Source: Propionibacteriales bacterium
GTDB taxonomy: Bacteria; Actinomycetota; Actinomycetes; Propionibacteriales; Propionibacteriaceae
Direction: 5' to 3'
NCBI GenBank assembly: GCA_021286985.1
Contig: JAJTBJ010000004.1
Coordinates: 1-40,071, forward strand
DNA length: 40,071 nucleotides
Shown here: piece after piece, positions 1 to 40,071 of the stretch
How the letters are laid out: every line of letters starts with the position of its first letter
Position numbering within the stretch: position 1 is the stretch's first letter
Notes under the pieces: model-generated
Database searches by the model: none
What the model was told of the DNA's origin: nothing
What the model saw: only the letters and a program-made list of their open reading frames with translations
Program-made: the position numbers and the translations under genes

Positions 1-36
1 GATGAAGGTGTCGAAGTAGCAGGTGCTGTGCGCCAT
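1..36 (-). CDS. N-terminal tip of a gene running off the left edge, possibly DUF6157-like
   Basis: An ATG on the minus strand (36-34) opens a frame to the window edge that reads MAHSTCYFDTFI. This resembles, from memory, the opening of small DUF6157-type actinobacterial proteins (a short hydrophilic start followed by YxDTFI). Only 12 codons are visible. It lies about 60 bp downstream of the DUF885 gene on the same strand, so the two could be cotranscribed. A GAAGG stretch sits very close to the ATG and is a poor ribosome binding site. The call rests on a tiny fragment and may be wrong. Confidence 0.3.
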   Translation of the reverse strand, partial: MAHSTCYFDTFI

Positions 37-96
37 GCCTTCAGGCTAGGTGGCAGCGCCGACACTCACCAGAGGAGTCCGGAGAGGTGCTGACGC

Positions 97-1773
97 TCAG
101 GCCAGGGCGTCGGGCAGGATCGCCAACGGCACCGAGCCGAGGTTGAGCGCCTTGGTGTGCCACGCTTTCAGGTCGAAGGACGCGCCCGCCTTGGCCTGCG
201 CGTCGGCACGGGCCTGCTCCCACAGCCGCTGTCCGATCTTGTAGGACGGGGCCTGGCCCGGCCAGCCGAGGTAGCGGTTCAGCTCGAAGCGGAGGAAGGC
301 CTCGTCCAGATTCACATTGGCCTTCAGCAACTCCCAGGCCTTCTCGGCGTTCCAGATGCCGCCGCCCCAGCGTTCGGGGGCGGGCATCCGACAATGCACA
401 CCGATGTCGACCACGACGCGCGCGGCGCGCATCCGCTGGCCGTCGACCAGCCCGAGGCGATCGCCCAGGTTGTCCATGAACCCGAATTCGGCCATCAGCC
501 GTTCGGCGTACAACGCCCAGCCCTCACCGTGGCCGGAGCTCCAACTCACCAGCCGACGCCAGGAGTTCAGCTGATCGCGCACCAGCACCGCCTGGGCCAC
601 CTGCAAGTGATGGCCGGGGACGCCCTCGTGGTAGACCGTGGTCTTCTCCCGCCAGGTGGAGAAGGTGGTCACCCCCGGCGGCACCGACCACCACATCCGG
701 CCCGGACGGGAGAAGTCCTCGTTCGGCCCGGTGTAGTAGATGCCGCCGGTCTCGGTGGGCGCGATCATGCATTCGATGGTCTTGAGCTCAGCGGGAATGT
801 CGAAGTGCACCCCGTCGAGGGCCGCGATCGCAGCGTCGGCGGTGGTCTGCATCCATTCCCGTAGAGCGGTGGTGCCGGTCAGCGTGAGCGTCGGGTCAGC
901 GTCCAGCACCCGCACGGCGTCGGCCATGGTGGCACCCGGTCCGGCGAGCTGCTCGATGATCTGCTGCTGCTCGGTGGCCATCCGCTCCAACTCGTCCAGG
1001 CCCCAGGCGTAGGTCTCGTCCAGGTCGACCTCGGCGCCGACGAAGCCGCGCGAGTGCAGCGCGTACCGCTCCCGTCCCACCGCGTCGTCTGCCGGAGCAA
1101 GGGCGGCCAACTCGTCGGTGAGGAAGGTGACCAGTTCGCCGTAGGCGGCCGCCGCGCGTCCGGCGGCGACGGTGAGATCGTTGGCCAGACCACCGGAGGC
1201 GGGGGCGCCGTCCGGCTGGGCGCCGGCGGCGAAGGTCACGAAGAACGACGTCTTCGGGTCTGCCAGCTCCGCGGCCTGCTTGATGCCCTCACTGACCTGC
1301 AATTGGGCCGGCACCAAGCCGCGGCGCGCGCCCTCGCGCAGGGAAGCGATGTAGCCCCGGATCGACTCGGGCATCAGCCGCAGTCGGGAGGCGATGTTGG
1401 CCCAGTCGTCGATGGTCGCGGTCGGCATCAGATCCAGCACGTCGCGCATGCCCTGCAGCGGCGAGGCGATCACGTTCAGGTCGGACAGGGTCTCGCCGGC
1501 CTCGTAGGTCTCCAGTCCCAGGCCGAGCCGGTCGCGCATCGCCGCCAGGGTCACCTCGTCGGTGCTGTCGGCCGGTGTGCAGGCCGACAACTGCATCAGC
1601 GTCGTGCGTTCGAGCTCGGCGATCGCGGCGTGGCCGTCGGGCGACAGGTCGGGCATCTGATGATCGTGGCCACTGATCCCCATGTAGGTGGCGCCGATCG
1701 GGTCCAGTTCAGCGAGCTGCTGGGTGTACGCATCGGCGATGGCATCGATCGCCGTTGTTGGACGTGGGTTCAC
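97..1773 (-). CDS. DUF885 family protein, probable zinc-dependent carboxypeptidase-like hydrolase
   Basis: The 558-residue product has the DUF885 hallmark HEGVPGHHLQ in its C-terminal half, a HExxxxHH-type metal-binding and catalytic motif, followed by a region rich in Trp and Tyr (SSGHGEGWALYAERL) that is also typical. Its length matches the family's usual 550-600 residues. There is no signal peptide, so it is probably cytoplasmic. Family members are predicted metallopeptidases and few have known substrates. The GTG start at 1773 has no clear ribosome binding site, but a TAGAGT hexamer lies 7 nt upstream, which would fit a leaderless transcript. It has no evident link to the polysaccharide genes that follow and is likely the left flank of the locus. 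Confidence 0.85.
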   Translation of the reverse strand: MNPRPTTAIDAIADAYTQQLAELDPIGATYMGISGHDHQMPDLSPDGHAAIAELERTTLMQLSACTPADSTDEVTLAAMRDRLGLGLETYEAGETLSDLNVIASPLQGMRDVLDLMPTATIDDWANIASRLRLMPESIRGYIASLREGARRGLVPAQLQVSEGIKQAAELADPKTSFFVTFAAGAQPDGAPASGGLANDLTVAAGRAAAAYGELVTFLTDELAALAPADDAVGRERYALHSRGFVGAEVDLDETYAWGLDELERMATEQQQIIEQLAGPGATMADAVRVLDADPTLTLTGTTALREWMQTTADAAIAALDGVHFDIPAELKTIECMIAPTETGGIYYTGPNEDFSRPGRMWWSVPPGVTTFSTWREKTTVYHEGVPGHHLQVAQAVLVRDQLNSWRRLVSWSSGHGEGWALYAERLMAEFGFMDNLGDRLGLVDGQRMRAARVVVDIGVHCRMPAPERWGGGIWNAEKAWELLKANVNLDEAFLRFELNRYLGWPGQAPSYKIGQRLWEQARADAQAKAGASFDLKAWHTKALNLGSVPLAILPDALA

Positions 1774-1780
1774 CCGACCG

Positions 1781-1786
1781 ACTCTA
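1781..1786 (-). promoter_or_regulatory. Candidate -10 element for the DUF885 gene (leaderless geometry)
   Basis: TAGAGT on the minus strand ends 7 nt before the GTG start at 1773. Actinobacterial -10 boxes fit TANNNT, and this spacing would put the transcription start at the first base of the GTG. No good -35 box is visible. Confidence 0.35.
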
Positions 1787-1816
1787 GCTGTTGAACCGGG
1801 CGCGTGGTGGCTGGCC

Positions 1817-1822
1817 TAGGAT
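1817..1822 (+). promoter_or_regulatory. Candidate -10 element for the glycerophosphodiesterase gene
   Basis: TAGGAT lies about 30 nt before the preferred GTG start at 1852. A TTGAAC hexamer at 1791-1796 could be a -35 box, but the 20-bp spacer is long. The predicted transcription start would fall just ahead of the AGGAGG at 1841-1846. Confidence 0.4.
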
Positions 1823-1851
1823 CGAATCGCAACGGGCAACAGGAGGATGGC

Positions 1852-2598
1852 GTGGTCGAGATCTGGGCGCATCGGGGAGCCAAGGCAGAGGCGCCGGAGA
1901 ACACGTTGGCGGCCTTCGCTCTGGCCATCGACGCCGGTGCTGACGGGATCGAGTTCGACGTCCAGTTGAGCAGTGATGGGCATCCGGTGGTGATTCACGA
2001 CGAAACCCTGGAACGCACCACCGACGGCGAGGGCTGGGTCAAGGACCACACGCTGGCCGAATTGCTCGCCCTGGACGCGTCCGGCGGGGTCGAGGAGTTC
2101 GCCGGCGAGCCGATCCCTCGGTTGGAGCAGGTGCTCGCCCTGATCGCGCCGACTCCGCTGCGGGCCAACATCGAGTTGAAGAACTCCGAGGTCGACTACC
2201 CGGGTCTGGAGGAAGCCGTCATCGCCGCTGTGGAGGCGGCCGGGATGAGCAAGCGGGTGGTCTACTCCTCGTTCTCGGCCGAGTCGGTCCAGCGGCTGGC
2301 GCAACTGGAGCCCGACGCCGAGGTGGCCCTGATCTACTCCCGCCCACCGGTCCGTCCGCTACGGACGGCACAGGCGTTGGGAGCCTCTGGCCTGCACCCG
2401 GATCGGCGCCTGTTTCCCGGGGCCGGCTGGGTCGGACGGGCCCACCGCCGCGGACTGGCCGTCCGTGTCTGGGTGGTGAACTCTGCCGACCGGATGACGA
2501 AGCTGATCCGGGCCGGAGTGGACGGCTTCTTCACCGACGACCCGCGGTTGGCGGTGAGCGTGCGAGACGCCGCGACGGCATCGAAGGTAACGCGCTGA
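1852..2598 (+). CDS. Glycerophosphodiester phosphodiesterase (GDPD family)
   Basis: The 248-residue product opens with EIWAHRGAKAEAPENTLAAF, the GDPD signature containing the catalytic HRG and the ENT motif. It continues with GADGIEFDVQLSSDG (metal-binding E-x-D) and PVVIHDETLERTT (catalytic His). Near the C-terminus, VWVVNS and GVDGFFTDDP are also family-typical. These enzymes hydrolyse glycerophosphodiesters to glycerol-3-phosphate and an alcohol. The GTG at 1852 is preferred because a perfect AGGAGG lies 5 nt upstream. An in-frame GTG at 1804 would add 16 uninformative residues. There is no signal peptide, so it is probably cytoplasmic. Its position before the teichoic-acid-like genes could reflect polyol-phosphate recycling, but that is inference. 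Confidence 0.9.
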   Translation: MVEIWAHRGAKAEAPENTLAAFALAIDAGADGIEFDVQLSSDGHPVVIHDETLERTTDGEGWVKDHTLAELLALDASGGVEEFAGEPIPRLEQVLALIAPTPLRANIELKNSEVDYPGLEEAVIAAVEAAGMSKRVVYSSFSAESVQRLAQLEPDAEVALIYSRPPVRPLRTAQALGASGLHPDRRLFPGAGWVGRAHRRGLAVRVWVVNSADRMTKLIRAGVDGFFTDDPRLAVSVRDAATASKVTR

Positions 2599-2614
2599 CC
2601 AGCCTCTAGGCTGG
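2599..2614 (+). promoter_or_regulatory. Small stem-loop with an embedded -10-like hexamer
   Basis: CCAGCC-TCTA-GGCTGG is a perfect 6-bp hairpin placed directly after the GDPD stop codon. TAGGCT at 2607-2612 within it fits the actinobacterial -10 pattern and lies 19 nt before the next GTG. It has no T-run, so it could be a weak terminator, a promoter element or both. Confidence 0.3.
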
Positions 2615-2631
2615 GGCCTCAGGGAGGTCAG

Positions 2632-4905
2632 GTGTCACAGGTCAAGACAGTGCTGCGCCGGATGCGTGGTCGGCTGCTACCGGCTCGTCCGGTCGCCGGG
2701 CCACTGATCAGCGTCATCATCCCGGTCTACAACACCGCGCAGTACCTGCAAGAGTGCCTCGACAGCGTGCTCACCCAGGCCGACGTGGCGGTCGAAGTGG
2801 TCGTGATCGACGATGGGTCGAGCGACGAATCACCGAAGATCCTGGCCGGCTATGCAGCCACAGACCGCCGGGTGAAGGTCCTCACCCAGACCAATCGGGG
2901 CCTGGGCGCGGCGCGCAACACTGCGGTGCAGAGCGCCACCGGCGAGTACCTGTTCTTCATCGACTCCGATGACTGCCTGCCCAAGAAGGCGCTGGCGCGC
3001 ATGGTGGGCGCGGCCGAGAAGCACCACGCCGACATCGTGATGGGGCCGTTGGCCCGGTTCAACAGCGTTCGCAAGTGGGTGCCGCGGTGGGGAAGCGAGC
3101 TGCACCGCAGCGACCAGTACTTCGCCTCGCTGGCAGAGCGTCCGGAGTTGTTGCGGAACTTCTACACGGCGAGCAAGCTCATCCGTCATTCGTTCTGGGA
3201 CGCCGCTGACGCCGCCTTCCGCGAAGGGACCGCGTACGAGGATCAACCTCTGGTCACCCGGTTGTTGATCGCCGCCGACGGGATCGTGTCGCTGGCCGAC
3301 CCGGTGTATGAGTGGCGGTTGCGCGACGACCAGTCCTCCACCAGTCAGCAAAGCCACACGATGGCCGATCTGCAGGCTCGAGCGCTGGCGTGGCGGGCGA
3401 CCTTGGACTTCTTCGACGCCGACTCCACCCCGGACGCGATTCGGACGGCCTGGCTCGACACCGTTTATCGCACCCACGTGCATTGGTATCTCGATAGTGA
3501 GTCGGTGGCGGATCCGACCTACTGGGCGCAGTTGCGCGAGGTCGTCACGAACCTGCCCGCGCTCGACCGCTTCCTGCCGTTGCTGCCTGCGGCGAAGGCG
3601 TTCAGCCTGGAGTTGCTGCGTGATGATCGTCACGCCGAGTTGTTGCGTTGGCGTGCCGGAGGGGCGTTCGAGCTTGCTCAGCAGCGCTTCATCGTCGAGG
3701 GCGCGAAGGTGTTCTGGCAGCCGGAGTTGACCGCCGCCGATGAGGCTCCGCCGCGTCGGGAGGTCGCTGTCGATTCGCTGACCTTGCGCACCGAGTTCCT
3801 GCAGGCCACCTGGACGCCCGAGGGTCTCACCATTGGCGGGCGCCATTTCCTGCCCGGTCTGGACGAGGCCGGCGTTGTGCTCAGCCACTACCTGGAGGTC
3901 TGCGACCCCGCCGGCGTGGTGGTGGCGCAGGTGCCGGCCGAGATCGACCCGGACGCGGCGCCTTTCGGCGACGGTCACACCATGCTGTCCTACCCCCACG
4001 CGCATTTTGTTGCGCAGGTGCCGCCCTCGGCGCTGGCCGCGGCCGGTCCGGTGGCCGTCCTGCAGGTGCGGACGATGGTGGGTGAGTTGGCGTTCACCGA
4101 CGCACTTCCGGCCGGCACCCGTTGGTTCGCTGCCAGCCGTCTCACCGCGGCGGCGATGGCGGGATATTGGCTGCGGCCCGTCGTCGATGCTGCCGGGGTG
4201 CGGGTCGAGGTCGCCGACGAGTCTGCGTGGGTGATGGACGCGCGCCCGGTCGGTGACGGCCTTGAGGTGGAGGTGGGCGGCGAGATCGCGGAGCTCGCCC
4301 TCGGTGAGGGCCGCGTCCGGTTCCCGGTGACCGACGGCCGTGCCGTCATTCCCCGCGCCGAGCTGGACCGGATCGCTCGCTCACGCGGGCAGTCCCAACC
4401 GCTCACCCGGCCGGACGCTGCCGGTGGCTGGGTCCCGCTGCGAGGGTGGGTGCACCAGCCGGTGGAATCCCTGCTGCTGGCCACCGAGGCCGACGCCCAG
4501 GTGGTGTTGCAGGCGCCCGCCGCTCACGTGGAGTTCACCGACGTGCGCTACGAGGGGTCGCGCGCCGCCATGGGGCTGGTGGCCTGCGCCGCGGGCGGGG
4601 CAGCGGTCACCAAGGTCTGGCTCAAATCGGCGAAGGGCTCCATTGCGGCCCGTCAGAGCGCTGACGGCTGGCAGTTGGAGTTGGCCGGGCAACCCGATGG
4701 CGGCTACGACGTGTGGGCGCAATTGGCTCAGCGGCGCGATCCGGTGAAGGTCCTTGCCGCCCCCAGCTATCTGGCCCGGGTTCCGAACGTCCACTTCGTC
4801 GGTGCGCAGCGCTGGCGTTGCTTGGTTGCCCGCGCCGGCACGGTGCACCTCGATGCGCGGGTGATGCCACCAGGACCGGCCGCCGCACCGATCATGAAGG
4901 GCTGA
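2632..4905 (+). CDS. Large glycosyltransferase family 2 protein with an extended C-terminal region
   Basis: The 757-residue product has a GT-A domain at about residues 24-250. It shows SVIIPVYNTAQYLQECLDSVL, VVVIDDGSSD, the acceptor-loop motif NRGLGAARN and the metal-binding FFIDSDD at 109-114. This family transfers sugars from nucleotide-sugar donors. A second region of about 370 residues, rich in Val, Ala and Gly and predicted to be beta-rich, follows from about residue 370. The GTG start has GGGAGG 5 nt upstream. Staphylococcal TarS-type wall-teichoic-acid transferases also pair a GT2 domain with C-terminal beta-sandwich domains, and the next genes are TagF-like. Decoration or priming of a teichoic-acid-like polymer is therefore plausible but inferred. 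No membrane segment is evident. Confidence 0.8.
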   Translation: MSQVKTVLRRMRGRLLPARPVAGPLISVIIPVYNTAQYLQECLDSVLTQADVAVEVVVIDDGSSDESPKILAGYAATDRRVKVLTQTNRGLGAARNTAVQSATGEYLFFIDSDDCLPKKALARMVGAAEKHHADIVMGPLARFNSVRKWVPRWGSELHRSDQYFASLAERPELLRNFYTASKLIRHSFWDAADAAFREGTAYEDQPLVTRLLIAADGIVSLADPVYEWRLRDDQSSTSQQSHTMADLQARALAWRATLDFFDADSTPDAIRTAWLDTVYRTHVHWYLDSESVADPTYWAQLREVVTNLPALDRFLPLLPAAKAFSLELLRDDRHAELLRWRAGGAFELAQQRFIVEGAKVFWQPELTAADEAPPRREVAVDSLTLRTEFLQATWTPEGLTIGGRHFLPGLDEAGVVLSHYLEVCDPAGVVVAQVPAEIDPDAAPFGDGHTMLSYPHAHFVAQVPPSALAAAGPVAVLQVRTMVGELAFTDALPAGTRWFAASRLTAAAMAGYWLRPVVDAAGVRVEVADESAWVMDARPVGDGLEVEVGGEIAELALGEGRVRFPVTDGRAVIPRAELDRIARSRGQSQPLTRPDAAGGWVPLRGWVHQPVESLLLATEADAQVVLQAPAAHVEFTDVRYEGSRAAMGLVACAAGGAAVTKVWLKSAKGSIAARQSADGWQLELAGQPDGGYDVWAQLAQRRDPVKVLAAPSYLARVPNVHFVGAQRWRCLVARAGTVHLDARVMPPGPAAAPIMKG

Positions 4906-4921
4906 GGCGACGAAGGGCTGA

Positions 4922-6634
4922 TCAGTCCTCGGCGAGCGCGGCACGCGCCTGGGCGACGAAGTGCGCCACGCAATCCTGGGGCTCGATGTCGCCCAGGTAG
5001 TAGCGCCGGATCGCCCGGCGTTCCTCGGCCTTCGGGTCGGCACCCAGCAGCGCGTCCAGCATGTCGTCCAGGCCGGTTGTTGAGCCGTCGGCGGCCACGT
5101 CGAACACGTAGGCGGCCTTGGCCAGCGGGAAGCTGGCCACGAATTCGTCGCCATGGCTGGAGACAGCCGCCATCGCGATCGGCTTGTTGGCGATCAGGAA
5201 GTCAGAGGCCACGCTGGACACGTCGGTGATCATCGCGTCACAGGCGTTGAAGCAGTCGATCACCGACCACTCCTTCTCGGCTTTCGGCCCGAACACGTGC
5301 TCGCGGCCGCTGGCCTGAGCGTCTTGGGTGAGCAGTTCGATGATCTGGGTGCAGGCTTCGGCGTTGACCGGCTTCAGCCGCGCGTACGGGTGCGGCCGGA
5401 AGACCACCGTGCAACCGCGTTCGAGGAGCTTCTCGACCAGCGGGCGTCCGCCGCGCAGTGAGCTGTAGTCGGAGTCGTCGTAGAAGCCCGACCAGGTGGG
5501 CGTGTACAGCACCCGGGGCGCGCTGAGTTGGCTGATCTCGGTGGTGGCCGGGACGACGTTCTCCAGCTGGGGGCGGCCGACGATGACCATCTGCTCCGGC
5601 AGCGTCGCCACGTGATGCAGGGCGAAGCGGTCGATCGCGGCCTGCCCGGCGACGAAGTTCTTGTCGTACTGCCGGAAGGTGGGACTGACGCTGGTGATCT
5701 TGTCGGAGTCGCCGTGGTTGAGCTGGATGTGCCGCAGGTGCGGGAACCGGATCATGTGGGCATTGCGCGCTGCGGTGTTGGCGTAGAACACGGCCTTCAG
5801 GCTGGGGCAGACGATCGGGTCGAGATCTTCTAGGCGCAGTCGCAGGATCACCGGCGCCGAGGTGAGCTTGCGGACCTCCTCGAAGTTGTCCCGGCTGCGC
5901 ACCAGCACGAAGTACGGCAGGCCGAGCCGATCGAGATAGGGCAGCCACATGGCCGCCTGGTAGGCGGTGCCGCGCGGTGCCTGCCAGTGGAAGGCGAATT
6001 CTGGCGCCAGCTTCTTCATCAGGCCCGGCAGTTTCGCTTCGAACCGGGTGCGGCGGTACAGGTAGCGCACCGCCTGGAACGACATCGCCCCGGCCAACAC
6101 CAGGCTGGCCACCGCGAGCACGACCGCGATCAGCGGCGGGACGCCGGGGATCAGGCTGAGCGCCAACGCCACCGCAGCGCCGAGGTTGACCAGATGGAAC
6201 GCGTTGGCCAGGCCGATCGACGGCACCGGTACGTCCACGGCGGCGATGTTGGCCGCCATCGGCAGGGCGGTGGCGACCGGCGGCTGCAGGGATTGCTCCA
6301 ACAGCGTCAACAAGCCGACGATCAAGCCGGCCAGCAGCACCCACGCACCCAGCGGCGCGACGCCGACGGAGACCGCGGCGATCACCATCACTCGGGCCAG
6401 CGCGTCCGCGCCCAGCCGCAGCGCGTCGCGATCGCTGGGATGCCCGATTACCCGGTAGGCCGACCAGGCGAACTCGGCGACCAGGAGCGTGATCGCGGCG
6501 GGTGCCAAGGCAGCCGGCAGCACGATGGCGGCGAAGAAGATGAACAGAGCAAGACCACTGACCACCGCTGTGCGGGCGTCGACCGCCCGGAGTCCACGCA
6601 GCAACTGAGCCCGCAGGCTGGCTGACGCTTTCAT
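4922..6634 (-). CDS. Membrane-anchored CDP-polyol phosphate transferase (TagF/TagB-type, Glyphos_transf)
   Basis: The 570-residue product has several hydrophobic segments in the first 185 residues, then a Glyphos_transf domain. Diagnostic motifs are LNHGDSDK (306-312, catalytic His-Gly type), YTPTWSGF (377-384), VFRPHPY (411-417) and DAMITDVSSVASDFL (466-480). The family transfers glycerol- or ribitol-phosphate from the CDP form to a growing teichoic acid or capsule at the inner membrane face. The ATG at 6634 has an AGGAGGACC ribosome binding site. It converges on the upstream GT2 with only 16 bp between stop codons and diverges from a paralogue. Donor choice cannot be read from the sequence. 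The fused CDP-ribitol-type enzyme nearby favours ribitol phosphate. Confidence 0.85.
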   Translation of the reverse strand: MKASASLRAQLLRGLRAVDARTAVVSGLALFIFFAAIVLPAALAPAAITLLVAEFAWSAYRVIGHPSDRDALRLGADALARVMVIAAVSVGVAPLGAWVLLAGLIVGLLTLLEQSLQPPVATALPMAANIAAVDVPVPSIGLANAFHLVNLGAAVALALSLIPGVPPLIAVVLAVASLVLAGAMSFQAVRYLYRRTRFEAKLPGLMKKLAPEFAFHWQAPRGTAYQAAMWLPYLDRLGLPYFVLVRSRDNFEEVRKLTSAPVILRLRLEDLDPIVCPSLKAVFYANTAARNAHMIRFPHLRHIQLNHGDSDKITSVSPTFRQYDKNFVAGQAAIDRFALHHVATLPEQMVIVGRPQLENVVPATTEISQLSAPRVLYTPTWSGFYDDSDYSSLRGGRPLVEKLLERGCTVVFRPHPYARLKPVNAEACTQIIELLTQDAQASGREHVFGPKAEKEWSVIDCFNACDAMITDVSSVASDFLIANKPIAMAAVSSHGDEFVASFPLAKAAYVFDVAADGSTTGLDDMLDALLGADPKAEERRAIRRYYLGDIEPQDCVAHFVAQARAALAED

Positions 6635-6667
6635 GGTCCTCCTGTTCGCGTAGGGCGACGCCTAACC

Positions 6668-6673
6668 TACACG
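6668..6673 (-). promoter_or_regulatory. Candidate -10 element for the first TagF-like gene
   Basis: TAGGTT on the minus strand lies about 33 nt before the ATG at 6634, leaving room for a short leader with its AGGAGG. No clear -35 box is visible. Confidence 0.35.
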
Positions 6674-6736
6674 CTCGCCGCGGACGGCCGTGGCCCGACT
6701 CGGGCGGGGGTGCCCGAGGTGTAAAGGGTGGCTCGC

Positions 6737-6742
6737 TAGGCT
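6737..6742 (+). promoter_or_regulatory. Candidate -10 element for the second TagF-like gene
   Basis: TAGGCT lies 26 nt upstream of the GTG at 6769. It is flanked by two direct copies of TGTAAAGGG (6720-6728 and 6753-6761), 33 bp apart. The second copy also provides the purine-rich ribosome binding site. No clear -35 box is visible. Confidence 0.35.
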
Positions 6743-6768
6743 GTGGTGACGCTGTAAAGGGGGCTGGT

Positions 6769-8385
6769 GTGTACCTGTGGGATCGCTACCGACGAGTACT
6801 CCGACGGGTCCTGCCCCGGCTGTTGGCCTGGCTCGCGGCCATAGTTGTCGTGTTGCTGGTGGTGCTCGGCCAGCCACTGATCGCCGGGGTGGTCACGGTG
6901 CTGGCCGCGGCCGCGTTGTGGTGGCAGGGCCGGCGGCCCGCCGCGCCGACGTCCGGTGCGGTGCTGGTGGCGATGGTGGTCGCGTTAGGGGTGGCGCCGG
7001 GCGCCGACGACCCGCGCACAGCAGCAGCACTGCTGATCGCGGTGGCGTTGCTGCTGATCCAGCCGCGGGCTGATCGGGCGGTCCGTCCGCGAGTGCGGGC
7101 GATCGGTCTGGGCGAGGCCCGTCCACCGCTCGCGCGCGTCTCCCACCCGATCCTGGTGGCCGGCTGTCTGGCGGTGGTGATGATCGCGCTGCGGGCGTCC
7201 GGGTTGGTCGGTGAACCGGTCACGCTCGCCGTGGTGGCGGTGGTCGCCGTCGCCGGAGCCCTGGTGGCCGGTGCCCAGCTGGTGCGCGCGCGGCGACGGG
7301 TGGACGCCACCGAGGTGCGCGCCGCGCTGGCCCGCTACGCGCCGCGGTACGCGGTGTACTACTCCGGGCCGGACGAGGGTGCCTACCAGCTGGAGCTCTG
7401 GTTGGCCCTGCTGGCCCGCTCGGGTGTCCCGGGCGTGCTCATCGTGCGAGAGCTCAGCTTCATGCCGATCGCCGCCGCGGTCAGCGATGCGCCGGTGATC
7501 TATGCGGAGTCGGTGGAGGCGATCGAATCGGTGCTGGTACCGGGCCTGACCACGGTCTTCTACGTGAACAACGAGGCGCGCAACGCCGAGATGGTGCGCT
7601 ACCCGGCGCTGCGGCACGTCCATTTGGGCCACGGCGACAGTGAGAAGCCGTCGAGCTATGCGGCGTTCACCGCGATCTACGACCAGATCTTCGTCGCCGG
7701 TCCTGCCGGCGCGCAGCGCTATGCCGACCATGGCGTGCGGATTCCGGCGGAGAAGTTCGTGATGATCGGACGTCCGCAGCTGGTCGGCGTCCTGGAGCGC
7801 GCCATCGAGCCGGGTCGACCGGCGACGGTGCTGTACGCCCCGACCTGGCGCGGCAGCATCTCCGACATGCAGTTGAGTTCACTCGACCAGGGGACGGCCA
7901 TCGTCGGCGCGCTGATCGCCGCCGGAGCGACGGTGATCTTCCGCCCACACCCGCTGTCGTACCGAGACGCCACCTCGCGGGCGCTGATCCGCCAGATCGA
8001 CGAGGTGCTCGCCCACGACGGCGGCAGTCACCTGGGGAGTCGGGAGGCGGACGCGTTGACGGCGTTCGAGTGCATGAACCGATCAACGGCGATGGTCGCC
8101 GACAACTCCAGCCTGGTGCCTGACTATTTGTTCACCGACAAGCCGTTCGCGTTGTGTCTGCCCTCGCTCACCGCGCCGGTGGCCGGCACGCGACTGGCCG
8201 ATGCGGCGATCCCGCTGGTGCTGGGCACTGACCCGTCCGAGGCGGTGGCGCGGCTGTTGGGCAGCGACGAGTTGGCAGGAAAGCGGGCTGCGGTGCGGGC
8301 GTACTACCTCGGCGACTCGGCGCTCAGCACGAATCTGGCGACGTTCGACGCAGCCGTGCAGGCTGCGCTCGCCGCCAAGGCCTAA
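6769..8385 (+). CDS. Second membrane-anchored CDP-polyol phosphate transferase (TagF-type)
   Basis: The 538-residue product is a divergent paralogue of the neighbouring minus-strand gene. About five hydrophobic segments in the first 175 residues precede a Glyphos_transf domain. Motifs are LGHGDSEK (286-293), YAPTWRGS (356-363), FRPHPLSYRD (391-400) and MVADNSSLVPDYLF (442-455). The catalytic-type His, the PTW and RPHP motifs and the acidic-Ser-Ser cluster are all kept, so it looks active. The GTG start is preceded by AAAGGGGG. Two such enzymes commonly divide primase and polymerase roles, or add different polyol phosphates. Which applies here is unknown. It converges on the CDP-ribitol-type gene with 18 bp between stops. 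Confidence 0.85.
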   Translation: MYLWDRYRRVLRRVLPRLLAWLAAIVVVLLVVLGQPLIAGVVTVLAAAALWWQGRRPAAPTSGAVLVAMVVALGVAPGADDPRTAAALLIAVALLLIQPRADRAVRPRVRAIGLGEARPPLARVSHPILVAGCLAVVMIALRASGLVGEPVTLAVVAVVAVAGALVAGAQLVRARRRVDATEVRAALARYAPRYAVYYSGPDEGAYQLELWLALLARSGVPGVLIVRELSFMPIAAAVSDAPVIYAESVEAIESVLVPGLTTVFYVNNEARNAEMVRYPALRHVHLGHGDSEKPSSYAAFTAIYDQIFVAGPAGAQRYADHGVRIPAEKFVMIGRPQLVGVLERAIEPGRPATVLYAPTWRGSISDMQLSSLDQGTAIVGALIAAGATVIFRPHPLSYRDATSRALIRQIDEVLAHDGGSHLGSREADALTAFECMNRSTAMVADNSSLVPDYLFTDKPFALCLPSLTAPVAGTRLADAAIPLVLGTDPSEAVARLLGSDELAGKRAAVRAYYLGDSALSTNLATFDAAVQAALAAKA

Positions 8386-8403
8386 GCCCGAGAGCGAGGG
8401 CGC

Positions 8404-9831
8404 CTAGCTGCCGGCTTCGGGGTCTTCCCACTGCAGTGCCGGGGCCGCGGTGCGCGCCCGTCCGCGGTGCTCCCGGCGCACGTCGATGACCAGGCCGGTG
8501 GCATTGGAGGTGATCATCTCCATCGCCGACTGGGCCACCAGTTCGGCCGGCAGCAGGGTGTCCGGCGGCTCCTGGCCGAAGGCCTGCTGCCGCATCGGGG
8601 TGTTGGTGCGCTCGGGGTTGATCACGTTGACGTGAATGCCGACCTCTGACCATTCCTCGCTGAGAGCCTGGGTGAGGTTGACCAGGGCGGCCTTGGTCGA
8701 GGAGTACAGCGCGTAGTTCTCGCGCCCCCGGGTGTAGGAGGACGAAGTGAACAGCAGCAGGTGACCCTTGCTCGCCTTGAGGTGCTGATAGGACGCCCGC
8801 GCCACGTTCACCGCAGCGGTGTAGTTGACGGTGATCGACTCGTTGACCACCTCGTCGGTGGCCTCGGCCAACGGACCGACGTGCAGGACGCCGGCGGTGA
8901 GCACGACGGCGTCCACCGCGCCGTACCTCATCGCGGCGGTGTCGAGGGCGGCGGCCAGTGAGGCCGCATCCTGAACGTGCAATCCGGTCGTGGAACGGCC
9001 GTGAGCGATGACGTTCATGCCGGCGTCCGTGGCCAGTCGGGCGATCTCGGCCCCGATGCCGTAGGAGCCGCCGAAGATCAGGATGGTCTTGCCGGCCAGG
9101 GCCTCGTGCAGTTCCTCGCGGCTGCGGTGGGCGGAGGATTCCGAAGCCAGCTGGAACAGCTTGTCGGCGATGAACAGGTCGACCGGGTAGGTCACCTTGA
9201 TGTTGTGCTCGGCGCCGAGGACGCACTTGATCTTGACGTCGGGGCGGTACTTCAGCACCACGCCACAGTCGTCGGAGGCGTTGAAGTAGGGATCTTCGAC
9301 GGCCAGTTCGTAGGCGCTGCGCAGCACTGACAGCCGGAAGGCCTGCGGGGTCTGGCCGCGACGCAGGGTGGCCCGGTTGGGAATGTGGGTGATGACGTCT
9401 TCGTCGTCGACGGTGACGATCGTGTCGGCCGACGGGATCACCACGTCCACGGCGCCGAAGTTGTCGAGCGCCTCGACGCATTCAGCAATGATCCGCTGGT
9501 CGAGCAGCGGACGGACCGCGTCGTGCAGCAGCAGCTTGCATTCGACCTCGCCGAGGGCATCCACCACCCGCCGAGTGGTCTCGTTGCGGGTCGATCCGCC
9601 TTCGAGGATGCGGCTGACCTTCGGGTAGCGATCGCCGAGCAGAGTGGCGACCCGCTCGGTCCATCCCGGGGTGACCATCACGATCACTTCGTCGATCTCG
9701 GGGGCAGCGTTGAACGTGTCCACGGTGTGCTCAAGGATGGTCTTCCCCGCCACCTTGATCATCTGCTTCGGGACGCTCAGCCCCAATCGGGCACCGACTC
9801 CGCCGGCAAGAACCACACCGTAGGTCTGCAT
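8404..9831 (-). CDS. Fused ribitol-5-phosphate cytidylyltransferase and ribulose-5-phosphate reductase (Bcs1/Acs1-like)
   Basis: Residues 1-230 form an IspD/TarI-type cytidylyltransferase with VVLAGGVGARLG (7-17), KQMIKVAGK (22-30), LLHDAVRP (101-108) and the basic TLRRGQTPQ region near 155-163. Residues 245-475 form a short-chain dehydrogenase with GGSYGIG (254-260), the catalytic Ser region TSSS (362-365) and YSSTK (376-380). Haemophilus Bcs1/Acs1 enzymes have this two-domain order, reducing ribulose-5-phosphate to ribitol-5-phosphate and then forming CDP-ribitol. That reaction suits the adjacent TagF-like transferases. The cytidylyltransferase half alone could be read as IspD, but the fusion and context argue against it. 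The ATG lies at 9831, with AAGGAGCTGA just upstream. Confidence 0.8.
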   Translation of the reverse strand: MQTYGVVLAGGVGARLGLSVPKQMIKVAGKTILEHTVDTFNAAPEIDEVIVMVTPGWTERVATLLGDRYPKVSRILEGGSTRNETTRRVVDALGEVECKLLLHDAVRPLLDQRIIAECVEALDNFGAVDVVIPSADTIVTVDDEDVITHIPNRATLRRGQTPQAFRLSVLRSAYELAVEDPYFNASDDCGVVLKYRPDVKIKCVLGAEHNIKVTYPVDLFIADKLFQLASESSAHRSREELHEALAGKTILIFGGSYGIGAEIARLATDAGMNVIAHGRSTTGLHVQDAASLAAALDTAAMRYGAVDAVVLTAGVLHVGPLAEATDEVVNESITVNYTAAVNVARASYQHLKASKGHLLLFTSSSYTRGRENYALYSSTKAALVNLTQALSEEWSEVGIHVNVINPERTNTPMRQQAFGQEPPDTLLPAELVAQSAMEMITSNATGLVIDVRREHRGRARTAAPALQWEDPEAGS

Positions 9832-9923
9832 TCAGCTCCTTGGATCGCCGGAATCGGCCGTTTTGACGTCCCGAGGATACCAGCGTGGCATCGCGAGCTG
9901 GCGTCCGGGTCGGGGGAGGTTGC

Positions 9924-9940
9924 GGTTTCGAGACCCGCGT
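9924..9940. repeat. Degenerate half copy of a palindromic intergenic repeat
   Basis: GGTTTCGAGACCCGCG resembles the left arm of the long palindrome at 34683-34773 (GGTTTCGACACCCGCG) with one mismatch. It sits in the 119-bp spacer between the Bcs1-like gene and rmlCD, and its right arm is missing. Confidence 0.4.
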
Positions 9941-9950
9941 TCACCGTGGC

Positions 9951-13254
<3,304 letters not shown>

Positions 13255-13327
13255 CCCGTCCCGCCTCCGGGCCGGGCATCGCTGGACGGTAAGCTGTCCG
13301 CCGGAGTGTGGCCGAGTGGGAGTGTCG

Positions 13328-14542
13328 ATGAACAAAGCTGTGGCGTTCGCGCTGACCGCCGTCGCGGTGGTCGTGAGCGTGCTTGCGCTCGGCAATGTCA
13401 TCCACGACCAGTGGGTCGGCTTCTGGGGTGGCCCGGCCCCCTATTACTTCTTCGACACCGACTTCTATCGCAAGGCTGTCGTTGCGGTGATGACCGGCAC
13501 CAAGACGATGTTCGAAGCGATGGCCTACCCGCCGTTCGCCTACCTGTGGCTGTGGTGGCTGCCGAGCGTGCCGATGGTCGAGGGCGACCAGATCTGGACC
13601 GTGCTGACCTATGTGGTGGTGATCGCGGTCTCTGTCGTACTCAATGCCCGTGGTCTGGAAGCGATCGGTAAGGACTGGCGCCGGCGTCCGGGACTGCTGG
13701 TGGCCGGCTCGGCGGCCAGCGCGACCCTGCTGCTCATCTCGATGCCGATGCAGAGCCAGATCACCTGCGGGCAGATGTCGCTGCTGGTCATCGCCTTGCC
13801 GTTCCTGGACATGGCCGGGGTGCTGCCGCGCAAGTTCCAGGGGATCTTCGTCGGCCTGGCTGCCGCGATCAAGGTCACCCCGGCGATCTTCGGCGTGTAC
13901 TACCTGGTCACCAAGCAGTGGCGCCAGGCGATCAACTCGCTGGTCTCGTTCGTGTTCTTCACCGGCGTGGGTGCACTGTTCTTCCCCAGTCAGACGCTGG
14001 AGTACTGGACGAAGTTCAACAGCAGCGGCCAGGAAGTCGACCCGCTGCTGCCGTACAACTGGGGCATCCGCTCGATGATCGCGCGCATCTCGCTGGACTG
14101 GTCCGCGCACAGCTGGACGTGGGCCAGCCTGGGCGTCCTGGTACTGGCCGTCACCCTGTGGCGGGCGCGCAAGCTCTACCTGCGTGGCCAGGGGATGGAA
14201 GCGATGTTCATCGTGGCCGCCGTCTCGGTGGTGGTGCCGCCGAACTCGCTGCCGCACTACTACACCTGGTTGCCGATGCTGGCGATCTGGATGGCCTACA
14301 CCAGCACCTGGGTGGGCCGGGTGATGGCGGTCGGCATCTACCTGCTGTACTCGACGTGGTACCCCACCTACGTGTTGACCTTGCTGGTCGGTTCGCAGAC
14401 CACCTTTGCGTTCGGGGTGGCGCTTTATGCGTTGATCCCGATCGCCATGGGAGTGTTCGGTCTGCCGCAGCGGCGTCGCCGGCCAGGGGTGACGCCTGGC
14501 GGTAGCCACCATGTTCGGGAAGCGGAACCCGTCGCTGCGTGA
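13328..14542 (+). CDS. Polyprenyl-phosphate-sugar-dependent membrane glycosyltransferase (GT87 / DUF2029)
   Basis: The 404-residue product is very hydrophobic, with about ten membrane segments. An N-terminal extracytoplasmic loop carries FFDTDFYRKAV and a later AYPPFAYLW, the acidic residue and YPP motif typical of GT87. Characterised actinobacterial GT87 enzymes use polyprenyl-phosphate mannose outside the membrane. The sugar here is unknown. ATG 13328 is preferred over GTG 13316 because GGGAG at 13318-13322 lies 5 nt upstream. A TAAGCT hexamer at 13290-13295 could be a -10 box. The gene is 73 bp downstream of rmlA and converges on the PglC-like operon. Confidence 0.8.
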   Translation: MNKAVAFALTAVAVVVSVLALGNVIHDQWVGFWGGPAPYYFFDTDFYRKAVVAVMTGTKTMFEAMAYPPFAYLWLWWLPSVPMVEGDQIWTVLTYVVVIAVSVVLNARGLEAIGKDWRRRPGLLVAGSAASATLLLISMPMQSQITCGQMSLLVIALPFLDMAGVLPRKFQGIFVGLAAAIKVTPAIFGVYYLVTKQWRQAINSLVSFVFFTGVGALFFPSQTLEYWTKFNSSGQEVDPLLPYNWGIRSMIARISLDWSAHSWTWASLGVLVLAVTLWRARKLYLRGQGMEAMFIVAAVSVVVPPNSLPHYYTWLPMLAIWMAYTSTWVGRVMAVGIYLLYSTWYPTYVLTLLVGSQTTFAFGVALYALIPIAMGVFGLPQRRRRPGVTPGGSHHVREAEPVAA

Positions 14543-14591
14543 TCATTCCAGGGTGGCGGCGGCACCAACTGGGTTCCAACGCCGTTCGGGT

Positions 14592-15235
<644 letters not shown>

Positions 15236-15239
<4 letters not shown>

Positions 15240-16366
15240 GGCCGAGCCCGCAAGAACGTCCGGATCTCGGAGTGGACCCGATCGAGTTCGGATTCCGACA
15301 GGGCCGAGCCGCTGGGCAGCGACAGCCCGGTCTCGAACAGCCGCTGCGAGGTGCCGTTCACGGTGGCCGGTGCCCCGGCGAAGACCGGTTGCAGGTGCAT
15401 CGGCTTCCATAGCGGCCGCGACTCGATGTCCGCGGCGGTCAGAGCCGCGCCCAGGTCGCTGGCCTGCCAGCCCGCGACCGTCGGATCGACCAGGATCGCG
15501 GTCAGCCAGTTGTTGTCTTCGGAATCGTCGACGCCTCCGAAGATCTCCACCCCGGCCACGTCGGCGAACAGCTCGCGGTAGGCCTGACGGATCACCTTGC
15601 GGCGGCCGATCATCGCATCGAGCCGCTCCAGCTGGGCGCGTCCGAGGGCGGCCAGCAGGTTCGACATCCGGTAGTTGTAGCCGACCTCGGTGTGCTCGTA
15701 ATGGACGGCCGGTTGGCGGGCCTGGGTGGCCAGGTAGCGCACCCGGGCGGCCTGATCGCCGTCGTCGGTCAGCAGTGCGCCGCCGCCGGAAGTGGTCATG
15801 ATCTTGTTGCCATTGAACGACAGCGCGGCGAACGCGCCGAACGAGCCGGCCGGACGTCCACCGCGGGAAGCCCCGAGGGCCTCGGCCGCATCGCTGAGAA
15901 CCGGGATGCCGCGAGCGGCGGCCAGTGCGTCGATGCGGTCGTGGTCGACCACTTTGCCGAGCAGGTCGACCGGAACGACCGCTGCCGGGGTGATGCCCTG
16001 GGCGTCCAGCTTGCCCAGGGTGTCGGCGAGCAGGTCGGGGTCCATGTTGCCGGAGGCGTCAGAGTCGACGAAGTAGGGCTGCGCGCCGGTGTAGACGATG
16101 GCATTGGCGGTAGCGGCAAAGGTCATCGACGAAGTGACCACCACGTCACCGGCACCCACTCCGAGTGCGAGCAGCCCCAGATGGATCGCCGCCGTACCGG
16201 AAGACAGGGCTGCACAGTGCGCCCGTCCGCTCACCTCGGCCAGTGCGGCCTCGAAGGCGTCGACCTCCGGCCCGAGCGGGGCGACCCATCCGGAGCGAAT
16301 CGCCCGCACCAGGGCCTGCTCCTCACCCTCACCGACATCTGGCGCAGACAGGTAGATGCGCTTCAT
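15236..16366 (-). CDS. PglE/LegC-like UDP-4-amino-sugar aminotransferase (DegT/DnrJ/EryC1/StrS)
   Basis: The 376-residue product is a sugar aminotransferase with the PLP lysine in SFNGNKIMTTSGGG (Lys188), a SxGTAA phosphate-binding segment near 56-60, and SDAAEALGA (158-166), whose Asp contacts the pyridine ring. The SFNGNK form of the lysine motif is typical of the PglE/LegC group, which aminates UDP-4-keto-6-deoxy-GlcNAc. The ATG at 16366 shares one base with the dehydratase stop (TGATG), so the upstream extension of the frame is rejected. Position between a PglF-like and a PglC-like gene supports the bacillosamine-type assignment. Substrate stereochemistry remains inferred. Confidence 0.85.
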
Positions 16367-18258
16367 CACGACAGCTTCCCGGCCGAGTCGCGGTTCTCGG
16401 TAGTCGGCAGGTCGGTGTCGGCCCACACCTTCTGCCAATGGCTCCAGTCGAGTTCAGCAGGATCAAGCGGGGGAACTACGGCGTGGGAGATCTTGGGGTG
16501 GATCCGACGCTGGTCGTCCTCGTCGGCGGTCCACAGCACTTCATGCAGCTTCTCGCCTGGACGCAGCCCGGTGTAGACGATCTCGATCGGTCGGCCCGAC
16601 ATCTCAATCATCCGCTTGGCGATGTCGAGAATCTGCACCGGCTTGCCCATGTCGAGAATGAGCACCTCGCCCGGTTTGCCGATGGCACCGGCCTGCACCA
16701 CCAGTTGGCAGGCCTCCGGGATGGTCATGAAGTACCGGGTCACCTCGGGGTGGGTGATGGTCAGCGGGCCACCGTTTTCAATCATCGAGGTGAACAGCGG
16801 CAGCATCGAACCCCGGCTGCCAAGCACGTTACCGAAGCGCACCGACAGATAAGGACGTCCGACCTCGGCGCCCATCCGCGCCGTCAACCGTTCGGCCAGC
16901 CGCTTGGAATGTCCGAGGACGCTGCTGGGATCGGCGGCCTTGTCGGTCGAGATGTTGATGAAGGCGGCCACGTCGACCGAGCGGGCGGCTTCCAGAACGT
17001 TCTGGGTGCCCAGCACGTTGGTCTTCCACGCTTCGCTCGGGTATTGCTGGAGCATCGGCAGGTGCTTCAGCGCGGCCGCGTGGAACACCACCTCGGGTCG
17101 CCGGTCGGCGAAGATCGCGTTGAGGGCGGCGGTGTCGCGAATGTCAGCCAGCACCACATCGCGGCCGTCCAGCAGACCGTGGCCGAGGACGTTCAGCTCG
17201 GCGGCCTGCAGCCCGGATTCGTCGCGGTCGAGCATGATCAGTTCGGCCGGGTTGAAGCGGCTGATCTGGCGGCACAGCTCGGCGCCGATCGAGCCGCCCG
17301 CGCCGGTGACCATGACGCGTTTGCCGGAAAGATAGCCGGCGATCGACTCCACGTCGGTGTCGACCGGGCGGCGTCCGAGCAGGTCTTCGATGGACAGGTC
17401 GCGCAGGTCGGAGACCTCGGAAACGCCCCTGAGGACGTCATCGATGGGCGGCAGCACTTTGGCGTGGATGCCCAGCGGTGCGGCCACCTCGGCCACCCGG
17501 GTGAGCAGCGCGGCGTCCGCTTTGGCGATGGCGACCACCAGCACCTGGGCGCCGGTGAGTTCGCTCAGCTGCGGCAGATCCTCCAGAGTGCCCATCACCG
17601 GGACGTCGCGGATGCGGGCATGCAGCTTGCGCGGGTTGTCGTCGATGATCGCCACCGGGTCGTAGGACGACTGGGGATCGGTCTGCATGCGCCGGATCAG
17701 GCTTTCACCCAGGTAACCCGCGCCGTAGACGATGACGGGATCGGCACTGGTTGAGGTCGCGGAGACCTCCCGGGTGAGTCGGGCGAGGTAGCGCACCGCG
17801 AACATCGATACCAGCGCCATCGGCAGGGCCAACGGCACCGTGCCGCGGGGGACGCCGAAGGCGGGGCCGAAGATCAGGGTTCCGACGAACACGGGAACGG
17901 CAACCAGGGTGGTGGCGATCGTCAGCGAGCGGACTTCTTCGAACGACCCGTAGATGTACTTGCCTCGGTAGAGCCGCATCGCCAGGCCGATACCGGCCTG
18001 CAGTGCAATGGTGGCCAGCGCGAGCACCGCCGTCGCGGGCAGATTGACCACGCTCCAGGCAAGATCGAAGCGCAGCACCTGGGCGATGTAGAGGGTGACC
18101 AGCCACACGGCTGCGTCCAGGATGAACTGGGTCGAGAACCGCATCCGAGCGCCGACGAGTCGTCGAGAGACAGCCCGCCCGAAGTGGGCGACGGCGCGCT
18201 GGCCGGGTCCGAATCGCTCGAAGGGTGCCGACTGGGCTTCTCGACGCGACTCCACCAC
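16366..18258 (-). CDS. PglF/CapD-like membrane UDP-GlcNAc 4,6-dehydratase
   Basis: The 630-residue product has four N-terminal membrane segments, then a CoA-binding-like Rossmann region (VIVYGAGYLGESL), then the catalytic dehydratase domain. The latter shows VMVTGAGGSIGAELCRQ, FHAAALKHLPMLQ, INISTDKAADPSSVLG with SKR, and GLRPGEKLHE. Leu replaces the usual short-chain-dehydrogenase Tyr before xxSK, as is normal in this family where Met occupies that place. The enzyme converts UDP-GlcNAc to the 4-keto-6-deoxy sugar. GTG 18258 is preferred because GGAG lies 5 nt upstream. GTG 18276 is possible. It heads a coupled three-gene operon. Confidence 0.88.
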   Translation of the reverse strand: MVESRREAQSAPFERFGPGQRAVAHFGRAVSRRLVGARMRFSTQFILDAAVWLVTLYIAQVLRFDLAWSVVNLPATAVLALATIALQAGIGLAMRLYRGKYIYGSFEEVRSLTIATTLVAVPVFVGTLIFGPAFGVPRGTVPLALPMALVSMFAVRYLARLTREVSATSTSADPVIVYGAGYLGESLIRRMQTDPQSSYDPVAIIDDNPRKLHARIRDVPVMGTLEDLPQLSELTGAQVLVVAIAKADAALLTRVAEVAAPLGIHAKVLPPIDDVLRGVSEVSDLRDLSIEDLLGRRPVDTDVESIAGYLSGKRVMVTGAGGSIGAELCRQISRFNPAELIMLDRDESGLQAAELNVLGHGLLDGRDVVLADIRDTAALNAIFADRRPEVVFHAAALKHLPMLQQYPSEAWKTNVLGTQNVLEAARSVDVAAFINISTDKAADPSSVLGHSKRLAERLTARMGAEVGRPYLSVRFGNVLGSRGSMLPLFTSMIENGGPLTITHPEVTRYFMTIPEACQLVVQAGAIGKPGEVLILDMGKPVQILDIAKRMIEMSGRPIEIVYTGLRPGEKLHEVLWTADEDDQRRIHPKISHAVVPPLDPAELDWSHWQKVWADTDLPTTENRDSAGKLS

Positions 18259-18312
18259 TCCGTCTCCTGAATTCACCGACCGCGGTGCTCATTCCTGAGC
18301 ATTTCCGGGCAA

Positions 18313-18318
18313 ATCATA
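18313..18318 (-). promoter_or_regulatory. Candidate -10 element for the pglF-like operon
   Basis: TATGAT on the minus strand, inside GGGTATGAT, lies 54 nt upstream of the GTG at 18258. It predicts a leader of about 48 nt that includes the GGAG ribosome binding site. No good -35 hexamer is seen at 16-18 bp. Confidence 0.4.
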
Positions 18319-18624
18319 CCCGAGTTGGCTTTGCTGGTCGCGTCGGTGGGCGCCCGCCTGCCGACGTGCCGAGGCCTGGGACGGGCAGGTGCATCCCCGT
18401 CCCCCCAAGTCAGTGGCACTCCACTGGTGCGACGGTGGTGGTGGCGGCAGTGTCGAGGAGAAGAACAAATTGCGAAGGACTGCTTTGCATCCTGGAATCA
18501 GCCTCGACTTCCATGCCGCGGTGGGTACTCACGAAACGTGAGGTGTGGTAATACCGAGATTCCGCAGACCATTTCTTCAGCTCGTCGGTGAGGAGCGACG
18601 ATCGAGGGGAAGGGGAGCGGCGGG
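18319..18624. other. Non-coding spacer between the PglD-like and PglF-like genes
   Basis: About 300 bp without a convincing gene. It holds a hairpin CAGTGG-CACT-CCACTG (18411-18426) and a dyad CTCACG-AAA-CGTGAG (18528-18542), either of which could be an operator or processing site. Neither has a T-run. A minus-strand frame of 74 codons (18634-18410) starts only with TTG and matches nothing I know. Base composition looks less GC-rich here than in the flanking genes. Confidence 0.4.
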
Positions 18625-19272
18625 CTAGCTCCAACGCCCCGGTACCCCGACCACGGTCACTCCCGGCGGGACGTCGTGGGTGACGCAGGCGCAGGCACCG
18701 ATGGTCACATCAGGCCCGACGCTGAGCCCTTGCAGAACGACCGCACCGGCACCCACCAATACGCGGGTGCCGATCCCTACCTCGCCGGAGATGATGGCGC
18801 CAGGGTTCACCGAAACGAAATCAGCAAGGTCGGCGTCGTGCCCGACTGTGGCGTTGGGGTTGATATGGACGTGTCTGCCGAGGCGCAGATTGGTGGACAG
18901 CTGAACCCCGCCACAGATGATGCTGCCCTCGCCAATTGTGCCGACCGACCCGAGGATGACCGTCGGATGCACGAGGGTCGCCGGAAGCCAGCCATGCGCG
19001 TCGAACTGCGCGGCCAGTTGCTGCCGAATCGCGGGGTGCCCGACGGCTAAGGCGTAGTGGCCGGGCTCTCCGGCCAGAGCGTCGCTGATCGAACCGAGCC
19101 AGCGGTAGCCGCGGGCTGCGAGCCGCTGAAGGTTCACCTCGCTGGGCCGATCATCCAGTACGCCGCGCACTTCATAGATGGGGCTGGCCGACGCAGAGAC
19201 AATCGCTTCAATCACGTCGAGGGTCTGGCGGCCGAATCCGCCGGCGCCCACCACAACCAGTTCAGTGGTCAT
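18625..19272 (-). CDS. PglD/NeuD-like UDP-4-amino-sugar N-acetyltransferase
   Basis: The 215-residue product has an N-terminal Rossmann-like domain (LVVVGAGGFGRQTLDVIEA) and a C-terminal left-handed beta helix of hexapeptide repeats. NPNATVGHDADLADF places His145 and Asp146 where PglD has its catalytic base. The end, GVTVVGVPGR, is family-typical. PglD acetylates the 4-amino group of UDP-4-amino-4,6-dideoxy-GlcNAc to finish UDP-di-N-acetylbacillosamine. ATG 19272 is preferred over 19293 because AGG lies 5 nt upstream and the protein then starts at the Rossmann strand. It points the same way as the pglF-like operon but about 370 bp upstream of it, so it may have its own promoter. Confidence 0.85.
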   Translation of the reverse strand: MTTELVVVGAGGFGRQTLDVIEAIVSASASPIYEVRGVLDDRPSEVNLQRLAARGYRWLGSISDALAGEPGHYALAVGHPAIRQQLAAQFDAHGWLPATLVHPTVILGSVGTIGEGSIICGGVQLSTNLRLGRHVHINPNATVGHDADLADFVSVNPGAIISGEVGIGTRVLVGAGAVVLQGLSVGPDVTIGACACVTHDVPPGVTVVGVPGRWS

Positions 19273-19375
19273 GCTTGCCTCGAATCTGCTCATCGTGATC
19301 GGTAGCCGTACATCGTGCAGGCCAAGTTGTAGGGCGGCTGGCGCCCGGGTGGGTTCGGGCAAGATGCTACCGCCA

Positions 19376-19391
19376 CGCTCGGCGGCGAGCG
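19376..19391. promoter_or_regulatory. Hairpin in the divergent pglD / 3-amino-sugar operon spacer
   Basis: CGCTCG-GCGG-CGAGCG is a perfect 6-bp stem with a 4-nt loop in the 255-bp spacer between two divergent genes. It could be an operator or a chance GC-rich palindrome. Confidence 0.2.
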
Positions 19392-19486
19392 ATGTAGCGC
19401 GGAGGTTTGTCGCGCAGGCTCTGCAGTGTCCGACCCCGCTCGATCGGCCTGCCGCCGGGCCAAGGCCGGAGGTGGGTGCTCCTCGG

Positions 19487-19492
19487 TATGAT
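19487..19492 (+). promoter_or_regulatory. Candidate -10 element for the 3-amino-sugar operon
   Basis: TATGAT, inside GGTATGAT, lies 35 nt upstream of the TTG at 19528. The predicted leader is about 29 nt and contains GGGAG. No clear -35 box. The same GGTATGAT core precedes the pglF-like operon on the other strand. Confidence 0.4.
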
Positions 19493-19527
19493 GGACCGAT
19501 CCGGGCCGTCGATCTTCGGGAGCGAAC

Positions 19528-20061
19528 TTGTATATGGCACGTTCAAGCGATTCTGCCGACCCAGGACCCACGGCCGATTTCTTTGTGCATCCGCTTGCTG
19601 ATGTGGCGAGTGTAAACGTGGGGCCCGGCTCCCGTATCTGGCAATTCTGCGTTGTGCTTGAAGGTGCCCGACTGGGGAGCGACTGCAACATCTGTTCCCA
19701 TGTGTTCATTGAGAATGATGTGATCGTGGGCGATCGTGTGACCGTCAAGAACGGCGTGCAACTCTGGGATGGGCTGCGAGTTGGCAACGATGTTTTCATC
19801 GGCCCGAATGTCACTTTCTCCAATGATCGATATCCGCGCAGCAAGCAGCACCCTGATCGGTTTGAGCAGACCGTCGTCGAAGATGGCGCCTCCATCGGGG
19901 CCGGTGCGGTCTTCGTCCCTGGCGTCCGAGTGGGATCGGGCGCGCTTGTTGCGGCGGGCGCAGTGGTGACCAAGGATGTACCGCCCCACACGTTGGTGAT
20001 GGGCAACCCGGCGCGGGTCGTGCGCACGGTTGACGGCGAAGGAAAGGGTGAATCCCAGTGA
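19528..20061 (+). CDS. Hexapeptide N-acetyltransferase, FdtC/QdtC or WlbB/WbpD-like
   Basis: The 177-residue product is a left-handed beta-helix acetyltransferase with SRIWQFCVVLEGARLG, CNICSHVFIENDV, VTVKNGVQLWDG and FIGPNVTFSNDRYPRSK, signatures of enzymes that acetylate 3-amino groups on nucleotide sugars. FdtC/QdtC act on dTDP-3-amino-3,6-dideoxyhexoses, while WlbB/WbpD act on UDP-3-amino-uronates. The adjacent aminotransferase and ketoisomerase favour the dTDP route. TTG 19528 has GGGAG at good spacing. ATG 19534 is the alternative. The 3' end overlaps the aminotransferase start by four bases. Codon choice looks slightly less GC-rich than in the rhamnose genes. Confidence 0.85.
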   Translation: MYMARSSDSADPGPTADFFVHPLADVASVNVGPGSRIWQFCVVLEGARLGSDCNICSHVFIENDVIVGDRVTVKNGVQLWDGLRVGNDVFIGPNVTFSNDRYPRSKQHPDRFEQTVVEDGASIGAGAVFVPGVRVGSGALVAAGAVVTKDVPPHTLVMGNPARVVRTVDGEGKGESQ

Positions 20062-21167
20062 GTCGAGTCCCGGTGAACGATCTTGCGCGGGACCCGAACA
20101 TGGACGCGGACCTGGCGCTGGTGAGCCGAACAGTCCACAGCGGATGGTTCGTTCTGGGTTCGCAGGTCAAGGCATTCGAGGCCGAATTCGCTGCCTACCT
20201 CGGCGCTCGTGACGCCGTGGGGGTGGGCAACGGGACCGACGCGCTCATGCTCGCCATGCGAGCCGTTGGGGTGGAACCCGGTGACCGTGTGGTGATGGCT
20301 GCGAATGCAGGCATGTACAGCGCTGCGGCCGCTGTTGCCGTTGGGGCTGTGCCCGAGTGGGTCGATGTTCTCCCCAGCCGCGGTTCGCTTGACCCCGCAG
20401 CGCTCGCCGACCATGTGGCCCAATCGAAGCCGGCTGCGGTGGTGGTCACCCATCTGTACGGATTGATGGCGGAGGTGGAGCAGATCTCCCAGATCTGTCA
20501 GGCGGCCGGCGTCCCTCTCATCGAGGACTGTGCGCAGGCTGCGGGGGCGTCCGCCGGCGGCAGGTTTGCTGGCACCTGGGGCGACTGCGCCACCTTCTCC
20601 TTCTACCCCACCAAGAACCTGGCCGCATGGGGCGATGCGGGTGCGGTCGTGAGCAATAGCGAGGCCATCGTCGATCGGGTCCGCCGCCTGCACCAATATG
20701 GCTGGACCAGTCGTTACCGCGCTGAGATTCCCTACGGCGTCAACAGCCGGATGGACGAGATCCAGGCGACGGTCCTGCGCGCGAGGCTCACGCGACTGGA
20801 CGAGGGCAATCAACGTCGGCGCAGCATCATGAGCCGTTATGTCGCGGCCGCTCCGCAGGGCGTGCGTGTGTTCTTCGAAGACTCCACTGCGTGCGTGGCC
20901 CACTTGTCCGTGCTGGTGTTCGGGTCTGAACAGGAACGGGACAATGCCCGCACGGCGCTCGATGCGGCCAACGTCGCGACCGACGTTCACTACCCCATTC
21001 CTGACTACCGCCAACCCGCGATGGCGGCCTATTCAGCTGGGGTCGACCTGCCCACGACTCAGGATTTGGCGCGCCGAGTGCTGACCATTCCGTGCTTCCC
21101 TGGACTGACCGATGTTGAGGTGGATCAGGTGTGCCTCGCACTGAGTTCGCTGCAGGCCGAGGTATAG
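20058..21167 (+). CDS. dTDP-3-amino-3,6-dideoxyhexose aminotransferase (FdtB/QdtB-like, DegT family)
   Basis: The 369-residue product opens VPVNDLAR, with VGVGNGTDAL (phosphate binding), PLIEDCAQAAGA (cofactor-ring Asp) and the PLP lysine in SFYPTKNLAAWGDAG (Lys186). The SFYPTKNLxxxGDxG form is characteristic of the DesV/TylB/FdtB/QdtB group that aminates C3 of dTDP-3-keto-6-deoxyhexoses. GTG 20058 overlaps the upstream acetyltransferase stop (GTGA), showing coupled translation. The ketoisomerase that would make its 3-keto substrate is the next gene. Whether the product has galacto or gluco configuration (Fuc3N or Qui3N) is not decidable by eye. Confidence 0.88.
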   Translation: MSRVPVNDLARDPNMDADLALVSRTVHSGWFVLGSQVKAFEAEFAAYLGARDAVGVGNGTDALMLAMRAVGVEPGDRVVMAANAGMYSAAAAVAVGAVPEWVDVLPSRGSLDPAALADHVAQSKPAAVVVTHLYGLMAEVEQISQICQAAGVPLIEDCAQAAGASAGGRFAGTWGDCATFSFYPTKNLAAWGDAGAVVSNSEAIVDRVRRLHQYGWTSRYRAEIPYGVNSRMDEIQATVLRARLTRLDEGNQRRRSIMSRYVAAAPQGVRVFFEDSTACVAHLSVLVFGSEQERDNARTALDAANVATDVHYPIPDYRQPAMAAYSAGVDLPTTQDLARRVLTIPCFPGLTDVEVDQVCLALSSLQAEV

Positions 21168-21176
21168 GCTTTCGGG

Positions 21177-22004
21177 GTGCAGCAGCAGCAGATTGGTGAC
21201 CAAGACTCGCCGTCGAGGTTTGGGCCTGATGTTGTGATCGATCCTGCCGCCGAGGTCGGTATCGGTGCGCTCATCACCGGCAAGGTGGCGGTGCTCGGAT
21301 CGACGAAGATCGGCCCGGGAGTGGTGATCGAAGGGCCGCGGTTGGGTCCTCCCATGGCGATCGGCCCGGACGCAGTGGTGGGCGCTGGCTCGGTGATCAG
21401 CATGGCGAGCGTGGGTGCGCGAGCCGTCCTGCAGGCGGGCTCAGTGGTGACCCGGCGGGTGCCGTCCGACGCTGTCATCGGCGGAAGTGAGGGGCGGCTG
21501 CTGCGGACCCGTCCCGGAAGCGCACCTCAGACCTCACCTTCGACGCCCGCATCTGCTGCATCGCTGATCCCTCGGGAATCTCTCCTGACGCTGCGCCTGG
21601 TTGACGATATGAGGGGCGCCCTGGTCGCCGGCGAATACCCGGGGCAGCTGCCCTTCGCCGTGTCTCGGTTCTTCACCGTGTTCGGAGTCCCCGGCCCGGA
21701 GGTGCGGGGCGAGCATGCCCACCGGGAGTGCCATCAGTTGCTCGTGGCTGTGGCCGGAACGCTGGAAGTGGTCTGCGACGATGGTTTCGAAAGCAGGTCC
21801 TACTCGCTGTCGAGGCCCGAAGTAGCCCTCCACATCCCGCCGATGGTCTGGGGAGTCCAGCACCAGTACAGCTCGGATGCGGTGTTGCTTGTGCTCGCCT
21901 CCCACGCCTACGACTCTGATGACTACATCCGAGACTATGAGGAATTCAAACGGCTCGCGGGTGAGCGGGCCGCATCGATCGAGCAGCAGCGGGCGGCCAC
22001 TTGA
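21177..22004 (+). CDS. Hexapeptide-repeat domain fused to dTDP-4-keto-6-deoxyglucose 3,4-ketoisomerase (WxcM/FdtA/QdtA-like)
   Basis: Residues about 16-105 of 275 form a short left-handed beta-helix (IGPGVVIEG, IGPDAVVGAGS, LQAGSVVTRRVPSDAV). A Ser/Pro/Ala linker follows, then a cupin from about 130: MRGALVAGEYPGQLPF, VRGEHAHRECHQLL with His180 and His182, and YDSDDYIRDYEEF near the end. These are diagnostic of the FdtA/QdtA 3,4-ketoisomerases. Bifunctional WxcM/FdtD enzymes join an acetyltransferase to this cupin, but the helix here is unusually short and a separate acetyltransferase lies two genes upstream. It uses a GTG start. The stop overlaps the flippase TTG. Confidence 0.85.
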   Translation: MQQQQIGDQDSPSRFGPDVVIDPAAEVGIGALITGKVAVLGSTKIGPGVVIEGPRLGPPMAIGPDAVVGAGSVISMASVGARAVLQAGSVVTRRVPSDAVIGGSEGRLLRTRPGSAPQTSPSTPASAASLIPRESLLTLRLVDDMRGALVAGEYPGQLPFAVSRFFTVFGVPGPEVRGEHAHRECHQLLVAVAGTLEVVCDDGFESRSYSLSRPEVALHIPPMVWGVQHQYSSDAVLLVLASHAYDSDDYIRDYEEFKRLAGERAASIEQQRAAT

Positions 22005-23323
22005 GTTCGTCGAGGCGTGCTCTCCAGCTCGCGTCGCTGGGAACGCTCGCCTTCGGATTCCTGACCGGGAAGGCCATCGCCATCTCCTGGGGAGTGGAGG
22101 GCGTCGGCTACCAAAGTGCCATCGTAGGTGCCGGTTCCTTGGCTGCCTTGTTCAGCACCTTCGCCATCGGCAACGTCCTTCCGGAGATGGCCGTGGCGAA
22201 TCCCGAGTCCGGCCCGCGCGACTTCGGACGGGCCTTCGCGAAGGCCGCAGGGCTGGCCGCGCTGCCCTCAGTGGGGTTGGCGGTCTTGGTCACGCTTCCA
22301 GAGTTGTCGCGGTCGTTCGATCCGATTGCGGTGAGCGTTGCGATCACCTTGGCCGCCGCGGGATCGGTGCTGCTGGCATTTCGAGCCGTGTCCCTTTCGG
22401 TCTTCGCCAGCGGATCGGCCGCGGCGCGGTTCCAGTTCATCTCCGCCGCGGTGACGAGTGCGACCATCGTCATCGCCGTCTTCACCGCGCCGATCGCTGT
22501 CCTGCCGTTGGCCATCGGGGCCGGGGTCGTTCTCGGGCCGATCATCGGGGTCGTCTCGACCCGCTCGTTCGGGAGTGATGCCGGTGGCGGCAGAGAGATC
22601 TCCGCGGGTGCGCTGATTCGACGATCGCTTCCCACCTATGGGAGCTCGCTTCTCAGTGCGGGTGCGGTTGCGGTGGCTCCGTTGATCATGCTGAACCTTG
22701 CCGGTGCCGCGCCGACGGGCCTCTTGCGGGCGGTGACGTCGCTCGGGGGATTGCCGTCTGCGGTCGTGATCCCTGCCATCGCCCTCCACTTCTACCCGAT
22801 CGCATCACAGCGGATGGCGGCGGGTGAGGCCATCGATGATGTGGTCAGCGAAAGCGTCGGCAATCTCGCCGGCAAGGCCTCGTTGGGGGCGGTTGCATTA
22901 GCCGTTGCGGCGCCGCTGGCGCTCTGGCTCGCCTATTCGGCCTCCTTTGTGAGCGCTGCTGCTGCGCTTGCCGTGATTGCCTGCGCCGGGGCGATTCGGG
23001 CCGTCGGCCTCCACGGGGCGTACTTGCTGCTGGCCGCGGGCCGACGGCGGGCCTACCTGGCCGCAGAATCCTGTGCTGCGGGCGTCCTGCTGATCGGTAC
23101 GGTGTTGGCAGGGTTGACCGCGAGGGTGGTGGGTGCCTCGATTGCCGTGTGGTTGAGTGCGGCGGCTTACCTCGCCTTCGTCAAGATCGCCCTCGGGCGC
23201 CCGAGGGCGGGCGGGGTTCAGGTGAACCTGCGGATCCCGTTGCGGGTCGTGGTGTTGCAGCTGCTCGCGATTGCTGCTGCGGTGGTGTGGGGAGTGCTCC
23301 TGGCTCATGGTGTCCTGAGGTGA
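22001..23323 (+). CDS. Wzx-type lipid-linked oligosaccharide flippase (first of two)
   Basis: The 440-residue product has about 12 hydrophobic segments and the polysaccharide-transport (MOP/Wzx) pattern. The first helix is followed by KAIAISWGVEGVGYQ and FAIGNVLPEMA, and a central RRSLPTYGSSLLSAGAVAVAP resembles O-antigen translocases of the WzxE type. Wzx proteins move undecaprenyl-diphosphate repeat units outward across the membrane. The TTG start overlaps the ketoisomerase stop (TTGA), tying it to the 3-amino-sugar genes. Substrate specificity is not readable, but linkage suggests a unit containing the 3-acetamido sugar. Confidence 0.75.
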   Translation: MSSSRRALQLASLGTLAFGFLTGKAIAISWGVEGVGYQSAIVGAGSLAALFSTFAIGNVLPEMAVANPESGPRDFGRAFAKAAGLAALPSVGLAVLVTLPELSRSFDPIAVSVAITLAAAGSVLLAFRAVSLSVFASGSAAARFQFISAAVTSATIVIAVFTAPIAVLPLAIGAGVVLGPIIGVVSTRSFGSDAGGGREISAGALIRRSLPTYGSSLLSAGAVAVAPLIMLNLAGAAPTGLLRAVTSLGGLPSAVVIPAIALHFYPIASQRMAAGEAIDDVVSESVGNLAGKASLGAVALAVAAPLALWLAYSASFVSAAAALAVIACAGAIRAVGLHGAYLLLAAGRRRAYLAAESCAAGVLLIGTVLAGLTARVVGASIAVWLSAAAYLAFVKIALGRPRAGGVQVNLRIPLRVVVLQLLAIAAAVVWGVLLAHGVLR

Positions 23324-23328
23324 AACCG

Positions 23329-24399
23329 ATGCGAATACTCATTCCGATGCTCGACTTTGGTGCTTCTGGCGGCTATCGGGTGTTGGCCGAACTGGGGAAC
23401 CGCTGGCACGCGGCGGGAGTGGACTGTGCGTTTGTGGTGCCGTGGTTCGCGGGGGACGCTCGGTTCCCGGTGAGTGCGCCGGTGCTTTACGTCGATAGCC
23501 GAGGGCGAACTCGCTCCCGGGACACCCGAGACCTGAGCGGCATTCGTCGCGTCGTGCTCGCGCAGCTTGCGCTGACGAGGGGGATTCGTCGGCTGGTCGA
23601 GCCGAGCGATGTGGTCTTCTCCAACCACTTCCTCACCACGATCGCTGCCTTCGGGTCCGAGAAGCGTGGCGCCGCCCATGTGCGCCTCATGCAGGCCGAG
23701 GAGGCGGAGTACTACCCCGGCGGGTCGCTCAAGGCGAGGATGTTTCGTGCTCTGGTGCGGCGGGCCGACGAGCGGGCGCCCTACGTGATCGTGAACTCCC
23801 CGGAATTCCTCGTGGGTGATGAGCGACGCATCGGGGTCCTGCCGCCAGGAATCGACCTCACGTTGTTTCACCCTGACGAGCCGGCTGCTCGCCCGCTGAC
23901 GATCGGCACCGTCGGCAGGTCGGAACCCTGGAAAGGCACTCACCGCGTTCTGCAGTCGGTGCGGCAGGCGAGCCTTCCGGGGGAGTATGTGCTCAGCGTG
24001 GCCGACTTCGGCGCGGAGCTGGCGGAGTTCGGTGATCTGCCGATCCGCACCACCACGCCACGCAGCGATGCCGAGTTGGCCGATTGGTACCGGTCGGTGG
24101 ACTTCGTGGTGGTGGGGGGCTCAGGGCAGCCGGGCGCCTACCACTATCCCTGCCTTGAGGCGCTGGCGACCGGCGCGACCCTGGTGACGCCGTGGTATCG
24201 CCCCGCGGACGCCGCCAACGCCTGGCTGGTAGAGGAGCCGGAGCCAGCACAGCTCGCTGCGGCGATCGACGCGGCACTTGCGCACCCCGAGGAGCGCGCA
24301 AGCAAGCGCGCCGCCGGCCTCGCGGCGGTAAAGGACCTTGACTGGGACCATTTGGCGGCCTCAGCCATGGAGATGATCCGCCGAGCCGCAGAGCACTGA
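23329..24399 (+). CDS. Glycosyltransferase family 4-like protein
   Basis: The 356-residue product begins MRILIPMLDFGASGGYRVL, a GT-B N-terminal Rossmann strand with a glycine-rich acceptor loop. The C-terminal donor domain has IGTVGRSEPWKGTHRVL (the GxxxxxKG motif) and GAYHYPCLEALATGATLVTP, in which a shortened E-x-x-x-A motif replaces the full EX7E. ATG 23329 has an excellent AGGTGA ribosome binding site at 23318-23323. Longer in-frame starts overlap the flippase. It is probably cytoplasmic and extends the lipid-linked repeat unit. Donor and linkage are unknown. Confidence 0.82.
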   Translation: MRILIPMLDFGASGGYRVLAELGNRWHAAGVDCAFVVPWFAGDARFPVSAPVLYVDSRGRTRSRDTRDLSGIRRVVLAQLALTRGIRRLVEPSDVVFSNHFLTTIAAFGSEKRGAAHVRLMQAEEAEYYPGGSLKARMFRALVRRADERAPYVIVNSPEFLVGDERRIGVLPPGIDLTLFHPDEPAARPLTIGTVGRSEPWKGTHRVLQSVRQASLPGEYVLSVADFGAELAEFGDLPIRTTTPRSDAELADWYRSVDFVVVGGSGQPGAYHYPCLEALATGATLVTPWYRPADAANAWLVEEPEPAQLAAAIDAALAHPEERASKRAAGLAAVKDLDWDHLAASAMEMIRRAAEH

Positions 24400-24410
24400 A
24401 TCATCAGGCG

Positions 24411-24428
24411 GGAGTCAGTGGAGACTCC
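24411..24428 (+). terminator. Candidate weak terminator hairpin after the 3-amino-sugar operon
   Basis: GGAGTC-AGTGGA-GACTCC forms a perfect 6-bp stem 12 nt after the GT stop codon. There is no T-run, so it would be an imperfect intrinsic terminator at best. Confidence 0.3.
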
Positions 24429-24575
24429 AGAAGGTCGGCGACGGCAGATCCACAGACGGCGACGTCGGTGCGCCCTCGCCGCAGCTGCCCACGCCGCCGG
24501 CGACCAGGATGGGGCACAATCGTCAGGTAACCGCTGGCCCGTGGGCCGGCTTCGGTGCGATCTTCTGGGGGAGCC

Positions 24576-25805
24576 GTGAAGACGGTCTTGGCTCGGCTGA
24601 CAGGCTTCTCCCTCCTCCCGCTGATTTCCTTGGTGACCCCGCTGCTTCTGCTGCCGGTGATCGCCAGCATCGTCGGCTCTGCGGGAGTGGCGAGCGTGGT
24701 CTCGGGTCAGGCAATCGGCACCTTTGCCGCGACAGTTCTGATGTGGGGGTGGAGCTTCGAAGGTCCCGTGGCGGTCGCGCAAGCCAGCGGTGCCGTTGAG
24801 CGTGGATTGATCTATCAGCGAAGCGTCCGGGATCGCATCCTCCTGGCCGTATTGGTGCTCCCGGTGGCCAGTCTGATTGCAGCCTGGGTGGCTACGCCGG
24901 AGTTCTGGATCGACGCGGTCGCAATGACCCTGGCTGTGGGACTCACCGGCCTCTCGCCGGCCTGGTTCTGCGTCGGACTAGGTCAACCAGCACTTTCGGG
25001 CCTCTACGACACTGTCCCTCGGGCGGCTGCCACGATTGTCGCGGTTCCCATCCTGTTTCTCACCCAGGCGGTGTGGCCCTACGCCGTGTTGACGACGGTG
25101 GTGACGACGGTGTCGCTGATGCTGTTCCATCGACGCGTCGTTGGCGGGCAAGCGCGCCTCCCCGGAGGCTGGCTGGCAGCCTTCCCCAGCATCTGGCGGC
25201 AGCGGCACACCGGGGCAATCAACATCGGGGCGAGCGCTTACGCCTCCACTCCCTCGCCCATCGCGACCGTCACCAATCCGGGTTTCGGGGCGTCCAGCCT
25301 GGCGACTGCCGACAGCCTGTATCGGTTCAGCCTCGCAGCGATCATCGCGGTCGCCAACGCCCTCCAGAGTTGGGTCCTCGATCCGGCCGCGGACCGGCCC
25401 CGTCGGCGGCAGGTCGCGGCGCTCCTGGCACATGCTGCGCTCGGGGTTGTGGGCGTGATCACCTTTTCCGCACTCGGGCCTTGGGCGACGTCGGTCCTTT
25501 TCGCCGGCCGCGCTCAGGCGAGCGTCGAGGTGTCCTTCTACTACGGTCTGGCGTTCTTCTTCATCTCGACCGGCACCCCGTTGGTGCGCAACCTGCTGCT
25601 TCCGGCCGGGCGGCAGGCAACTGTTCTGCGGTGGACGCTGATCTCGGCGCTGTGTGGGGTGGGTGCCATGTTGGGTGCCGGACTCACTGGCAACTGGCCC
25701 AAGATCGGACTCGGGATGGCGGCCAGCGAGGGCCTGCTGACCCTTGGCCTGTTAGTTCCTGCGCTCGGCGAACTAAAGAAGCATCCGCTGCCCGAGCCGG
25801 CGTGA
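24576..25805 (+). CDS. Second Wzx-type flippase / polysaccharide biosynthesis membrane protein
   Basis: The 409-residue product has about 12 hydrophobic segments. It shows the RfbX-like arrangement PLISLVTPLLLLPVIASIVG near the start, WGWSFEGPVAVAQ in the first third, and LYRFSLAAIIAVANALQSWV and FFFISTGTPLVRN later. It is only distantly similar to the first flippase, so it is not a recent duplicate. The GTG at 24576 follows GGGGGAG closely. The 176-bp upstream spacer holds a hairpin, so it may be a separate transcription unit. It converges on a minus-strand GT. A second flippase implies either two different repeat units or division of labour. Confidence 0.72.
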   Translation: MKTVLARLTGFSLLPLISLVTPLLLLPVIASIVGSAGVASVVSGQAIGTFAATVLMWGWSFEGPVAVAQASGAVERGLIYQRSVRDRILLAVLVLPVASLIAAWVATPEFWIDAVAMTLAVGLTGLSPAWFCVGLGQPALSGLYDTVPRAAATIVAVPILFLTQAVWPYAVLTTVVTTVSLMLFHRRVVGGQARLPGGWLAAFPSIWRQRHTGAINIGASAYASTPSPIATVTNPGFGASSLATADSLYRFSLAAIIAVANALQSWVLDPAADRPRRRQVAALLAHAALGVVGVITFSALGPWATSVLFAGRAQASVEVSFYYGLAFFFISTGTPLVRNLLLPAGRQATVLRWTLISALCGVGAMLGAGLTGNWPKIGLGMAASEGLLTLGLLVPALGELKKHPLPEPA

Positions 25806-25845
25806 CCCTCCGCCGCCGGACGCCGCTCGCGGGCAGGATCATCGG

Positions 25846-25862
25846 GGGTCGTCCTCCGACCC
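25846..25862. terminator. Candidate bidirectional terminator hairpin between convergent genes
   Basis: GGGTCG-TCCTC-CGACCC is a perfect 6-bp, GC-rich stem in the 73-bp spacer between two converging genes (stops at 25805 and 25879). No T-run flanks it. Confidence 0.4.
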
Positions 25863-25878
25863 GCCGGGCGTGGGACCG

Positions 25879-26988
25879 CTACGCGGGCGAGAGCAGAGAC
25901 TCCAGGTAGTCGGCATTGTCGGCGGCCACCAGCGGCTCGCTGAACCGCGTCTCCACCCAGGACCGGGCGTTGTCGGCCATGGCCTTCCTGGTGTTCTGGT
26001 CGCGCAACAGTGTGATCACGGCGTCGGCCAGCGCGGTCTCGTCACCGAAAGGTACGAGCGTCCCGGTGAACCCGTCGTGGACGGCATCGACCACGCCGGT
26101 CACCCGCCAGGACACCACCGGAACCCCGCAGGCCTGAGCTTCCAGGGGCACCTGGGGGAGGCCCTCGCGGCGAGTCGGAAACAGCAGAAGGTCCGATGCC
26201 TGCAGGTAGGGCAGCACGTCAGGTTGTTCGCCGGTCCACTCGATATCCGGATCGCTGGTGAGGGCGCGCATGGTGGCGTCGTCCGGCGGCAGGGTGCTGT
26301 CCAACCCGCCCACCACCAGCAGCCGGGCCCCGAGTTCTTGGCGAACCGCGTTGAAGATCCGGAGCAGCGCGTCGATCCCCTTGTCGCGATGGAGGCGTCC
26401 GACGAAAGTCAACGTGGGCGGACGGCTTTCGTCCGGTGGCCCCGGGCGAAAGCGAGCGGTATCGACACCACAGAAGGAACCCGATCCCACAACGTGAGGT
26501 GCGGAGCTTCGCAACCCCCGCGCGTGGATCAACCGGGCGAGCGAGTCGGAGACACAGATCTGCGCTGTTGACGAGGAGAGCGTCGCCTTTTCCGCCGATT
26601 CCAGAATGCGTCGCCGCACGCCAGTGGATCCGTCCCACACGGCGCCATGGATCACGTACACCCGGGAGGGCACCTTCGTGATGCGGGCGGCGGTCAGGGC
26701 CAGCAACGACGCCTTGGGGGTGCCGGCGACGACCATCCGGGGCCGGGTCTCCTTCAGGTGGGAAACCCAGGCTCGCAGGGCCGCCAGATCCTGAGCCGGT
26801 GACATGCCCCGATTCATCGGTACGACAGCTGTGCTCGCCGAAACGGTGACGTCGGGGAGGCGGTCGCCGCAGACCAATTGAAGTCGGTGGCCGCGACGTG
26901 CCAACTCCCGGGCCACGGGTTGGACGAAGGCCTCGGTGGTGATCGCCACCGTCGTGGCAAGGAGAATGTCGGGCCCGGACGTGCTCAC
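25879..26988 (-). CDS. Glycosyltransferase family 4 protein
   Basis: The 369-residue GT-B protein has an N-terminal acceptor domain (RELARRGHRLQLVCGD) and a C-terminal donor domain. The latter shows LTFVGRLHRDKGIDALL, DIEWTGEQPDVLPYLQASD and LLFPTRREGLPQVPLEAQACGVPVV, which contains the full EX7E catalytic motif. It resembles capsular GTs of the PglA/CapJ/TuaC type. The GTG overlaps the Wzz-like gene stop (GTGA), so the two are coupled. It is a retaining transferase by family rule, and its donor is unknown. Confidence 0.88.
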   Translation of the reverse strand: MSTSGPDILLATTVAITTEAFVQPVARELARRGHRLQLVCGDRLPDVTVSASTAVVPMNRGMSPAQDLAALRAWVSHLKETRPRMVVAGTPKASLLALTAARITKVPSRVYVIHGAVWDGSTGVRRRILESAEKATLSSSTAQICVSDSLARLIHARGLRSSAPHVVGSGSFCGVDTARFRPGPPDESRPPTLTFVGRLHRDKGIDALLRIFNAVRQELGARLLVVGGLDSTLPPDDATMRALTSDPDIEWTGEQPDVLPYLQASDLLLFPTRREGLPQVPLEAQACGVPVVSWRVTGVVDAVHDGFTGTLVPFGDETALADAVITLLRDQNTRKAMADNARSWVETRFSEPLVAADNADYLESLLSPA

Positions 26989-28073
26989 CGGTTGCGCTTC
27001 GTCAGCCCGATCACAGCGATCTCGGCATCAGTCACTCGCGACAGCGTTCGCCCGGCGGCGGTGAGATCCCGGTAGCGGCCGTCGCCGTAGCCGATGACGA
27101 GGGCGACGACATCGACTGATGCGGCCGCCTGGAGAGCGTCCGCGTCCAGCCCCTTGTCGGCAACCACCACGTCCAGCAGGTCGGCGGCATCCGGTGGGGT
27201 GGGGGTCGAAGGCGAGGTCGCGGTCTCAGCGGCCGTCGAAGTGTTGGCCGGGTGCTTTCTCGCCGACCAGGAGTCGGCGATGAGTTGGCTGAGGGCGCCG
27301 ATCTTTCCTTCTGCCGTCGCGCCGATCGGAACAAGGAGGGCGCGAGTGCTGGCTTCACGGTCCTTGACCAACGCCAGAGCCAACGCGAGGCCGTCGGACG
27401 CCTTGCCGTCCGCTTCTCCGATCAGCCGTGCTTCCAGCCGGTCCTCGATGTCGCGGCCTGTCCAGATCCGGCCCTGTGCCCAGACGATGACGTAGACCGC
27501 CACGACGCCCACGATCAGCATCAGAGCGATCGGCAGCCCCAGCTTGAGCATCGACAGCGATCCGGTGACCGCTTGCGGGGTGGTGACCACGGGGTTGGGA
27601 GCAAGGATCGGGGTGGCCTGCGAAGAATCTGTCTTGATTACCGCGGCGGCAAGCTCATCTGCAAAGGACTTGGTAAGAGCAATTCCTTCTTCTTGGCTCA
27701 ATCCTTCGTTGGCTAACTGGATTTCGACCACACCACCGGGCGTTGCATTGGTGACAACTCGATCGCCTCCCGACGATGCGGTGATCCCATGTTCGGCCAA
27801 GAGATCGCGGACCGGCTGACTGGCCATGGCGACCCGGAGGTACGCGCTCAAGCGCTGGGTGCCAACGTCGGTTTGGGTGCTTCCAGACGGGTAGGCCGGG
27901 TCTACTCCCTTGTCAGTGGCAGTGAATGTGAAGAGGACGAGGTTGTTGGTCGTGATCGAGGGCTTCGCTGTCGCGGCGAAGATGCCGAGCGCGCCACCGA
28001 TCAGCAGCGATAGCACCGGGATCCACCAGAACCGCCGGAGCCCACGAAGATAGTCAGTGATCGATGGCGTCAT
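26985..28073 (-). CDS. Wzz/YveK-type chain-length protein with a degenerate kinase-like cytoplasmic domain
   Basis: The 362-residue product has the Wzz layout: membrane helix 13-34, an extracytoplasmic domain 36-175 and a second helix 176-198. A cytoplasmic tail of 160 residues resembles the ATPase part of bacterial tyrosine kinases. A would-be Walker A reads GATAEGKI (251-258), with Ile where Ser or Thr should bind Mg-ATP, followed by LLDVVVADKG (299-308) near the Walker B place. There is no terminal tyrosine cluster. It probably regulates polymer length without kinase activity. The ATG has GAGGGG upstream. The coding region is visibly less GC-rich than its neighbours in places. Confidence 0.78.
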   Translation of the reverse strand: MTPSITDYLRGLRRFWWIPVLSLLIGGALGIFAATAKPSITTNNLVLFTFTATDKGVDPAYPSGSTQTDVGTQRLSAYLRVAMASQPVRDLLAEHGITASSGGDRVVTNATPGGVVEIQLANEGLSQEEGIALTKSFADELAAAVIKTDSSQATPILAPNPVVTTPQAVTGSLSMLKLGLPIALMLIVGVVAVYVIVWAQGRIWTGRDIEDRLEARLIGEADGKASDGLALALALVKDREASTRALLVPIGATAEGKIGALSQLIADSWSARKHPANTSTAAETATSPSTPTPPDAADLLDVVVADKGLDADALQAAASVDVVALVIGYGDGRYRDLTAAGRTLSRVTDAEIAVIGLTKRNR

Positions 28074-28111
28074 CAGTCCCCTCGGATAGCTATTCGGCGG
28101 CAGTTCGAGTC

Positions 28112-28117
28112 AGTCTA
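28112..28117 (-). promoter_or_regulatory. Candidate -10 element for the wzz-like operon
   Basis: TAGACT on the minus strand lies about 38 nt before the ATG at 28073. A TTGAAC at 28131-28136 is only 13 bp away, too close for a standard -35 box. Confidence 0.3.
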
Positions 28118-28182
28118 CGACTTCGCCCCCGTTCAACGAATCGGGCGGCCGGGGCGGCTCAAGCTGAAGCACTGCCATTTGG

Positions 28183-28188
28183 TAGAGT
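28183..28188 (+). promoter_or_regulatory. Candidate -10 element for the GT2-wzy operon
   Basis: TAGAGT inside GGTAGAGT lies 33 nt before the GTG at 28222, predicting a leader of about 27 nt. No -35 box is seen. Confidence 0.3.
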
Positions 28189-28221
28189 CGCTGCACAATC
28201 TACACACGGCGATGATGGGCG

Positions 28222-29190
28222 GTGGCTCTGGTGCAGGTTCGGCTGGGCATCGCCGTAGTGACCTACCACTCGGCAGAGACCCTCGATCTGTGCCTGCGTT
28301 CCATCGCCGAGCACTGCCCCGAAGCCGTGGTGGTCGTCGCCGAGAACAGCGGCCAGAGCGCCGAGCTGGGCAACGTTGCGGCGAAGTACCCCGACCTGGA
28401 CGCCACGATCACTGACTCCGGTGGCAACATCGGATTCGCGCGCGGGGTGAATCTGGCGGCGGGCATCCTCGATGAGCGGGGATGCACCCATCTGCTGGTT
28501 CTCAACCCCGACGTGGAGTTGGTGACTGACCCGACCACACTGATCCGATTCCTCGATGAGGTCGACGTGGTCGGCGGAGTGCTGGCGGGCGCCGTCGCCG
28601 AGACCGGGACGGAGCCCGACGGATCGCTGCGACCCTCCAATGCCAAACGAGCCATCACCCTCGGATCTGCGCTGGTGCAGGCGGTGTTGGGAACCCGTTT
28701 CAACTCGATCAGATCGATCCCGGTGAATGCGCTGCTGAGGGTGCCGCAGATCGACGGCGCCTACATGCTGCAGACGATGGACTACTTCCGTGCCGGGCCG
28801 CTTGATGAGCGCTTCGAGCTCTACTACGAGGACGTGGAGTACTGCGACCGGGCTCGGAATGCACGAGGCGTGGCGCTGTTCGGTGAGATCGTCGGTCGCC
28901 ACGCCGCGGGGGCGAGCTACCGCAGTTCGGGCGGTGTGGGCTACCTGGCGAATCGAGTCAGTCAGGCCCGCTACCTGCTCGGCAAGTACCCGAGGGTGCC
29001 GCGGTTCGTCGTGTGGCTGGTGTTCTTCGTTGAACGGTGGACCCGCGCCGTGACGCGGCAGGCCGAAGGCGGTGCCTCTCGCGCCCAGGCGTTGAAGCTC
29101 GTCGGTCAGGAGTTGCGCAATCCGGGGTCGGTTCGGGTGCTTCAGAATCAGCGGGCGGCGGCACGCGGGCCACAGGTGGATGCCCAGTGA
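28222..29190 (+). CDS. Glycosyltransferase family 2, rhamnosyltransferase-like (WbbL type)
   Basis: The 322-residue product has LGIAVVTYHSAETLDLCLRS at the start, then SGGNIGFARGVNLA, LLVLNPDVEL with the NPD form of the DxD metal site, and ELYYEDVEYCDRAR, which holds the catalytic-base acid. The NIGFxxGxN and NPD motifs are hallmarks of WbbL-type rhamnosyltransferases, and dTDP-rhamnose genes are in the window. The start is uncertain: GTG 28222 or GTG 28231. The last bases overlap the Wzy-like start. It is cytoplasmic and extends the lipid-linked unit. Rhamnose as donor is inferred. Confidence 0.85.
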   Translation: MALVQVRLGIAVVTYHSAETLDLCLRSIAEHCPEAVVVVAENSGQSAELGNVAAKYPDLDATITDSGGNIGFARGVNLAAGILDERGCTHLLVLNPDVELVTDPTTLIRFLDEVDVVGGVLAGAVAETGTEPDGSLRPSNAKRAITLGSALVQAVLGTRFNSIRSIPVNALLRVPQIDGAYMLQTMDYFRAGPLDERFELYYEDVEYCDRARNARGVALFGEIVGRHAAGASYRSSGGVGYLANRVSQARYLLGKYPRVPRFVVWLVFFVERWTRAVTRQAEGGASRAQALKLVGQELRNPGSVRVLQNQRAAARGPQVDAQ

Positions 29191-30569
29191 AGACTCGAAC
29201 GGGTGAACTCGAAAGCCGCCAGCTCGCCGGTGGCGTGTCGCAGGCTGCCCCCGGGATGGCTGCCCCTGTACGGCGGCAGTGGTGGCTGCGCCCTGCCGCG
29301 ATCTCCTCGGGGTACCCGTTGGTGCTCCTGGTTGTGATGGTGGTTCTTGCCGCCCACCCACTACGAGTACCGCTGGGTGGGGAGACCGCCTCCATCTTCG
29401 ATCTGGCACTTGTTCCGCTCGGATTCGTCTTCCTGGGTCGTCGATTGGCGCGCCGGCCGATGAACTGGGGTCCGCGCATCATTCTGGTTGCCCTGGGGGC
29501 CCAGCTCGCGATGACGATGCTGTCGTCGGTCTGGAGCGTGACCCTCGAGGGCAGTCTGGTGGTCACGGTGGTCGCGGCGGAATCACTGGTGGTCTACCTC
29601 CTGGTGATGGATTTCGGTTCGCGCCTGAAGCCGGTTCAGCTCGCCGGGCTCCTGGCCCTGTACTCGCTGTTGTTGGTGGCGTCGTCGACGGCAACCTTCA
29701 TGGGCATCCCTGGCTTCGGGCCTCCGGCGACCGCCGTGAACCCGGGTGACTGGACCAACCGTTTGTCACACTCCCTGATCGGCAAGTCGAACAACCTGGC
29801 GACTCTGCTGGTGCCGATCGCGCCGGTGGTGTGGTACGCCGGCAGGGCTCTGCAGCGTTGGTGGCTCGAAGCGATGGGGTGGGTGACGCTGGTGGCGATC
29901 GCCCTCACCCTGAGCCGCGGAGCCTTGTTGTCGGTCGCGGGCATGGCGGCCGTGTGGATCGTCGTTCAGGCGTTCTCGCGCGGGGCGCTGACGATTCCAC
30001 CCACGAGCGTGCGGTCGCCCGGGGTGAAAGCGGTGATCGCCGTCGGCGGGCTCGTCCTGCTGCTCCTCGGGTTGGCGACGGTCATGACCCGCGGGGTATC
30101 CCTCGGCGAACGGCTGGCGCTCAGCGACAACGGGCGGTTCGACCTCTATCAAGAGGCGATCACTCAGGCCTCGCAACGATTGCTCGGTTTTGGTCCAGCG
30201 GCGAGTGCGGTCGATGTTCACAACACCTATCTGCAGGCTCTGGCCAACTTCGGGTCGATCCTCGGGACCCTGTTCGTGGTCACCTTCGCGCTGATGCTGG
30301 CCCCGTGGTTCCTGTCCGCCTATCGCAGCGGCAGCGAGGGGACCAGGACGATGACCGGTCTCGCGTTCGTCGGAATTCTCGCCATCTGTGCGGTCGAGAG
30401 CAGCTATGAGGGAACCTTGCTACGTCAGTTGATCTGGTTCGTGCTGGCGCTGGCAGTCGCGTGGCATGCTGCTTCGGCGAGGTCGGCCGGCGGTGACCCG
30501 GGGTGGGATCAGCCTCGTCCTGGCTGGAGTCGCGTGCCCTTCGGCAGAAAGTGGTCGGGCCGTGCTTGA
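29187..30569 (+). CDS. Wzy/O-antigen ligase-like polymerase
   Basis: The 460-residue product has about 12 membrane segments and the Wzy_C/O-antigen-ligase signature near the C-terminal third. NGRFDLYQEAI, LLGFGPAAS and VHNTYLQALANFGSILGTLF include the conserved HNxxL and Gly-rich element. Such proteins polymerise or transfer undecaprenyl-linked repeat units on the outer membrane face. GTG 29187 overlaps the upstream GT stop (GTGA) and has AGGTGG upstream. The longer frame from 29037 is rejected because it lies inside the GT gene. It is the only polymerase candidate seen in the window, against two flippases. Confidence 0.8.
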   Translation: MKTRTGELESRQLAGGVSQAAPGMAAPVRRQWWLRPAAISSGYPLVLLVVMVVLAAHPLRVPLGGETASIFDLALVPLGFVFLGRRLARRPMNWGPRIILVALGAQLAMTMLSSVWSVTLEGSLVVTVVAAESLVVYLLVMDFGSRLKPVQLAGLLALYSLLLVASSTATFMGIPGFGPPATAVNPGDWTNRLSHSLIGKSNNLATLLVPIAPVVWYAGRALQRWWLEAMGWVTLVAIALTLSRGALLSVAGMAAVWIVVQAFSRGALTIPPTSVRSPGVKAVIAVGGLVLLLLGLATVMTRGVSLGERLALSDNGRFDLYQEAITQASQRLLGFGPAASAVDVHNTYLQALANFGSILGTLFVVTFALMLAPWFLSAYRSGSEGTRTMTGLAFVGILAICAVESSYEGTLLRQLIWFVLALAVAWHAASARSAGGDPGWDQPRPGWSRVPFGRKWSGRA

Positions 30570-31590
30570 GGCCTTTCTTCCCTACGGTCCGCAGGGTTCT
30601 TCTGCGCGAGTGCGGCTTCTCGACTGGCTGGAACACACCGGGGTGCCCGCTCGGGTGAACTCGTATGCCGGTCTTCCCAGCAATGCACCGAGGGTGGTGC
30701 TTCGGCACCCGGCTGCGGTGGTTGCGGCTGAGGTGCGAACTCGCGCGTTGGTCCGGCAACGCCATGATCGGGTCTTTATTCAGCGCGACATCTCGCCCTT
30801 CACCTCCGGACGCCTGGCTGAGCGCCTTGCAGCCAACTCGGCCCTGTCCGTGTTCGACTTCGACGACGCGATCATGTGGACACCGCGCGTAGGGGTGCAA
30901 CGGGTCTGGTCGAGGGCGGAGAGCTGCCTGCGATCAGTCCAGGCCGTCGACCGGGTCATTGCGGGCAACCACTTGTTGGCGGAATGGGCCGCCCAGTACA
31001 ACTCGGACGTCCGCTACATCCCCAGCTGCGTGGAAACCTCGGAGTATCGACAGAAGCAGAGCTTTGAGACCGAGGCTGTGCCCCGGCTGGTATGGATGGG
31101 GTCGCCGTCGACGGAGCCCTACGTCGCTTCGGTGGCCGAGGAGTTGCTCAAGGTGCATGCGGCGACCGGTGCCCGGCTCGTCCTGATCAGTGCCGGTAAC
31201 GCCACGCTGGGGGCCGTCGACCGCATGATCGACCGGGTGGACTGGTCACCCGACGTGGCCGCCGGCATCGGCGACTGGGATGTGGCGATCGCACCATTGG
31301 TTGACGGCCCGATGGAGCGAGGGAAATGCGCCTACAAGGTGCTTCAGTACGCCGCCGCCGGTTTGCCGGCAGTCGTGAGCCCGGTGGGGGCCAACAAGAC
31401 GGTGGCCGCTGATCTGGGCTATCCCGCCCCTGAGGATCCCCAGGCGTGGGGTGATGCGTTGGTGGACGTGCTGCGAGCCAGCCCGAGCGAGCGTGCCTCG
31501 ATGGGGGCCGCAGCCCGGACCGCAGTCGATGCCGGCTACAGCTACGCCGCGTGGTCGGCCGACTGGCTGAGGGCTGTTGGCGAGGAGTGA
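30562..31590 (+). CDS. Glycosyltransferase (GT4/GT-B-like), N-terminal start uncertain
   Basis: The 342-residue product begins VLEAFLPYGPQGSSARVRLL, an acceptor-loop pattern (GxxSxRxR) of some capsular GTs. It then has FDFDDAIMW, PRLVWMGSPSTEPYV and ERGKCAYKVLQYAAAGLPAVV, where the Lys-x-x-E region of GT-B donors is replaced by KVLQY. GTG 30562 overlaps the Wzy-like gene by eight bases and fits the family start. A frame-opening start at 30466 is unlikely. The 3' end overlaps the convergent DUF2142 gene by 49 bp, an unusually long tail-to-tail overlap. Donor unknown. Confidence 0.78.
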   Translation: MLEAFLPYGPQGSSARVRLLDWLEHTGVPARVNSYAGLPSNAPRVVLRHPAAVVAAEVRTRALVRQRHDRVFIQRDISPFTSGRLAERLAANSALSVFDFDDAIMWTPRVGVQRVWSRAESCLRSVQAVDRVIAGNHLLAEWAAQYNSDVRYIPSCVETSEYRQKQSFETEAVPRLVWMGSPSTEPYVASVAEELLKVHAATGARLVLISAGNATLGAVDRMIDRVDWSPDVAAGIGDWDVAIAPLVDGPMERGKCAYKVLQYAAAGLPAVVSPVGANKTVAADLGYPAPEDPQAWGDALVDVLRASPSERASMGAAARTAVDAGYSYAAWSADWLRAVGEE

Positions 31591-33074
31591 CGCTGCCGCG
31601 GGAGAGTGTGAGCGCTGCGCAACTGGTGACCGACCGCAAGAGCGGCACCCAGGAACGCGATCGACCCGAACCAGAACACCGTCATCGGACTGGGTGACCA
31701 GGCCCACCACCATTCGATTCCCTGGTCGAGGTTGAAGCCGAAAACATCCAGACCGGTGACATAGCGCCGCAGGTTGGTATGCAACGTGATCGCCTGGGCG
31801 ACGCCGAGCGCACCGACAATGAATCCGGTTGGCAGAAGGCGGACGTCTCGCTCGTCGTCCTCGCTATCAGGGGCGAGCGCCACCATCATCGCCAGGATCA
31901 TCACCGGCAGGAAGTAGCGTGGCTGGAAGACCCACGACGCCATATTGCGGGCGGTGGCGATGGCCATCATGATCGCCGCGGGGATCATGAAGGACGTCAG
32001 CACGGCCGTGGCCTTGCGCCACCGGGCCTTGCGCAGCCCCCAGAACAGAACTCCCACGTACACCGTGCCCGCGAGAACCCAGGTGGCCGCCGGCGGGCGG
32101 GTGTCCAGCCAGCCCAGGCCGTAGGTGCCGAAGGTGCCGAAGAATGTCTTGGGCAGTTCACGGAGCCGGGCAAACCAGGCGTCCGGCCGTGAGGATTGTG
32201 GAACTCCGTCGGCCGGGTCGAGAACCAGCTGAGCCGATTGGAGGGAGAGAGCCCAGAGCACCGCGGCCACGGCGAGCAGGACCACGCCGCCACCGATCAG
32301 GAGGGTCCGCCGGCTGAGTCTGGCATTCAGGAACCACGCCAGCACCAGCGCGAGCGCGGCGTACGCGGCGGCATCAGCGCGGCTGAACACGCCCAGGACG
32401 AGCGCGACGACTGCCACTGCCCCGAGCTGCCAGCGGCGGGTGGTCGTAGGGGCGTGGGCGAACTCGGTGGCCGCTGCCCACAGCAGCGTGGCGGAGGTGA
32501 TCGCCCAACTGCTGGGATTTGCTGAGGACACCACGAACAGGCCCAGGGGCACCAAAGTCACCAGCGAACCGAGCAGGTATGCCGGGCGCAGCCGCGGGCG
32601 CGCCAAAAGGAGCAGGGCAGCCAATCCAGCCGAGTAGATCGCGGAGTTCAGCAGGCGCATGCCCATCACCGAGCCCACCAGGTCGGGACCGGCGAACAGA
32701 CCCATGACCGCGTAGAAGCCGTTGGGATAGTAGTTGGAGAAGTTGAAGCGATCCGTCTCCACCAGCGTGCGGTCGAGGATCGGGCAGGCCCCGTTCGTGT
32801 CGGGGAGGTGCTGGTAACACGGCGCATCCAACAGCATCCGGGGGACCATCCGAGTGGTGCTGATGTGGCCCGGCTCGCACAGGCCTGGCCGAGTACCCCA
32901 CGCGCACCACGCGCTGGCGAGGTGGAAGTCCTCATCGGGAGACGAGCCCACCGGCGAGGACACCGCCCACCCGGCCATGGTCAGGAAGAGCAGGATCGGA
33001 TACAGGATCCACAGCGCCCGACGGGGCGGCCGCAGGCGCCCTTGCGGCACTACGGTGACGCTCTCGGTGGCCAT
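31542..33074 (-). CDS. DUF2142 family membrane protein (copy A)
   Basis: The 510-residue product has about 11 membrane segments and the DUF2142 opening SSPVGSSPDEDFHLASAWC, whose acidic pair sits after the first helix as in GT-C glycosyltransferases. LHTNLRRYVTG near the C-terminus is shared with its neighbour. DUF2142 proteins occur in surface-polysaccharide clusters and are thought to be GT-C-like, using lipid-phosphate sugars, but the function is unproven. The ATG shares one base with the copy B stop (TGATG). Its tail runs 49 bp into the convergent GT gene. Confidence 0.8.
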   Translation of the reverse strand: MATESVTVVPQGRLRPPRRALWILYPILLFLTMAGWAVSSPVGSSPDEDFHLASAWCAWGTRPGLCEPGHISTTRMVPRMLLDAPCYQHLPDTNGACPILDRTLVETDRFNFSNYYPNGFYAVMGLFAGPDLVGSVMGMRLLNSAIYSAGLAALLLLARPRLRPAYLLGSLVTLVPLGLFVVSSANPSSWAITSATLLWAAATEFAHAPTTTRRWQLGAVAVVALVLGVFSRADAAAYAALALVLAWFLNARLSRRTLLIGGGVVLLAVAAVLWALSLQSAQLVLDPADGVPQSSRPDAWFARLRELPKTFFGTFGTYGLGWLDTRPPAATWVLAGTVYVGVLFWGLRKARWRKATAVLTSFMIPAAIMMAIATARNMASWVFQPRYFLPVMILAMMVALAPDSEDDERDVRLLPTGFIVGALGVAQAITLHTNLRRYVTGLDVFGFNLDQGIEWWWAWSPSPMTVFWFGSIAFLGAALAVGHQLRSAHTLPRQRHSSPTALSQSADHAA

Positions 33075-34567
33075 CAGTTCACCTCCGCGGGGGTGGGGGC
33101 AGTGGTGGGCTCAGCGGTCGCGGACGTCGTCCGCCTCCGCAGGGTGGGGCCGAGCGTGGCCACCAGTGCCGCCAGGGTGAACGCGACCGACCCGATGGCG
33201 AAGACCAGCATTGGCGAGGGGCCGGTCGGCCACCACCATTCGATCTTGTGATTGAGGCTGAACCAGAACTTGTCGGTGCCAGTGACATAGCGGCGCAGGT
33301 TGGTGTGCAACGCGGCGGCTTGGGCAGCGGCGACCAGCACGAGCACGGTGGTCGCCTGGGCCAGGCTGAACTGCGGCCCGATCGGGTTGTCTTCGACCAC
33401 GGCGATCAGGATCGCGATGATCAGCAGCGGCAGGACGGTGCGGGCCTGGGCGGTGAACTGGCTCCCGGGCAGGCTGGCCAGCAGCGGCGTCACCGCAGCC
33501 GCGGTGAAGACGATCGCGCTGGCGGCGATCTTCCGCCATCCACGATGGCGCAGGCCCCACAACCAGATCATCGCCGCAGCGACCAGAGCGCTCACCCAGG
33601 TCAGCGGCGGCATGGTCGTGTCGAGCCAGCCCAGACGGGTGTAGCCGAAGGCTCCCGCCCACAACTCGGGCACCCGCAGCAGATCGGCCAGCCACCCGTC
33701 CGGCCCGGGGGTGGCGGTGCCGGTGCTGAGGGTGTCGGTGCGGGCGTGCGTGGCGAACCACGTGAACGAGACCACCATCAGGCTCAGCGTCGTCAGGCCC
33801 GAAATCAGCGATCGGCGCGAGCTGCGGGCTGTCGCCAACCACGCCAGTCCGATGGCCAGCCCGGCGTACGCGGCGGCGTCGGTCCGACTGGCGAACGCCA
33901 GCACGAGCCCGAGTCCCATGATGGCGGCCAGCGCGATCACCCGCGCGCGGCGCGGCTGGGGGTGGCCGAGGGTGCGTCCGAGCTCGACGGCACCGGCCCA
34001 GACGAGGAAGGCAGAGGTCAGCGCCCAACTGCTCGGATTGGCCGAGGCGATGGTGAACAGCCCGAGCGGCACCAGGCTCACCAGCGACACCAACAGGTAG
34101 GACGCGCGCCGTCCCGGCGCGGCCAGCCAGAGCAGCGCGGTCAGCCCGAGCACGTGTACCACGACGTTGAACAGCCGCATCATCAGCACCGAAGTGCCGA
34201 CGTTCTTTCCGGCGAACAGCCCCATCACCCAGGCGAAGCCGGACGGGCCAGCGCCGGCGAAGTCGCCGCGTGAGGTCTCCACCATGCCGGAGGCACTCGG
34301 GCAGCTGCCGCTGTGGTGCGCGCTGCCGGCGTAGCAGCTGACCTGGTCCAAGGCCGCCGGCACCATTCGGGTGGGCGGGATCGACCCGGGGGTGCACAGG
34401 CCGGCGCGGGTGCCGTGGGAGCACCAGGCGGTGGCGAGGTGATAGTCCTCGTCGGGGGATGAGCCGGCCGGGGAACTCCAGGCCCACATGGCCAAGGTGA
34501 TCAGCAGCAACACCGGATAGGCCAACCAGACCCATCGGCGCACATTCGTCGCGGCGGTTCGGCTCAC
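33074..34567 (-). CDS. DUF2142 family membrane protein (copy B)
   Basis: The 497-residue product is paralogous to copy A along its whole length: SSPAGSSPDEDYHLATAWC, a GLC-PG segment, TRMVP, SSANPSSWA-type and LHTNLRRYVTG motifs recur in the same order. About 11 membrane segments are predicted. GTG 34567 is preferred because GGGGAAAG lies just upstream and the length then matches copy A. An upstream frame of 106 codons (to 34885) reads through a palindromic repeat and is rejected. The pair looks like an old tandem duplication, each copy perhaps handling a different sugar. Confidence 0.8.
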   Translation of the reverse strand: MSRTAATNVRRWVWLAYPVLLLITLAMWAWSSPAGSSPDEDYHLATAWCSHGTRAGLCTPGSIPPTRMVPAALDQVSCYAGSAHHSGSCPSASGMVETSRGDFAGAGPSGFAWVMGLFAGKNVGTSVLMMRLFNVVVHVLGLTALLWLAAPGRRASYLLVSLVSLVPLGLFTIASANPSSWALTSAFLVWAGAVELGRTLGHPQPRRARVIALAAIMGLGLVLAFASRTDAAAYAGLAIGLAWLATARSSRRSLISGLTTLSLMVVSFTWFATHARTDTLSTGTATPGPDGWLADLLRVPELWAGAFGYTRLGWLDTTMPPLTWVSALVAAAMIWLWGLRHRGWRKIAASAIVFTAAAVTPLLASLPGSQFTAQARTVLPLLIIAILIAVVEDNPIGPQFSLAQATTVLVLVAAAQAAALHTNLRRYVTGTDKFWFSLNHKIEWWWPTGPSPMLVFAIGSVAFTLAALVATLGPTLRRRTTSATAEPTTAPTPAEVN

Positions 34568-37044
<2,477 letters not shown>

Positions 37045-37048
<4 letters not shown>

Positions 37049-37776
37049 GCGATCGACCCGCTTCCGGCCAGCCGCTGCGGCGACTGCGCCCGCCACCAGC
37101 TGACGATCTCGGCCAGCGCCGGATCGGCGTCCGCTCCGTTCAGGGAGAAGTCGCCACGGTCATAGGCCTCGGCGAGGGCTGCGGCGGCGTCCGGGGTGAC
37201 GCCGAGCTTGTTCAGCACGTAGGAGTTCAGGCCGTGCAGTCGGATCGGCGATCCGTAGGCCTTGGCGAACGGCGGCAGATCGTGGGTGACCGGCGAGCCC
37301 ATGCCGACCATCGAGCCGGAACCGATGATCCGGTACTGATGGACGCTGGCGTTCATGCCGAGGTTGCAGTGAGCGCCGATGACCGCGTGACCGCCCACCC
37401 GGACGCCGGCCGACAGTGTGACGTCAGCGCCGATCAGGCAATCGTGAGCGACGTAGACACTGTTGAGCAGCCAACTGCCCGCGCCGATCGTGGTGGTGCG
37501 GTGACTGCCTTGATGAATGGTCGACAGCTCCCTGATCACGACGTCGTCGCCGATCTCGACGCCGCAATGATCGAGGTCTCCCTCCCAGGCGACGTTCTGT
37601 CGACGCGAGCCCATCTCCGGAGGCGTGCCGATGACCACGTGGGGTCCGATCCACACCCGGTCGCCGATGGTCAGCGGGCCCAGCAGCACGGCGCCGGGGC
37701 CGACCACCACGTCGCTGCCGAGGGTGACACCGTCGCCAACGGTCGCGCTGGGGTGGATGCGAGCTGCCGCAGCCAT
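37045..37776 (-). CDS. LpxA-like UDP-amino-sugar acyltransferase
   Basis: The 243-residue product has LpxA architecture: a hexapeptide beta-helix over residues 6-170 and a helical C-terminus (RLHGLNSYVLNKLG then LAEAYDRG). Key LpxA features are IRELSTIHQG, VAHDCLIG with the His111-Asp112 catalytic pair, GGHAVIG (His130), ASVHQYRIIG (His146) and VGMGSPVTHDLPPFAKAYG. LpxA transfers an acyl chain from acyl-ACP to O3 of UDP-GlcNAc, or N3 of UDP-GlcNAc3N in some species. An AGGTGA ribosome binding site supports the ATG. It diverges from a DegT and a Gfo/Idh gene resembling gnnB and gnnA. No lpxC, lpxD or lpxB is present, so a non-lipid-A role is likely. Confidence 0.82.
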
Positions 37777-37995
37777 GCGGTCACCTTTCTTGGCGCTCGA
37801 TCAAGGGGCGTGGCCTGGCCTGCGGCAGGAGCGTGTTCGCCGTCACGCAGGCCGCGCCAATGGTAACCGAAGCGTCGCCGATGCGGGCTGCGCTGTCGGG
37901 GCGTCCGGGTGGGCCAGGCGGGGGCAACGTTTTACCTGGCCACCTCGGCGATTCTTCGCTCGGCTGCGGCCCCGGAATCCCGCTTTCGCTTGTAG

Positions 37996-38001
37996 TAGCC
38001 T
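37996..38001 (+). promoter_or_regulatory. Candidate -10 element for the gnnB-like operon
   Basis: TAGCCT lies 41 nt before the GTG at 38043 and touches the left arm of a strong inverted repeat. No convincing -35 box is seen. Confidence 0.3.
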
Positions 38002-38031
38002 GTGCAGCGTTTCAGCCGGTCCGCTGCACAG
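38000..38031 (+). promoter_or_regulatory. Inverted repeat / leader hairpin upstream of the gnnB-like gene
   Basis: CTGTGCAGCG (38000-38009) and CGCTGCACAG (38022-38031) are perfect 10-bp inverted repeats around a 12-nt loop. The right arm ends against the probable ribosome binding site (AGAGAG, 38030-38035). It could be a repressor operator overlapping the promoter or an RNA hairpin controlling translation. Confidence 0.6.
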
Positions 38032-38042
38032 AGAGTCATCTC

Positions 38043-39140
38043 GTGATACCCGTTTCCACAGTCCGATTAGGGGCTGAAGTCACCGACCGCGTTCTTGCCG
38101 TACTGGCCTCGGGCATCATCGCCCAGGGGCCGGTCGTGGCCGAGTTCGAGAGCCGTTTCGCCGAGTTGATCGGCGCGGAGCATGCGGTGGCGGTGAACAA
38201 CGGCACCACCGCGTTGGTGGCGGCCATCCAGGCCCTCGATCTTCAACCAGGCGACGAGGTGATCACCAGCCCGTTCACGTTCATCGCCACGCTGAACGCG
38301 ATTCTGCAGGCTGGGGCGACCGCCCGCTTCGCCGACATCACCACCGACGACTTCTGCCTGGACGCCGCCTCGGTGCAGGCGCAGGTGACCGAGCGCACCA
38401 AGGTGCTGATGCCGGTGCACCTGTACGGCCAGGCTGCTGACATGACCGCGCTGATGCCCATCGCCGCCGAGCACGGCCTGGCGGTGGTCGAGGATGCCGC
38501 CCAGGCCCACGGCGCCACGATCGAGGGACGGGGGGCGGGCACCTTCGGGACCGGCTGCTTCTCCTTCTACGCCACCAAGAACCTCACCACCGGTGAGGGC
38601 GGCATGATCACCACCAACGATGCGGTCATGGCCGACAAGCTGCGGGTGCTGCGCAACCAGGGCATGCGGGCTCGCTACGAGTACGTCATGGCCGGTCACA
38701 ACTACCGGCTCACCGATCTGCAGGCTGCGGTGGTGCTGCCGCAGCTCGACACCTATGCCGACCAGGTTGCCGCTCGCCGGGCCAATGCCGCCGGGCTGTC
38801 CGAGCGCTTGGCTGACATCGAAGGTCTGGTGCTGCCCACCGAACGTGCCGGACGTGGCCACGTCTGGCATCAGTACACGGTGCTGTTGCCTGAGGGCGTC
38901 GATCGGGGCGGCTTCGTCGACGCGCTGGCTGCGGCCGGGGTGGGCGCGGGCATCTACTACCCCAAGCCGGTCTACGACTACGACACCTACCGGGGTCGCT
39001 CCGACGTGATCGTCACTGAGACTCCAGTGGCCGACGCGGTCGCCGCCCGGTGCGTGTCCCTTCCGGTGCACCAGCACTTGCAGCCCGGCGATGTCGACAC
39101 CATCGCGGCCGCCGTCCGCTCCGTGTTGGGGCAGTCGTGA
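38043..39140 (+). CDS. DegT-family sugar-nucleotide 3-aminotransferase, GnnB/WbpE-like
   Basis: The 365-residue product has the DegT fold: LGAEVTDRVLAVLASG at the start, AVNNGTTALVAAI, TSPFTFIATLNAIL, VVEDAAQAHGA, and the PLP lysine in SFYATKNLTTGEGGM (Lys179). The sequence favours enzymes acting on UDP-3-keto-hexosamines (GnnB, WbpE/WlbC). GTG 38043 is chosen because it opens the fold properly. The frame extends upstream to 37833, but that extension crosses the promoter hairpin. The stop overlaps the oxidoreductase start (GTGA), so substrate is probably passed from that enzyme. Perosamine-type C4 activity cannot be excluded. Confidence 0.85.
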   Translation: MIPVSTVRLGAEVTDRVLAVLASGIIAQGPVVAEFESRFAELIGAEHAVAVNNGTTALVAAIQALDLQPGDEVITSPFTFIATLNAILQAGATARFADITTDDFCLDAASVQAQVTERTKVLMPVHLYGQAADMTALMPIAAEHGLAVVEDAAQAHGATIEGRGAGTFGTGCFSFYATKNLTTGEGGMITTNDAVMADKLRVLRNQGMRARYEYVMAGHNYRLTDLQAAVVLPQLDTYADQVAARRANAAGLSERLADIEGLVLPTERAGRGHVWHQYTVLLPEGVDRGGFVDALAAAGVGAGIYYPKPVYDYDTYRGRSDVIVTETPVADAVAARCVSLPVHQHLQPGDVDTIAAAVRSVLGQS

Positions 39141-40071
39141 CCGGCCCGCGCATCGCCCTGGTGGGCGCCGGCTCGATGGGACGCAACCACGCCCGGGTGA
39201 TCGCCGACAGTGCCGATGCTGAACTGGTGGCGGTGATCGATCCGAATCAGGCTGCCGCCCAGCCGATCGCCGACAAGTACGGCGCGACCTGGTTCGCCGA
39301 CCTCGCCGGGCTGAGCGGCGCGGACGCCGTCGTGGTCGCTGCATCCACTGAGCATCACTACAGCATCACTTCGGAGATCCTCCGCGCCGGGCTGCCCGTC
39401 CTGGTCGAGAAGCCGGTCTGCCCGTCCTTGAGCCAGACCCTGGAGATCCTCGACGCGAGCGCGACCGCGGGGGTGCCGATCATGTGCGGCCTGCTGGAGC
39501 GCTACAACCCGGCGGTGATGGCGGCGATGAAGATGATCGAGGAGCCGCTGTATGCCCGGGCAGAGCGGCACTCGCCGTACGCGCCCCGGATCAAGACCGG
39601 GGTGGCCTGGGACCTGCTCGTCCACGACGTCGACCTGGTCTCCCAATTGTTCGGCGGCGAGGATCCGCGCTCGGCCAATGTCGAGGTCGGCCACTTCCAC
39701 CCCTCATCGGTGCCCGGCGCCGAAGACGTCATCGACGTGGCCATGTCGTTCTCCACGGGCGTCGCCTCAGCCTCGGCCAGCCGGATCGGCCAGCGTAAGG
39801 TGCGCTCGCTGATGGTGCAGACGCTCACCTCCATGGTTGAGGTCGATCTGCTGCGTCGCGGGGTCACCCTCTATCGCCACACCACGATCACCGAGGACGA
39901 CGCCCTGGGTGGTGCCGGCTTCCGTCAGGTCACCGAGATGGAGGTGCCCGAGATCATCGGACGGGAACCGCTGGCCACCCAGTTGGACCGCTTCCTCGGC
40001 CTGATCGCGGGCACGGTGGACGCTGACGCCGAGCGCTCCTCGATCATCCCCGCCCACCGCATCGTCGACCG
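39137..40071 (+). CDS. Gfo/Idh/MocA oxidoreductase, GnnA/WbpB-like (3' end cut by window)
   Basis: The visible 311 residues begin RIALVGAGSMGRNHARVIA, an NAD-binding Rossmann motif. VLVEKPVCPS follows (Glu91-Lys92-Pro93, the family's catalytic Lys), then AWDLLVHDVDLVSQLFG, an acid-xxx-His-Asp-x-Asp motif common in sugar-nucleotide members. GnnA and WbpB oxidise C3 of UDP-GlcNAc or its uronate, making the ketone that a DegT enzyme aminates. GTG 39137 overlaps the aminotransferase stop. The frame is open to the window end, and the usual family length of 320-350 suggests only a short piece is missing. Confidence 0.88.
   Translation, partial: MTGPRIALVGAGSMGRNHARVIADSADAELVAVIDPNQAAAQPIADKYGATWFADLAGLSGADAVVVAASTEHHYSITSEILRAGLPVLVEKPVCPSLSQTLEILDASATAGVPIMCGLLERYNPAVMAAMKMIEEPLYARAERHSPYAPRIKTGVAWDLLVHDVDLVSQLFGGEDPRSANVEVGHFHPSSVPGAEDVIDVAMSFSTGVASASASRIGQRKVRSLMVQTLTSMVEVDLLRRGVTLYRHTTITEDDALGGAGFRQVTEMEVPEIIGREPLATQLDRFLGLIAGTVDADAERSSIIPAHRIVD

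Follow-up and report, generated by a model that had tools for sequence, protein, structure and literature searches.

Organization of the Acyltransferase Locus

The stretch of DNA analyzed here (the window, 40,071 nucleotides) is an entire contig (C122) of a Propionibacteriales MAG (genome G000) that is ~90% complete. Near one end, a gene for an LpxA-like acyltransferase (P0001) is divergent from genes for a DegT aminotransferase (P0002) and a Gfo/Idh oxidoreductase (P0003). The initial annotation had described this arrangement, and it is confirmed by the open reading frames, by Pfam, and by the overlap between the P0002 stop codon and the P0003 start codon (GTGA). The P0001 reading frame contains no internal stop over its whole length (Table 1). 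We consider the start of P0002 to be best placed at the GTG at 38043, within a frame that opens already at 37833. The contig end truncates P0003, for which the protein of the nearest relative has 326 residues. A relative of the LPG_synthase_TM gene that lies downstream of P0001 is present in five of the other clade loci, and a TTG at 37048-37046, a possible start for this gene, would overlap the P0001 stop codon (TTGA). No match to a sigma-70-type consensus was found in a scan of 36900-39200. Two further DegT genes in the window likewise have a hexapeptide acetyltransferase gene nearby.

Table 1. Features at the acyltransferase end of the window
Feature	Coordinates	Strand	Basis
LPG_synthase_TM membrane protein, directly downstream of acyltransferase	36041..37096	-	Pfam
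LpxA-like left-handed beta-helix acyltransferase P0001, 243 aa	37045..37776	-	Pfam, NCBIfam, structure, tree
Divergent intergenic region, 266 bp, acyltransferase/aminotransferase	37777..38042	.	Sequence
DegT/DnrJ/EryC1/StrS aminotransferase P0002, 365 aa, GnnB/WbpE-like	38043..39140	+	Pfam, NCBIfam
Gfo/Idh/MocA oxidoreductase P0003, 311 aa, GnnA-like, cut by contig end	39137..40071	+	Pfam, NCBIfam

The Acyltransferase and Its Relationship to LpxA

By sequence, P0001 is most similar among solved structures to those of LpxA (Burkholderia 4eqy, E 1.1e-32), and Pfam identifies Hexapep matches and the LpxA C-terminal domain (PF13720, positions 1-41 of 82). An AlphaFold model of P0001 (24 sequences, pLDDT 83) consists of a beta-helix followed by C-terminal helices at 185-190, 195-206, and 219-230; an earlier model (4 sequences, pLDDT 66) resembled right-handed beta-helices such as pectate lyases, and was judged to be misfolded. 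Structural alignment with LpxA (best Z 26.2) indicates that the fold is common to almost the whole length, and P0001 shares with LpxA proteins, including that of Leptospira (3hsq), the left-handed beta-helix, the C-terminal helices, the catalytic His, and equivalents of H160-Q161 and N198. The His-Asp pair of P0001 (H111-D112) aligns with H125-D126 of E. coli LpxA, and the catalytic His (H111) and the H146-Q147 equivalents are invariant in all 14 clade rows. The His-Asp pair and the helical C terminus of the initial description hold, but to call P0001 full-length overstates it a little: by structural alignment the protein is about one coil short, its residue 2 being the first aligned, opposite residue 21 of E. 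coli LpxA.

P0001 also differs from LpxA in two local features. The ruler position, G173 in LpxA, is occupied by M159, and Met is found there in 13 of the 14 clade members and in Pcryo_0615 (discussed below), compared with 1 of 14 LpxA rows. A GxPxE loop (GTPPE at position 50 in P0001) is present in 13 of the 14 clade members and in Pcryo_0615; two of the 14 LpxA rows contain the pattern, but close to the C terminus. The residue at the position of E. coli LpxA Asp74 is Met or Asn, depending on the alignment, and never Asp. A “Gln73 to Glu” signature was abandoned because the two alignments disagree in that loop (Glu in one, Gln in the other), and the GxPxE loop was used instead.

P0001 falls below the cut-offs of the NCBIfam LpxA models NF003657 (162 bits against 226) and TIGR01852 (149.6 bits against 231). 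The 14 LpxA rows form one group in the tree (98/97), the P0001 clade lies beyond a 100/100 branch, and a single clade containing the acyltransferase clade and LpxA was rejected (AU p 0.001). Both trees left out three of the 50 rows in the set (the second hexapeptide protein of L011, the QdtC-like protein of L032, and the archaeal acyltransferase of L040). As judged from these sequence comparisons, P0001 belongs to a branch separate from LpxA and is not LpxA, and so the identification of the acyltransferase as LpxA in the initial annotation was not borne out. Assignment of P0001 to the NeuD/PglD type was also rejected, as a 100/100 branch separates it from the NeuD rows. We know of no member of the P0001 clade that has been assayed.

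Among the 50 structural matches listed, the highest identity to P0001 (36% over 179 aligned residues, Z 21.6) was that of Pcryo_0615 from Psychrobacter cryohalolentis (PDB 8e62), which its entry title assigns, as an N-acetyltransferase, to a diacetamido-2,3-dideoxy sugar. P0001 has the fold of this protein, too, over its length. Pcryo_0615 has the GxPxE loop and a GMG motif that places Met at position 173, as in P0001. It is nonetheless shorter (the C-terminal part of P0001 comprises 60 residues from N184, compared with 24 in the Pcryo_0615 stretch used) and belongs to a separate clade: it groups with phage proteins (98/95), and a single clade with P0001 was disfavored (AU p 0.032). The check that had been suggested, whether phylogeny would place the protein with acetyltransferases, therefore gave a divided answer, with P0001 outside LpxA but not joined to Pcryo_0615. 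WlbB (3mqg), a 3-N-acetyltransferase, matches less well (Z 17.1, 24% identity). As with LpxA, the 3-position of a UDP-GlcNAc sugar is the likely target of P0001.

Partner Enzymes and Their Linkage to the Acyltransferase

P0002 is a member of the DegT family (Pfam E 2.4e-119) and is predicted to be a 3-keto-sugar aminotransferase. P0003 belongs to the Gfo/Idh family (Pfam E 1.3e-23), and its best NCBIfam model is UDP-GlcNAc 3-dehydrogenase (NF040723, E 3.1e-39), which is ~50 bits ahead of the next, although the score is far below the cut-off (135 bits against 450) of this model, which was built on archaeal proteins. Over 273 residues, P0003 shares 29% identity with 7bvj, which we take to be GnnA of A. 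ferrooxidans. P0003 can be described as GnnA-like, as in the initial annotation; in the tree, 7bvj is not its sister but joins archaeal proteins weakly, on a long branch. We predict from these matches that P0003 is a UDP-GlcNAc 3-dehydrogenase. The aminotransferase gene adjoins the GnnA-like gene, as is the case for GnnB, to which P0002 is likened by family and neighbor only. According to published work, GnnA oxidizes UDP-GlcNAc at C3 and GnnB yields UDP-GlcNAc3N (PMC5644692).

Both partners are encoded near the acyltransferase gene in 12 of the 14 actinobacterial clade loci, the window included; the two others are L027, an 8.8-kb contig with no partner, and L029, which lies on a long branch and has the aminotransferase only. 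In two of the 12 (L026 and L143) the oxidoreductase belongs to another subfamily, so trios with a P0003-type enzyme number 10 of 14. One further locus (L032, in G123) also has DegT and Gfo/Idh genes beside a hexapeptide gene, but it was left out of the count because its hexapeptide protein is QdtC-like. In a class sample of 394 genomes (own genome included), all five carriers of a P0003-type oxidoreductase (5/5) are among the seven genomes with the acyltransferase; the remaining two of the seven (G124 and G600) have no P0003-type match at 1e-50. With the window's genome excluded (4/4 within 6/393), the hypergeometric p for this co-occurrence is 1.5e-8, under the assumption of independent genomes, and the four other carriers represent four families. 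The linkage of these genes is more than chance.

In the two nearest relatives (L011/L033, which are one record, and L025), the trio continues straight into further sugar genes. The next gene encodes a dehydratase-like short-chain protein with TSEVYG or SSEVYG and YAAGK motifs, and a second DegT aminotransferase, a second hexapeptide acetyltransferase, and an adjoining ArnC/PgfS-like sugar transferase gene are also present. It is possible, though rather doubtful, that all of the enzymes of this longer cluster share one sugar, which would then be a 2,3,4-triamino-2,3,4,6-tetradeoxyhexose with dedicated acyltransferases and lipid-carrier loading; in a weaker form of this reading, the donor of the LpxA-like enzyme may be longer than acetyl. 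A close relative of the dehydratase-like gene was not found in G000 (best 36%; the MAG is incomplete).

A Proposed Pathway to an N-Acylated 3-Amino Sugar

We propose that the trio probably makes an N-acylated 3-amino sugar nucleotide, most likely UDP-2,3-diacetamido-2,3-dideoxyglucose, for a surface glycan. The substrates, step order, donor, oligomer, and final polymer that we infer are as follows. P0003 would oxidize UDP-GlcNAc at C3 with NAD(P)+, and P0002 would convert the 3-keto sugar to UDP-GlcNAc3N with an amino group taken from an amino acid. P0001, expected from its fold to be a trimer and using His111 as the base, would then acylate the amine of UDP-GlcNAc3N; if the donor is acetyl-CoA, as seems most likely, the product would be UDP-2,3-diacetamido-2,3-dideoxyglucose. 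Glycosyltransferases of the locus could take up this sugar directly or after further changes. The scheme resembles both the first steps of GlcN3N lipid A synthesis, by GnnA, GnnB, and LpxA, and the Wbp/Pcryo routes, and is identical to neither.

The partners of Pcryo_0615 are an aminotransferase and a 3-dehydrogenase, and the route to its product, a glucuronic-acid sugar by the title of a cited paper, requires a 6-dehydrogenase; the Wbp route begins with the 6-oxidation of UDP-GlcNAc, unlike the pathway proposed for the trio. It is unlikely, though marginally the likeliest of the alternatives, that oxidation of UDP-GlcNAc at C6 comes first in these bacteria as well and leads to UDP-GlcNAc3NAcA or the 2-epimer of this sugar, as for the wall polysaccharide of C. 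acnes. P0002 matches WbpE at 3.9e-60, and two archaeal relatives of P0003 adjoin a nucleotide-sugar dehydrogenase gene. The trio comprises the same three enzyme classes as WbpB, WbpE, and WbpD, with the same order of C3 chemistry, as given in PMC10622841, and the C. acnes polysaccharide contains ManNAc3NAcA, according to PMC6598116. A nucleotide-sugar dehydrogenase over the cut-off is found in 9 of 11 carrier genomes (its type was checked in G000 alone), but never closer than ~27 kb to the trio, the distance in G478. The G000 enzyme is nearer the UDP-glucose type (360 bits with TuaD, cut-off 700, versus 154-157 bits with two UDP-ManNAc dehydrogenase models). Against this alternative, two genomes that are both 98% complete have no nucleotide-sugar 6-dehydrogenase over the cut-off: G058, in which the oxidoreductase is of another subfamily, and G025, the nearest relative (88% identity), which has the P0003-type trio and a 20-bit fragment only. 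Because the trio occurs in G025 without a 6-dehydrogenase over the cut-off, a GnnA/GnnB-like route from UDP-GlcNAc is favored over a Wbp uronic-acid route. Together with the best model of P0003, this supports the initial suggestion that a pathway of the 3-amino-GlcNAc type serves a surface glycan.

A second, quite improbable alternative is that P0001 moves a medium-chain 3-hydroxyacyl group from acyl-ACP onto UDP-GlcNAc3N, so that a Gram-positive would make a sugar that is lipid-like or bears a hydroxyacyl group. The extent of the LpxA fold in P0001, the invariant catalytic residues, and the helical C terminus are all consistent with such a donor, and Met at the ruler position does not prove acetyl transfer, because P. 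aeruginosa LpxA also has Met there and its structure entry shows a 3-hydroxydecanoyl product (C10). The position of P0001 outside LpxA and the substitution of Asp74 in either alignment argue against it, as does the distribution of lipid A genes: lpxC was not found in 11 carrier genomes, and lpxB was not found in G000, the one genome searched for it. These searches covered lpxB and lpxC, and the controls were positive in 4 of 14 in both. The results agree with the earlier view that the pathway operates without lipid A, and the GnnA- and GnnB-like pair differs in this respect from that of GlcN3N lipid A bacteria, with which it shares a 3-dehydrogenase and a 3-aminotransferase. The unusual glycolipid that had been offered as another possible product found no support, and a lipid-A-like glycolipid was dropped because lpxC and lpxB were not found in the genomes searched for them. 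Lipid A enzymes were likewise not found in the seven Gram-positives examined in PMC3087551.

There is similarly little likelihood that P0003 and P0002 act on inositol, glucose, or a dTDP-sugar, with P0001 N-acylating that product: P0003 matches inositol 2-dehydrogenases (4hkt, E 4.1e-19; TIGR04380, E 2.4e-24) and the best match of P0002 is perosamine synthetase (7.2e-72), with further matches to scyllo-inositol and NtdA-type aminotransferases, but the UDP-GlcNAc 3-dehydrogenase model leads for P0003, and the relatives of P0001, LpxA and Pcryo_0615, handle UDP-GlcNAc-type sugars (by their titles), at position 3.

Among the open-access matches listed, judged by title and the start of the abstract, none dealt with an LpxA-like protein of Actinomycetota that is accompanied by GnnA/GnnB-like enzymes. 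The presence of an LpxA-type protein is taken to mark a bacterium with lipid A and an outer membrane. The family described here is LpxA-like but separate, and it occurs in Gram-positives within a conserved sugar-nucleotide module; for this reason annotation by name would mislead. The family points to a branch between the acetyl- and acyl-transferring beta-helix enzymes, and the module to a possible Actinomycetota route to 2,3-diamino sugars that may start at UDP-GlcNAc without a 6-dehydrogenase.

A divergent gene trio at the edge of a surface glycan locus

The initial annotation had placed an LpxA-like acyltransferase gene (P0001) beside genes for a DegT aminotransferase (P0002) and a Gfo/Idh oxidoreductase (P0003), an arrangement borne out by its recurrence. 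When the surroundings of the 14 loci of the actinobacterial clade of P0001 relatives were scanned with the window proteins by tblastn, both partners lay no more than about 8 kb from the acyltransferase gene at 12 loci (the window, L033, L025, L012 from Herbihabitans, L046, L047, L026, L028, L048, L142, L143, and L144); the scan did not find both near it at L027 and L029. The acyltransferase and aminotransferase genes are directly divergent in L033, L025, L046, L048, L142, and L144, and the oxidoreductases of L026 and L143 belong to another subfamily.

The acyltransferase gene is rare: P0001 matched 5 of 396 genomes across the phylum at 1e-20 and 10 of 196 relatives at 1e-15 (own genome included in both; some of the latter matches fall outside the clade). 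Within the class, the clade profile matched 7 of 394 genomes at 1e-40, and all five of the 394 genomes with an oxidoreductase match at 1e-50 were among these seven, own genome included (co-occurrence p = 1.5e-8, own genome excluded). The trio is a real, conserved, and rare actinobacterial module.

The window makes up contig C122 of a 2.63-Mb MAG of 294 contigs and about 90% completeness, whose nearest relative within a named collection is "Actinobacteria bacterium HGW-Actinobacteria-2", classified by NCBI down to phylum. The reading frames of P0002 and P0003 share a GTGA overlap, and directly behind P0001 stands a gene for an LPG_synthase_TM membrane protein with a possible TTG start overlapping the P0001 stop. 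The other genes of the window belong to a surface glycan locus and include rhamnose-type genes, UDP-galactopyranose mutase, and CDP-polyol-type genes; a NeuD/PglD-type acetyltransferase gene lies near UDP-GlcNAc 4,6-dehydratase-like and LegC-like aminotransferase genes.

Features of the window
Feature	Position	Strand	Remarks
CDP-glycerol glycerophosphotransferase domains	4922-6634		4922-9831 teichoic-acid-like
CDP-glycerol glycerophosphotransferase domains	6769-8385		with the preceding gene, adjoins ORF 8404-9831
IspD-type (ribitol-5-phosphate) cytidylyltransferase and short-chain dehydrogenase domains	8404-9831		single ORF
dTDP-4-dehydrorhamnose 3,5-epimerase (RmlC) and reductase (RmlD) domains	9951-11432		single fused ORF
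Phosphoglycosyltransferase, aminotransferase, UDP-GlcNAc 4,6-dehydratase-like, NeuD/PglD-type acetyltransferase genes	14592-19362		looks like a bacillosamine-type set
FdtA-like isomerase gene with its own DegT aminotransferase and hexapeptide genes	19528-22004		looks like a dTDP-3-acetamido-3,6-dideoxyhexose set
LpxA-like acyltransferase gene (P0001)	37045-37776	minus	right end of window
Intergenic gap			266 bp, between acyltransferase and DegT genes
DegT aminotransferase (P0002)	38043-39140	plus	
Gfo/Idh oxidoreductase (P0003)	39137-40071	plus	truncated at contig end

Relationship of the acyltransferase to LpxA

Among solved structures, a sequence search with P0001 found LpxA proteins, with Burkholderia 4eqy as the top match (1.1e-32). 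A profile from ten clade members also ranked 4eqy first (182 bits), with Psychrobacter cryohalolentis Pcryo_0615 (8e62, 189 aa) sixth (164 bits); once phage proteins were added, 8e62 came first, at 220 versus 205 bits. The title of the 8e62 entry names an N-acetyltransferase required for a diacetamido-2,3-dideoxy sugar. A second AlphaFold model of P0001 superposes on LpxA chains over 221-232 residues (Z scores of 23.5-26.2) and on 8e62 over 179 residues (Z score of 21.6; 36% identity, more than in any other of the 50 rows).

The description of P0001 as LpxA-type holds for the fold (Z up to 26.2) but not for membership of the LpxA group. In a tree of 51 proteins, whose root we chose to place on the NeuD rows, all 14 LpxA rows are monophyletic (98/97), and a 100/100 branch separates LpxA, LpxD, and the L030 protein (see below) from the remaining rows. 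The 14 actinobacterial rows come together with moderate support (87/67); Pcryo_0615 groups with phage proteins (98/95). The same split was seen in an earlier tree from which the solved sequences were absent. Placing the actinobacterial rows in one clade with LpxA was rejected (p = 0.001), and placing them with Pcryo_0615 alone was weakly rejected (p = 0.03). Because the clade falls outside LpxA and its grouping with Pcryo_0615 is weakly rejected, it is best taken as a family of its own.

Residues aligned with H125, H160, Q161, and N198 of E. coli LpxA are conserved in 14/14 clade rows. The hydrocarbon ruler position, 173, is Met in 13/14 clade rows, in Pcryo_0615, in 14/14 phage rows, and in 3/3 NeuD rows, and in only 1/14 LpxA rows, that of P. 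aeruginosa. As the entry title of that enzyme names a 3-hydroxydecanoyl product, Met at this position is no proof of an acetyl donor. A GxPxE loop occurs in 13/14 clade rows, 12/14 phage rows, and Pcryo_0615; the pattern appears in 2/14 LpxA rows, there near the C-terminus. Gln73 was dropped as a signature residue, because the two alignments used disagree there.

Other LpxA-like genes were encountered. In the 8.1-Mb genome G154, an actinobacterium of the same order, an LpxA-like gene adjoins an LpxD-like gene (L030:8169-9871); in the tree the former falls within the LpxA/LpxD part and the latter with LpxD. A MAG of the same genus carries a typical LpxA gene whose third-position GC is low (L031:12627-13394, on G003:C343), possibly a contaminating stretch. 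From IMG/VR, 80 of 123 viral loci were kept (L055-L134), 79 with an ORF, 30-46% identical to P0001 and in many cases about 160 aa long. Fourteen of these loci supplied the phage rows of the tree, and it is with some of them that Pcryo_0615 groups.

The sugar predicted for the trio

The proposed absence of lipid A agrees with our searches, in which controls were positive: lpxB was not found in the window's MAG (about 90% complete), and lpxC was not found in any of the 11 genomes carrying a clade acyltransferase.

The best NCBIfam model for P0003 is UDP-GlcNAc 3-dehydrogenase (135 bits against a cut-off of 450); inositol dehydrogenase follows about 50 bits lower. Among solved structures, P0003 matches 7bvj best (29% identity over 273 residues), presumably GnnA of A. 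ferrooxidans. According to PMC5644692, C3 of UDP-GlcNAc is oxidized and then aminated by GnnA and GnnB, giving UDP-GlcNAc3N. The Wbp route, in contrast, starts with 6-oxidation (PMC10622841). A nucleotide-sugar dehydrogenase over the cut-off is present in 9/11 carrier genomes; the one closest to any trio lies about 27 kb off (G478), and that of the window's MAG is nearer the UDP-glucose type. In the closest relative, G025 (98% complete, 0% contaminated), none was found over the cut-off, only fragments of about 20 bits; the same holds for G058, whose oxidoreductase (L026) is of the other subfamily. Provided that no such gene sits in the missing 2% of the genome, the G025 trio would work without a 6-carboxyl sugar, and this favors a GnnA/GnnB-like route for the trio as the probable one.

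In the two nearest relatives (L011/L033, a single record, and L025), the trio is continued by a dehydratase-like gene, a second aminotransferase gene, and a second hexapeptide gene, with an ArnC/PgfS-like transferase gene adjoining; these names come from matches that are all below the cut-offs of the models concerned. In L028 and L142, a relative of the second hexapeptide gene neighbors the oxidoreductase gene. A search of the window's MAG (about 90% complete) for the dehydratase-like gene yielded no close relative. On the basis of this extension, and if all its enzymes act on one sugar, the cluster might make a triamino sugar, which we consider unlikely; a 2,3,4-triacetamido pentose is known from Psychrobacter (PMC8040287).

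For the trio itself, actinobacterial 2,3-diacetamido sugars have a precedent in the ManNAc3NAcA of the Cutibacterium acnes wall (PMC6598116). The trio is probably a variation on known 2,3-diamino sugar routes, with an acyltransferase that is LpxA-like and not LpxA.
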